Source: Lachnospiraceae bacterium
Lineage (GTDB): Bacteria; Bacillota; Clostridia; Lachnospirales; Lachnospiraceae
Direction of reading: 5' to 3'
Length of the DNA: 45,753 nt
Assembly (NCBI GenBank): GCA_910574745.1
Contig: CAJTCE010000032.1
Span: 1 to 45,753 of the forward strand
The notes below the pieces were generated by a model. The model worked only from the letters and a program-made list of their open reading frames with translations, had not been told where the DNA came from and searched no databases. Positions 1 through 45,753 of the stretch are shown in pieces. The position numbers and the translations under genes were made by a program. Numbering within the stretch: position 1 is the first letter of the stretch; every line of letters starts with the position of its first letter.

Positions 1-143
1 AAGGCATCTAAGCGTGAAGCCCCCCTCAAGATGAGATATCCCAATGAGTAAGACCCCTTAGAGAGAATGAGGTAGATAGGCTTAAGGTGGAAGTGCAGTA
101 ATGTATGGAGCTGATAAGTACTAATCGGTCGAGGGCTTGACCA
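1..143 (+). rRNA. 23S ribosomal RNA, 3' end (partial)
   Basis: The first 143 bases match the conserved 3' end of bacterial 23S rRNA: the block beginning AAGCGTGAAGCCCCCCTCAA and the closing ACTAATCGGTCGAGGGCTTG. The gene is cut by the window edge, and its 3' end is set only to within a few bases. The 120 bases between it and the first tRNA have no 5S signature (no CCGTTCCCATCCCGAACACG-like block). The rRNA operon therefore runs straight from 23S into tRNA genes. Confidence 0.95.
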
Positions 144-264
144 AGAGAGAGGAAGCATGCGTAAAGAGAAGCGGATGTGGAAGGCGTGGATGGAAGAACT
201 TCATGGAAAGAGGAAGTCATTGTTCGGTTTTGAGGGTACTCCAAAAAGGGGAAGCCCCCTAAGT

Positions 265-338
265 GGCCTAGTGGCTCAGTTGGTTAGAGCGCCGCCCTGT
301 CACGGCGGAGGTCGTCGGTTCGAGTCCGATCTGGGTCG
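265..338 (+). tRNA. tRNA-Asp (GTC)
   Basis: Cloverleaf with acceptor stem GGCCTAG/CTGGGTC, anticodon loop CTGTCAC on a five-pair CCGCC/GGCGG stem, and T loop TTCGAGT. No CCA is encoded. It is the first tRNA after the 23S gene and is probably cotranscribed with it. Confidence 0.95.
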
Positions 339-361
339 TTTGTATGAGATTCTCATGCGAT

Positions 362-434
362 GGGATCTTAGCTCAGCTGGGAGAGCATCTGCCTTACAAG
401 CAGAGGGTCACAGGTTCGAGCCCTGTAGGTCCCA
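362..434 (+). tRNA. tRNA-Val (TAC)
   Basis: Acceptor stem GGGATCT/AGGTCCC, anticodon TAC in the loop CTTACAA, T loop TTCGAGC, discriminator A. Second tRNA of the rRNA-linked cluster; CCA is not encoded. Confidence 0.95.
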
Positions 435-484
435 TTTTTATATGCCGTTGAGGCTCACAGTTATTGATGATTGAAACAAGATAT

Positions 485-557
485 GCCGATGTGGCTCAAT
501 TGGCAGAGCAGCTGATTTGTAATCAGCAGGTTATCGGTTCGAGTCCGATCATCGGCT
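485..557 (+). tRNA. tRNA-Thr (TGT)
   Basis: Acceptor stem GCCGATG/CATCGGC is fully paired. The anticodon is TGT on the CTGAT/ATCAG stem, and the discriminator is T. Third tRNA of the cluster. Confidence 0.95.
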
Positions 558-561
558 TTAT

Positions 562-643
562 GGATGGATTCCCGAGTGGCCAAAGGGGACAGACTGTAAA
601 TCTGCTGCAAATTGCTTCGGTGGTTCGAATCCACCTCCATCCA
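562..643 (+). tRNA. tRNA-Tyr (GTA)
   Basis: An 82-base class II tRNA with acceptor stem GGATGGA/TCCATCC, anticodon GTA and the long variable arm expected of tRNA-Tyr. It starts four bases after tRNA-Thr. Confidence 0.95.
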
Positions 644-699
644 TTTCTCTTTTGGGAAATGTATAAAAAGAGATTTCTTACAATATAATAATAGTATAA

Positions 700-773
700 C
701 GCGGGGTGGAGCAGTCTGGAAGCTCGTCGGGCTCATAACCCGAAGGTCACAGGTTCAAATCCTGTCCCCGCTA
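700..773 (+). tRNA. initiator tRNA-fMet (CAT)
   Basis: Anticodon CAT sits on an anticodon stem with the three consecutive G:C pairs (GGG/CCC) that mark initiator tRNA. Position 1 is C and is unpaired at the acceptor end, as required for formylation. The opposing base reads T here (3' strand CCCCGCT then discriminator A), giving C1 x U72 rather than the usual C1 x A72. Confidence 0.93.
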
Positions 774-797
774 TTTTGCTGTAATTACATAGCATTA

Positions 798-870
<73 letters not shown>

Positions 871-878
871 TTTTTTAT

Positions 879-951
879 GGGCCACTAGCTCAGGTGGTAG
901 AGCACTTGACTTTTAATCAAGTTGTCCGGGGTTCGAGTCCCCGGTGGCTCA
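879..951 (+). tRNA. tRNA-Lys (TTT)
   Basis: Acceptor stem GGGCCAC/GTGGCTC, anticodon TTT in the loop CTTTTAA, discriminator A. Last tRNA of the rRNA-linked cluster, followed 15 bases later by the terminator. Confidence 0.95.
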
Positions 952-965
952 CTGATAAATAATAA

Positions 966-1005
966 GCGGAAATCCTTGAAACATGAGGGTTTCCGCTATT
1001 TTTAT
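966..1005 (+). terminator. terminator of the rRNA/tRNA operon
   Basis: A stem GCGGAAA...TTTCCGC (966-972 with 990-996), extended by three more pairs (one T.G), is followed by a T-rich tract. It lies directly behind tRNA-Lys and fits a Rho-independent terminator. Confidence 0.8.
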
Positions 1006-1117
1006 TTCAGAGATCTTGAAATATACCAACAGAGTCCGACGAAATATGCAATTGTGAAAGAGAATGCAATTTATGTCCTAAAAAGTGCAAACTATACCAG
1101 AAGCACTTTAATTTAAT

Positions 1118-1152
1118 AAGACATTTTGATAAAATTAATTAAATTTTGTCTT
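1118..1152. promoter_or_regulatory. AT-rich inverted repeat upstream of the AgrC-like kinase
   Basis: AAGACA at 1118-1123 mirrors TGTCTT at 1147-1152 around an AT-rich core that itself carries AAAATT/AATTTT. It is 35 bases before the kinase start. It could be an operator or promoter region of the kinase operon; no clear -35/-10 pair stands out. Confidence 0.3.
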
Positions 1153-1186
1153 AAAAGGGATAACAGAATAGGAGGTGTATAAGGAT

Positions 1187-2497
1187 ATGTTAGGCGGTCC
1201 TGTATATATAGCTTTAATTCGTTTTATAATAAGCCTTGTGGGGTCGATTATGTTGTTTTCGTTAATGAGTGAACCCAGATTTCACAAAAAGAAAACCATG
1301 GTCTGTTATGGAAGCTTTAGCGCAGTTCTGATTCTGCTGGCATGCATCTGGTATGTTGTGGATTGGGAAAGCTGTGTGAAAACGGTTGCTTTTGCAATGT
1401 ATTTGTGCTTTAGTTTATTTGCCATTTATATGAGCAAGGATCATATTTATCTTTCTTTGTATAAATTGGCGTTGACCTTTTATCTTTTAGCAGTATTTTT
1501 GATTGGGGGAATTGAGGTTTCCGTTCTTTTTTTCCATAGGAATGTATGGGCGGACATTATTACACGAATCTTCTTGATTCTGATCATGGTATGGTTTATT
1601 GAGAAAAAAATAAAAGATTCCATCCGGGGATTTGGATATTACGTGGAAAATGAACTGGACAGGTTTAGTGCGGCTGTTATGATGATCAGTATTCTTTTTG
1701 GAATTGGGTTTATTTTAAATCCTAAGAGTATAGAGGTTACGACTCCATACCGCCTTTATCAGATTATAATGAACTTATTTCTGACCGGTTCCCTGCAGTT
1801 TCTGGTGTTTAGGCTTTATCTGCATATTGGGAAAGAAAAGGAGTATGAGAAAGAAAATCAATTGATGATTATGACCCACAGACTGTTGGAAAGAAATATG
1901 GAAATCTTAGAAGAATCTGTAGAATCCGGCAGAAGAATCCGCCATGATGCAAGGCATCATAATGCAGTAATAGCGGAATATGCCAGGAGGGGGCAGAACG
2001 AAGAACTATTGCAATATCTGGAGGAATATAAAAAAGAGACGGATACAGGTATAGCGGAAACGATATGTGTTAATACCGCAGTGAATAACCTTCTTTCAGC
2101 ATATACAAGAAAAGCAAGAAAGGAAAAAATACAGGTTACCTTGGATGTGGAACTTGGGGGAAATCTGGCGATACCAAATATTGATTTAGTAACCATATTG
2201 GCAAATGCATATGAAAATGCTATTTATGGCTGTATGGAAGTAAAAAAGCAAGCCAAAGAGCAGGAGTGTTTTATTCATCTTATGCTTAAAAGAAAGAAAA
2301 ATAAGTTAGTCATCTATTGCAGTAATACATGCAGAAAGGAGACGGAACTAAAAAACGGTCAGCCAAAACCGGAATCTACGGGCGGAGTCGGTGTCCTGAG
2401 TATTATTAAAACAGCGAAGAATTTTGATGGGGAATATGATTTTAAGAATGATAACGGTGTATTTATTTTTCGACTTATTATGAATATTCCTAAATGA
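1187..2497 (+). CDS. AgrC/ComD-like sensor histidine kinase (GHKL type)
   Basis: Probable quorum- or peptide-sensing histidine kinase that would phosphorylate the LytTR regulator just downstream. The first ~210 residues contain six or seven hydrophobic helices, as in the AgrC/HPK10 family. A short linker leads to the phosphoacceptor box RRIRHDARHH (His about residue 253), where AgrC proteins have RHDYxNH. The C-terminus is a GHKL ATPase with N box ILANAYENAI and G box GGVGVL. I place the start at the ATG at 1187 behind AGGAGG (1170-1175); the GTG at 1175 overlaps that ribosome site. No agrB or agrD-like gene is adjacent, so the signal is unknown. Family assignment is firm; specificity is inference. 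Confidence 0.85.
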   Translation: MLGGPVYIALIRFIISLVGSIMLFSLMSEPRFHKKKTMVCYGSFSAVLILLACIWYVVDWESCVKTVAFAMYLCFSLFAIYMSKDHIYLSLYKLALTFYLLAVFLIGGIEVSVLFFHRNVWADIITRIFLILIMVWFIEKKIKDSIRGFGYYVENELDRFSAAVMMISILFGIGFILNPKSIEVTTPYRLYQIIMNLFLTGSLQFLVFRLYLHIGKEKEYEKENQLMIMTHRLLERNMEILEESVESGRRIRHDARHHNAVIAEYARRGQNEELLQYLEEYKKETDTGIAETICVNTAVNNLLSAYTRKARKEKIQVTLDVELGGNLAIPNIDLVTILANAYENAIYGCMEVKKQAKEQECFIHLMLKRKKNKLVIYCSNTCRKETELKNGQPKPESTGGVGVLSIIKTAKNFDGEYDFKNDNGVFIFRLIMNIPK

Positions 2498-2541
2498 GAT
2501 AATATAATGGTAAAAGAAAAGACAATGACGAGGGATGGCTT

Positions 2542-3270
2542 ATGTATCTGGTAGCAATCTGTGATGATGAAACAGAGGAATTGGATAAGACGGAACAAAT
2601 GTTGAGGAATTATGAAAAAAAATATCCCCAGACAAATTTTATGATTGAATGTTTTAAAAATGCCGATGAATTGATTCATGCGGTCAGAGATAAGGATTAT
2701 ACGCCTGATATAATCCTGATGGATATTTATATGCCGGAAAAAATGGGTATTGAAGTAACAAAAGAATTGCGCGAGATGGGAAATAAGAGCCGGGTTATTT
2801 TTCTAACCACTTCCAGAGAACATGCTTTGGAGGCATTTAGCGTGGATGCGGCACAATATCTGGTAAAACCTGTATCGGAAATGATATTGTTTCCCATAAT
2901 GGACAAATTGTTAGCAGACATAGAGGAGAGGCGCAGGAAATATCTTTTGCTTCGCATTGAAGGAAAAATTCAACGTATAGCCGTAGATGACATTGCGTAT
3001 TGTGAGGCGCAGGGAAAAATGCAGCACTTATATTTGACCAATGGCATGCAGTGTTTGCTGCGGACAACTATAACGGAAATTTATGAAATGCTTTCCCGTT
3101 ATCAGAATTTTGTGAGAGTTGGTATTGCTTATGTTGTGAATTTGGAACATGTGGACAGCCTGAATGCCCAGGAGCTGCAGATGGATAATGGCAGGAAAAT
3201 TTATCTGCCGAGAGGTTCCTATCGGTCGCTGAGGGAAAAATACTTCGGCTATTATTGCGAAGAGGGATAA
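2542..3270 (+). CDS. LytTR-family response regulator (AgrA/ComE-like)
   Basis: Cytoplasmic two-component regulator, the evident partner of the AgrC-like kinase 44 bases upstream. Residues 1-120 form a receiver with acidic pocket CDDE, phosphoacceptor Asp61 in ILMDIYMP and the conserved Lys109 in YLVKPV. Residues ~140-240 form a LytTR DNA-binding domain (AYCEAQGKMQHLYL, then LLRTTITEIYEML). The length of 242 residues is typical of AgrA. The ribosome site GAGGGATGG is moderate. The pair looks like one operon. Its target promoters cannot be read from this window. Confidence 0.88.
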   Translation: MYLVAICDDETEELDKTEQMLRNYEKKYPQTNFMIECFKNADELIHAVRDKDYTPDIILMDIYMPEKMGIEVTKELREMGNKSRVIFLTTSREHALEAFSVDAAQYLVKPVSEMILFPIMDKLLADIEERRRKYLLLRIEGKIQRIAVDDIAYCEAQGKMQHLYLTNGMQCLLRTTITEIYEMLSRYQNFVRVGIAYVVNLEHVDSLNAQELQMDNGRKIYLPRGSYRSLREKYFGYYCEEG

Positions 3271-3371
3271 TTGCCGTATAACAAAAGGTTAGACTTATGC
3301 GCTCCTTAGTGCTAAAATAATTGTGGCATATTAAAAATATTCCATAGCAAGCAAGGAGGCGAAAGATTAAT

Positions 3372-4049
3372 ATGTACCGGATCATGATCATAGAGGATGA
3401 ATTTTCTTTGGCCGATGCCATAAAAAGGCAGATAGAAGGGTGGGGAAATGAGGTCTGTCTTGTGAAAGATTTTCAGAATGTCATGCAGAGATTTACAGAG
3501 TTTGATCCACATCTGCTTTTAATTGATATTATGCTCCCTTTTTATAACGGATATTACTGGTGTACGGAAATCAGAAAGGTTTCCAGTGTGCCGGTTATTT
3601 TTATTTCCTCCGCATCCGATAATATGAATATTGTTATGGCAATTAATATGGGCGGGGATGATTTTATTGCAAAGCCCTTTGATTTGAATGTATTAAATGC
3701 CAAAGTGCAGGCAATTCTTCGGAGAACCTATGACTTGGCGGGAAAGGTTCCTATATTGGAGCAAAACGGGGCTATTTTAAATCTTAATGATATGACCCTG
3801 TCTTATGAAGAGGCGAAGTTGGAGCTGACCAAGAATGAATTTCTAATATTGCAGACTCTAATGGAGAACAAAGGAAAGGTGGTAAGCAGGAATACGCTTA
3901 TGACCCGCCTTTGGGAGGATGACTGTTATGTGGAGGAAAATACCCTGACTGTAAATATTACAAGGCTGCGTAAGAAAATAGAACAGGTGGGCCTGGTAGA
4001 CTTTATTAAAACCAAGACAGGAAAAGGGTATATAGTAGGAAAAATTTAA
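3372..4049 (+). CDS. OmpR-family response regulator (BceR/VraR-like)
   Basis: DNA-binding regulator of a Bce-type antimicrobial peptide sensing and detoxification module. The receiver (residues 1-115) has the acidic pair IIEDE, phosphoacceptor Asp52 in LLLIDIMLP and Lys101 in FIAKPF. The C-terminal half is an OmpR winged helix (ELTKNEFLILQTL, RKKIEQVG, KTKTGKGYIVG). At 225 residues it has BceR length. AAGGAGG lies 12 bases before the ATG, a little far. The next three genes are a short kinase, an ABC ATPase and a large permease, the classical BceRSAB order. The likely target is the repeat at 5224-5254. Confidence 0.87.
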   Translation: MYRIMIIEDEFSLADAIKRQIEGWGNEVCLVKDFQNVMQRFTEFDPHLLLIDIMLPFYNGYYWCTEIRKVSSVPVIFISSASDNMNIVMAINMGGDDFIAKPFDLNVLNAKVQAILRRTYDLAGKVPILEQNGAILNLNDMTLSYEEAKLELTKNEFLILQTLMENKGKVVSRNTLMTRLWEDDCYVEENTLTVNITRLRKKIEQVGLVDFIKTKTGKGYIVGKI

Positions 4050-4135
4050 AGACAAGGGAAGGCATAAAAAGGATTTACCAATATGTGGGTAACACAAGTA
4101 TATGGCGGGATAACAATAAAAGACAAGGAAAAAAT

Positions 4136-5179
4136 ATGGCAAAAGAAATAAAGGAATACGGGGAAAAAAGAAATACAAAGGTAAGCATTATAAGAGTTTT
4201 TGCTTGCTATCTGCGTCAATATCGTTTTACTATTTTTATGTATATCATATTCATTCTTATTTTTCGGGGCGTATTTTGTTTATATCAGGTAGAAAAGGAA
4301 GCAGTGTTTTATGGAACAGTGCTGTATTTTTTACTGCTCCTTATTGTCCTGCCCATGCATTTTATTCATTATTATTTAAAGCATAAAGAGCTTTTTGAAC
4401 TGAAAGGGAGAAGCTATCTTGAAGTTAAGCAGATACCCGATGCCAAAGGGCTGATAGAAAACGATTATAGAGAGCTGCTTTTGGAGTGGGTTGAGAATAC
4501 TGTTAAAGAAAAAAGTAGGTTGAGAATTTATAAAGAGGACAGTATAGAGTTTTATTCTACATGGGTCCATCAGATTAAAACACCCATTGCGGTAATGAAG
4601 CTTTGGCTTCAGGAGGAGGATACGGAAGAAAACGGCAGGCTGTTATTGGAACTGTCCAGGATTGAACAATATGCGGATATGGTATTATCCTATTTCAGGT
4701 TGGATGCCACGGCTAAGGATCTGGTGATCAGAGAGTATTCTTTGGATGAGATTATCAGAAGCTGTATCAGAAGACATGCTTCCTGGTTCGTTACAAAGGG
4801 TATCAGCGTCCGATATGAAAAAACGGATTTGAAAGTGCTGACTGATAAAAAGTGGCTGACATTTATGATAGAGCAGATTTTATCCAATGCTATTAAATAT
4901 ACGGATGAAGGAAGCATTACAATCCGGGCGGAGGAAGGGCCTTTTCTTTATATAGAAGATACAGGCATCGGAATTGCTAAGGAGGATTTGCCGCGGATAT
5001 TTGAAAAAGGTTTTACAGGTTATAATGGAAGGGCGGATAAAAAATCCACGGGAATTGGCTTATACCTTGTGAAAAGAACCGTTGACTTATTGGGAACGCC
5101 GGTAAACGTTCAGTCCAGTCCCGGTCAGGGAACGGCGTTTTCTATTGATTTGCGTAAGAATTATATGGAACTGGAATAA
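4136..5179 (+). CDS. Bce-type intramembrane-sensing histidine kinase (BceS-like)
   Basis: Short membrane kinase of 347 residues with two N-terminal membrane helices (about 31-50 and 58-80) and almost no extracellular loop, the hallmark of BceS kinases that sense through their transporter. The H box is TWVHQIKTPIAVMK with phospho-His145. The ATPase domain shows N box EQILSNAIKYT, G1 DTGIGIA and G2 STGIGLYLVKR. I choose ATG 4136, preceded by AAGGA, over an upstream GTG at 4085. It is the partner of the regulator upstream and is expected to act with the BceAB-like transporter encoded next. Confidence 0.87.
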   Translation: MAKEIKEYGEKRNTKVSIIRVFACYLRQYRFTIFMYIIFILIFRGVFCLYQVEKEAVFYGTVLYFLLLLIVLPMHFIHYYLKHKELFELKGRSYLEVKQIPDAKGLIENDYRELLLEWVENTVKEKSRLRIYKEDSIEFYSTWVHQIKTPIAVMKLWLQEEDTEENGRLLLELSRIEQYADMVLSYFRLDATAKDLVIREYSLDEIIRSCIRRHASWFVTKGISVRYEKTDLKVLTDKKWLTFMIEQILSNAIKYTDEGSITIRAEEGPFLYIEDTGIGIAKEDLPRIFEKGFTGYNGRADKKSTGIGLYLVKRTVDLLGTPVNVQSSPGQGTAFSIDLRKNYMELE

Positions 5180-5223
5180 AGCATGGCCAACGGGAAATTC
5201 TGAAATAAAACGCCACATTACAA

Positions 5224-5254
5224 AAATGTAACAAAAAACAGCTTAAATGTCACA
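5224..5254 (+). promoter_or_regulatory. candidate BceR-type binding site: direct repeat with 21-bp period
   Basis: AAATGTAACA (5224-5233) and AAATGTCACA (5245-5254) differ at one base and are spaced exactly two helical turns apart. The first copy also sits in the dyad TTACA-N4-TGTAA (5218-5231). A TATAGT -10 candidate at 5287-5292 has no good -35, which fits a promoter needing an activator. Binding by the regulator at 3372-4049 is inference from layout. Confidence 0.5.
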
Positions 5255-5321
5255 GAAATAGATGTCGGGCATTAGAGCTGTTTTGTTATAGTAAGGGTAC
5301 AAAAACAAAGGAGGCAGAAAA

Positions 5322-6089
5322 ATGGCAATTTTAGAGGTAAAAAGCCTAAACAAAATTTATACTACCAGATTCGGAGGAAATCAGGTTGAAGCTCTTTCCA
5401 ATGTATCCTTTCTTGTGGAGCAGGGCGAATATATTGCAATTATGGGAGAATCCGGTTCGGGTAAAACCACACTTTTAAATATTTTGGCAGCTCTTGATAC
5501 GCCTACAGGCGGAGAAGTTATTTTAGACGGGGAAAATTTATCTACAGTAAAAGAAAAACAGATGTCCGCTTTTCGCCGTGACAATCTCGGGTTCGTATTT
5601 CAGGATTTTAACTTATTGGATACTTTTTCACTGTATGACAATATTTCCCTTCCACTGGTACTGATGAAAAAGGAGTATCCCGAAATAAGGGAAAAGGTTG
5701 AGACAATTTCCTATAAGCTGGGTATTCATGAGCTTCTCAGGAAATTTCCTTATGAGGTTTCCGGCGGGCAAAAACAGAGAGTTGCGGTAGCAAGGGCGCT
5801 GATTACGGAACCTAAGCTGGTTCTGGCGGATGAACCTACCGGCGCTTTGGATTCTTCATCTACAGACAGTCTTTTGAACCTTTTTAACAAAATTAATGAA
5901 GAAGGGCAGACCATTTTAATGGTAACCCATTCCATAAAGGCGGCAAGCCATGCGGGAAGGGTGCTTTTTATCAAGGACGGCGAGGTATTCCATCAGATTT
6001 ACCGTGGAAACAACAGCAACCAGGAAATGTATCAGAAAATTTCTGATACGCTGACATTTATATCGACAGGTGGTGAGTTGGATGACTAA
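5322..6089 (+). CDS. ABC transporter ATP-binding protein (BceA-like)
   Basis: ATPase subunit of a Bce-type (MacB/LolD-superfamily) transporter, which removes peptide antibiotics from their lipid II-cycle targets and signals to the cognate kinase. Walker A is GESGSGKTT (residues 42-50), the Q loop is FVFQDFNLLD, the signature is VSGGQKQR (146-153), and Walker B is LVLADEPTGALD (about 167-178). The length of 255 residues is standard. AAAGGAGG precedes the ATG. The stop overlaps the start of the permease by 8 bases (ATGACTAA), which suggests translational coupling. Confidence 0.9.
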   Translation: MAILEVKSLNKIYTTRFGGNQVEALSNVSFLVEQGEYIAIMGESGSGKTTLLNILAALDTPTGGEVILDGENLSTVKEKQMSAFRRDNLGFVFQDFNLLDTFSLYDNISLPLVLMKKEYPEIREKVETISYKLGIHELLRKFPYEVSGGQKQRVAVARALITEPKLVLADEPTGALDSSSTDSLLNLFNKINEEGQTILMVTHSIKAASHAGRVLFIKDGEVFHQIYRGNNSNQEMYQKISDTLTFISTGGELDD

Positions 6090-8097
6090 TTTCTTTTATG
6101 CCAGATTAGCTGCCAGTAATATTAAGAAAAACGGGCAGATTTATTTTCCTTATATTATTACCTGCATTATAACCATAGCTTTTTATTATATTATGAAATC
6201 CCTGTCATTAAATGACGGACTTGACAGCTTATACGGAGGAGGGACAATCAGGCAGACTCTGGGGCTGGGATGTAATGTTGTCATGATTTTCGCAGTTATT
6301 TTCCTGTTCTATACCAACAGCTTTTTAATGAAGAGGCGGGAAAAGGAATTTGGATTATTTCACATTCTGGGAATGGAAAAAAAGCATCTGATGCGTGTAA
6401 CAGGTATGGAAACATTTTATATTGCCATATTGGGACTGGGCTTTGGATTTCTATTCGGAATTGTTCTGGATAAGGTAATGTTTCTCTTGATTTTAAGAGT
6501 GCTTGGAAGAGAAGTATCTTTGGGTTTTTATATTTCCAGAGAGGCGATTATTTCCACGATCATTCTTTTTTTGGCAATCTTCTTCCTTATATTTTTAAAT
6601 ACTGCAAGAAGATTGGGATTCAGTAAGCCCATAGAATTGTTAAGGGGCGGCAATGTGGGAGAAAAGGAGCCCAAGGCTAACTGGATCTTTGCCATTTTGG
6701 GTGCATTATCTTTAGGAACGGGATATTATCTGGCAGTTACGGTACAAAACCCCGTGGCAGCAATTGCGATTTTCTTTGTGGCTGTTATTCTGGTCATTAT
6801 AGGAACTTATCTTCTTTTTACAGCGGGAAGCATTGTGCTGTTAAAATTATTGCGCGCCAATAAACGTTATTATTATAAAACAAGGCATTTTATCGGAATT
6901 TCCGGTATGCTGTACCGAATGAAACAGAATGCGGTGGGTCTGTCCAACATCTGTATTTTATCCACTATGGTACTGGTTATGATTTCTTCTACCACAGCGC
7001 TTATGATTGGCTCTGATGATTTGGTTTCTTCCCGTTATCCTTATGATTTTATTTTTTACAGCAAGGAAAAGGTTTATGGACAGACAGATTTTTCGGATAG
7101 GGAAGCTGTCATTACCCAGGCATTGGAAAATAATGGATTAACTGAAAAGGAAAGCATCCGTTTAAGGACATTGGAGTTTAGTGCACTAAAGAAAAAGAAT
7201 GGCTTTACTATCCTGAAGGACGCTGATATCGAAGCTTTTATAAATGATTTTGAGGTTCTTGATTTTATTACACTTGATGATTATAACCGGACGACGGGAG
7301 AAAACAGAACTCTGAATGACGATGAAGTTTTAGTATGCTCAAATCGGGTAAAAATGAAGTCTGATCTGTTTGTTCTTGACGATTTTCAATTTAAAATTGT
7401 GGAAGAACTGAAATCCTTTGAATATGTAGGCGGGGGCGCTCTGGCGTCCAATATCGCCAGCTCTCATATTGTTGTTGTAAAGTCTGAAGAAATTTTGAAT
7501 GAGTTGTATGAATATCAAAAGGAACAATTTAAAGAGATGGCCCAAGAAATAGATTATATATATGGTATCAATGTGGACGGAGAAGAGGAAGCAGCTTTGA
7601 ATGCCTATATGGAAATGCGCAATGGGTTAAATAATCTGGAGGTACCGGAAAATGAAGTGACCGGGCGTGTAGAATCCAAGGTAGAAGGAGCACAGGGGTT
7701 TTATGATATCTACGGCGGGCTGTTTTTTATCGGCATCTTCTTAGGACTTCTTTTTACCGTAGCCATGATTCTGCTGATTTACTACAAACAGATTACAGAA
7801 GGATACTATGACAGGGAAAGATATGTTATTATGCAGAATGTGGGTATGAGCCAGAAAGATGTCAAGGCGTCCATTCATTCCCAGATACTGACGGTATTTT
7901 TCCTGCCGTTAATAACAGCGGGCATTCATTTGATTTTTGCTTATCCCGTGGTGGAAAAGATACTGGCAGTTTTGAATCTGAGCAATACCAGATTATATGT
8001 TTACTGTACCATCGGATGTTTTGCAGTATTTTCCCTGTTATATGTGGCGGTTTACGGATGGACGGCTAAACTGTATTACGGTATCGTTAAAAAATAA
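6082..8097 (+). CDS. ABC transporter permease (BceB-like, FtsX superfamily)
   Basis: Ten-helix permease of the Bce-type transporter, 671 residues. It has two FtsX-like blocks, one after the first helix (motif KRREKEFGLFHILGME) and one near the C-terminus (YVIMQNVGMSQKD). Between helices 7 and 8 lies a long hydrophilic extracytoplasmic domain (about residues 310-545) that in this family binds the peptide and determines specificity. I take ATG 6082 rather than the GTG at 6070 because it gives the usual overlap with the ATPase gene. The ligand cannot be inferred, since that loop is the fast-evolving part of the family. Confidence 0.88.
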   Translation: MTNFFYARLAASNIKKNGQIYFPYIITCIITIAFYYIMKSLSLNDGLDSLYGGGTIRQTLGLGCNVVMIFAVIFLFYTNSFLMKRREKEFGLFHILGMEKKHLMRVTGMETFYIAILGLGFGFLFGIVLDKVMFLLILRVLGREVSLGFYISREAIISTIILFLAIFFLIFLNTARRLGFSKPIELLRGGNVGEKEPKANWIFAILGALSLGTGYYLAVTVQNPVAAIAIFFVAVILVIIGTYLLFTAGSIVLLKLLRANKRYYYKTRHFIGISGMLYRMKQNAVGLSNICILSTMVLVMISSTTALMIGSDDLVSSRYPYDFIFYSKEKVYGQTDFSDREAVITQALENNGLTEKESIRLRTLEFSALKKKNGFTILKDADIEAFINDFEVLDFITLDDYNRTTGENRTLNDDEVLVCSNRVKMKSDLFVLDDFQFKIVEELKSFEYVGGGALASNIASSHIVVVKSEEILNELYEYQKEQFKEMAQEIDYIYGINVDGEEEAALNAYMEMRNGLNNLEVPENEVTGRVESKVEGAQGFYDIYGGLFFIGIFLGLLFTVAMILLIYYKQITEGYYDRERYVIMQNVGMSQKDVKASIHSQILTVFFLPLITAGIHLIFAYPVVEKILAVLNLSNTRLYVYCTIGCFAVFSLLYVAVYGWTAKLYYGIVKK

Positions 8098-8101
8098 GGA
8101 A

Positions 8102-8257
8102 CCGATAAATAAATTTATGAGTAAAAGGGCATAAGTGAAAAAAATGTTTTATCGGAAATTTTATCCGGAATTGTAAAAATAGATTTACCCTCTCTTTTAT
8201 CTGTGTTAATATAACCATATTGAAGAACAGACGTTTGTAAAATTTTAGCAGGCGTCT
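8102..8257 (+). promoter_or_regulatory. leader region of the MATE gene: inverted repeat, weak promoter, hairpin
   Basis: Three signals precede the MATE gene. CCGATAAA (8102-8109) is repeated inverted as TTTATCGG (8148-8155). A -35-like TTTACC (8184-8189) is 17 bases from TAATAT (8207-8212). AGACG (8229-8233) pairs with CGTCT (8253-8257), followed by a short T run, a possible attenuator. Each is weak alone, and I do not recognise a known riboswitch. Confidence 0.35.
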
Positions 8258-8303
8258 TTTCTCAAAACATTTTACCGGGGCAGATAAAGGGGAGGGCATT
8301 TTC

Positions 8304-9671
8304 ATGGCGCAGTTAGAGAGGGACTTAACAAAAGGAAATGTGTGGAAACAGCTGGTTGTTTTTGCCGTTCCTTTTTTGATCAGTAATTTGTTTCAATGCG
8401 TATACAGTGTTGCGGATTTGATGATTGTGTCCAGATTTGGAGGGACTAACAGCGTGTCGGGAGTCAGCATCAGCAGCATGGTCATGCTGATTGTTACCAA
8501 TCTGGCAACGGGAATCGCTACCGGAGGAACTGTTATGATAGGGCAGTTTTTAGGAGCGGGAGAACGGAAAAAAATAAAGGAATCCATCAGCACTCTTTTT
8601 ATTACGCTGGCAGCGCTGGCAGTTATTTTTACGGGCGCACTCTTTATCTTTATCCATCCGCTGCTTGAGGCTTTAAATACGCCGCCGGAAGCATATAAAG
8701 AGGCTTACGGATACTTATTTGTAAGCATCCTGGGTATTGTGTTCATCTTCGGTTATAATGCATTGGGAGCCGTTATGAGAGGAATGGGAGACGGGAAGAC
8801 CCCTCTGAAATTTATTACGGTAGCGTGTATTGTCAATCTTATATTAGATCTGGCTTTTGTGAAGGAATTGCACATGGGGGCTGCGGGCGCGGCGGCAGCC
8901 ACAGTCATTGCCCAGGGGCTTTCCATGATTTCCTGTGTAATCTATCTTATACGTAATCGGTTTATTTTTGATTTCCGGTTATCTTCTTTCCGTTTTAGCG
9001 GAGGAATGTTTGCAATGCTCATGAAGGTAGGAATGCCAAGCGCAATACAGCAGGTAGCTACCAACTTTTCTTTTCTGGTTCTGGGGGCACAGATTAACAG
9101 CATCGCCGGTGTGGCGGCAAGTGCGGCAGTGGGCATTGTAAGTAAATTTAACAGTTTTGCCCTGTTACCGGAGGTGGCGGTCAGCATGTCCGTGGCAGCC
9201 ATGATTTCCCAGAATATGGGAGTGGGAGATATGAAAAGGATTAGAAAGGTTACCGGTTATGGTCTTATACTTTGTTGTGGAATCAGTGTGGTAATTTTTT
9301 CCTTTGTGCGAGTATTTCCCCATGAGATTTTCCGGTTGTTTGGAGCAGAAGAAAATGTGGTTTCAGCAGGAGTGCTTTATATGCAATCTTTTTCCTTTGA
9401 GTATGTGTGCATGCCTTTTATTGTAGCTTTGAACGGTGTGTTTATCGGAACGGGAAACGGATGGGTCAGCCTGATTACCGATACGACTTCTTCCTTTCTG
9501 GTCAGAATTCCTCTGGCCATATATCTGGGAACTACAGCTGGCCTGGGAATTTTCGGGATAGGCTGCGCTGTTCCCTGCGCCACATTTGTAGGGGCTTTTA
9601 TAACCTTCCTGTTTTATTTAAGCGGATGCTGGAAAAAGAGCACGATTATCAATCAGCCGCAAAAGGAATGA
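8304..9671 (+). CDS. MATE-family multidrug/sodium antiporter
   Basis: Inner-membrane efflux protein of 455 residues with about twelve hydrophobic helices in two homologous halves. The N-terminal signature is typical of the DinF/NorM-like branch: PFLISNLFQCVYSVADLMIV, then GTNSVSGVSISS and ATGGTVMIGQFLGAGE. The second half repeats the pattern (GMPSAIQQVATNFSFLVLG). A strong AGGGGAGG precedes the ATG. It is monocistronic, and its 3' end overlaps the convergent esterase gene by 19 bases. Family membership is clear; the substrate is not. Confidence 0.9.
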   Translation: MAQLERDLTKGNVWKQLVVFAVPFLISNLFQCVYSVADLMIVSRFGGTNSVSGVSISSMVMLIVTNLATGIATGGTVMIGQFLGAGERKKIKESISTLFITLAALAVIFTGALFIFIHPLLEALNTPPEAYKEAYGYLFVSILGIVFIFGYNALGAVMRGMGDGKTPLKFITVACIVNLILDLAFVKELHMGAAGAAAATVIAQGLSMISCVIYLIRNRFIFDFRLSSFRFSGGMFAMLMKVGMPSAIQQVATNFSFLVLGAQINSIAGVAASAAVGIVSKFNSFALLPEVAVSMSVAAMISQNMGVGDMKRIRKVTGYGLILCCGISVVIFSFVRVFPHEIFRLFGAEENVVSAGVLYMQSFSFEYVCMPFIVALNGVFIGTGNGWVSLITDTTSSFLVRIPLAIYLGTTAGLGIFGIGCAVPCATFVGAFITFLFYLSGCWKKSTIINQPQKE

Positions 9672-10612
9672 AAATATGCGCATTCCTCGGAATTGCATAA
9701 TAGTCCGTTCTGACTTTGGAGATTAAGGTGAAAAACATGACCTTCTTCAGGATGCCCTTCCCCGAATTCTTTGTATCGGAAAGGGATTCCCAATTCTTCC
9801 AATTTGGCTTTCATGGTAGCTGTGTGAACCTTTAGAACATCGTTGACGCTGAGCATAAGGTAAGCAGGAGGAAAATCGGAGGTCATATAGTCAAGCATAT
9901 GGAAAAAGGTTTCGCCAAGTAAGGGTTCCATGTGTTTTGGAAGATACCATTTACAATTGCTATCTTTTTTGATTCTATTCATATCATAGACGCCGCAATT
10001 TAAGGCAACGGCTTTGGGTATGGGAAGTCTGGAAAGAAGCGCCGCCATTTTAAAGGAGTCGGTTGAATCTTTGGAAACGCCTGCAAGCAAATCGGGACAA
10101 AAGATGGAAGCCTTTGTACATAATTCCCGATAGTCCCTGTTTGTAGCCAGAATATTATACTGGGTGGTAAGCTGGGCGCCTGCAGAGTCTCCCACCATAA
10201 ATAAGCAATCCAAATCCATACCGTATGTTTCATGGTTTTGTCTGATAAAATCCATAAGCAGACAGACATCGGCTATGGCAGCAGGGTATTTGTGTTCCGG
10301 TGCGAGACGGTAATTGAAATTTACAACAATAAAGCCTTTTGCGGCAAGGTGCATGGAGTAAAAGCGGTATACTTCCTTATCTCCATAAAACCAGCCTCCG
10401 CCGTGGACATTTACGATAACGGGAAGTAAGCCGTTACTTACGGTTGGACGGTAAATGTCAGTCAAATGAAAGAAACTCTCTTTATCCGATGAGGAGGGAG
10501 CATAAGTAATATCCTTGTGAATTGTCAGATTATCCGGTATGGTATTACTTTTATCTCTCTTTTTGTCATTATTGGACCACTTCGTACGCACAAGATTCGG
10601 TAAAAGATTCAT
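9653..10612 (-). CDS. alpha/beta-hydrolase, HSL-family esterase/lipase
   Basis: Soluble esterase-like hydrolase of 319 residues. It carries the oxyanion-hole motif HGGG (residues 70-73, in VNVHGGGWFYGDKE), the family motif NYRLAPEHKYPAA and the nucleophile elbow GDSAG with Ser143. A late Asp (SVNDVLKVHT) and the His of EEGHVFHLN complete a plausible triad. These are hallmarks of the hormone-sensitive lipase group acting on short-chain esters. AGGAGGT lies upstream of the start. It is divergent from the ketopantoate-reductase-like gene and overlaps the MATE gene tail to tail. Confidence 0.85.
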   Translation of the reverse strand: MNLLPNLVRTKWSNNDKKRDKSNTIPDNLTIHKDITYAPSSSDKESFFHLTDIYRPTVSNGLLPVIVNVHGGGWFYGDKEVYRFYSMHLAAKGFIVVNFNYRLAPEHKYPAAIADVCLLMDFIRQNHETYGMDLDCLFMVGDSAGAQLTTQYNILATNRDYRELCTKASIFCPDLLAGVSKDSTDSFKMAALLSRLPIPKAVALNCGVYDMNRIKKDSNCKWYLPKHMEPLLGETFFHMLDYMTSDFPPAYLMLSVNDVLKVHTATMKAKLEELGIPFRYKEFGEGHPEEGHVFHLNLQSQNGLLCNSEECAYFHSFCG

Positions 10613-10679
10613 GGATTACCTCCTGAGTTATGATGTCGGGGCTAGGTGCTTATGTAAAAGCTTTGGCGGGCGTGTTACA

Positions 10680-10735
10680 CAGCTGCCTGTGTTTCCTGCA
10701 TTATAACTATAGTATAAATTATGTATAGTATCTGT
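10680..10735. promoter_or_regulatory. divergent promoter region, esterase / ketopantoate-reductase-like genes
   Basis: The 146-base gap between the two divergent genes contains an AT-rich core with a near-palindrome around CTATAG (TATAACTATAGTATA) and several TATAGT/TATAAT-like hexamers on both strands. These are probable -10 boxes for both genes. No confident -35 boxes could be assigned. Confidence 0.35.
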
Positions 10736-10758
10736 CAAGAAGAAAGGGGATTTGAAAA

Positions 10759-11688
10759 ATGATATGCAAAGATTTTGGAATCAGAAAAACGGCGATAGTA
10801 GGAATGGGGGCTTTAGGGCTCCTTTACGGAAATCACATAGTTAAGCAGTGCGGACAGGATGCGGTTACTTATGTGATGGATAAGGAAAGACTTAAAAAGT
10901 ATCAAAACGAGACCTTTTTCATAAACGGGGAACCGGTGCATTTAAATATGTCGGAAGCAAAGGACATGAAACCCGTTGATCTGCTGATAGTGGCGGTAAA
11001 AGATACGGGCCTTAGAGCAGCTTTGGATATTATGAAAAACTGCGTGAATGAGCAGACGGTGATTATTTCGGTATTAAACGGCATTTCCAGTGAGGAAATT
11101 ATCGGAGAGCGATATGGCATGGAAAGAATTGTCTATACAGTTGCCCAGGGAATGGATGCCATGAAGTTCGGAAATACGTTAAACTATACCCAAATGGGAG
11201 AGTTGCATATTGGATTGCCTGAAAACAGAAATCGGGAAAAGCTGGAACGGCTGATGGACTATTTTGATAATATTCATATGCCCTATGTGGAAGAGAAGGA
11301 TATCCTTTACCGTTTGTGGAGTAAGTTTATGTTGAATGTGGGAGTGAACCAAACCTGTATGGTTTATGAAACCACTTATGCGGGAGCGTTGGCAAAAGGA
11401 GAGGCAAACCGTACCATGATTGCGGCTATGAGAGAAGTGATAGCCTTGGCTAATGCGGAAGGAATAGCCTTATCGGAAAAAGATATTAACCAGTATGTGG
11501 ATATTATAAAAACCTTAAATCCGGAGGGAACGCCCTCTATGGGACAGGACCGCATTAATAAAAGACCGTCGGAGGTGGAAATGTTTGCAGGTACGATTTT
11601 AGAGCTTGCCGGAAAACATGGGATTTATGTGCCTGCCAATGAGTTTTTGTACGAAAGGGTAAGGGAAATTGAAAGCATATATATTTGA
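10759..11688 (+). CDS. 2-dehydropantoate 2-reductase-like protein (PanE/ApbA family)
   Basis: NADPH-dependent oxidoreductase of 309 residues. The N-terminal Rossmann motif is VGMGALGLLYG (residues 14-24). The middle has the family segment LLIVAVKDTGL and SVLNGISSEE, and the C-terminal helical domain carries the catalytic-region motif YRLWSKFMLNVGVNQ and the ending EVEMFAGTILELAGKHGI. True PanE reduces ketopantoate to pantoate in pantothenate synthesis. Clostridial genomes often carry several paralogues and no other pan gene is nearby, so the substrate is uncertain. AAAGGGG precedes the ATG. Confidence 0.82.
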   Translation: MICKDFGIRKTAIVGMGALGLLYGNHIVKQCGQDAVTYVMDKERLKKYQNETFFINGEPVHLNMSEAKDMKPVDLLIVAVKDTGLRAALDIMKNCVNEQTVIISVLNGISSEEIIGERYGMERIVYTVAQGMDAMKFGNTLNYTQMGELHIGLPENRNREKLERLMDYFDNIHMPYVEEKDILYRLWSKFMLNVGVNQTCMVYETTYAGALAKGEANRTMIAAMREVIALANAEGIALSEKDINQYVDIIKTLNPEGTPSMGQDRINKRPSEVEMFAGTILELAGKHGIYVPANEFLYERVREIESIYI

Positions 11689-11718
11689 GACCGACAGCTT
11701 AAAGAATTGAAACAAATA

Positions 11719-12669
11719 TTATAGATTCAGATTTTCCCAGAAATCCTCTTTTTGCAGGGAGGTTTCCCTATAATGAAGCAGCATGGCCGTGACTTCTGCG
11801 ATTTCACAGGAATTCAGTCTGTTTAGGTCGCAAAAAAGGTCATTGATGTTTTTTTCTGTAATACAGTCCAAATCTATAAAAATTTGGACATAGCAGGAAT
11901 CGGATACATACTCAGGCGTACAGAATCGTTCCCAGACGCCTGTCTGGAAATGGGAAGCCACGTAGGTTTCGTAAATCTCTTGTGTTTCCCGTGACAGATG
12001 AAAGGGAAAACGCAGGCGTCTCATGGAAAGCGCCGCCTTTTCCAATTGTCTTTTTTTGATATAGGCGGGATATTGTGTAGTCATTACATCTTCATCCTCA
12101 AACCATCCCAAATAAACAGGCTCAAAGCCTTCGTCGTCAGGACGGGATAAAAGATGACCGACTGCTTTATCAAAGCTTTCGTACCATTCTGCGCTTTCAG
12201 CAAGCTCAGGGAGGAAAAGGGCTGGATTTTTTAAGACGGATATGACCGCGGCAAGGTAAAAAGAAAGTGCAGGGTCTTCTGCCGGAACGGTGTTTTGCGT
12301 ATGGGATTGTTTTTGTATAAAAGAACCCCTTGACATGTGTGACAACCGGATTTCAGATAAGGCAGGGCAGTCCAAAAAGACCTGCTTATCCAGCCGGATA
12401 TGATTGGGAGGAAGAGATAAGATTTTCAGTCCGGTCATATGGGCGAATGCCCAGTCTCCCAAAACCTTCAAATGGGCGGGCAGAACCAGATTTATTATTG
12501 TGCGCTGTCCCAAGAAAGCTTTGGGGGCAATGGAAGTAACAGGGCAATCTTCCAGAGCTTCGGGAAGGGCAAGATACTGGTCTTTTCCTTCATAGGACAA
12601 GAGAACCGCTTCTTCGAACTGAATTTTATATGATATTTTTCCCTGAGGGGTATAAAATATTTTGATCAT
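11719..12669 (-). CDS. leucine-rich-repeat (BspA-like, LRR_5) domain protein
   Basis: A 316-residue protein with no signal peptide, so probably cytoplasmic. Residues ~25-110 hold three or four BspA-type leucine-rich repeats (ALEDCPVTSIAPKAFLGQ, LVLPAHLKVLGDWAFAHM, LSLPPNHIRLDKQVFLDCP). The rest is helical and matches no family I know. I start at ATG 12669, preceded by GGAGAAG, rather than the unsupported GTG at 12726. LRR_5 domains mediate protein contacts, and a scaffold role is only inference. The gene is divergent from the DUF554 gene. Confidence 0.7.
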   Translation of the reverse strand: MIKIFYTPQGKISYKIQFEEAVLLSYEGKDQYLALPEALEDCPVTSIAPKAFLGQRTIINLVLPAHLKVLGDWAFAHMTGLKILSLPPNHIRLDKQVFLDCPALSEIRLSHMSRGSFIQKQSHTQNTVPAEDPALSFYLAAVISVLKNPALFLPELAESAEWYESFDKAVGHLLSRPDDEGFEPVYLGWFEDEDVMTTQYPAYIKKRQLEKAALSMRRLRFPFHLSRETQEIYETYVASHFQTGVWERFCTPEYVSDSCYVQIFIDLDCITEKNINDLFCDLNRLNSCEIAEVTAMLLHYRETSLQKEDFWENLNL

Positions 12670-12790
12670 AAACTTCTCCAATGATAAATGAAAATAATCC
12701 GCTATTGAATAAAGGTTTTTTTCCACTAAAATAGCAATAGGACAAATCTTTTAGGATTATAGCACGATTGGACAAAATGAGGAACCAGAA

Positions 12791-13474
12791 ATGTTAGGAA
12801 CTATTGTGAATACAGGGACAATATTAGTAGGAAGCCTTGTAGGAAGCGTTATAAAGAAAGGAATTAAAGACGAGTACAAGGATGCTTTATTTAATGCCAT
12901 GGGACTGGCGGCGGCAGGCCTGGGTATAAATGCGGTTGTGCAGAGTATGCCAAAGAGCAATTATCCGGTATTGTTTATTGTGGCACTTGCCGTTGGAAGC
13001 TTGCTGGGTACTATTTTAAATATAGACGGCAGGTTTCAGAAGCTGACGGAACGATTTGCGGGAAAGGGCAGGCTGGGAGAAGGGCTGTCTACGGGGATTT
13101 TATTATTCTGCATCGGAACCCTGTCTATTCTGGGTCCCATTAACAGTGCGTTATACGGAGATAACACATACTTGTTTACCAATGCAACTCTCGACCTGGT
13201 TACCTCCTGTGTGTTAGCGTCCGCTTACGGAATTGGAATGACCCTGACTGCCGGTGTGCTTTTCCTATGGCAGGGAAGTATTTATTTGCTGGCCTGTCTT
13301 TTAGGCGACTTTATGAGCGCGGATATGATGACGGAAATATCTATCGTGGGAGGATTCCTTATTGCCAGCTCGGGGATTTCTATTTTGAAGATTAAGGAAA
13401 TTAAGACATTAAATTTGTTACCTTGCCTGTTAGTGCCCGTTTTATTCTTTGTGATAAGAGGATTGCTTTCTTAG
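12791..13474 (+). CDS. DUF554-family membrane protein
   Basis: Polytopic membrane protein of 227 residues and about seven hydrophobic helices. It begins with the family signature MLGTIVNTGTILVGSLVGS and contains ALFNAMGLAAAGLGI and CIGTLSILGPINSAL, as in the YdfK/DUF554 family, whose function is not established. GAGG lies 6-9 bases before the ATG. It is monocistronic. Confidence 0.85.
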   Translation: MLGTIVNTGTILVGSLVGSVIKKGIKDEYKDALFNAMGLAAAGLGINAVVQSMPKSNYPVLFIVALAVGSLLGTILNIDGRFQKLTERFAGKGRLGEGLSTGILLFCIGTLSILGPINSALYGDNTYLFTNATLDLVTSCVLASAYGIGMTLTAGVLFLWQGSIYLLACLLGDFMSADMMTEISIVGGFLIASSGISILKIKEIKTLNLLPCLLVPVLFFVIRGLLS

Positions 13475-13598
13475 AATGGTTTAGGATATAACGAAGGCCG
13501 GAAAAGGGATTGATAACAGATTCGTTCATAAAGTATTTTGGCGTAAGGCTGTGAAAAACAAAGGAGACTATCAATAATAAATTATGGGAGGGAGACAG

Positions 13599-14966
13599 AT
13601 GAAAAAGAAATGTTACATTGCTTTTCTTACGGTGCTTTTGACAGTATCTACAATTCTGACCGGCTGTAAAGGAACAGAAAGAAACGCTGTTTCGGAAGAG
13701 CCTGCAGAGGTGGAAGAAACAGAAGAGGATTTAAAGCCGGAGGAAGAAAAAGCAAAAGAAACGGATACAAAGGAAACGGATACAAAAGAAGACGGGGAAG
13801 AAGAGTCAGGTAAGGCCGTTGAGAAGGTAGAACCGGTTAATGTGGTCAGGGGAGAAGTCCGGGACGGTATGTTTGTAAATGAAACCTTTGATATCCGTTT
13901 TCCTTTAACGGAAGATATGACTCTGCTTGAAGATTCGGAAATATTAGAGGTTTTGGGAGCGGATGTCGGATTTCTTGAGGAAGGAGCGACTGCTGCTGCA
14001 CAAGAGATGGAAGACGCCGCAGGCGGAACCTTGTATGATGCGGTGATCTATCTGGATGACAATTCCAATGTAATGCTCACTTATGAGAATATGGACGTTA
14101 CCATGAATGGGAATTATCTGGACGAAAGACGGTATGTGAAGCACGTAAAAGATGCCTTAGAACAAAAGTCGCCGGGAAAATATGAAATAAAATCCCAAAA
14201 GACGGTTATGGTAGAAGACGTACAATATCTGCGTGTGGATTTGGATGTAGAGATGGAGGGAAATGAACTAAAAGAAATTTTTTACTGTAGAAGAGTAGAG
14301 AATTACATGGTCTGCATTACCGTTACATTTGAAGAGGACAAACGCCAGGAGGCAGAAGCATTTATAGACTCTTTGAATGGCAGCAGGGAAAGCGGTACGG
14401 CGGATTCCTCCCACCCCATAAGCGGTGCTGTGGAAGACGGTTTCTATGTAAATGAGACATTTGGAATCCGGTTTCCTATTACCGATAATATGAGTATCAT
14501 GAGTGCAGGCGACATGGAAGCGGTACAGGGAATTGGAAATGAGTATCTGGAAAATGAAGGAATTGTTTCCTCAGAGCAAATGGAGAAGGCAAGTAACGGA
14601 ACCTTGTATGATTTGGCAATTTATCTGGAAGACGGAGTATCCAATATTTCTGTTTGTTATGAAGATTTGGATATAACAAATGGAGGGATAGTCAATCCGG
14701 ATGAAGAAAGATACGGAAAAATTTTAAGATATACTTTGTCCCGACTGGAAGGCTTTGATTATGAATTCCTTGAAGACAGCTCGATAACTTTAGGAGGAAG
14801 GGATTATTACCGGATGGATTTTGATGTGAACGCAATGGGAATCGATGCGCATCAGATATATATTTTCAGGCGGGAAGAGAATTATATGACATCTTTTATT
14901 ATTACGTATCAGGATGGAATGGAACAGCAGATAGAGAACTTCTTGAATTCTATAACGGATGTATAA
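13599..14966 (+). CDS. putative lipoprotein with two tandem homologous domains
   Basis: Secreted lipoprotein of 455 residues. A short signal peptide ends in the lipobox LTGC (Cys23). It is followed by an acidic linker (about 27-75) with a short repeat KETDTKETDTKED. Two copies of one domain follow: copy 1 begins RDGMFVNETFDIRFPL and copy 2 EDGFYVNETFGIRFPI, about 190 residues apart, with matching later segments GTLYDAVIYLDD / GTLYDLAIYLED and ENYMVCITVTFEED / ENYMTSFIITYQDG. The fold resembles stress- or substrate-binding lipoprotein domains, but I cannot name a family. Start chosen at 13599, which has GGAGGGAG upstream; ATG 13584 overlaps that site. Confidence 0.75.
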   Translation: MKKKCYIAFLTVLLTVSTILTGCKGTERNAVSEEPAEVEETEEDLKPEEEKAKETDTKETDTKEDGEEESGKAVEKVEPVNVVRGEVRDGMFVNETFDIRFPLTEDMTLLEDSEILEVLGADVGFLEEGATAAAQEMEDAAGGTLYDAVIYLDDNSNVMLTYENMDVTMNGNYLDERRYVKHVKDALEQKSPGKYEIKSQKTVMVEDVQYLRVDLDVEMEGNELKEIFYCRRVENYMVCITVTFEEDKRQEAEAFIDSLNGSRESGTADSSHPISGAVEDGFYVNETFGIRFPITDNMSIMSAGDMEAVQGIGNEYLENEGIVSSEQMEKASNGTLYDLAIYLEDGVSNISVCYEDLDITNGGIVNPDEERYGKILRYTLSRLEGFDYEFLEDSSITLGGRDYYRMDFDVNAMGIDAHQIYIFRREENYMTSFIITYQDGMEQQIENFLNSITDV

Positions 14967-15013
14967 CCTGAATGAAAAAGTCGGTAATCATGCTGCAAGT
15001 AAGGAAAATAATC

Positions 15014-15054
15014 AAAAGGCCGGTTGTCTGTCATAAAGAGAGCCGGCTTTTTTA
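15014..15054 (+). terminator. terminator after the lipoprotein gene
   Basis: GCCGG (15019-15023) pairs with CCGGC (15043-15047), with partial pairing in between, followed by six or more T residues. A standard Rho-independent terminator between the lipoprotein gene and the ABC exporter operon. Confidence 0.8.
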
Positions 15055-15236
15055 TGGGCCTCGGCTTTTGTGTATCTTTTGTTAATTTCCTTAAATAAGT
15101 ATAAAATTTATTGACAAAGGTGTAAAATAAGTTGAAAATTCTAATGTTATACTTTTTTGTGCATAAGTTAAATAAATACATACAGGCGCAAGATATTTCC
15201 GGATATAGGAAAATAACGGTTCAGAAGGAGTAGATT

Positions 15237-17381
15237 ATGGGAAAGTTATTTAGAAACATGGCACCCTATTGGAAAACAGTTGTTGTAATTTTCTTTCTAT
15301 TAGTGGTGCAGGCATATTGCGATTTAGCATTGCCCCAGTATACCTCCGATATAATTGACGTAGGTATTATAAACGGCGGAGTGGAGCATATTCTGCCGGA
15401 AAAAATAACCGAAGAATCTTATGGGATGGTAACCATGCTGATGAATGAAGAAGAAAAAGCCGCGTGGGAAAACAGCTATGAAAAAGATGGCGGAATTTAT
15501 TCTTTAAAGAAGCTTTCCCGGGAAGACCTGGAGGCTTTGGATGATGAGCTTCTTATTCCCATGGTATTGGCATATGAAATACATGGAAATGCGGAAGCGT
15601 CGAAAACGGTTATGGCGGAAGGGATTTCTTATGAACAGATGGAAGAAATGACGAAGCAGGCCAGAAGTTCCGTGGAAAGCATGATAGAAACTACCGGAAA
15701 AAGTACTGTTAAGTCCATGGCGCTGCAATATACCATTCTTTGCAATAGAGAAGCGGGATTAAACGGAGACGATATGCAGATCTCTTATTTGATCAGTGCG
15801 GGGCTTAAAATGCTTGGTATTGCTCTTTTAATGGGAATTGTAACGGTATTGGTGGGGCTTTTGGCATCAAGGGTTGGCGCCGGAGTCGGAAGGGATTTAA
15901 GGGAAAAGGTTTTTGGAAAAGTTATCCGGTTTTCCAATGCGGAAATTGATAAATTTTCAACGGCTTCCCTGATTACCAGGTCTACCAACGATATACAACA
16001 GGTACAGATGGTATCTACCATGCTTCTCAGAATGGTGCTCTTTGCACCGATTATGGGTGTGGGCGGTATATTAAAGGTAATAGGAACCGGTGCGGGAATG
16101 GGATGGATCATAGCTTTGGCGGTTATGGTTCTTATAGGATTTGTCATGCTGTTGGTATCCATTACTATGCCGAAATTCAAGATTATGCAGACGTTAGTGG
16201 ACCGGGTTAACCTGGTTTCCCGTGAAATTCTGACGGGTCTTTCGGTCATTCGTGCTTTCGGGCGTGAGAAAAGAGAAGAAGAACGATTCGATGAGGCTAA
16301 CCGTGAGCTTACAAAAACGCAGCTCTTTACCAACCGTATGATGTCGGTTATGATGCCGGGTATGATGATCATTATGAATGGAACCGCTATTTTGATTACC
16401 TGGGTTGCGGCAAAAAAGATAGATATGGGAGCTATTCAGGTAGGCGCCATGACTGCATTTATAACCTATGCAATGCAGATTGTCATGTCCTTTTTGATGC
16501 TGACGATGATGTCCATTATGCTGCCCCGTGCAGGTGTGGCGGCAGAGCGTATTGACGAAGTGCTGAAAACGAAATCAACTATTGAAGATAAAAAGGAGGC
16601 GGAGACCTTTGAGATGGAAAGAGGCGTGGTCAGATATGATCATGTTTACTTTACTTATCCGGATGCTAAGGCTGATGTACTCACGGATATAGATTTTGTG
16701 GCAAAACCGGGAGAGGTTACTGCCATTATCGGCAGTACCGGCTGCGGAAAGTCTACGCTGGTAAATCTGCTTCCCAGGTTTTATGATGTGCGCAAAGGCG
16801 CCATTACCATTGACGGAAAAGATATCCGGGATATGAAAATGAAGGATTTGCGTGAGAATATCGGTTTTGTTCCCCAGAAGGGAGTGCTCTTTTCCGGTAC
16901 GATTACCTCCAACTTAAAATTTGGTAAGCATGATGCGACAGAAAGGGAAATTGAGGAAGCGGCGGAAATAGCCCAGGCAATGGAATTTATAGAGGAGAAG
17001 AAGGATAAATTCGACAGTGCCATTGCACAAGGCGGCTCCAATGTATCCGGCGGGCAGAAGCAGCGCCTTGCCATTGCAAGAGCCATTGTAAAAAAACCCA
17101 AAATTCTTGTGTTTGATGACAGCTTTTCCGCTTTGGATATGAAAACGGATGCAGTGCTTAGAAAGGCGCTTATGGAAAAAGTTAAGGACAGCACACTTTT
17201 GATAGTTGCCCAGAGAATCAGTACCATCATACATGCGGACAGAATTCTGGTATTGGACGAAGGACGGATTGTGGGTATGGGAACCCATGAAGAATTGCTT
17301 AAAAATTGTGAAGTATATGAGCAGATTGCAAGGTCGCAGCTTTCCGCGAAAGAACTGGGACTAGAAGAAGAGGAGGCGTAA
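15237..17381 (+). CDS. heterodimeric ABC exporter, degenerate-site subunit
   Basis: Membrane ABC exporter half-transporter of 714 residues, longer than the usual ~580 because of an insertion of about 130 residues between the first two helices (about 45-178, rich in Glu and Lys). Walker A is GSTGCGKST (~501) and the signature is VSGGQKQR (~603). In Walker B the catalytic Glu is replaced by Asp (LVFDDSFSALD), and the switch His is replaced by Gln (IVAQRIST). These changes are typical of the non-hydrolysing site in heterodimeric exporters such as TM287/288, LmrCD and BmrCD. The partner gene starts three bases after its stop. AGAAGGAG precedes the ATG. Confidence 0.88.
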   Translation: MGKLFRNMAPYWKTVVVIFFLLVVQAYCDLALPQYTSDIIDVGIINGGVEHILPEKITEESYGMVTMLMNEEEKAAWENSYEKDGGIYSLKKLSREDLEALDDELLIPMVLAYEIHGNAEASKTVMAEGISYEQMEEMTKQARSSVESMIETTGKSTVKSMALQYTILCNREAGLNGDDMQISYLISAGLKMLGIALLMGIVTVLVGLLASRVGAGVGRDLREKVFGKVIRFSNAEIDKFSTASLITRSTNDIQQVQMVSTMLLRMVLFAPIMGVGGILKVIGTGAGMGWIIALAVMVLIGFVMLLVSITMPKFKIMQTLVDRVNLVSREILTGLSVIRAFGREKREEERFDEANRELTKTQLFTNRMMSVMMPGMMIIMNGTAILITWVAAKKIDMGAIQVGAMTAFITYAMQIVMSFLMLTMMSIMLPRAGVAAERIDEVLKTKSTIEDKKEAETFEMERGVVRYDHVYFTYPDAKADVLTDIDFVAKPGEVTAIIGSTGCGKSTLVNLLPRFYDVRKGAITIDGKDIRDMKMKDLRENIGFVPQKGVLFSGTITSNLKFGKHDATEREIEEAAEIAQAMEFIEEKKDKFDSAIAQGGSNVSGGQKQRLAIARAIVKKPKILVFDDSFSALDMKTDAVLRKALMEKVKDSTLLIVAQRISTIIHADRILVLDEGRIVGMGTHEELLKNCEVYEQIARSQLSAKELGLEEEEA

Positions 17382-17383
17382 GG

Positions 17384-19237
17384 ATGAGCGGCGAAACTAC
17401 AGTAAAAAGACCCCCCAGGAGACACGGACCCATGGGCGGCGGACCGGGGATGATGCCGGGAGAAAAACCCAAGGATTTAAAAGGTTCTATAGGAAAGCTT
17501 TTTGTATATATGGGCAGCTTCAAAATTGCTGTTTTCTGCGTTATGGTTTTTGCGGTTATTTCTACCGTATTCAATGTAGCGGGACCTAAAATATTAGGAA
17601 GGGCAACTACTGCGCTTTCTGAAGGGTTAATGGGCAAAATTGCGCAAACCGGAGGAATCGATTTTGATTTTATAGGAAAAATTCTGTTACTTACTCTAAG
17701 CCTTTACGTAATCAGCTCACTGTTCAGTTTCCTTCAGGGCTATATTATGAGCGGAATCACCCAGAAGGTCTGTTATCGTATGAGAAAGGAAATTTCTGAA
17801 AAAATCAACCGTATGCCTATGAAGTACTTTGAAAGCAGGACATACGGAGAGGTTCTTTCCAGAATTACCAATGATGTGGATACCCTGGGAATGGGATTAA
17901 ATCAAAGTATTACCCAGATTATAACATCTGTTGCCACCATGGTGGGAGTATTGATCATGATGCTTTCCATCTCTTCCCTGATGACCCTGATTGCATTGGT
18001 TATTCTTCCCATTTCCGTAACATTAATCGGAATTGTTATGAAAAAGTCCCAGAAGTTTTTCCGTTCCCAGCAGGAATACTTGGGACATATCAACGGACAG
18101 GTAGAGGAAAATTTCTCCGGGCATCTGGTTATCAAGGCATATAACAAAGAAGAAGATATTATTCATGAATTTAACGAAACGAACAAAATACTATATGATT
18201 CGGCATGGAAGTCCCAGTTTTTATCGGGAATGATGCATCCTATTATGATGTTTGTAGGAAATCTGGGTTATGCCGGCGTGGCATTGTGCGGCGGGCTTCT
18301 TGCCATTAAAGGCGTTATTACTATCGGGGATATTCAGGCCTTTATCCAGTATGTCAGAAACTTTACCCAGCCCATCCAGCAGATTGCCCAGGTGGCAAAC
18401 CAGGTTCAGTCCATGGCTGCTGCAGCAGAAAGAGTATTTGAGTTCTTAAACGAGGAAGAGGAGGACCAGCTTGCAGAGAATCCTGTAAGCACGGCGGATT
18501 TGCAGGGAGCGGTTGCTTTTGAGCATGTAAAATTTGGTTATAAAGAGGATCAGATCATTATTCACGATTTCAGCGCCGATATTAAACCGGGACAAAAAAT
18601 AGCCATTGTTGGACCTACCGGAGCGGGAAAAACAACCATGGTTAAGCTGTTGATGCGTTTTTACGATGTAAATGACGGGGCTATTAAGATTGACGGACAT
18701 AATCTTAAGGATTTTAACCGCAGAGAGTTAAGGGACGCTTTCGGTATGGTGCTTCAGGATACCTGGCTGTTTAAGGGAAGCATTATGGAGAACATCCGAT
18801 ACGGCAGACTGGACGCTACGGATGAGGAGGTTATTGCGGCGGCAAGGGCGGCCCATGCCCATCACTTTATTCAGACTCTGCCCGGCGGCTATGATATGGA
18901 ATTAAATGAAGACGCCAGCAATGTTTCCCAGGGCCAGAAGCAGCTTTTGACCATTGCCCGAGCTATTTTGGCGGATAACAGAATTATGATTCTGGACGAA
19001 GCGACTTCTTCTGTGGATACCAGGACGGAAATCCGGATTCAGAAAGCCATGGATAACCTGATGAGAGGGCGCACCAGCTTTATTATTGCCCACAGGCTTT
19101 CCACTATCCGGGATGCGGATCTGATTCTGGTCATGAAAGACGGAGATATTATTGAACAGGGTAAGCATGGAGAGCTGCTTGCAAAGGACGGATTTTACGC
19201 GAAATTGTATAACTCACAATTTGAACAGGTATCATAA
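17384..19237 (+). CDS. heterodimeric ABC exporter, catalytic subunit
   Basis: Second half-transporter, 617 residues, with a Pro/Gly-rich N-terminus (RPPRRHGPMGGGPGMMPGE) and a six-helix exporter domain. Walker A is GPTGAGKTT (~410). Walker B is intact with the catalytic Glu (MILDEATSSVD), and the switch His is present (IIAHRLST). Its signature reads VSQGQKQ instead of VSGGQ, so the imperfect signature faces the degenerate Walker B of the partner, exactly as expected for an asymmetric heterodimer. It probably exports drugs or lipids; the substrate is unknown. Two Shine-Dalgarno-like stretches (AGGAGG, AAGG) precede the ATG. Confidence 0.9.
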   Translation: MSGETTVKRPPRRHGPMGGGPGMMPGEKPKDLKGSIGKLFVYMGSFKIAVFCVMVFAVISTVFNVAGPKILGRATTALSEGLMGKIAQTGGIDFDFIGKILLLTLSLYVISSLFSFLQGYIMSGITQKVCYRMRKEISEKINRMPMKYFESRTYGEVLSRITNDVDTLGMGLNQSITQIITSVATMVGVLIMMLSISSLMTLIALVILPISVTLIGIVMKKSQKFFRSQQEYLGHINGQVEENFSGHLVIKAYNKEEDIIHEFNETNKILYDSAWKSQFLSGMMHPIMMFVGNLGYAGVALCGGLLAIKGVITIGDIQAFIQYVRNFTQPIQQIAQVANQVQSMAAAAERVFEFLNEEEEDQLAENPVSTADLQGAVAFEHVKFGYKEDQIIIHDFSADIKPGQKIAIVGPTGAGKTTMVKLLMRFYDVNDGAIKIDGHNLKDFNRRELRDAFGMVLQDTWLFKGSIMENIRYGRLDATDEEVIAAARAAHAHHFIQTLPGGYDMELNEDASNVSQGQKQLLTIARAILADNRIMILDEATSSVDTRTEIRIQKAMDNLMRGRTSFIIAHRLSTIRDADLILVMKDGDIIEQGKHGELLAKDGFYAKLYNSQFEQVS

Positions 19238-19336
19238 AAGTATTTGTTTTTTTTCCTGTCTGTGGTATGATAAAAAAGATGAGGGCAACCTTAAGTTGAC
19301 AAAAGAAAAATGATTACCGGAGAAAGAGGAAAACTA

Positions 19337-19762
19337 ATGAGCTTTTCTGAAAAAATTTTGTATTTGAGAACGAGAAACGGAATGTCTCAAGAGGTATTGG
19401 CAGATAAATTGTCAGTAAGCAGACAGGCTGTATCCAAATGGGAATCGGGAGTTACTTTGCCGGAAACGGATAAGCTGATCATAATCAGCGATATGTTTAA
19501 GGTAAGTCTGGACTTTCTATTAAAGGAAGATTCCAGGGAGCAGAAAAGAAGCCATTCAACGGAAAATCTGGACAGGGTAATATTAAGATTTTTGGGCTCG
19601 GCCCAGGATATTGATGACGTCTCAAAGACGCTGATTGATATTATCCAGGACGGGGTCATCGACGCCGAGGAACGGAAGAAACTGGATGAAATCATGGTGA
19701 CTTTGGATGAAATTACCCGGAATATACAGGATATTAAAGAAAAAATGGCGGAAACCAATTAA
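19337..19762 (+). CDS. XRE-family transcriptional regulator
   Basis: A 141-residue regulator. Residues 5-60 form a Cro/C1-type helix-turn-helix (LRTRNGMSQEVLADKLSVSR, then QAVSKWESGVTLPETDKL). The C-terminal 70 residues are helical and probably mediate dimerization. I start at ATG 19337 with AGAGGA upstream; an earlier ATG at 19310 lacks a ribosome site. The stop is 12 bases before the DUF815 ATPase start, so the two are likely cotranscribed. The 99-base gap after the ABC operon contains a plausible TATGAT -10 and a near-palindrome CAACCTTAAGTTG, a possible autoregulatory site. Confidence 0.82.
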   Translation: MSFSEKILYLRTRNGMSQEVLADKLSVSRQAVSKWESGVTLPETDKLIIISDMFKVSLDFLLKEDSREQKRSHSTENLDRVILRFLGSAQDIDDVSKTLIDIIQDGVIDAEERKKLDEIMVTLDEITRNIQDIKEKMAETN

Positions 19763-19774
19763 GAGGGCGGGAGC

Positions 19775-21088
19775 ATGAACCAGATTATATCAAAGCTGAT
19801 CATATACGGAGATTTGCCGAAAGATTCTATTTTGATGGAGCTTGCGGATATTTGTGAGAAAGTAAAAAGCGGCGTTTTTAATAAGGATGAGTTGATAACC
19901 AGGGTTTATAAACAGGTAAAAAGACTGCTGATCGTAGCGACGGATTACGGTTTCGACAAAAATCTGTGGCAGAATTATCTGACCTATCTTTTAATTACCG
20001 ATGAGAATCCCTTCAGCATTACCTGTGAAAAGATCGGAGCAAATAAGGGCAGTGTAAATCATTTTGCCAAAAATGATTTCAAGGCGTTTATGGAACTGTT
20101 TCATTATGACTTTTCCTATCTGGAAGAGGCTCTTGGCGTGGACTGCTTTTCTACCCTGTCTTCTTATCATGCAATCGGTAAGCCGGAGCTGATGTATAAC
20201 AAAAATGTCAGTGAAAAGGTACAGGAACTGAGCGATAAGTTAGCGATAGCTAATACAGAAGAGGAGTTCTTTGCTTATGTTACGGATTTTTACAGGGATT
20301 ACGGCGTGGGAATGTTCGGACTGAATAAGGCCTTCCGCATCGGAAGTGCGGACAGTAAGGGCCATATTACGTTTCAGGCAATTAACAATATGGATAAGGT
20401 CATGCTTGACGATTTAATCGGATACGAGATTCAGAAAAAGAAACTGACAGACAATACAAGGGCGTTTGTAGAAGGCAGAAAAGCAAATAATGTGCTGCTT
20501 TTCGGAGACAGCGGAACAGGAAAGTCCACCAGCGTTAAGGCCATCGTAAATGAATTTTATGATAAGGGCCTGCGCATGATTGAAATTTATAAGCATCAGT
20601 TTAAGGATTTATCCAATGTAATTGCCCGGATCAAAAACCGCAATTATAAGTTTGTGATTTATATGGACGACTTGTCGTTTGAAGAATTTGAAGTGGAATA
20701 TAAGTTTTTAAAAGCGGTCATTGAAGGCGGCGTGGAGACCAGACCTGAGAATATTTTAATCTATGCCACCTCCAACAGGCGGCATTTGATTAAGGAAAAC
20801 TGGAAAGACAGAAACGATGTGGAGTATAAAGAAGGGCTCCACCGCTCCGATACCATGGAGGAAAAACTGTCTTTGGTAAACCGGTTTGGAGTTACCATAA
20901 GCTATTCCAAGCCTACGCCCAAGGAATATTATGAAATTGCCATTGGACTGGCCAGAAGGGCGGGGATAACTATGCCGGATGAAGAAATCAAACAGGAAGC
21001 AAATAAGTGGGAGCTGAGCCACGGAGGAATTTCCGGAAGGACGGCACAGCAGTTTGTCAATTATTTATTGGGAGCGGGCAGCTTGTAA
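19775..21088 (+). CDS. DUF815-family P-loop ATPase
   Basis: Cytoplasmic AAA-type ATPase of 437 residues. The N-terminal 200 residues are helical. The ATPase core has Walker A GDSGTGKST (about residues 244-252) and Walker B YKFVIYMDDLSFE, with an arginine-rich segment YATSNRRHLIKENW. This combination is diagnostic for DUF815, whose cellular role is unknown. The ribosome site GAGGGCGGGAG is strong. The gene follows an XRE regulator and precedes a DUF4422 protein; whether they act together is unknown. Confidence 0.85.
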   Translation: MNQIISKLIIYGDLPKDSILMELADICEKVKSGVFNKDELITRVYKQVKRLLIVATDYGFDKNLWQNYLTYLLITDENPFSITCEKIGANKGSVNHFAKNDFKAFMELFHYDFSYLEEALGVDCFSTLSSYHAIGKPELMYNKNVSEKVQELSDKLAIANTEEEFFAYVTDFYRDYGVGMFGLNKAFRIGSADSKGHITFQAINNMDKVMLDDLIGYEIQKKKLTDNTRAFVEGRKANNVLLFGDSGTGKSTSVKAIVNEFYDKGLRMIEIYKHQFKDLSNVIARIKNRNYKFVIYMDDLSFEEFEVEYKFLKAVIEGGVETRPENILIYATSNRRHLIKENWKDRNDVEYKEGLHRSDTMEEKLSLVNRFGVTISYSKPTPKEYYEIAIGLARRAGITMPDEEIKQEANKWELSHGGISGRTAQQFVNYLLGAGSL

Positions 21089-21149
21089 AAGGAGCGCCAT
21101 ATAAGGGAAACATTATATAAGGAAACGGTGCCGTAAAGGAGAGACCAAA

Positions 21150-22211
21150 GTGAAAACGCGGATTTATGTATGTACCCATAAGCCCTTCGAACCGCCGAAG
21201 GATCCCATTTATGTACCGTTGCAGGTGGGGAAAAAGGGAAAGAAGGACCTAGGGTATCCAGGAGATGATACAGGCGATGAAATATCGGATAAGAATTGCT
21301 ATTACAGTGAGCTGACAGGGTTGTATTGGATAGCCGCTAATTGTCCGGATGTGGATATTAAGGGCAGCTGCCATTACCGCAGGTATTTGATCAATGAACA
21401 GGGAAAAGCCTATACGGCAAAGGAAATAGAAGAAATACTGGACAGCCATGATATTATGACTACCAAGACACTGACTCTTCGCTCCACTTACTATGACGGG
21501 TTTGGCGCGAATCATAACAGGAAGGATCTGGATTTGACAGGGGAAATTATAAAAAAAGATTTTCCCGATTATTATCCTGTTTTTGAAAAGTTAGTCCATG
21601 AGAACAGGACGTATTTCGGCAATATGATCATCTGCAGAAGAGAGTTGTTTGACGCTTATGTGAAATGGCTTTTTGATATTTTCTTTCAGATGGAACCGCT
21701 AATGGATTTTACGGGATACGACGATTACCACAAAAGGGTGTTTGGCTTTATCTCTGAATTTTTGTTAAAAGTATATATTATAGTTAACGGTTTGAAAGTT
21801 CATGAATCCATGGTAGGAATGGTAGGAGAAAAGAAGGAAACCATTGAGGTTAAAAACCGTTTGGCAGATTTTATCATGAATAAGGAATTGTCCCAGGCAA
21901 AAGAGTTTTTTATGGAATTTGTAAAAAAACGGCCGGACATTCTCATGGAAGCAAGTGATGTAAACGGGGAATTAAAGCTGGCGATGCAGATCATTACCAG
22001 CTGTGAGCATGAATATGAGACTTATGGAGAAAGTGTGTTAGATGGGGTCCAAAGCTATAGGGAGCTTAAGGAGTATTTTGAAAGGTTAAACCGGATTGCC
22101 GTTACCAAAAAGCTGGGAGTTTTGTCTGAGGAAGACAGGCAATGGGCAAAAAGGCACCGGATAACAGATGTGACAATGGAAATTGCCTCTATGCTGGCGG
22201 AAGCGTTGTAA
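21150..22211 (+). CDS. DUF4422-family putative glycosyltransferase
   Basis: Protein of 353 residues with a GTG start behind AAGGAGAG. Hallmarks of DUF4422, a family found mostly in polysaccharide clusters and thought to be glycosyltransferases, are all present: IYVCTHKPF at the N-terminus, TGLYWIAANCPDVDIKGSCH followed by YRRYL, and FGNMIICRRELFDAYVKWLF then the GFISEFLLKVYI segment. The last ~110 residues are a helical extension not typical of the core domain. There is no signal peptide. It is isolated from other surface-polysaccharide genes here, so its acceptor cannot be inferred. Confidence 0.78.
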   Translation: MKTRIYVCTHKPFEPPKDPIYVPLQVGKKGKKDLGYPGDDTGDEISDKNCYYSELTGLYWIAANCPDVDIKGSCHYRRYLINEQGKAYTAKEIEEILDSHDIMTTKTLTLRSTYYDGFGANHNRKDLDLTGEIIKKDFPDYYPVFEKLVHENRTYFGNMIICRRELFDAYVKWLFDIFFQMEPLMDFTGYDDYHKRVFGFISEFLLKVYIIVNGLKVHESMVGMVGEKKETIEVKNRLADFIMNKELSQAKEFFMEFVKKRPDILMEASDVNGELKLAMQIITSCEHEYETYGESVLDGVQSYRELKEYFERLNRIAVTKKLGVLSEEDRQWAKRHRITDVTMEIASMLAEAL

Positions 22212-22253
22212 CGGTACAGTCCCGGCAAATATGGGTATAATTGCTTAATGTCA

Positions 22254-22283
22254 TTGAATGTTGACGGGTAGTTGTGTTAAAAT
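22254..22283 (+). promoter_or_regulatory. candidate promoter of the chemoreceptor gene
   Basis: TTGAAT (22254-22259) and TAAAAT (22278-22283) are separated by 18 bases, 55 bases before the start codon. This resembles a vegetative sigma promoter; I see no SigD-type motif. Confidence 0.45.
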
Positions 22284-22337
22284 AGTAAAGTGGGTTACGA
22301 AATATTTTGAGAAGGAATTATTTAAGAGGGTATACAT

Positions 22338-24413
22338 ATGGATAAGGACGAATTAGAAAGACTGCTGGCATCTGTAGAGCTGACGGAAGAAGAAGAAAAT
22401 ATTTCCATTGAAGATGAGATGGCTGAAATATTGAATATGCGGGCAGAGCATATGGAGGGCAGTGCCGGGGAAAAACCCGTAACAAATACAGAATCCGCAG
22501 AAAGCGTAGAAGCCGTGGCAGATACGGTATTTGCAGACGGAGCAGAGGCTGTATTTGACACAGAGCCTGCAGGCAGTGCAGAAACTGTAGCAGATACGGA
22601 ATTTACAGACCGTGCAGAAGCGGTATCCGATATGGAGGCTGCACAAAGCAGGGAGCCTGTTGGAAATAGTGCTGCCGGGAACATTAATGAATATCAGTAT
22701 CAGGAGAGGAAGCGTTTTCTGACTTTTTCCAGGAAACTGGTAGGCCTTTGCCTGTTGCCTATGATCTTTATTTGTATTATCATAACGATTTTCAGTACAC
22801 AGTCCCTTAGGAGCGGTATAGAAAAGGAAATAGAGAAGTCGTTGCAAATAGTGGCTGTTTCTATGGATGAAACCTACACGAATCTGTACGAAGGCGATTA
22901 TAAAAAGGGAATGACGGGAAAAATTACCAAGGGAGATACTACCATTTCCGGCGATTCCAAATTGATTGACGGATTAAAAGAGCAGACCGGATTTGAAGTA
23001 AGTCTGTTTTTTGGAAACATGCGATTGATTACTACTATTTCCAAGGAAGCCGGCGGAGTGGCAATCGGAACTTCTCTTGATAAAGAGGTTTATGAGGTAA
23101 TCCAGTCGGGAGAAAACGTATTTAAAAAGAATTTTGATATACAGGGACAGACCTATTATGCTTATTATCGTCCTTTAGTGAATTCTGACGGTTCCGTAAT
23201 CGGCGCCATTGAGGTTGCCATGGATGCTTCTTCCATTCAGGGAACCATAAATGGTCAGATTGCAAAAGTCGTGATCTTTTCTTTGATTTTTGTGATTATT
23301 GCTTCGATTATCATGATGGTGCTGTCGAGTAAAATGGTGGCGACCATGCGCCGTACAAAGGAATTTCTTGCAAGACTTGCTACCGGGGAGCTGGGACAGG
23401 TTCCGGAAGAAAAGCTGTTACAGCAGAATGATGAACTGGGAGATATTTATGGAATTTCCATTCAGCTTCAGATTGAACTGCGCAAGATTGTAAACCACAT
23501 AAAAGAGTCGGCGGATGATTTGGTTCACTCAGCCAATCATTTGACGGATATGGCGTTGGATACAAAAGGAACCGTAGAAGGCGTACTGGATTCGGTAGAA
23601 GAGATTTCCAAAGGAACCGTTACCCAGGCGGAGGGAACTGCGACGGCCAATAATAATGTAACGAAAATCGGCCAGCAGATCAGCTACATTACAGACGAGG
23701 TAAATTCCCTCACAATGCATGCGAGACAGATGTCCGATGCGGAGAAAGCGTCGGAGCGTATTATCGGCGAATTGAATGCGTCCAATGAAGATACCAAATT
23801 TTCAGTTACTAAGGTTGCTGATCAGATCATGATCATGAATGAATCCGTTCAGAGTATTAATACGGCAGTTGCCATGATACAGTCCATTGCGGATGAAACG
23901 GATTTACTTTCCCTTAATGCCAGCATTGAGGCCGCAAGAGCGGGAGAAGCAGGAAGGGGCTTTGCTGTTGTAGCAGAGCAGATTTGCAGACTGGCGGAGC
24001 AGTCCAACAACTCTGCGAAGGAAATAGAGCAGATCATTGCTGAAGTTATGTCCGAATCTGATAAGATGGTTGAGATCATGGATGAAGTAAAATCCAATAT
24101 GGATCATCAGCAGACAAAGCTGGAAGAAACGCAGACCAAGTACAATGCTGTGGCAGAGGGAGTAGAAAATTCCTTAGACAATATTGACAGTATCAAGGAA
24201 AAGATGGATGTGTTGAGCGGTTCGGGAATGGCAATCAAGGATGTTGTACAGGATTTATCAGCCATATCCGAGCAGAATGCGGCATCAGCCCACAGCACTA
24301 TGCATGCGGCTCAGGACATGAGCGATACCATGAACAATCTGGAGAAGTCTTCAGAAAAGCTTTTGCATCTGGCAGATGAGCTAAATAATGCTCTGGCTAT
24401 ATTCAAAGTCTGA
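22338..24413 (+). CDS. methyl-accepting chemotaxis protein with repetitive N-terminal extension
   Basis: Transmembrane chemoreceptor of 691 residues. An unusual ~130-residue acidic cytoplasmic segment precedes the first membrane helix (about 134-152) and includes 12-residue repeats of the pattern AExVxDxE (about 69-104). A periplasmic Cache-like sensor follows (about 155-310, with [10 protein letters not shown] and [20 protein letters not shown]), then a second helix, a HAMP domain and a signalling coiled coil. The hairpin tip reads [20 protein letters not shown], the CheA/CheW-binding core. No chemotaxis genes adjoin it. AGAGGGT precedes the ATG. Confidence 0.9.
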
Positions 24414-24463
24414 CTTTAAAAACATAAAAGATGAAATGTACTAAAAAATATACCACACTTTTC

Positions 24464-24492
24464 TTGACAAGTCATAAGATGTCTTGTAAAAT
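24464..24492 (+). promoter_or_regulatory. promoter of the tRNA-Phe/Gly/Gly operon
   Basis: A consensus -35 TTGACA (24464-24469), 17-base spacer and -10 TAAAAT (24487-24492) lie 18 bases before tRNA-Phe. A strong vegetative promoter for stable RNA. Confidence 0.85.
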
Positions 24493-24509
24493 AGGAAAAG
24501 ATGTGGCAA

Positions 24510-24582
<73 letters not shown>

Positions 24583-24586
24583 TTGT

Positions 24587-24657
24587 GCGGGTGTAGTTCA
24601 ATGGTAGAACACCAGCCTTCCAAGCTGGATACGTGGGTTCGATTCCCATCACCCGCT
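24587..24657 (+). tRNA. tRNA-Gly (TCC)
   Basis: Acceptor stem GCGGGTG/CACCCGC, anticodon TCC on the CCAGC/GCTGG stem, T loop TTCGATT. It starts four bases after tRNA-Phe. Confidence 0.95.
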
Positions 24658-24685
24658 TTGTGATTGAACAATTACATAGTGATAT

Positions 24686-24757
24686 GCACGAGTGGCTCAG
24701 TGGTGGAGTATCGCCTTGCCAAGGCGAGGGTCGCGGGTTCGAATCCCGTCTCGTGCT
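24686..24757 (+). tRNA. tRNA-Gly (GCC), probable integration site
   Basis: Acceptor stem GCACGAG/CTCGTGC, anticodon GCC on the TCGCC/GGCGA stem. The tyrosine integrase gene begins its 3' end 21 bases downstream on the opposite strand, the usual arrangement when a tRNA 3' end serves as attB. The tRNA itself remains intact. Confidence 0.95.
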
Positions 24758-24760
24758 TGT

Positions 24761-24795
24761 TAAAAGCCTGGTAAATACTAGGCTTTTATTTTTTT
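24761..24795. terminator. bidirectional terminator between tRNA-Gly and integrase
   Basis: TAAAAGCCT and AGGCTTTTA form a nine-pair stem followed by a T run on the plus strand. On the minus strand the A-rich flank gives a complementary T tract. It ends the tRNA operon and overlaps the last codons of the integrase gene. Confidence 0.8.
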
Positions 24796-25848
24796 GTGTT
24801 GCATTTCATGTTGCATGGTTTCAAAATAATTAAGAGTTTTATCCTCAAATTTCTTGTTATATTCGTCAATCGTTCCCCGGTAAACTTCTTTTAAAACACG
24901 GTCAGAACTCCATCCCCCACGCTGCATAATGTACTGATCCGGAACTCCGATGGTGTGCATGATAGTGGCAGAATAGTGACGCAGATCATGAAATCTGAAA
25001 TAAGGTATTTTGAGTTTTTTAAGAGCAGCTTCATGACGGTGGGTAATTTGTGATGGGTTGATAGATACGGCCATGCCTTCATCCGGGAGCATGTCTATCA
25101 CAAATTTTGGCATTGGTATGTCACGGGAGCTGGTATCATTTTTGGCATAATTTTTTAATATCCAACTCTCATTGCTGTCCTTTACCATTGCCCTTCGTAT
25201 TTTGACCATATTGCCCGCTATAAAATCAGACCCTAAGCCACATACCTCTGAGCGTCTTAAAGTGCCGAATGCAGCCAAGCAGGAAGCCACAAGCATATCT
25301 TTGTCGTGTTCCTTATGATAGTTAATGAGTTCCTGAACCTCAGAATCATTCGGCACATATGCATCATATTTTATTTTTGCCGGAAGTTTTACCTTGAAAA
25401 CAATATCGTCCCTAAAATAATAAATTACACTGGTTAAAAAACCATATGCATTCCGCACTGATTTTGGAGAATGCCCTATACAATAATCATTTACCCATTC
25501 CTGAAGCATGATTTTATTAAAATCACTTATACGTGTATGAAGCAGTGCATCAGTATATGATGAATTTAACATCTGCAGATATCCGCGGATAGTAGAAGGA
25601 GAAAGGACGTTCTTTTTTAATTCTATGTATTTCTGGGCAGCTTCTTTAAAAGTATAATCTGTATAAGATTTGCTCCCCGTTTTTTTGCTTTCGGCATATT
25701 GGGCGGCCTTGAATTCTGCTTCACGTTTTCCCTTGGGGCCTGGATTATCAGAGGTAAAAGATTTGTAATGCCTTTTGCCTGAGCTGTCCGTATAGTCATA
25801 TACCAGGCATCTCCATGATCCAGACGGTAATTTTTTTGCTGTTGCCAT
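24778..25848 (-). CDS. int: tyrosine recombinase (phage-type integrase)
   Basis: Site-specific recombinase of 356 residues. An N-terminal AP2-like arm-binding domain (about 1-55, LPSGSWRCLVYDYTDSSGK) leads to a SAM-like core-binding domain (about 65-150) and the catalytic domain. Catalytic residues are visible: Arg198 in GTLRRSEVCGL, HDLRH with His287 and Arg290, Trp313 in place of the second His (GGWSSD), and nucleophile Tyr323 in VYRGTID. I start at ATG 25848, with AAAGGA upstream, not at 25893. It reads toward tRNA-Gly(GCC), its likely attachment site. The family is that of Gram-positive phages and ICEs. Confidence 0.92.
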   Translation of the reverse strand: MATAKKLPSGSWRCLVYDYTDSSGKRHYKSFTSDNPGPKGKREAEFKAAQYAESKKTGSKSYTDYTFKEAAQKYIELKKNVLSPSTIRGYLQMLNSSYTDALLHTRISDFNKIMLQEWVNDYCIGHSPKSVRNAYGFLTSVIYYFRDDIVFKVKLPAKIKYDAYVPNDSEVQELINYHKEHDKDMLVASCLAAFGTLRRSEVCGLGSDFIAGNMVKIRRAMVKDSNESWILKNYAKNDTSSRDIPMPKFVIDMLPDEGMAVSINPSQITHRHEAALKKLKIPYFRFHDLRHYSATIMHTIGVPDQYIMQRGGWSSDRVLKEVYRGTIDEYNKKFEDKTLNYFETMQHEMQHKKIKA

Positions 25849-25852
25849 AATA

Positions 25853-26176
25853 TCATTTCCTTTCTGTAATGTTGCAATGGTAAATTTGGGCATAAAAATG
25901 CCCGGTAACTTGTGCTTTTACCGGGAAAATGATATAATTTACCTGTTCTGGGGTAATTATATCGGGTTTTCCTGGTGTAATCCTGCCATCGCCTCTGATG
26001 TTGGTAGCATCAGGGGCGGTTTGAACTATTGGAATTTTTCCTATAGTTGAACTTTCAAGCAATTTGTTGGTTTCAACAAAATGGTCAGGAGTCATATGTT
26101 TGACAGATTTATGTATATTAGTTATAATGTGCTTAACAAGAGAACCGAAAGCTAGAACACACCTAGCCGCCGGCAA
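25853..26176 (-). CDS. hypothetical ORF upstream of the integrase
   Basis: A 107-codon reading frame whose stop lies five bases before the integrase start, with the integrase ribosome site inside its last codons. That tight spacing is the only argument for it. The protein matches no family I recognise, has no clear ribosome site of its own, and its N-terminal third may be non-coding. A shorter start at the internal ATG (MTPDHFVETN) is possible. It sits where an excisionase might be expected, but I see no helix-turn-helix. Confidence 0.25.
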   Translation of the reverse strand: MPAARCVLAFGSLVKHIITNIHKSVKHMTPDHFVETNKLLESSTIGKIPIVQTAPDATNIRGDGRITPGKPDIITPEQVNYIIFPVKAQVTGHFYAQIYHCNITERK

Positions 26177-26187
26177 TGTAATTTGCT

Positions 26188-26231
26188 AAAAAGTAGCGCC
26201 TTATCTTACCAGGACGAGGGCGCTACTTTTT
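26188..26231. terminator. bidirectional hairpin terminator at the toxin 3' end
   Basis: A perfect 13-pair stem, AAAAAGTAGCGCC (26188-26200) with GGCGCTACTTTTT (26219-26231), has an 18-base loop. The A and T flanks make it a terminator in both directions. It overlaps the last codons of the toxin gene, which is typical of type I toxin loci. Confidence 0.85.
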
Positions 26232-26309
26232 ACGTTTGATGTGTAATGCAAGAGTCACAACCGTACAAAGCATAATTACAAAAGTGAATAAGTCGCTGTA
26301 TGTAACCAT
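26223..26309 (-). CDS. putative holin-like toxin (type I toxin family), 28 residues
   Basis: A tiny membrane peptide: start MVTYSDLFTFVIMLCTVVTL, end ALHIKRKK. It has one hydrophobic helix and a basic tail, the form of the putative holin-like toxin family that is widespread in clostridial mobile elements and related to TxpA-type type I toxins. The ribosome site AAAGGGG is nine bases upstream, and the gene ends inside a strong bidirectional terminator. Such toxins are normally held in check by an antisense RNA, but I could not identify that RNA. Similar loci stabilize integrated elements. Length, motif and context agree; activity is inference. Confidence 0.75.
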   Translation of the reverse strand: MVTYSDLFTFVIMLCTVVTLALHIKRKK

Positions 26310-26397
26310 TGGCACCAACCCCTTTCATAAAGTCCGGCAGCTGGCATATCACCCCTTCGGTTCCCTGGGTAAGCATATTATGTTGTCAAGATTGTAG

Positions 26398-27078
26398 TTA
26401 CTTATTATGTGTAATTACATCAAATACAGATAATATCTGGTGGGATAAGGTAAAAGCATTTTTATACTCGCCGCTATTTGTTTTTGTGGGCTTTGTAATT
26501 AACGGAATCATAATACACGGATTAGAAAAGTCATTGAGTGTTGCCTTAATGTATAGGGACTCAACCTTTTTCTTTTGGGTACGTTTAGCAGTTATTCCAC
26601 CGGCAACGGCACCAAAACCGCCAAATACAGCACCACCTATAAGAGCCTGACCCACTCCGCCGCTGGTCACAAGACTATCATCTTCAATTAATTCATAGCT
26701 GATCAGGTCATCAAAAGAATAACAATTTTTGTTCCCTACTTTTGTTTTTCCAAGCCCAAGTGCTTTTTCAGCGGCAATGGACATTCCCATTGTACTAACA
26801 GCCATCATTCCTTTGAAAGTGGCACCTACAAGTCCCGTTTTCTTTTTATTGGTTGGAATCGCACCATAGATACGGAATAGCCGATTATTTTCATCGATTT
26901 GTATTGGTCCGACCTTTTTACTTGCTCTGAATGTAACAGGAGCAGTGTTTTCCAAAGTATCAATTTCGGAAGATAAAGTTTGAGAAGGCGTTGTGGAAAC
27001 GGGACAGCCGCAATTAGGGCAGACGGATGCCTTGTCTGATATTTCTTTTCCGCATTCGATACATTTAGTAAGCGCCAT
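26398..27078 (-). CDS. zinc-ribbon protein with glycine-rich hydrophobic segment
   Basis: A 226-residue protein that opens with a zinc ribbon (Cys6, Cys9, Cys20 and Cys23 in KCIECGKEI and SVCPNCGCP). A compact domain follows (about 50-125), then a Gly/Ala-rich hydrophobic segment (QALIGGAVFGGFGAVAGGIT, about 143-165) and a beta-rich tail ending in NPCIMIPLITKP. This build recurs in phages and ICEs of Firmicutes, without known function. The glycine-rich helix could associate with a membrane. GAGGT lies seven bases before the ATG. It is followed on the same strand by the toxin gene. Confidence 0.65.
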   Translation of the reverse strand: MALTKCIECGKEISDKASVCPNCGCPVSTTPSQTLSSEIDTLENTAPVTFRASKKVGPIQIDENNRLFRIYGAIPTNKKKTGLVGATFKGMMAVSTMGMSIAAEKALGLGKTKVGNKNCYSFDDLISYELIEDDSLVTSGGVGQALIGGAVFGGFGAVAGGITAKRTQKKKVESLYIKATLNDFSNPCIMIPLITKPTKTNSGEYKNAFTLSHQILSVFDVITHNK

Positions 27079-27207
27079 TTTGGTTACCTCTTTTCTTTGG
27101 ATTTTTTATTTATTGCGGATTACGCTCTTCTTCATTTGTATTTTATTTATCCAATTCTTTTGTACCGATCTTTTCTCCTTTCCTTTTTTGCATATTTAAA
27201 TAAAAGA

Positions 27208-27804
27208 TTACTTCACATCACTCTGGAAAGCGACTGCTTTTCCTAGGACATGAAAATTGTTTAGTTCATCATTTAAAAAAATCATATCCTCAAAAGCGGG
27301 ATTTTCGGATTTTAAGATAACCATGTTTTTTTCAGCATAATAAAAAAATCTTTTAAGGGTTGCTTCATTATCGTTATTTATAACAACGGCTGCAATTTCT
27401 CCATTGTCAACTATATCCTGTTTTCGGATAAAAACAATGTCCCCATCACAAATCCGGGCATTGATCATACTGTCGCCCTTTGCTTTTAAACAGAAATCAG
27501 CTTTAATATCCGTTCCGGCCATTATATAGCTTTCCCTGTCTTCGTTCGCAAATATGGGTTTACCACAGGCGATTTCTCCGAGCATGGGGAAACGTTTTAG
27601 TTCTATTGAAAATATATTCGATAGGGTAGATGAAAACACCATCTTTTTCATCTATTAAATCGGATTTATCAATATGAAAATAGTCAGCTAGTAATTGGAC
27701 TTTTCCCATGCGGGGGAGGGCTATTCCTTGACACCATGTATTAAATGTTTGAGGAGATACATTAATCGCATCAGCAACTTCTTTTTGAGATTTTGAATAT
27801 TTAT
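27208..27804 (-). pseudogene. phage-type HTH-S24 repressor, frameshifted and truncated by IS1380
   Basis: Remnant of a LexA/CI-like repressor. The downstream part (27208-27651) encodes an intact S24 peptidase domain: FPMLGEIACGKPIFAN with the cleavage region, nucleophile Ser in AKGDSMIN and the general-base Lys in ATLKRFF. The upstream part, in another frame (about 27640-27804), encodes a Cro/C1-type helix-turn-helix (SQKEVADAINVSPQTFNTW, then GIALPRMGKVQLLADYF). One frameshift separates the two near 27600-27650, and the first residues of the HTH are missing where the IS terminus begins. A functional repressor is therefore unlikely, although the S24 part alone has an ATG. The family normally represses element genes until DNA damage triggers self-cleavage. 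Confidence 0.75.
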
Positions 27805-27817
27805 CCTGAATTATTCA
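27805..27817. repeat. IS1380 terminal inverted repeat, left
   Basis: CCTGAATTATTCA matches the right terminus inverted over 13 of 13 bases; with the two preceding bases AT the match is 15. It abuts the truncated repressor HTH. Confidence 0.8.
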
Positions 27818-27957
27818 TGAGCATATAAAAATGCTTCATACTACAAAATCTTGAACCAGTTTCCTTGAAATCAATCGAGTTATCCACAAAAATGGATAGA
27901 CTTTCCCCTTGGAATCCGATAGAGTTATTTTGAACTGTCAAGGTACGTTACCAGTTG

Positions 27958-28783
27958 CTATTCCAACTGTACTGTCAGCTGCCGGATATTCTCCAGCGTC
28001 TTATAGAACTCCTTTTTATAAGGACAGCTGCCTGAACCAATTGAATAAATTGTAGGCAAGCATGTGAAGCCTCATGCGGTTGGCATTTACCACTTTGGAA
28101 TGACTGCTGACAGCAGCAAAGTCAAATCCGCTTTTGCCTTCCTTGATAAAGTTTTCCATCCTGCCGCGATTACGGTAAAACTGAATGACCTGATAAGGTT
28201 CCATATCCATGTTTGTAACAATAAAGGTGTGCATGTGTGTCAGCTGGCCGTATGGTTTTTCAATCTTGAAAACCACGCGCCTTGGATAATCCCAGGAGCC
28301 GGCCTGATACAGGAATTCGCCATAAGTTACCGCATAACTGATCGGGTCATCTTTGGCTGCTTTGTACAGGTCTTCTTCTTTATCCGAAGCAAGGGCAATG
28401 AGTGAAGGATTCTGTTTTAAGCGGATGGCATAGGAACAGCCATTCATCTCGCATGCTTTGTAAAGCCTGGGAGAAGAAAAACCACTGTCGCCGCGGAGGT
28501 ACGTTTTGATCCCTCTTTCCAGGTATTCCCGAAAAAGGGGTTCCATAAATTTATCTGCATCGTTGCTGCAGTGGAGTGTTCCATCACGCAGTTCTGCTTT
28601 GAGCAGATCCCCGGTCAGACCATCATAACAAAGCAGAGGATGATATCCGTGTGCCTGATAATGGAAGTTGAAGCCTTCCCCTTCCTGACTGCCGTAGGTG
28701 CCAAACAGAGTACTGTCCAGATCCAGAAGCATATGCTCCGGACACTTTATGGAGTAGATGATATCCCGGAGGCTTTTTCTCAT
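27958..28783 (-). pseudogene. IS1380 transposase, C-terminal part (deleted and frameshifted)
   Basis: Encodes the catalytic centre of an IS1380-family DDE transposase: LLDLDSTLFGTYGSQEG, FHYQAHGYHPLLCYDG, YLRGDSGFSSPRLYK and RNRGRMENFIKEGKSGFDF. The frame stops at 28016 after LFNWFRQLSL. The normal protein tail, YKKEFYKTLENIRQLTVQLE and a stop, reappears in another frame at 27958-28025, so a stretch of roughly 40 codons seems to have been deleted out of frame. The 5' part of the gene is at 41120-41496, across the IME. This copy cannot encode an active transposase. Confidence 0.82.
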
Positions 28784-28797
28784 GTGAGATAAAGAAG
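28781..28797. repeat. IME left terminal repeat
   Basis: CATGTGAGATAAAGAAG matches the inverse of the right end (41095-41111) at 14 of 17 positions; the shared core is CATGT-N4-TAAAGAAG. Confidence 0.6.
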
Positions 28798-28858
28798 TAA
28801 AAGAAGTGTAAAAAATTTTGCCGTTCCCTGTCCGGCTGACTGCCGGACGGGTCGGGCT

Positions 28859-30481
28859 TTAGTCGGGCAATTCTACCTTGCCGACAAAAGAGTAATAGAT
28901 TTCGATTTCCTGTCTGCGGAGCTTCCCCCGGCGTTTCCCGTCAAGGGCTTCCGATTCGTGGATTACGATTTTCTCCACAAACTCCCGTAACAGGGTAGGG
29001 GTGAGTTCCTCAAAGCTGGTGTACTTGCGTACCACTTTCATAAACTTTTCAGCGTTTGCCGTGGCTTCCAGCGTCTTAGAAAGCTCGCTCTGCAAGGCGG
29101 CGGCTTTCTCTTTCAGTTCCTTTTGCTCGGCTTCATAGTCTGCCGAAAGCTCCGTGAAACGCTCGTCCGATATGCGCCCGGTCACGCTGTCCTCATACAG
29201 CCGCTTGAAGATAGCGGAGAGTTCCGCAATCCGCTTTTCTGCCGCTTCCAGTTCTTTCTTCCTTGCGGCGTTCCGGCGTTTGCTCCCGTCCTCGGTCTGC
29301 TCGGTCAACAGCTTCATAAACCGGGCTTCGTGCTTTGCGGCGTAGCTGGTGACTTTCCGTAGGTTCTCGGTCACTCCCTCGGTCAACAGGTCGGTGCGGA
29401 TAAAGTGCGCCGTACAGTCACGGGTGCGCTTCTTGTAGCTGCCGCATATGTAGCAGTCCTGCCGCCGCTTGTCCGTCTGATACCTCTGCTGGTACATGAC
29501 GCTGCCGCAATCCGCACAAAACAGTATGCCGGAGAACAAGCCCACTTCATCATAGCGGTTCGGGCGTTTGCGCTGCTTGCGTAGCTCCTGCACACGTTCC
29601 CATGTGTCACGGTCTATGATTGGTTCGTGGTGGTTCTCAAATACCGCCTGTTTCTCCACGGGATTTTCTACACTGTGCTTTACCTTGTAGGACACTTTCT
29701 CGGTCTTGAAGTTCACAAGGCAGCCCGTGTACTCCCGGTTTTCAAGGATATGCGCCACGGTGTTAGTCGCCCACTTGCACTCATAGCCGGGGTGGTAGCG
29801 GCGTGTGCTTCCCGTCCGGCGGTATTCCAGCGTTCCCGGCGTGGGTGTCTGCTGCTCCGTGAGCATACGGGCTATCTTGGTCGGTCCGTTCCCGGCAAGG
29901 CAAAGGCTGTATATCTGCTTCACCACGGGGGCGGCTTCCCCGTCAATGATGAAATTTTCGTCCTCGTCCATGAGGTAGCCGTACACGGGCTTGCTTGTGA
30001 CAGGCTTCCCACTCATGCCTTTTGAGCGTTTTACCGCCCGGATTTTCTTGCTCGTATCCCTCACCAGCCATTCGTTAAAAATGTTACGCAAGGGGGCAAA
30101 ATCGTTGTCGCCCTGTGCGCTGTCAACGCCGTCATTGATGGCAATGAAACGGACGTTTTTCTGTGGGAAAATCATTTCTGTGTACATTCCCACTTGTAAG
30201 TAGTTTCGCCCTAACCGTGACATATCCTTGACTATGACTGTACCAACAAGCCCCGCTTCAATGTCGGCAAGCATGGACTGGAAGCCGGGTCTTTGAAAAT
30301 TCGCCCCGGAATAACCGTCGTCCGTGTACCATTTCAGATTTGAAAAGCCGTTCTGTTTGGCGTAGTTTTCAAGGATTCGCTTCTGGTTGCTTATGGAATT
30401 GGATTCCCCGGAAAGCTCGTCCTCATGGGATAATCTCGGATAAAGGGCGGTGATAAGTGTTGTGGTGGTCTGTCTTGACAT
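28859..30481 (-). CDS. tnpX: large serine recombinase (TnpX/TndX family)
   Basis: Excises and inserts the IME by serine-recombinase chemistry, with the TnpX/TndX preference for GA-centred sites. It has 540 residues: resolvase domain (about 8-160) with nucleophile Ser18 in YPRLSHEDE and the motif SRLGRNYLQVGMYTEMIFPQ, then a recombinase domain (about 180-290, GPTKIARMLTEQ). A zinc beta ribbon (CADCGS, CYICGSYKKRTRDC), a coiled coil (about 400-470) and a C-terminal DUF4368-like tail follow. I start at ATG 30481 behind GGAGG. It is the last gene on the minus strand, near the left end of the element. Confidence 0.92.
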   Translation of the reverse strand: MSRQTTTTLITALYPRLSHEDELSGESNSISNQKRILENYAKQNGFSNLKWYTDDGYSGANFQRPGFQSMLADIEAGLVGTVIVKDMSRLGRNYLQVGMYTEMIFPQKNVRFIAINDGVDSAQGDNDFAPLRNIFNEWLVRDTSKKIRAVKRSKGMSGKPVTSKPVYGYLMDEDENFIIDGEAAPVVKQIYSLCLAGNGPTKIARMLTEQQTPTPGTLEYRRTGSTRRYHPGYECKWATNTVAHILENREYTGCLVNFKTEKVSYKVKHSVENPVEKQAVFENHHEPIIDRDTWERVQELRKQRKRPNRYDEVGLFSGILFCADCGSVMYQQRYQTDKRRQDCYICGSYKKRTRDCTAHFIRTDLLTEGVTENLRKVTSYAAKHEARFMKLLTEQTEDGSKRRNAARKKELEAAEKRIAELSAIFKRLYEDSVTGRISDERFTELSADYEAEQKELKEKAAALQSELSKTLEATANAEKFMKVVRKYTSFEELTPTLLREFVEKIVIHESEALDGKRRGKLRRQEIEIYYSFVGKVELPD

Positions 30482-30614
30482 AGATTCCTCCGTTTCCGAC
30501 AGCCAGCCCACTATTCCGTAGGTCTATTATACCATAGGGCGGGGCTGGCTGTACAGTCCTTTTTGCTACTTTATGGGATATAACGTCGAATGTTTTTAAT
30601 CAAGGAATGTCACT

Positions 30615-30812
30615 TTATATGGCGTGGGCGGCTCTTTCCCCGGCTGCGCTTTCGGCTTCCAGCACTTTCATCATCTTGTCGGCTGCGGTGGCGGTGGTGT
30701 CCTGTTTGAAGTAGCCGGAAACCACAAGGACGGTGTTCCCCCGGCGTACCTCGGTCACGCAATCCGGGCGGCGGGCGGTAGTGGCGGTGCTTCTGTTGGG
30801 GGTGTCGGTCAT
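30615..30812 (-). CDS. tnpW: transposon-encoded protein TnpW
   Basis: A 65-residue protein with the TnpW core RRGNTVLVVSGYFKQDTTAT, then AADKMMKVLEAE. TnpW proteins accompany TnpX-type recombinases in Tn4451-like elements, with no established function. The start overlaps the stop of the DnaC-like gene by four bases (ATGA), so the two are translationally coupled. Confidence 0.8.
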   Translation of the reverse strand: MTDTPNRSTATTARRPDCVTEVRRGNTVLVVSGYFKQDTTATAADKMMKVLEAESAAGERAAHAI

Positions 30813-31660
30813 AGGCTCTCCTTTCTGTTCAGCAGCATTTTAAGCTGTTCCATTTTCTCCCTTGCTTTGGCTTTTCTGAAATTCTCCCCGGTAATGCAGA
30901 CAGGGGAACACATTTCAATAAGGCGGTCATAAATCCGGGCGTGGGGCGTGTCCTCCGGGTTCTGCAATTCTTCCAGCGTCAAATTTGTGGTGACTATCAG
31001 CGGCTTTCTGCTGCGGTATCGGCTGTCAATCACGTTGTAAACCTGTTCAAGCCCGTATTCCGTGCCACGCTCCATGCCGAAATCGTCAAGGATAAGCAGA
31101 GGGAAGCTGCAAAGGCGGGCTATGTATTCATTCCTGTCCTTGTAGCTGGCGGCAAGGTCATTGAGTATCAAAGCAAAGTTTGTCATACTCACGGAAACCT
31201 CTTTCTCCATGAGGGCGTTGGCGATACACCCGGCAAAATAGCTCTTGCCTGTGCCGACTTCTCCCCACAAAATCATTCCGTGGTTTCCGTCCTTTATCTG
31301 CTCCCATTGTTCCACATAGGCACGGGCTTTCGCCATTTGGGGACATTTCCCGTTGTCGTTCCCGAAAGTCCATTCCCTCATAGCCGGGTCTGTGAAGCCG
31401 ATTCTTTTCAGCCGTTCCACTTCCTCCCGGTGCTTGTGTTCCCGGTCTGCGGCTTCCAGCGTTTCCCGGCGTTTCCGCTGGCAGTCACATTCTTTGGGGT
31501 GTCGGTCACGCCCGAAAAGCGTCTTACCCTCCGGGAAGTAGGCTTCTTTGGGCTGGCGGCATTTCCCGCAGTATAAAAGCCCGTCCTCGCCTATGTAGTC
31601 CTCCGGCTCTGTTTCCTGTGCCGTGGCAAGCCGGAAAACAGCGTTATCATAATCACTCAT
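30809..31660 (-). CDS. DnaC/IstB-like helicase-loader ATPase
   Basis: Replication accessory ATPase of 283 residues. The N-terminus carries a cysteine cluster (Cys31, Cys34, Cys58, Cys60) that could bind zinc. The AAA+ core has Walker A GEVGTGKS (133-140) and Walker B FPLLILDDFG, with sensor-like VTTNLTLEEL and arginine-rich YDRLIEMC. It lies just downstream of RepA, and the pair probably supports autonomous replication of the excised element. AGGAGG precedes the ATG at a good distance. Confidence 0.87.
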   Translation of the reverse strand: MSDYDNAVFRLATAQETEPEDYIGEDGLLYCGKCRQPKEAYFPEGKTLFGRDRHPKECDCQRKRRETLEAADREHKHREEVERLKRIGFTDPAMREWTFGNDNGKCPQMAKARAYVEQWEQIKDGNHGMILWGEVGTGKSYFAGCIANALMEKEVSVSMTNFALILNDLAASYKDRNEYIARLCSFPLLILDDFGMERGTEYGLEQVYNVIDSRYRSRKPLIVTTNLTLEELQNPEDTPHARIYDRLIEMCSPVCITGENFRKAKAREKMEQLKMLLNRKESL

Positions 31661-31723
31661 AAAATCATTCCTCCTTGTTCATGGTCTTTTACGCCCTGTT
31701 TACGGGGCGTTGTATCTATGCTG

Positions 31724-32515
31724 TCAAAGGCTCTCGCCCTCTTTGTAGGTATAGTCGGGGATTCCCTTTTTCGGCTTCTCTTTTTTCTCCCGGTTTAACC
31801 AGCGGCGCAATGCGGCGGCATGGCACACATAATCATTCCCGCTGGCGGCTATGTACTCGCTCATTTCCTCAATGAACCGTTCCAGCCTGTCCGGGTATTC
31901 CTCTTTCAGCTCCGAATACTCGGATTCGGAGAGGAAAATATTTTTATATCTGCCAAAGGGTGCGGGCGGCTCCCCACTCGCTCCTTTTAGTTGGTTCTCT
32001 TTTAGTTGGTTTATAGTAAGTTGGTTAGGGGTCGGTTTTCCGTCCAACGCAAAGGTCGGTTTTCCGTCCTTATGAGGGTCGCTTTTCCGGCTATCAGAGG
32101 GTCGGTTTTCCGGCTGTATGGCGGTCATATGGTCGGAAAACTGTACCACTGGCACTTGCGGTATTTTCACATAAAGGCGGTTCGGTGCGGAGAAGCCCCG
32201 GCGTTCCCTCACCAGAAGCCCGGCAGCGTCCAGCTCGTTCAGTGCGGATTTTATGGCGGTTCTGCCTTTATCCAGCGTTTCCGCTATCTCCGAAACAGGA
32301 TAGACAATATACGTCCTGCCCTCGCTGTCCTGCCAGCCGTTCTTCTGTGAGAGGGTGGTACGGTCTAACAGCAGCGCATAGAGCAGCCTTGCGGTATATG
32401 ACAAGTCCATTTTCAGCAGAAAACAGGGATAAGGGAAAAACTGCGGCATTGCGGTGTCGGCTGTGATGTAATCGGTTATGGTTCTCACCTCCTGTCTGTG
32501 GCTTCTGTTACGCAA
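31724..32515 (-). CDS. repA: replication initiator RepA (RepA_N domain)
   Basis: A 263-residue protein whose N-terminal ~115 residues match the RepA_N domain of theta-replicating Gram-positive plasmids: FFPYPCFLLKMDLSYTARLL, then KGRTAIKSALNELDAAGLLV. The C-terminal part (SEYSELKEEYPDRLERFIEE) is typical of IME RepA proteins. The start is unsettled. The frame opens with a TTG at 32515, but the only strong ribosome site, AGGAGG (32489-32494), precedes an ATA codon at 32479 by eight bases and overlaps a GTG at 32488. Replication of the circular form is the expected role. Confidence 0.82.
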   Translation of the reverse strand: MRNRSHRQEVRTITDYITADTAMPQFFPYPCFLLKMDLSYTARLLYALLLDRTTLSQKNGWQDSEGRTYIVYPVSEIAETLDKGRTAIKSALNELDAAGLLVRERRGFSAPNRLYVKIPQVPVVQFSDHMTAIQPENRPSDSRKSDPHKDGKPTFALDGKPTPNQLTINQLKENQLKGASGEPPAPFGRYKNIFLSESEYSELKEEYPDRLERFIEEMSEYIAASGNDYVCHAAALRRWLNREKKEKPKKGIPDYTYKEGESL

Positions 32516-32588
32516 TTAAAGCGGCTTTTCCGGGGGTAAAGGATAAATGTATCGGCTACCCTTTGAGGGCGGTCGAAAAAGCCTTGAT

Positions 32589-32975
32589 TTACGGGCTTCT
32601 TTCATAGCCTAAATGCGTAGAAAGGTGGTATCTTTTCCGCTGACGCTCGGCTTCTTTCCGGCGGCGCACTCTTGCGGCGCAATCCGGGCAGTATTTCCCC
32701 CGGTTGGATTTGGGGAGAAAATACCCGCCGCACTCGGTACAGCGTTTCCTGTCTGCCCGGTGCAAAAGGGCGGCTTCCAGTTTCCCGTCCAGCGGCAGCA
32801 CGGCGGCAATGAACCAGCGGCACATAAGGGAATAGCTGATACTCTGTACACATACGCAAGGCTCGCCGTTATCCAGCAGGATACAGTTGCCGTTATCGTA
32901 GTTGCAGCACTCATGCACAAGCCGGCACGCCGCCCGGTACTGGCGGTAGTCCATTCTTGGTATCTTTGCGCCCAT
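32589..32975 (-). CDS. cysteine-rich VLP-domain protein
   Basis: A 128-residue protein with many cysteines: CRLVHECCNYDNGNCIL, then GEPCVCVQSI and a C-terminal zinc-ribbon-like KRCTECGGYFLPKSNRGKYC. The pattern is that of the cysteine-rich VLP family found in clostridial mobile elements, of unknown function. It is probably a small zinc-binding protein. It begins four bases downstream of the preceding gene, within the relaxase-to-RepA operon. Confidence 0.7.
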   Translation of the reverse strand: MGAKIPRMDYRQYRAACRLVHECCNYDNGNCILLDNGEPCVCVQSISYSLMCRWFIAAVLPLDGKLEAALLHRADRKRCTECGGYFLPKSNRGKYCPDCAARVRRRKEAERQRKRYHLSTHLGYERSP

Positions 32976-32979
32976 GCCC

Positions 32980-33495
32980 TCAACGCTCCCTTTCCGGCTT
33001 CCTGTCCGGGTACAGCTTCCCGGCGGCTACGGCGGCATGGCTCTTTATCTTGATTTCGCCCCGCCCCTCGCTGGCTCTTGCGTTCCTGTAGCCCTCATCA
33101 GAGAGAAAATAGCGGTGACGTTCCCCCGGAAATCCCACGGGGCTGTCGCTGGTCTTTACGTCAAGGACTATCATGTGGCGGGTTTCGGGGAGAAAACGCT
33201 CCATGCCCGTCAAGTCGTGTCCTTGCATGACTGGCTGCTGTGCCTTTGCTTCAGCAAGCCGCCGCCGGATAGAGTTCTCATGCCCCGCAAGGAAACGGGC
33301 TTTGTTGTCGGCGATAAACTGGCTGCATTCCGGCTCCGGTATCTTTTGCAGCTTCTCTATGGAGTTCTCCATGATTACCCTTGTCAACAGGTCTTTTATC
33401 ACGGGTACGGTTTCTTTCATGCCGCCTATGGTTTCCGCTTTGGTGGGTGCGGCGTACTGGTAAATCATTTCAAGCTCGCTGTTCGTAAATCTCAT
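32980..33495 (-). CDS. conserved IME protein of unknown function
   Basis: A 171-residue protein beginning MRFTNSELEMIYQYAAPTKA with AGGAGGT seven bases upstream. It is basic and hydrophilic, with no membrane segment. The middle (LPETRHMIVLDVKTSDSPVG) has a beta-strand pattern, and the tail is lysine/arginine-rich. I do not recognise a named domain. Its place directly after the relaxase gene, with tight spacing on both sides, suggests a role in mobilization or element maintenance, but that is position only. Confidence 0.65.
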   Translation of the reverse strand: MRFTNSELEMIYQYAAPTKAETIGGMKETVPVIKDLLTRVIMENSIEKLQKIPEPECSQFIADNKARFLAGHENSIRRRLAEAKAQQPVMQGHDLTGMERFLPETRHMIVLDVKTSDSPVGFPGERHRYFLSDEGYRNARASEGRGEIKIKSHAAVAAGKLYPDRKPERER

Positions 33496-33520
33496 GGCAT
33501 TACCTCCTGTGGCTGTTTTG

Positions 33521-35152
33521 TTATCGTTCCTGTTCGTGTTTTTTCTGCTGGCTCGGTGCGCCCCTCAAAATCTGCCCGATATTGCCCTTGACGGTCTGCA
33601 ATTCCCGGACGTTCTCTTTCTTCTCCCGGTACTCGTTGTAAAGGGCGTTTTTCTCCTTGGTAAGCTGCTCAATCTCGGTCTGTAATGCTTTGGACGCTGG
33701 CAGCTTGGAGATTCCCTGTGCCTTGAAATACCGGGCGGCGGATTCGGAAATGATAAACTCGCTTTCATGCTGCTCCCGGTAGGCTCTCCGGGCTTTCTCC
33801 GTTTTCTGCGCCCGCAATCCGTCACGGGCTGGCTTGGTCTTGATGTACGCTAATAGCTGTTTCTGCAAGTCTTTTTTCTCCCGTAAAGTGCTTTCCACGG
33901 CTTTCAGTTTCCCGGTGGTTTCATGCAAGCCCACACTGGCGGCGGCAAGGGCGGCTTCCAGTTCCTCCGGGGAAGAAAAGCCGGATTCCTCGTAAATGCT
34001 CATGGTCGCTGCCATTTGTTTTAGGTTATGGACAGCCGCCCAGCGGTCATATCCTATGCCCTTGCCCTCGGCTCGCTTGGCTTCCCGGTCTACCATGCGC
34101 TGTACGCTGTCCTGTTTCGGTGCGTTTATAGCGGCTTTGTTGCGTTGTAGACGGTCTTTTATGCTGTGGGGGTATTCCTGTTTGGGTAGGGGCTTTTCGG
34201 CGGTTCTTGCAGCGTTCTGTGCGTTTTGGGAGAGTGTTTCCAGTACGGCGGCACGGTCAAAATCATCACCTAATTTCCGGGCGGTGATTGGCTTCGTCCT
34301 GTCCGGCGTGAGATAACTCAATCTCCCCCGGCTCTCCTTGACGGTCACGCCCTGTTGTAACAGCTTCCCGGAAAAGTCCTCAAAGGAAACGGCAGAGGAC
34401 AGGGCGGTGCGGATCGTGCGCCGTAGCTTCTCCTTGTCGGTTTCAAATTTCGTAAGTTTGGGCGGCTCACCTGCGGTGGCAAGGGAAGCGTTCTCTTTAT
34501 CCAGTGCGGCTTGTCCTTTCCGTTTCGCCCAATACTCACGCTCGGTAACTCGGTTCTTGCTCCCGTTCAGCAAGTCAATCTGATAGAGGTTTTCCCGGTG
34601 GCACATCTCCATGACTTCCGCTTTGAAATACTCCATAGCTGCGTCCGTACAGCGGTGCTTACAGCCCTCCCTTGTGTCGGCTGGTCTTTCCATGTAGGGA
34701 AGCAGCGGCACTTCCGCAATCCGCAAAGAATTGATTACGATATGCACATGAATGTTGCCGCTGTGGTTATGTCCGTCCGGGTGGGTGCATACAAGGGCTT
34801 GGTGTCCGGGGAAATGCGTCTTGCAAAATTCCTCGCCCAACTCCTGCGCCCGGTCTACGGTCAAGCCGTTGTCGGCAGCGTCACGGGGGTCAAAGCTGAT
34901 AATATAGTGATGGCTCTTTACGTCCTCCCGTTTCTGGTTCTTGCCGTATTTGAGATTGGAGCGCATACACGCTATGGCGAAATCCTCGCCGCCGCAATTC
35001 AGAGAGGAAATGCGGTAATCGTCACGGGAGATAAGCCGCCCGTTTTCATCCAGTGTGGGCTTCATGGTAAACTCGTCATGCTCAAAGGTTAGGTACTGTT
35101 CAGCCGCCCCATAGTCGGCATTTTTAGAGCTGATATGTTTGAACGTTGCCAA
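33521..35152 (-). CDS. relaxase/mobilization nuclease (MobA/VirD2-like)
   Basis: Nicks the transfer origin and pilots DNA during mobilization. It has 543 residues. The N-terminus ATFKHISSKNADYGAA carries the Tyr-containing motif I region. The three-histidine metal site is clear in HPDGHNHSGNIHVHIVIN (about 125-142). The C-terminal half is a long charged coiled coil. The start is probably the TTG at 35152, with AGGTGA a suitable distance upstream; the GTG at 35161 overlaps that site. The gene overlaps the 3' end of mobC, so the two are coupled. Confidence 0.88.
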   Translation of the reverse strand: MATFKHISSKNADYGAAEQYLTFEHDEFTMKPTLDENGRLISRDDYRISSLNCGGEDFAIACMRSNLKYGKNQKREDVKSHHYIISFDPRDAADNGLTVDRAQELGEEFCKTHFPGHQALVCTHPDGHNHSGNIHVHIVINSLRIAEVPLLPYMERPADTREGCKHRCTDAAMEYFKAEVMEMCHRENLYQIDLLNGSKNRVTEREYWAKRKGQAALDKENASLATAGEPPKLTKFETDKEKLRRTIRTALSSAVSFEDFSGKLLQQGVTVKESRGRLSYLTPDRTKPITARKLGDDFDRAAVLETLSQNAQNAARTAEKPLPKQEYPHSIKDRLQRNKAAINAPKQDSVQRMVDREAKRAEGKGIGYDRWAAVHNLKQMAATMSIYEESGFSSPEELEAALAAASVGLHETTGKLKAVESTLREKKDLQKQLLAYIKTKPARDGLRAQKTEKARRAYREQHESEFIISESAARYFKAQGISKLPASKALQTEIEQLTKEKNALYNEYREKKENVRELQTVKGNIGQILRGAPSQQKKHEQER

Positions 35153-35519
35153 CGGCTTCACCTACTTTCTGCAAGACTTCAAACTTTAAAGCGGCAAGCT
35201 CGGCTATGGCGGCTCGTACCTCTTGGGAGAGGGCGTTATAGGGTGCGCCGTACTCGTTCAGACAGCGGGCAATCTGATTCAGATTCCCGCCGATTTTCCC
35301 GTACTCGGCTGTGAGATTTCCAACGGCAGAAAGTAATTCATCATTGACCGGGGAAACGGTAATGACCGGGCGTATTCGTGACTTGGTAAGGGCTTGCCGG
35401 ATAAACTCGGCTTGGCTCATTTTGCAGAGGGAAACACGCTCGGAAAACTCGGCGTATTCTTCCTCGGTCAAGCGTGTCTTGATTACCCGGTGGCGGTGGG
35501 GCGTGTTGTATCTTTTCAT
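35124..35519 (-). CDS. mobC: MobC-family mobilization accessory protein
   Basis: A 131-residue DNA-binding accessory factor that helps the relaxase at oriT. The N-terminus KTRLTEEEYAEFSERVSLCK and the segment MSQAEFIRQALTKSRI form the ribbon-helix-helix-like part, and GGNLNQIARCLNEYG is the MobC signature. I start at ATG 35519 with AGGAGG upstream, not at 35564. It overlaps the relaxase gene by about 30 bases. The stem-loops just upstream are the likely oriT. Confidence 0.85.
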   Translation of the reverse strand: MKRYNTPHRHRVIKTRLTEEEYAEFSERVSLCKMSQAEFIRQALTKSRIRPVITVSPVNDELLSAVGNLTAEYGKIGGNLNQIARCLNEYGAPYNALSQEVRAAIAELAALKFEVLQKVGEAVGNVQTYQL

Positions 35520-35561
35520 GGCTGTGAACCTCCTTTCGTGGATGGATTTTTTCAAGCGGCG

Positions 35562-35625
35562 CAAGCCGCAAAAGGCGGGCTTGGGGTGGCAACCCCAACA
35601 AGATTCCCGCAGGACAAATTGAGCC
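35562..35625 (-). other. candidate transfer origin (oriT) upstream of mobC
   Basis: Two strong stem-loops lie between mobC and the intron: TTGGGGT/ACCCCAA with a four-base loop, and GCGGC...GCCGC around GCGGCTTGCGCCGC. Inverted repeats next to mobC are the usual form of oriT in MobC/relaxase systems. They could instead shape the mobC leader. The nick site was not identified. Confidence 0.4.
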
Positions 35626-35662
35626 GATAGGCGAAATTTGGTACTGTGGTAGAATCTTGCTC

Positions 35663-35974
35663 TTAAAAAATGGCGGTTTCCTCTGTGCTGGCTTCCCTCA
35701 ATACCTTTAGTGCCGCAAGCGGGGATTTTGCCAAAACAACAGCGATATTTCTCTCGCTAATACCTACAAACCAGCAAAAAGGAAAATGGACGTTGATTTG
35801 CAGAAATTCCCCCTCATTCCTTACAACACCACGCAAGCCCGAATAGGTGGGAATTTTTGAAAATTTCTTCTCGCTCGCCCTCCACGGACAGCTTGCGGAT
35901 TTGTCAAACGTGAGAGGGAATTTCTTTCTATCCCCTTTGCACGGCATAATACCTACGATTTTTGAAAATGCCAA
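35663..35974 (-). CDS. hypothetical ORF between intron and mobC
   Basis: A 103-codon frame, possibly starting at an internal ATG (MPCKGDRKKF) with AGGT close upstream. The protein has one moderately hydrophobic stretch (NVHFPFCWFVGISERNIAVV) and a helical end (SPLAALKVLREAS). I recognise no family. It starts ten bases from the intron 3' end, so the intron may separate it from its promoter. Coding potential is uncertain. Confidence 0.35.
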   Translation of the reverse strand: MAFSKIVGIMPCKGDRKKFPLTFDKSASCPWRASEKKFSKIPTYSGLRGVVRNEGEFLQINVHFPFCWFVGISERNIAVVLAKSPLAALKVLREASTEETAIF

Positions 35975-35992
35975 AAATGGACGATCGAGTAG

Positions 35993-36065
35993 GAGGAAAT
36001 TTCTCTAATTGAGAAATTTCCGACCTCTCACACCACCGTGCGTACCGTTCGGTACACGGCGGTTC
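35993..36065 (-). ncRNA. group II intron domains V and VI
   Basis: On the minus strand GAACCGCCGTGTACC pairs with GGTACGCACGGTGGT around a GAAC loop (36031-36065), the shape and sequence of catalytic domain V. Domain VI follows, with stem GGAAATTTCTC/GAGAAATTTCC (about 35993-36022) and the branch-point region before the 3' splice site. Confidence 0.75.
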
Positions 36066-36072
36066 AATCAAC

Positions 36073-37356
36073 TTAACAAGTTACTCGCCTTTCGGCGTAG
36101 TAGTCCGACATGGAAACTAATCCAAACCGGGTTAGTCTCTCTTTCGTAACAGCCACATTCATTGCTCCTCTTTGGCATACATAGGCTATTCTTGCCCCTG
36201 TATATGCCGTTGACCACGCATATTTGCGGCTGATACCTAATTTTATCAGGTTCTTTGCTCTATTCTGCGGTGTTTTCCAATGCTTCCATATGCACATACG
36301 AAGCCGGTAGCGGATTTGACTGTCTAGCCGTTCGCATAACCCTTTCATGCTGCCGATTTTGAAATAGTTTATCCATCCTCGGATAAGTTGGTTGAGCTTC
36401 TTGACTTTGTATCCATTGCTCACTCCCCAACTCCTGCATGTGAGTTTCTTCATCTGCTCCCTGAACTTTGCCGCCGCTTTCGGGTGGGGTCTGGCTTTAT
36501 ACCCTTTGGCAAATGAGTCATAGTAGAATCCAAATCCCAGATACTTGATTCCCTTGGGCTTATCCACCTTACTTTTCTCCCCATTTACTTTCAGGCCCAG
36601 CCTTTCTTCGATAAATCGGGTGATGCTCTTCATTACCCGGTCTGCCGCCTGTCTGCTTCCGACCATGATAATCAGGTCGTCTGCGTAGCGGACGAAATCC
36701 AGCCCTCTTGCTTCCAGTTCTTTGTCCACTTCGTTCAGCATGACGTTCGCTAACAGCGGCGAAATATTTCCGCCCTGCGGCGTGCCCACTATGGTATCTT
36801 CATACTCGTCGTCTATCATCACTCCACTGACCAGGAACTTCCTTACTACCGATATGACATCCCCATCCTTGATTGTACGCCCGAAGATAGTCATCAGCTT
36901 GTCATGGTCTACTGTGTCAAAGAACTTTGCAAGGTCAATGTCTACAACCCAGCTGTGTCCGTCATTCATCATCTCTAATGCTTTCAAGACTGCCTGTTGT
37001 GCGCATCGGTTCGGCCTGAACCCATAGCTGTGGTCGTGGAACTGCTCTTCAAATATCGGAGTGAGCACCTGTGCTACTGCCTGCTGCACAAATCTGTCTA
37101 CCACCGTTGGTACTCCGAGTTTTCTTGTCCCGCCCTCTGGTTTGGGTATCTCCACCCTGCGGACTGGCTGCGGCTTATATTTCCTCGTCCGCAGCTTCTC
37201 CCTGATGCTTTCGCCGTTTTCCGAAAGGTATGCGCCAAGCTCTTCGACAGTCATCCCGTCCACGCCTGCCGCGCCTTTGTTCCTTACGACTTGCAGGTAC
37301 GCGGCATTAAGGTTATCCTTGCTCAATACCTGCTCCATGAGACTACTTGTGTCCAT
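36073..37356 (-). CDS. ltrA: group II intron reverse transcriptase/maturase
   Basis: Intron-encoded protein of about 427 residues from ATG 37356, which has AAAGGA upstream; a longer frame to 37446 lacks a ribosome site. RT blocks are present: NKGAAGVDGMTVEEL, RRVEIPKPEGGTRKLGVPTV, HDHSYGFRPNRCAQQA, the active site FVRYADDLIIM and KSKVDKPKGIKYLGF. The maturase X domain follows (LNQLIRGWINYFKIG). The protein ends soon after, with no HNH endonuclease domain. It assists splicing and retrohoming of the surrounding intron. Confidence 0.9.
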   Translation of the reverse strand: MDTSSLMEQVLSKDNLNAAYLQVVRNKGAAGVDGMTVEELGAYLSENGESIREKLRTRKYKPQPVRRVEIPKPEGGTRKLGVPTVVDRFVQQAVAQVLTPIFEEQFHDHSYGFRPNRCAQQAVLKALEMMNDGHSWVVDIDLAKFFDTVDHDKLMTIFGRTIKDGDVISVVRKFLVSGVMIDDEYEDTIVGTPQGGNISPLLANVMLNEVDKELEARGLDFVRYADDLIIMVGSRQAADRVMKSITRFIEERLGLKVNGEKSKVDKPKGIKYLGFGFYYDSFAKGYKARPHPKAAAKFREQMKKLTCRSWGVSNGYKVKKLNQLIRGWINYFKIGSMKGLCERLDSQIRYRLRMCIWKHWKTPQNRAKNLIKLGISRKYAWSTAYTGARIAYVCQRGAMNVAVTKERLTRFGLVSMSDYYAERRVTC

Positions 37357-37836
37357 GCGTTGTTTCCTTTCTGCCCCTTTTGCCTTTGCCGCCTTTGAAG
37401 TCATCGACAGGCGTATGCTCTGGCTACGAAGTGGAACGTACTTCAACTGATTGATTGTTCAGCCCTTCGCTCCATTCCCATTACAGGAACTTCTTCACTA
37501 CTATGGCTTCTGCTGACTCCTCACAGTTCGTTGTTACTACGGCTGATGAGACCGCCTGTGAGACCTCCACGCTTAAGGTGCGCACTCTTTCCCCTCACCT
37601 ATCCGCCACATCTACTCGTACTTCCGGCAACTTTTGGACTTCATCTCTTTTGGCAGACTTATCCGTATTTCCGAGCCTTATATGTGATTTCTGTCCGTCG
37701 GACCAAGGGTTTGCCTACAGCTTCCTTCAGATTCCACCTCACGATGGACACCCTTGCTGTTCAGCTATACACTTCCTCGTTGCCCAGGCGTGTTCGGGAC
37801 TTTCACCCGTTAGAGCGCGCCCATGGCGCGCAAACC

Positions 37837-37869
37837 AAAAAAACAGGAAACCTTTTCTTGATTTCCTGT
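37837..37869 (-). terminator. terminator of the sigma/HTH operon, intron target
   Basis: On the minus strand ACAGGAAA and TTTCCTGT (37862-37869 with 37843-37850) form an eight-pair stem followed by a run of seven T. It ends the operon of the HTH_16 gene. The group II intron begins a few bases beyond the T run. Confidence 0.8.
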
Positions 37870-37898
37870 CTTGGTGTGCCGTTTCTATGTAGCGGCGG

Positions 37899-38123
37899 TT
37901 ATTCAGTTTTGTGGTATGGCTGTTCATCAAAACGGAACTTGAACAATGCGGCAACAAGCCGGGATTTTATACTGTCCTCGGTATCTCTGTCGATATGCCC
38001 GTTTTCAATGGCGGCGATTCGGATTCGCTTGCTGTAATGCCGTAAAACCTCGTCCACGGCTTCCGGCTCGCCGCTGGTCGCCCGGACAATCGTTTCATAG
38101 GGTAAAAGGTTCGGATTCCCCAT
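37899..38123 (-). CDS. HTH_16-type helix-turn-helix protein
   Basis: A 74-residue protein, start [20 protein letters not shown], preceded by GGAGGTG. The segment [20 protein letters not shown] with [10 protein letters not shown] matches the small helix-turn-helix proteins found beside sigma factors in Tn916-like elements. It overlaps the 3' end of the sigma-factor gene by 29 bases. A joint role in controlling element genes is the usual assumption. Its terminator lies 30 bases downstream. Confidence 0.72.
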
Positions 38124-38553
38124 GTGAAAGCACCTCCATTTCTTTGTGCAGGAGCTGTAAAGTCCTGCGGATTTGATACCCGGTGGTACTCCGGCAGCGT
38201 CCGTACATTTCCCCGATTTCCTGCTGTGTGTAATGCCCGAAAAAGTAAAAGAAAATGATTTCCCGGTTCTTCTCTGGCAGGGATAACAGGGCAGCGGCAA
38301 GCTCCCCATTGGTGAGGATAACTGTCTGACCGCATACCGTAATGGGGTATTCTTCATAGGGTGCTTCAAAATATTCGTCTGTTGTGCCTAATGGGTAAAA
38401 CTTTTCTTCTGTGAGGTATTCAAGGGATATTTCCTTTTGCCGCCGCCTGCTCCTGTCACGCCATGCGTTGATAGCCGCAAAGCGTATGACGGTCTTGCAA
38501 TAGCCGTTGAAAGTATACATGATGTGTTCTCTGTATGCTTCTGTGCAAGGCAT
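38095..38553 (-). CDS. sigma-70-like regulator (Tn916 Orf7-type)
   Basis: A 152-residue protein with a small region-2-like N-terminus (YREHIMYTFNGYCKTVIRFA) and a region-4 helix-turn-helix (LLSLPEKNREIIFFYFFGHY, then TQQEIGEMYGRCRSTTGYQI). Such short sigma-like proteins in Tn916-related elements control transfer or excision genes. AAAGGGGG is nine bases before the ATG. The M56 peptidase gene ends 40 bases upstream on the same strand. Confidence 0.78.
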   Translation of the reverse strand: MPCTEAYREHIMYTFNGYCKTVIRFAAINAWRDRSRRRQKEISLEYLTEEKFYPLGTTDEYFEAPYEEYPITVCGQTVILTNGELAAALLSLPEKNREIIFFYFFGHYTQQEIGEMYGRCRSTTGYQIRRTLQLLHKEMEVLSHGESEPFTL

Positions 38554-38593
38554 AAGCGATTCCCCCTTTCTCCCACATGGGGCGGTGCGTAGT

Positions 38594-40363
38594 TTACAGT
38601 TCCGTATATGAAATTTGTGTTCCGTTATAGTTAATAGTTAAGGACACATTTTGCTGAATCTCAAGCAGTACATAGTTTCCAGTTGTAGTACCCATATCAA
38701 AAACATTTACCGTACCACTATTACGGTCTGTGTAAATTTCCGGCTGGAAAGTGTAATTGTAAGGCAAGCCGCCAAAATAGATATATTGATACCCGGCACT
38801 TTTAATTACATACCATGTTTCTGTATCGCAAGAGCTTATAATATCCCTAAGTTCTTCTGAAAGTTCTTCCTTTGTTACTCTGACACTTCTTCCAATATTT
38901 TGGTCTTTTAACGGCACATCTGAATTATCAAGTGAATCTTCTTTTTCCAGTGGCACTTCTAATTGGTTGTCCGGTGAATACTCGTCCATATCATAAAGCA
39001 ATTCATCTGCTTCTGATTCTGTAAGATATTCAACATTTGTAATGGAATTATTTTTATCCCGTAACACACGCAAATCTATACTTCCCTCGTTATCAAAAAT
39101 AAAATTTTCAAAAGAGCCATTCATTCGTAAGTCCATAAAAATTCTGACACGTTCACCGTGATAGTAGTAAATACCGTCTGTGACAGTGATTCCATGCTGT
39201 GCGTATTCTGTGGAATATTGATTCTCCGTTTTCTCTGTTTTATTTTCAGTTTCTTTTATATTTCTATCCGATTCGGTTTTTATTGATACTTCATTCGGCT
39301 TGCCATTATCTTTCAAAACTAAGTTATTGTTAGTCGCAGGAGAGGCGGCATACGCACCAGTCACAAAAAAACAAACGCAAACTAAAACAGAGAAAATAGC
39401 GGTAATGGCAATAATGCCCTTTGATTTTTTCTTAAATTTCATAATAGCACCTAACCTTTCTTTTAACTGTTCTGCTCCCTCTGTCAAAGTGACAGAAGCT
39501 AAAGAACTTTTGTAGAGATTGTTTGACTGCAAAAAGGAAATCAGAGTATCTCCATATTCACGCCTTGCTTTGTCGTCAAGTATGGATATAACTTTTTCAT
39601 CACATGACAATTCACAAGATTTATTCACTTCCTTTTCCAACAAATATACAAAAGGATTGAACCAATGGGCGCAGACAACAATCTGTATCAGCCATTTGTA
39701 GAACATATCCCTCTGCTTGTAGTGAATCAGCTCATGCACAAAGATATAAGACAATTCTTTATCGTCCAATTCGCAGGCTGGTAAAACAATTCTTGCACGA
39801 AAGAAGCCAATCATTATAGGGGAAGCAATCAACGGATTGCGGGATAGCTCCACTCTTGTTTTGATATTCAGTTTTTCTTCACAATCAGATAGCAAATTCA
39901 AGGTTTTAATATCCGATACTTCTGTACTACCCGCTTTGATGTATTGGATAAAGCCTTGGTAAATCGTTATCTTACGCACAAATAGAACCAATGCAAATAC
40001 TGACCAGATAAAAAACAGGCAGACGTATCTGTTAAATGGCTCACGCATAGCGGCGGCTATATCCCGGTCTGCCTGTATTGGCTCTGTTTTACTGTTATCT
40101 GTATTTGCGGGAGCTGGTACATTCGGGCTTGTAGGGATTTCATTTGTTATCACTGTTGTGCCGGGCTTTTCAAACAGGCTCCCAACAATCGTAGTATCGG
40201 GAGTAAAAGGAAGTAAAAACCGCAACGCAACAATTATCCAGATATAGTATTGCCATCGCTTGCTGAATCTGCTTTTATATAGCGGTTTCAATCCCAAAAT
40301 GAGAAGTAATAACAGTGTGCCGGAAACAGACAGCGACAATAATATTTTCATAAATTCATTCAT
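38594..40363 (-). CDS. BlaR1/MecR1-like M56 membrane metallopeptidase with novel sensor domain
   Basis: Signal-transducing membrane protease of 589 residues from ATG 40363 (GGAGAAAAG upstream; the stop of blaI overlaps it by eight bases). Three membrane helices surround the M56 zinc-protease domain with motif FVHELIHYKQRD (His210, Glu211, His214) and the downstream Glu in NKSCELSCDEK. A fourth helix (about 317-338) leads to an extracellular domain of ~250 residues. That domain is not a penicillin-binding domain: no SxxK or KTG is seen. It has an Asn/Glu-rich linker and a beta-rich end (SAGYQYIYFGGLPYNYTF). The protease should cleave the BlaI-like repressor on sensing an unknown signal. Confidence 0.83.
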   Translation of the reverse strand: MNEFMKILLSLSVSGTLLLLLILGLKPLYKSRFSKRWQYYIWIIVALRFLLPFTPDTTIVGSLFEKPGTTVITNEIPTSPNVPAPANTDNSKTEPIQADRDIAAAMREPFNRYVCLFFIWSVFALVLFVRKITIYQGFIQYIKAGSTEVSDIKTLNLLSDCEEKLNIKTRVELSRNPLIASPIMIGFFRARIVLPACELDDKELSYIFVHELIHYKQRDMFYKWLIQIVVCAHWFNPFVYLLEKEVNKSCELSCDEKVISILDDKARREYGDTLISFLQSNNLYKSSLASVTLTEGAEQLKERLGAIMKFKKKSKGIIAITAIFSVLVCVCFFVTGAYAASPATNNNLVLKDNGKPNEVSIKTESDRNIKETENKTEKTENQYSTEYAQHGITVTDGIYYYHGERVRIFMDLRMNGSFENFIFDNEGSIDLRVLRDKNNSITNVEYLTESEADELLYDMDEYSPDNQLEVPLEKEDSLDNSDVPLKDQNIGRSVRVTKEELSEELRDIISSCDTETWYVIKSAGYQYIYFGGLPYNYTFQPEIYTDRNSGTVNVFDMGTTTGNYVLLEIQQNVSLTINYNGTQISYTEL

Positions 40364-40730
40364 TTTCTTTTCTCCAAAACGATTCAATTTCTTTCAACTC
40401 GTCTGCTGAAAGAATATCCTGCCGCAACAAAGTTGACACTAAATTTTTCACATTCCCGCCGTAGACTTTATCAAGAAAGCTGTGGGTCTGCATGGTCTGA
40501 TATTCTGCTTCTGTTACCATAGCCACATACTCATTCTTCCTGCCGATTTTTTTGACTTTTAAGAACTTTTTTTCTCCTAATCGGGAAAGCAGTGTGAGTA
40601 CGGTATTATTCTTCCATTCGTTCTTGTCTTTCTCCAATTCCTCCATGATGACGGAGTATAAAGCTGCCCCTCCATTCCTCCAAATGATTTTCATTAGTAC
40701 CAATTCGGATTCAGAAATTTGCTGTGCCAT
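40356..40730 (-). CDS. BlaI/MecI-family repressor
   Basis: A 124-residue winged-helix repressor (Penicillinase_R family): ISESELVLMKIIWRNGGAAL, then NNTVLTLLSRLGEKKFLKVK and the dimerization tail YGGNVKNLVSTLLRQ. It is normally inactivated by proteolysis through its M56 partner, encoded next with an eight-base overlap. AGGAGG precedes the ATG. Two copies of an 18-bp repeat lie in its own promoter (40747-40791), which fits autoregulation. No beta-lactamase gene is present, so the regulated target is probably the operon itself or genes elsewhere. Confidence 0.87.
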   Translation of the reverse strand: MAQQISESELVLMKIIWRNGGAALYSVIMEELEKDKNEWKNNTVLTLLSRLGEKKFLKVKKIGRKNEYVAMVTEAEYQTMQTHSFLDKVYGGNVKNLVSTLLRQDILSADELKEIESFWRKENE

Positions 40731-40746
40731 TTTGTCCTCCTTTTAC

Positions 40747-40798
40747 CTTAACATTTTGTGGGTGTATGAATATCTTAACACTTTGTAGGTGATAATGC
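40747..40798 (-). promoter_or_regulatory. promoter and tandem BlaI operator-like repeats
   Basis: CTTAACATTTTGTGGGTG (40747-40764) and CTTAACACTTTGTAGGTG (40774-40791) agree at 16 of 18 positions with a 27-bp period. Each carries an ACA-N3/4-TGT type dyad on the minus strand, like BlaI operators. A -35 TTGCAT and -10 TAAGAT 17 bases apart overlap the upstream copy, so repressor binding would block the promoter. Confidence 0.55.
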
Positions 40799-40867
40799 AA
40801 TACCCTAAAGGAAATTTAAGAATTTATAAAAAGATATGAAAGATAGGGGGGGATTCCGTAGTAGTCG

Positions 40868-41018
40868 GCACTGTGCGTAATGTGCATAACTTGCTATCTT
40901 ATGGAGTTGTGGGAAAGTCTGTTTGCAGAATGTGGGAAAGCTGCACTTTAGCTTTTCCATGTTCTGTGAACGGACTTTTCCATGACGGAATAGCAAGTTA
41001 TACACATTTCCACGGTGC
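40868..41018. repeat. 151-bp imperfect inverted repeat (giant hairpin) near the IME right end
   Basis: Outer arms GCACTGTG and CACGGTGC frame long complementary stretches: ATAACTTGCTAT with ATAGCAAGTTAT, GGGAAAGTCTGTT with AACGGACTTTTCC, CAGAA with TTCTG, and GGGAAAGCT with AGCTTTTCC, around a short loop near 40945. The reading frames that cross it show no family features and look like by-products of the repeat. It could be a non-autonomous element, a replication or transfer origin, or a structured RNA. Confidence 0.75.
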
Positions 41019-41094
41019 TTGTCTTTTGGTCTTTGGTTTCTTTGGTTCGGAATAGTGTGGTGCTGGCGGTCTATCTCTTGTTTTCGGTTGCTTG

Positions 41095-41111
41095 CTTCTT
41101 TACCGTACATG
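41095..41111. repeat. IME right terminal repeat
   Basis: CTTCTTTACCGTACATG is the inverse counterpart of 28781-28797 (14 of 17). It is followed within about 15 bases by IS1380 transposase coding sequence. Confidence 0.6.
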
Positions 41112-41119
41112 AGCATTTA

Positions 41120-41496
41120 TCAATGTCATCAAACTGAAGGAGTGTATCTTCGTCCATACGGTTGAAAAATCTTGACAATGTTGGCTGTGAAGCCAGACTG
41201 TTCTTTTCAAGAATGGCATTGAAAACAGGATCAAGGGTCAGTTCATCAGCGCAGTCATCCTTAAAATATGCAGAGATGATCTGATAGATCATCTGCATAA
41301 GATTTTCGTCATCTTTGTGGAAGCGGACCGACTTATCATTGGTTTTGAAATTCTTTTTGATCAGCCTGGTAAAGCCGGTCTTTGCAGCGAATTCTTTTAT
41401 CAGAAGAAGACCTGCATCGGAGGATAGATCGCCTCCATCAAAATTTATTTTAATCTGTCTATTGCTTTTCAGTGATAAGGTGTTTAAAATATCCAT
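41120..41496 (-). pseudogene. IS1380 transposase, N-terminal part
   Basis: Start codon at 41496 behind AAGGAG. The protein opens MDILNTLSLKSNRQIKINFD and continues GGDLSSDAGLLLIKEFAAKT, the family N-terminus, up to SRFFNRMDEDTLLQFDDI. It then runs into IME sequence and stops at 41071. The rest of the transposase lies at 27958-28783. Joining the two across a GA-centred crossover leaves the frames one base out of register. Confidence 0.85.
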
Positions 41497-41646
41497 AAAG
41501 GGCTCCTTTGTGTGATGATTAAGACGTTGAACACCTTAATTTTACCACAACTGGATGCTCTTTTTTATTCACTTAACAGATAAAATGCAATAAACAGCTT
41601 AAATACAGTAACCACGTGGCTTTCAGCCACTTTCACGGCACAGCCG

Positions 41647-41659
41647 TGAATAATTCAGG
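41647..41659. repeat. IS1380 terminal inverted repeat, right
   Basis: TGAATAATTCAGG is the exact inverse of the left terminus (27805-27817). It abuts the 3' remnant of a plus-strand gene. Confidence 0.8.
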
Positions 41660-41747
41660 ATTAGTTAATTTTCTTGAAAAAATGGAAGATTCGATTGAAG
41701 AATCGTTTGATCCGGATCAACCCTGTGAGTTGCAAGGAGGAGCATAA
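41660..41747 (+). pseudogene. 3' remnant of a gene cut by IS1380
   Basis: An open frame of 28 codons runs from the IS end to a TAA at 41745: LVNFLEKMEDSIEESFDPDQ then PCELQGGA. Its composition is protein-like, and the ribosome site of the next gene (GGAGGA) lies in its last codons, as in an operon. The 5' part of the gene is not at the other IS edge, which holds a different, minus-strand gene. The family is unrecognised. Confidence 0.55.
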
Positions 41748-42205
41748 ATGCAAAGTGTTATAATTAGATTATATGCTAAAGTTTTGTTTTTGGTTTTTGC
41801 AATAATATGTTATTTATTTGGATTGTTAAAAAAAAGAGACTTATTAAATGGGAAGAAGCACCTAGAGAGACTCGAGGTAAAATCAAAAGAAATGAGAAAA
41901 AAATTAATAGTATGCTATATTTAATAAGTGGAGCCTTATTCTTGTTTTGCTTTATAGTATTTATATTACCTGCATTTTTTGACATTCCTAATGTGTTGAA
42001 TGAAAATTATTTAGAAGTGAGTGGGGTAGTAGAATCATGGAATTATAGTAACGAGGATAAAATGAAAGAAAGAGCAATTGGGATAATTGATGAAAAAACA
42101 CAAGAAAGAATATCAGTTACTGTTTATAGTAAAGGGCTTCATAAAGGAGACTATGTGAGGGTGTGTTATCTGCCTTGCAGCAAATATGGAAGTATTATTA
42201 AGTAA
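41748..42205 (+). pseudogene. small membrane protein gene, frameshifted at an A8 run
   Basis: ATG 41748 has a strong GGAGGA site and encodes a first membrane helix (AKVLFLVFAIICYLFGLL). After eight A residues (41828-41835) the frame degenerates and stops at 41922. In the next frame a second helix (LYLISGALFLFCFIVFILPA) and a beta-rich tail continue to 42205 (VSGVVESWNYSNEDKM, GDYVRVCYLPCSKYGSI). One base added or lost in the A run would restore a ~150-residue protein. This may be a real mutation, slippage or a sequencing error. The family is unrecognised; AT-rich. Confidence 0.6.
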
Positions 42206-42217
42206 GGAAATGCGGGA

Positions 42218-42694
42218 ATGAATATATTATTGGGTATGTGTGTTCCGTTATTGTTAGAATTTTTCATGACACGGAGGAGAGAAAGAGAAAAAGAGTCGGA
42301 TTATGTTTTTATATTACCAAGGGAATATTGTAAGATCATGATGAGATGTACAATAGCATGTATTATATTGGCAATTATGACATTGTTACGATTCGGAATT
42401 GAAGATAGTAAAGAAGTAATGGTATTTATGCTTTGTATATGCTTTTTGTTTGTTCCGGTATGTTCAATTTTTACCAGAGGAAAGATTAAAGTAGAAGAAG
42501 ATAAAATAATAGTAGTTCCTCTTCTTGGGAAAAAACAAGAGATAAACTGGAATGATATAGAAGTAAAAATAAATTGTGAGATAGAGGAAATAGTATTGAG
42601 AGATAATAATAAAAAAATAATGACTATTAGTCCTATGTACGTTGGTTACGAAGAGTTTTTATCAGTGCTAGGTAATAGAGAATTATTAAGTTAG
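42218..42694 (+). CDS. small membrane protein with PH-like cytoplasmic domain
   Basis: A 158-residue protein with an N-terminal hydrophobic segment, a charged linker (TRRREREKESDYV), two further helices (about 45-60 and 68-85), and a beta-rich C-terminal part (KIKVEEDKIIVVPLLGKKQE, then INWNDIEVKIN). That part resembles the PH-like domains of small Firmicute membrane proteins. AAGGA lies upstream and the gap from the preceding gene is 12 bases, so they probably form an operon. No function can be assigned. The gene is markedly AT-rich compared with the IME. Confidence 0.65.
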   Translation: MNILLGMCVPLLLEFFMTRRREREKESDYVFILPREYCKIMMRCTIACIILAIMTLLRFGIEDSKEVMVFMLCICFLFVPVCSIFTRGKIKVEEDKIIVVPLLGKKQEINWNDIEVKINCEIEEIVLRDNNKKIMTISPMYVGYEEFLSVLGNRELLS

Positions 42695-42864
42695 GTTGGT
42701 GCATATTTATAGAATTTGTTAAAAGATAATGAAAAGAATACGGTAAAAGTAGCTTTTTCAGCGCATTTATATTTTGGTTATCGTTCTTCTATTTAATGCT
42801 AAAAGCATTGTGAATGTTGAAAAAGGTTAGGATGCAATTTATAAAAAATTTTTGTAGCCGGTTC

Positions 42865-42882
42865 CTTTCGTATATACGAAAG
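42865..42882. promoter_or_regulatory. perfect 18-bp palindrome, candidate operator
   Basis: CTTTCGTATATACGAAAG is an exact palindrome in the 255-base gap between the two small membrane-protein genes. Its size and symmetry suit a dimeric regulator. The rest of the gap is AT-rich with no gene I can support. Confidence 0.5.
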
Positions 42883-42949
42883 ATATTGATATATTTTGCG
42901 AGAAAAATTAGATGTAAAAAATTATTTAGTTTAGAGCATGGAGACTTTT

Positions 42950-43302
42950 ATGGATTTTAATAAAAGAAAAGAATATTTAATTTTAACCATTGTTTCATTT
43001 GGAATGGGATTTGCTATATTTGGAGGCATGATAGTAGCAAACAAGGAATGTTAGGAATTACTTTACATATTTTTGGGGCTTTATTGATATATGGATTAGG
43101 AGGCGGGGGACTGATAGGAGGTTTGATTTCTGGAATTTTCCTTTTTTCAAATTTTGTTAAACGCCAAAAATTATTTACTAAAATTATTATGTGTATCTTC
43201 TTCCCAATAACGTTTATGTTGATTTGTCTCATTGGAATATTATCATTTATTCCATACGAAATATATAATTTAATTGCTATGAAAAAGTATCAAGTTAATT
43301 AA
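42950..43302 (+). pseudogene. small membrane protein gene, probably frameshifted
   Basis: ATG 42950 (GGAG upstream) encodes 34 residues with one helix (YLILTIVSFGMGFAIFGG) and stops at 43052. An overlapping ATG at 43048 opens another frame of 84 residues with three hydrophobic stretches (GITLHIFGALLIYGLGGGGL, IIMCIFFPITFMLICLIGIL). The two parts together look like one four-helix protein broken by a frameshift. Alternatively they are two overlapping genes coupled by ATGTTAG. I recognise no family. Confidence 0.5.
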
Positions 43303-43390
43303 AATGCCTAAATTTACATATTGAGAGAAAGAACGGATGAAAAATAGAAATGATAAATAAGTACCCGATCTATGACATCGGTGCGCTGAC

Positions 43391-43443
43391 ATAAAAACAC
43401 CCTCAAAGCAAACCGCGCCAAGCCTTGAAGGTGTTTTTTATTT
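43391..43443. terminator. bidirectional terminator
   Basis: ACACCCTCAAAGC pairs with the segment CTTGAAGGTGT across a 14-16 base loop, flanked by A-rich and T-rich tracts. It can end the small membrane-protein operon on the plus strand and the Spo0A-like gene on the minus strand. Confidence 0.75.
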
Positions 43444-43453
43444 CTAAATCACA

Positions 43454-43843
43454 TTATGATACAAGGATACTGCCCTCATAATCCAAACGGACTCTGTCCG
43501 CTACTCCGGCAATAAACTCACTATTGGTAGGTCTTTTTTGTCCTGAAGCAGAGGAATATCCGAAGATTTCCTCCATGACACCGCGGCTCCCTCTTGCCCA
43601 CGATGCTTCAATAGCAGTTCTGATTGCCCGCTCAACTTTTACTGGTGTTGTATTATACATTTCCGCAATCTCCGGATACAAATACTTCGTCACGCGGTTG
43701 ACTGCCTCCATATCTGTAATAGAAATTAATATTGCTTCCCTGATATAACGATATCCGCCAAGATGCACCGGGACCCCTAAACCCAGTATGATCTTAGTCA
43801 CATATTTTTCCAACTCCACGCATTTACTTATCTCGTTTGTCAT
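43454..43843 (-). CDS. stand-alone Spo0A C-terminal (DNA-binding) domain protein
   Basis: A 129-residue protein that corresponds to the effector domain of Spo0A alone. LEKYVTKIILGLGVPVHLGG, YRYIREAILISITDMEAVN, LYPEIAEMYNTTPVKVERAI and ASWARGSRGVMEEIFGY match the six-helix Spo0A DNA-binding fold, and PTNSEFIAGVADRVRL closes it. The receiver and linker of ordinary Spo0A (~260 residues) are missing, and no receiver remnant is seen upstream. The ATG has GAGGAAAT upstream. Without a phosphorylatable receiver it could bind 0A boxes constitutively, compete with Spo0A, or be a paralogue with its own targets. That is inference. Confidence 0.85.
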   Translation of the reverse strand: MTNEISKCVELEKYVTKIILGLGVPVHLGGYRYIREAILISITDMEAVNRVTKYLYPEIAEMYNTTPVKVERAIRTAIEASWARGSRGVMEEIFGYSSASGQKRPTNSEFIAGVADRVRLDYEGSILVS

Positions 43844-43943
43844 AATTTGTATTTCCTCTTTTCTTCTTATACAAGATATTGTGTTTTATGCGCGGTTATG
43901 ATACTAAGGTAGCATCTTCTGATTCCCTTGTAAAGAAAAAGCC

Positions 43944-43951
43944 GTCGACAA
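43944..43951 (-). promoter_or_regulatory. 0A-box-like sequence upstream of the Spo0A-like gene
   Basis: On the minus strand TTGTCGAC differs at one base from the 0A-box core TTGTCGAA. It lies about 100 bases before the start of the Spo0A-like gene. One such site can occur by chance. Confidence 0.3.
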
Positions 43952-44030
43952 TTGATGGTTTTCGGATTCTAAAAGCCTGCGGTTAAAAGTCAAAGGAGAA
44001 ATGGTCTGTTTTTTGCAGGCGGCAGTCAAC

Positions 44031-44084
44031 AGCGGCAGTTGCGCAATAATTGTGTAGCCCCTTTCTGCCGCTGCATGCTATGAT
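44031..44084 (+). promoter_or_regulatory. inverted repeat and extended -10 promoter
   Basis: The 303-base gap before the next gene holds AGCGGCAG (44031-44038) mirrored by CTGCCGCT (44065-44072), directly upstream of an extended -10, TGCTATGAT (44076-44084). No good -35 is seen, which suits a regulated promoter. The rest of the gap shows nothing else I can support. Confidence 0.45.
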
Positions 44085-44146
44085 AACATTATTAAATATA
44101 AAATTATTTCTTGAAAAGACCTGACAACGATACGAAAAGGAGCGTC

Positions 44147-44812
44147 ATGGACCAACAAAAGACCGGCTTTAAAACAGTAAAACAAAAAATAGTATATTTT
44201 TGGGATTACAACAAATGGAAGGTGCTGATTCCCGCAGCAATCCTTATTTTTATTACTACCCTCCTTAGCAGTTATCTGGAAGAAACGAAAGAACCGGCTC
44301 TGGTAATTGCAATTGTAAACGGTCGGGATACGGAATCAGCGGAGAATCTGATATGGGAAGAGTATGTAAAAGAACGCAGGATTGATGTGGAAAAGACGCC
44401 GCTTCGCATAGAAAGCGGATTTTTGCATCCTAAGGTTATGGATGAAACGGCTTCGGCGGACAGCGCTACAGTAGCCGGTATCCAAAGATATAGCGCGATG
44501 CTGACGGGCGGAATTATTGATGTGACAATTTCGACAACCTGGGCAGTCGAGGAATATGAAAAGGCGGATGCTTACTGTAATCTGGAAGAACTGCTTTCTT
44601 CCGATTTGTATGAAGAACTGGAAGAGGACATATTTTTCTGTCAAGACCAAAGTGGCAATAGCGTGCCTGTGGGAATCCGTTTAGATAGCGCCTCCCGTCT
44701 GGGGGACTTTTACGAAGACGGAATTCCGGTTTTGACGGTTTCTGCATACAGCAAAAGAAAGGAAGAGGCGGCTGCCTTTATTGAATGGTTTCACACTTCC
44801 GGAATATTCTGA
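44147..44812 (+). CDS. membrane-anchored extracytoplasmic protein
   Basis: A 221-residue protein with a basic N-terminus, one membrane helix (about 28-45, VLIPAAILIFITTLLSSYL) and an extracytoplasmic domain. The alternation of strands and helices (ALVIAIVNGRDTESAENLIW, GGIIDVTISTTWAVEEYEKA, then GIPVLTVSAYSKRKEEAAAF) resembles half of a periplasmic binding-protein fold. It may be a truncated or specialised solute-binding protein. I start at ATG 44147 with AAGGAG upstream, not the TTG at 44111. It converges with the YesL-like gene and overlaps it by 35 bases. DUF624/YesL proteins often accompany sugar ABC systems. Confidence 0.68.
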   Translation: MDQQKTGFKTVKQKIVYFWDYNKWKVLIPAAILIFITTLLSSYLEETKEPALVIAIVNGRDTESAENLIWEEYVKERRIDVEKTPLRIESGFLHPKVMDETASADSATVAGIQRYSAMLTGGIIDVTISTTWAVEEYEKADAYCNLEELLSSDLYEELEEDIFFCQDQSGNSVPVGIRLDSASRLGDFYEDGIPVLTVSAYSKRKEEAAAFIEWFHTSGIF

Positions 44813-45407
44813 GAAGAAAAACGGAGCAGAAATACATAACGCCGGAAAAACCGAAGAATAATGCCAGACTGCCCACGATTACCAGATTACGGGCAGAGGT
44901 GGAGGCAATATACAAAATGCCTAAATGGAGTACTGCGATGAAAACAGTGGTAGGAAAGTTGGCAAGACTTAACAGTATTGCATTTTTCAAAAGCTGTTTT
45001 GTAGAGCATTCATAGGAAGACAGCAGAGGAAAGGCATAGATTATAAGGGACACAATCACAAAGATACAAACCCATACAGGAATCTGAAGAAATTCATATC
45101 TTTTATCTATTACATTATAAATGATAAATAAATCTGCACTGAAAAATATAATAGCAAACAAAAGGGCGATCCAGAGAAGGGTCGCCTGCTTGAAGTTTTC
45201 CCGGAAGGCTTTGAAGTAACCTTTAATAATGTAGGGTTCCTCTCCGTCAGACAGCTTCAATGTAATATGGTAGGCGGCACAAATAGATGCACCGATGGTA
45301 AAGACCGGGAGACTGCTGATTATGAAAAAGAAATTCAGCATCATTAAATCATAAAAATGGGATAAAAATTTCATAATGGGGTTTTCGGGATGAAACAGGT
45401 TTTTCAT
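44778..45407 (-). CDS. YesL/DUF624-family membrane protein
   Basis: A 209-residue protein with about five membrane helices. The N-terminal segment MKFLSHFYDLMMLNFFFIIS, the following SSLPVFTIGASICAAYH, and the cytoplasmic KGYFKAFRENFKQATLLW are signatures of the DUF624/YesL family, usually found beside carbohydrate ABC transporters and of unknown role. AAAGGAGG is well placed before the ATG. The 3' end overlaps the convergent gene by 35 bases. A TATACT -10 candidate lies about 70 bases upstream. Confidence 0.85.
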   Translation of the reverse strand: MKNLFHPENPIMKFLSHFYDLMMLNFFFIISSLPVFTIGASICAAYHITLKLSDGEEPYIIKGYFKAFRENFKQATLLWIALLFAIIFFSADLFIIYNVIDKRYEFLQIPVWVCIFVIVSLIIYAFPLLSSYECSTKQLLKNAILLSLANFPTTVFIAVLHLGILYIASTSARNLVIVGSLALFFGFSGVMYFCSVFLLRIFRKCETIQ

Positions 45408-45753
45408 GACTTTCCTCCTTTGCTTGCTGATGTGGCAATTTTTGTAAAAAATTAAGCCGAATCCATAGATAAAGTATACTAAAAAGCATTTTAAATTGTT
45501 AGTCTGTTTTCCGAATTTAGCAATAATTGTTAAAATAAAAGCAAGAACTGTAAAGAATAAAAAGCTGTAAACAGTATAATGAAATTATGTTATTGCACAA
45601 CAAGGCCTTTGTTTTGGAGATAGCAGTTAAAATTTAATTACTAATATAACTTCTCGGAATCTCAATGAATGAGATTCCAACCGAAAATTGACAACTGAAT
45701 ATCGTGCAGGAAAAGAAGTTTGAGAAAAATGGACATAAACATTGGACATAGCG
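45408..45753 (+). other. right-edge non-coding region, possible rRNA operon leader
   Basis: I find no protein gene here. A TATAAT at 45575-45580 may be a -10. GGAATCTCA and TGAGATTCC form a nine-pair hairpin with a five-base loop. TTGACAACTGAATA resembles the conserved block found in the spacers and leaders of Firmicute rRNA operons, and TGGACATA occurs twice (45730-45737, 45743-45750). No 16S sequence is reached before the window ends. Confidence 0.3.

Follow-up and report, generated by a model that had tools for sequence, protein, structure and literature searches.

Several groups of mobilizable elements (IMEs) and introns provide the background to the locus described here. IME_Rho_tet and its kin in gut Bacillota are described as ending 81-90 bp past the recombinase stop and as preferring MAFF2-type ORFs, with a large minority located elsewhere, and elements related to the IME analysed here reportedly disseminate tetracycline resistance among gut bacteria (PMC12904643). 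For streptococcal IMEs, the serine integrases are described as targeting maff2, traG and snf2 of ICEs of the Tn5252 superfamily (PMC5357655, PMC5704250), while mobilizable elements of the Tn4451/TnpX type are characterized by low target specificity (PMC5704250). Bacterial-C group II introns are described as inserting directly after Rho-independent terminators (PMC8919778). Judged from titles and the beginnings of abstracts, the literature on nested IMEs with IS1380 offered no obvious match, and such cases may exist.

The window, by which we mean the whole stretch of DNA analysed, comprises 45,753 nt from a Lachnospiraceae bacterium (GCA_910574745.1, contig CAJTCE010000032.1, positions 1 to 45,753, forward strand). 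The assembly is a draft in 106 contigs, several of which end in an IS of the IS1380 family; joins through IS repeats, and the absence of Maff2, are accordingly less secure than they would be in a finished genome. In this window, a group II intron lies within an IME, and the IME lies within an IS1380-family IS (Table 1). The nesting is real, and every layer is of a known kind. Our main reading, with a probability of roughly 0.88, is that a maff2-type IME in a genome with no detected Maff2 integrated into an IS1380 copy, that the intron entered the IME and that the outer flanks of the IS were exchanged.

Table 1. Positions in the window of the nested elements, their genes and the neighboring features
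Feature	Positions	Strand	Remarks
tRNA-Gly (GCC)	24686..24757	+	ARAGORN; adjoins the integrase of the outer element
Tyrosine integrase of presumed tRNA-Gly element	24778..25893	-	Phage_integrase, Phage_int_SAM_3
S24-type repressor remnant	27208..27804	-	Truncated at the IS boundary, without its start region
IS, left part	27805..28774	-	Terminal inverted repeat and C-terminal transposase half (ORF 28016-28783)
attL core	28775..28776		AA on minus, TT on plus
IME	28777..41115	-	12,339 bp between cores
Large serine recombinase	28859..30511	-	550 aa; Resolvase, Recombinase, Zn_ribbon_recom, DUF4368
TnpW-like small protein	30615..30812	-	
DnaC/IstB-like ATPase	30809..31660	-	
RepA_N replication initiator-like protein	31724..32515	-	
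Cysteine-rich VLP protein	32589..32975	-	
DUF5720 protein	32980..33495	-	TTRAP match just under cut-off
MobA/VirD2-type relaxase	33521..35161	-	546 aa; PF03432
MobC/NikA-like accessory protein	35124..35564	-	
Group II intron	35984..37835	-	1,852 bp; immediately follows an intrinsic terminator
Intron-encoded reverse transcriptase/maturase	36073..37446	-	RVT_1, GIIM; TIGR04416
Sigma-70 region 4 protein	38095..38553	-	Cargo
M56/BlaR1-like sensor peptidase	38594..40387	-	Cargo; under NCBIfam cut-offs for BlaR1 and MecR1
BlaI-like repressor	40356..40730	-	Cargo; Penicillinase_R
attR core	41116..41117		AA on minus, TT on plus
IS, right part	41118..41659	-	N-terminal transposase part (IS-derived portion of ORF 41071-41496) and right terminal inverted repeat

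The IS termini were located at positions 27805 (CCTGAATTATTCA...) and 41659 (...TGAATAATTCAGG), spanning 13,855 bp, with 13-bp ends as terminal inverted repeats. The original prediction had placed two IS1380 termini about 13.85 kb apart, with the C-terminal half of the transposase on the left, the N-terminal half on the right and both on the minus strand; the coordinates and the profile matches agreed with this arrangement. The C-terminal half matched the IS1380 transposase family NF033539 with 232.5 bits (cut-off 180) and covered positions 122-377 of PF13701, and the N-terminal half covered positions 2-123. Uninterrupted copies in the same genome, on contigs C20 and C10, each with a 438-aa transposase, were continuous exactly at the two inner edges of the window copy. 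Because these intact copies join where the window halves end, the two halves, as read from their sequences, were once one transposase gene, and the proposal that this gene was split by the IME was borne out. Clear divergence of the halves had been named as a sign of origin from different copies, but identity to these intact copies was about 98-99% for both. In the protein, the cut falls between DDIDK and SLRD. A deletion of 119 bp, located about 220 bp from the left flank and close to the C-terminal end of the transposase, set the window copy apart from those on C10, C20, C66 and C80, all of which keep the segment. The lengths were also in balance, with 13,855 minus 12,341 and the intact 1,633 minus 119 both giving 1,514.

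The presence of an IME between the IS halves, as had been proposed, was confirmed by genes for a large serine recombinase, a relaxase and MobC-like, RepA_N and DnaC-like proteins. The relaxase and the accessory mobilization protein were both detected (PF03432; NikA-like/MobC matches). The IME ended about 82 bp past the serine recombinase stop, and attP consisted of near-palindromic arms flanking a 2-bp AA core. No tetracycline ribosomal-protection gene was found among the 12 IME proteins by Pfam, or among the 8 of these also searched with NCBIfam. Its open frames suggest that the IME should remain able to excise with its own integrase, and should remain mobilisable by a conjugative helper via the relaxase and the MobC-like protein.

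The intron was recognized through its catalytic domains D1-D4 and D5/D6 in Rfam (RF02001, RF01998 and RF00029). Among the 80 loci of related IMEs, 15 were contiguous across the intron site, and no locus that matched at the two edges was interrupted there. Both results uphold the claim that the IME holds a full group II intron. With intact IS copies in the same genome and contiguous IMEs in relatives, the search for uninterrupted counterparts was successful for both inner junctions, making this a well-resolved case of an intron in an IME in an IS. The terminator stem and T-run of the 5' exon ended at the 5' end of the intron. In the maturase, Pfam detected only the RVT_1 and GIIM domains and no nuclease domain.

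The IME integrase belongs to a clade in which the 80 best loci among the genome contigs were 91-100% identical to it. The IMEs of 59 of the 79 scorable loci ended at the same maff2 site and those of the other 20 elsewhere; these counts, made by eye, refer to loci, not independent events, and L136, which was cut before its end, was left out. In a second set of integrase matches outside the own genome (at least 81% identity), 14 of 15 loci ended at the same maff2 site, the 15 loci having come from 20 matches, of which the other 5 were without a locus. PF12750 halves flanking such IMEs, as in genome G046, identified the target as Maff2. The window's own draft genome gave no Maff2 match. Of the 16 genomes that carry such an integrase, 14 gave matches, the two without being the own genome and G008, whose IME (L044) was also off-target. 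The relatives themselves serve as the positive control, since the control genomes matched in 0 of 14 cases. A lack of Maff2 does not generally account for off-target insertion, because 15 of the 19 genomes with off-target relatives gave a Maff2 match. A full-length Maff2 match (positions 1-70) was seen in 7 of 19 off-target genomes versus 9 of 14 on-target ones, and with so few genomes this is not a clear difference.

The IME in the window is inserted in the IS1380 transposase, not in maff2. A motif was built from the sites of a fixed set of 20 off-target loci, with attR collected for 39 of the 80 loci. In the right half-site, A at +6 (13/20), G at +8 (16/20), G at +9 (13/20) and T at +12 (18/20) recurred among the 20 sites. 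The left half rests on the 8 sites with both ends, where -17G, -15T, -12A, -8C and -6T were each found in 6 of 8. These sites defined a dyad motif with mirrored contacts at about positions 6, 8, 9 and 12 around the AA core, which provides a usable sequence rule for the off-target landing of IMEs of this maff2-preferring clade. The native IS1380 site, as preserved in the C20 and C10 copies, matched 8 of the 9 motif positions, lacking only +6A. This level was reached by 3 of 143,616 background AA sites in the 80 loci and by 0 of 9,017 in the window. A six-position score without +6A gave 6/6 for the IS site against 20 of 143,659 in the background, but it is flattering, and the nine-position score was used instead. 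Because the clade resides mostly in maff2, the IS site matches the off-target motif and no Maff2 was detected, the insertion into IS1380 was probably made at a secondary site by a serine integrase of the maff2 type.

The good fit of the IS site to the motif, and the availability of this site in the intact C20 and C10 copies, would also be expected if the IME lineage had evolved regular targeting of IS1380 copies. However, tblastn revealed no IS1380 transposase in 109 related loci (flanks 1.5 to 10 kb), and L069, the IME whose integrase is closest (100%), was located outside IS1380. A degenerate IME-IS1380 junction was present in 1 of 397 family genomes, which was the own genome, and absent from the viral contigs searched. 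No other relative examined sits in IS1380, and regular targeting thus appears highly improbable.

The outer flanks of the IS gave a different picture from the inner junctions. The IS makes 5-bp target duplications, and 5 of 48 left/right flank pairings across its copies shared one; passages on IS1380 in PMC4133298 gave no duplication length. The flanks of the window copy, TTTAT on the left and ATTAG on the right, did not match each other; they paired instead with the C20 copy, the left one with its right flank and the right one with its left flank. A reciprocal swap of this kind among three complete copies was seen in about 1.2% of column-shuffled flank sets. Because the flanks of the window copy pair with the C20 copy and not mutually, the two copies appear to have swapped flank partners, by IS-IS recombination or misassembly. 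An IS-borne transposon, in which the IS1380 ends moved the whole 13.9 kb, was not supported, the outer ends having no common 5-bp duplication. A search of 31 genomes for the gene beside the C20 copy gave a 68% match in G008 to that gene, and otherwise no result that identified the old neighbor.

The swap might have arisen in the assembly, within the IS repeat, with no rearrangement in the cell. Contigs C2, C6, C70, C76 and C80 end inside the IS, and two pairs of broken ends (C76/C70 and C80/C2) showed perfect 5-bp duplications, whereas the four copies whose two ends lie on a single contig (C32, C20, C10 and C66) all failed to pair with themselves. Against this, the 119-bp deletion proper to the window copy helps to anchor its left side, and missing duplications are described as frequently due to recombination between IS copies (PMC11708052). 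We consider misassembly a serious candidate, at slightly less than even odds.

The original prediction had also placed the whole stack inside one tRNA-Gly element whose repressor the IS had truncated. The repressor is indeed cut on the left by the IS. It is also frameshifted, with a peptidase domain open at 27208-27651 and an HTH remnant upstream in a different frame; its S24 part matched that of a longer relative in L164 at 77.5% over 138 residues. No convincing repressor start was recognized on the right flank of the window copy or of the C20 copy. In the window, no right tRNA-Gly attachment repeat rose above noise, and the other end of the element was not found. A search of 145 genomes for relatives of the right flank (41660-43390) returned nothing beyond short matches of 26-54 bases at 80-96% identity, such as might arise by chance; real counterparts began at 43391. 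Related integrase-side DNA occurred at a contig start (C49) in the same-genus genome G201. The right flank may belong to another locus. With no right repeat, no visible continuation of the repressor and no common duplication at the IS flanks, a single enclosing tRNA-Gly element was not confirmed. The case illustrates that target duplications should be used to match up IS flanks before insertions are placed in order.

These same flanks bear on a further alternative raised in the original prediction, namely that recombination between two IS1380 copies brought parts of different copies together on either side of the IME, so that the gene only looks split and no integration into the IS took place. 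The unmatched flanks that pair with C20, the rarity of such a swap in shuffled sets, and the contrast between a left flank inside the repressor and a right flank with no visible continuation would all suit such a join. However, both inner junctions lie at the same IS point, where they share a core and show the ends typical of these IMEs, as junctions made by an integrase do, and relatives keep these ends at other sites. Exchange between IS copies alters outer flanks, not inner junctions. The alternative is therefore retained for the outer flanks, alongside misassembly; as an account of the split, which stands, it is extremely improbable.

Under the preferred reading of secondary-site integration, a maff2-type IME would have come into a genome without a detected Maff2 gene, where its large serine integrase would have recombined attP with a secondary attB in the transposase gene of one copy of the multicopy IS. 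A terminator-seeking group II intron entered the IME by a precise insertion, before or after the IME entered the IS. The outer flanks of the split IS appear to have been exchanged with those of the C20 copy, through recombination in the cell or misassembly. The proposed four-layer order thus holds for the IME in the IS and the intron in the IME, with no fixed time order between IME and intron, whereas a simple step from tRNA element to IS is not supported. A broader reading is that dispersed IS1380 copies act as surrogate sites for maff2-type IMEs in Maff2-less genomes, and that, through the intact IS ends around the captured IME, IS1380 transposase supplied in trans could carry the 13.9-kb unit. 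An element that hitchhikes by conjugation would thereby gain another way to move, but we regard this reading as quite unlikely.

Compared with the known systems, the intron resembles bacterial-C introns (PMC8919778) in its post-terminator site and in a reverse transcriptase/maturase with no detected nuclease domain, with no notable difference. By the published description of IME_Rho_tet, the window IME is similar to it in the serine recombinase, the end distance of about 82 bp, the terminal inverted repeats, the relaxase and mobC in one orientation, and a clade that prefers maff2 with a large minority elsewhere. It differs in that no tetracycline ribosomal-protection gene was found, the cargo being a sigma-like protein and a BlaR1/BlaI-like pair, and in its group II intron and its location in an IS1380 transposase. 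With the streptococcal IMEs it shares a serine integrase of the kind that enters ICE genes, replication and mobilization genes, and a proposed hitchhiking by conjugation, but the interrupted gene belongs to an IS, not an ICE. The large serine recombinase with DUF4368 and the TnpW-like protein are features in common with the Tn4451/TnpX type. Elements of that type have a GA core, whereas the window clade has an AA core and a clear preference for maff2.

Uninterrupted counterparts exist for both inner junctions and bear out the nesting of IS1380 element, IME and group II intron proposed in the original prediction. All components are of known types, as is their behaviour, and the unusual point is the gene that houses this IME, an IS1380 transposase gene. 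The source assembly is a draft (4.35 Mb in 106 contigs, the window being contig C32), and contigs C20 and C10 carry uninterrupted copies of the IS, each encoding an unbroken 438-aa transposase. The left half of the window IS was 99.1% identical to the C10 copy over 753 bases and 98.2% over 227, and 98.1% identical to the C20 copy over 753 bases and 98.7% over 231. The right half showed 98.7% identity over 551 bases to C20, 98.4% over 558 to C10, and 99.8% over 500 to a copy on C66. A stretch of 119 bp near the transposase C-terminus, kept in the C10, C20, C66 and C80 copies, was missing from the window IS. Thus, the window transposase is broken twice, by the IME and by this loss. The lengths balanced exactly: once the 12,341 bp of the IME with one core are taken from 13,855, 1,514 bp remain, matching the 1,633 bp of the C20 copy less 119.

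Coordinates of the features discussed
Feature	Coordinates	Strand	Remark
IS1380-family element with IME	27805-41659	minus	Ends in 13-bp inverted repeats
Left IS half, end of homology	28777		TTT common to both halves
Right IS half, start of homology	41113-41116		TTT common to both halves
IME end	28777-28786		GAGA beside core; GAGC in most relatives; A common to relatives L117, L119, L120 and L123
Group II intron	35984-37835		1,852 bp
Intron D5/D6 (Rfam)	35984-36064
Intron D1-D4 parts (Rfam)	37462-37748
Spo0A C-terminal-like gene stretch	43391-43955		93% identical copy on C35, same genome

Further traces of the IS were seen in the same genome. The C66 copy (L029, 2000-8500) is also interrupted, with about 1.66 kb between the last 51 right-end bases and the rest, and has about 100 extra bases inside the transposase part relative to the window. 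More diverged remnants lie on C5 (L031, 179044-179578), where a segment of some 110 bases aligns to the other strand, and on C4 (L038). A 37-base palindrome of two IS right ends on C58 (L037, 1490-1526) resembles a miniature inverted-repeat element.

Around the core, the IME ends have the sequence ACATGAG(C/A)A-AA-TGCTCATGT, with near-perfect inverted arms. We drew a motif from 20 off-target sites, lying elsewhere than the usual maff2 gene and with the window left out; the left half came from the eight sites with both ends. The right half-site showed +6A (13/20), +8G (16/20), +9G (13/20) and +12T (18/20), and the left -17G, -15T, -12A, -8C and -6T (each 6/8), with -12, -8 and -6 mirroring +12, +8 and +6. 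The native IS1380 site scored eight of the nine motif positions, without +6A. A score of eight was reached by 3 of 143,616 AA sites in 80 loci and by none of 9,017 in the window. Because of this rare fit, the IME in IS1380 is likely a secondary-site insertion made by its integrase. No Maff2 match was found in this genome. Such a match was present in 14 of the 16 genomes with this kind of integrase, and G008, the other genome without one, also has its IME off-target (locus L044). However, of 19 genomes in which a relative lies off-target, 15 do have Maff2, which speaks against lack of Maff2 as a general rule.

We rejected IS1380 as a new regular target of such IMEs, as no counterpart turned up in the related loci, other family genomes or viral contigs searched. 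An IS1380 transposase was not found in 109 related loci by tblastn with positive controls. The degenerate IME-IS1380 junction occurred in one of 397 family genomes, the present one, and was absent from the viral contigs searched.

The outermost layer, predicted as a tRNA-Gly element whose repressor the IS had truncated, held up in part. To the left of the IS, the S24 repressor is indeed truncated, with an HTH remnant in another frame, but its missing start was not recognisable in the right IS flank, the two flanks did not pair, and no second attachment repeat was found in the window. Among 48 pairings of IS-copy flanks (six left by eight right, counting matches of four bases or more), five matched, all at exactly 5 bp and one-to-one. 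Three were C76/C70 (CTTAT), C80/C2 (GTAAT) and C66/C62 (TTTAA), and two were swapped, window-left/C20-right (TTTAT) and C20-left/window-right (ATTAG); the C10 flanks and the right flanks of C6 and C66 stayed unpaired. With column-shuffled flanks, five matches arose in 1.2% of trials, as did a reciprocal swap among the three complete copies. This reciprocal pairing suggests that the window and C20 copies probably exchanged flank partners. Recombination between IS copies, which PMC11708052 names as a common reason for missing duplications, might have produced the swap. A misjoin in assembly is about as likely, since five contigs of this genome end in this IS. Under recombination or misjoin alike, the DNA to the right of 41660 may lie outside the tRNA-Gly element, which would be consistent with the missing repeat.

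The intron boundaries follow from contiguous relatives. The bases corresponding to 35983 and 37836 were adjacent in 15 of 80 IME relatives, and none of the 80 that matched up to both edges had anything in between. Within this genome, the intron occurs once at full length, and three further matches are partial. In one related IME (L101), the match at this same site extended into the 3' end of the intron, near the start of the L101 contig. An intrinsic terminator (stem and T-run) ends the 5' exon, and the intron lies directly after it, a placement also described for bacterial-C introns in a section of PMC8919778.

Between the cores, all on the minus strand, the IME encodes a 550-aa large serine recombinase, a TnpW-like protein, a DnaC-like ATPase, a RepA_N protein, two small IME proteins, a relaxase and a MobC-like protein, followed by the intron and, beyond it, a sigma-like protein and a BlaR1/BlaI-like pair. 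A scan of 12 IME proteins showed no resistance gene. The closest integrase relatives in the named collection were records of Lachnospiraceae, Oscillospiraceae, Clostridiaceae and other Clostridia, many with MGBC names, which we take to denote a mouse gut catalogue. One IME (L069) has a 100% identical integrase; it matched the window at 99.6% over 6.9 kb, as far as 35670, and was unmatched past this point in the 10-kb stretch compared. The comparison suggests that the cargo end of the IME may have been exchanged. Another related IME (L113) adjoins the start of an apparent second serine recombinase gene, as judged by eye.

An integrase search over 200 family genomes gave 20 matches of at least 81% identity outside this genome, with loci for 15. 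In 14 of these the IME ended in one common sequence, AA-(A/G)(TCN or AGC)CAGGGCATGAAGCAG or near it, and L044 alone ended elsewhere. Halves of PF12750 (Maff2) flank such IMEs, with positions 41-70 directly beside the integrase and 1-43 at the far end in G046, which identifies maff2 as the target. Judging by the neighbouring frame, the maff2-bearing hosts are presumably ICEs with an adjoining TrbL/VirB6-like gene. The IME end was reached in 79 of the 80 best genome_contigs loci, 59 in maff2 and 20 elsewhere, counts that are not independent events because several loci came from one genome or were near-identical. Streptococcal maff2 IMEs are described in parts of PMC5357655 and PMC5704250. For the IME_Rho_tet family, an excerpt of PMC12904643 places 116 of 256 sites in MAFF2 ORFs, and target use in the clade of the window IME resembles this. 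The window IME also ends about 82 bp past the recombinase stop, like IME_Rho_tet, for which the same excerpt gives 81-90 bp.
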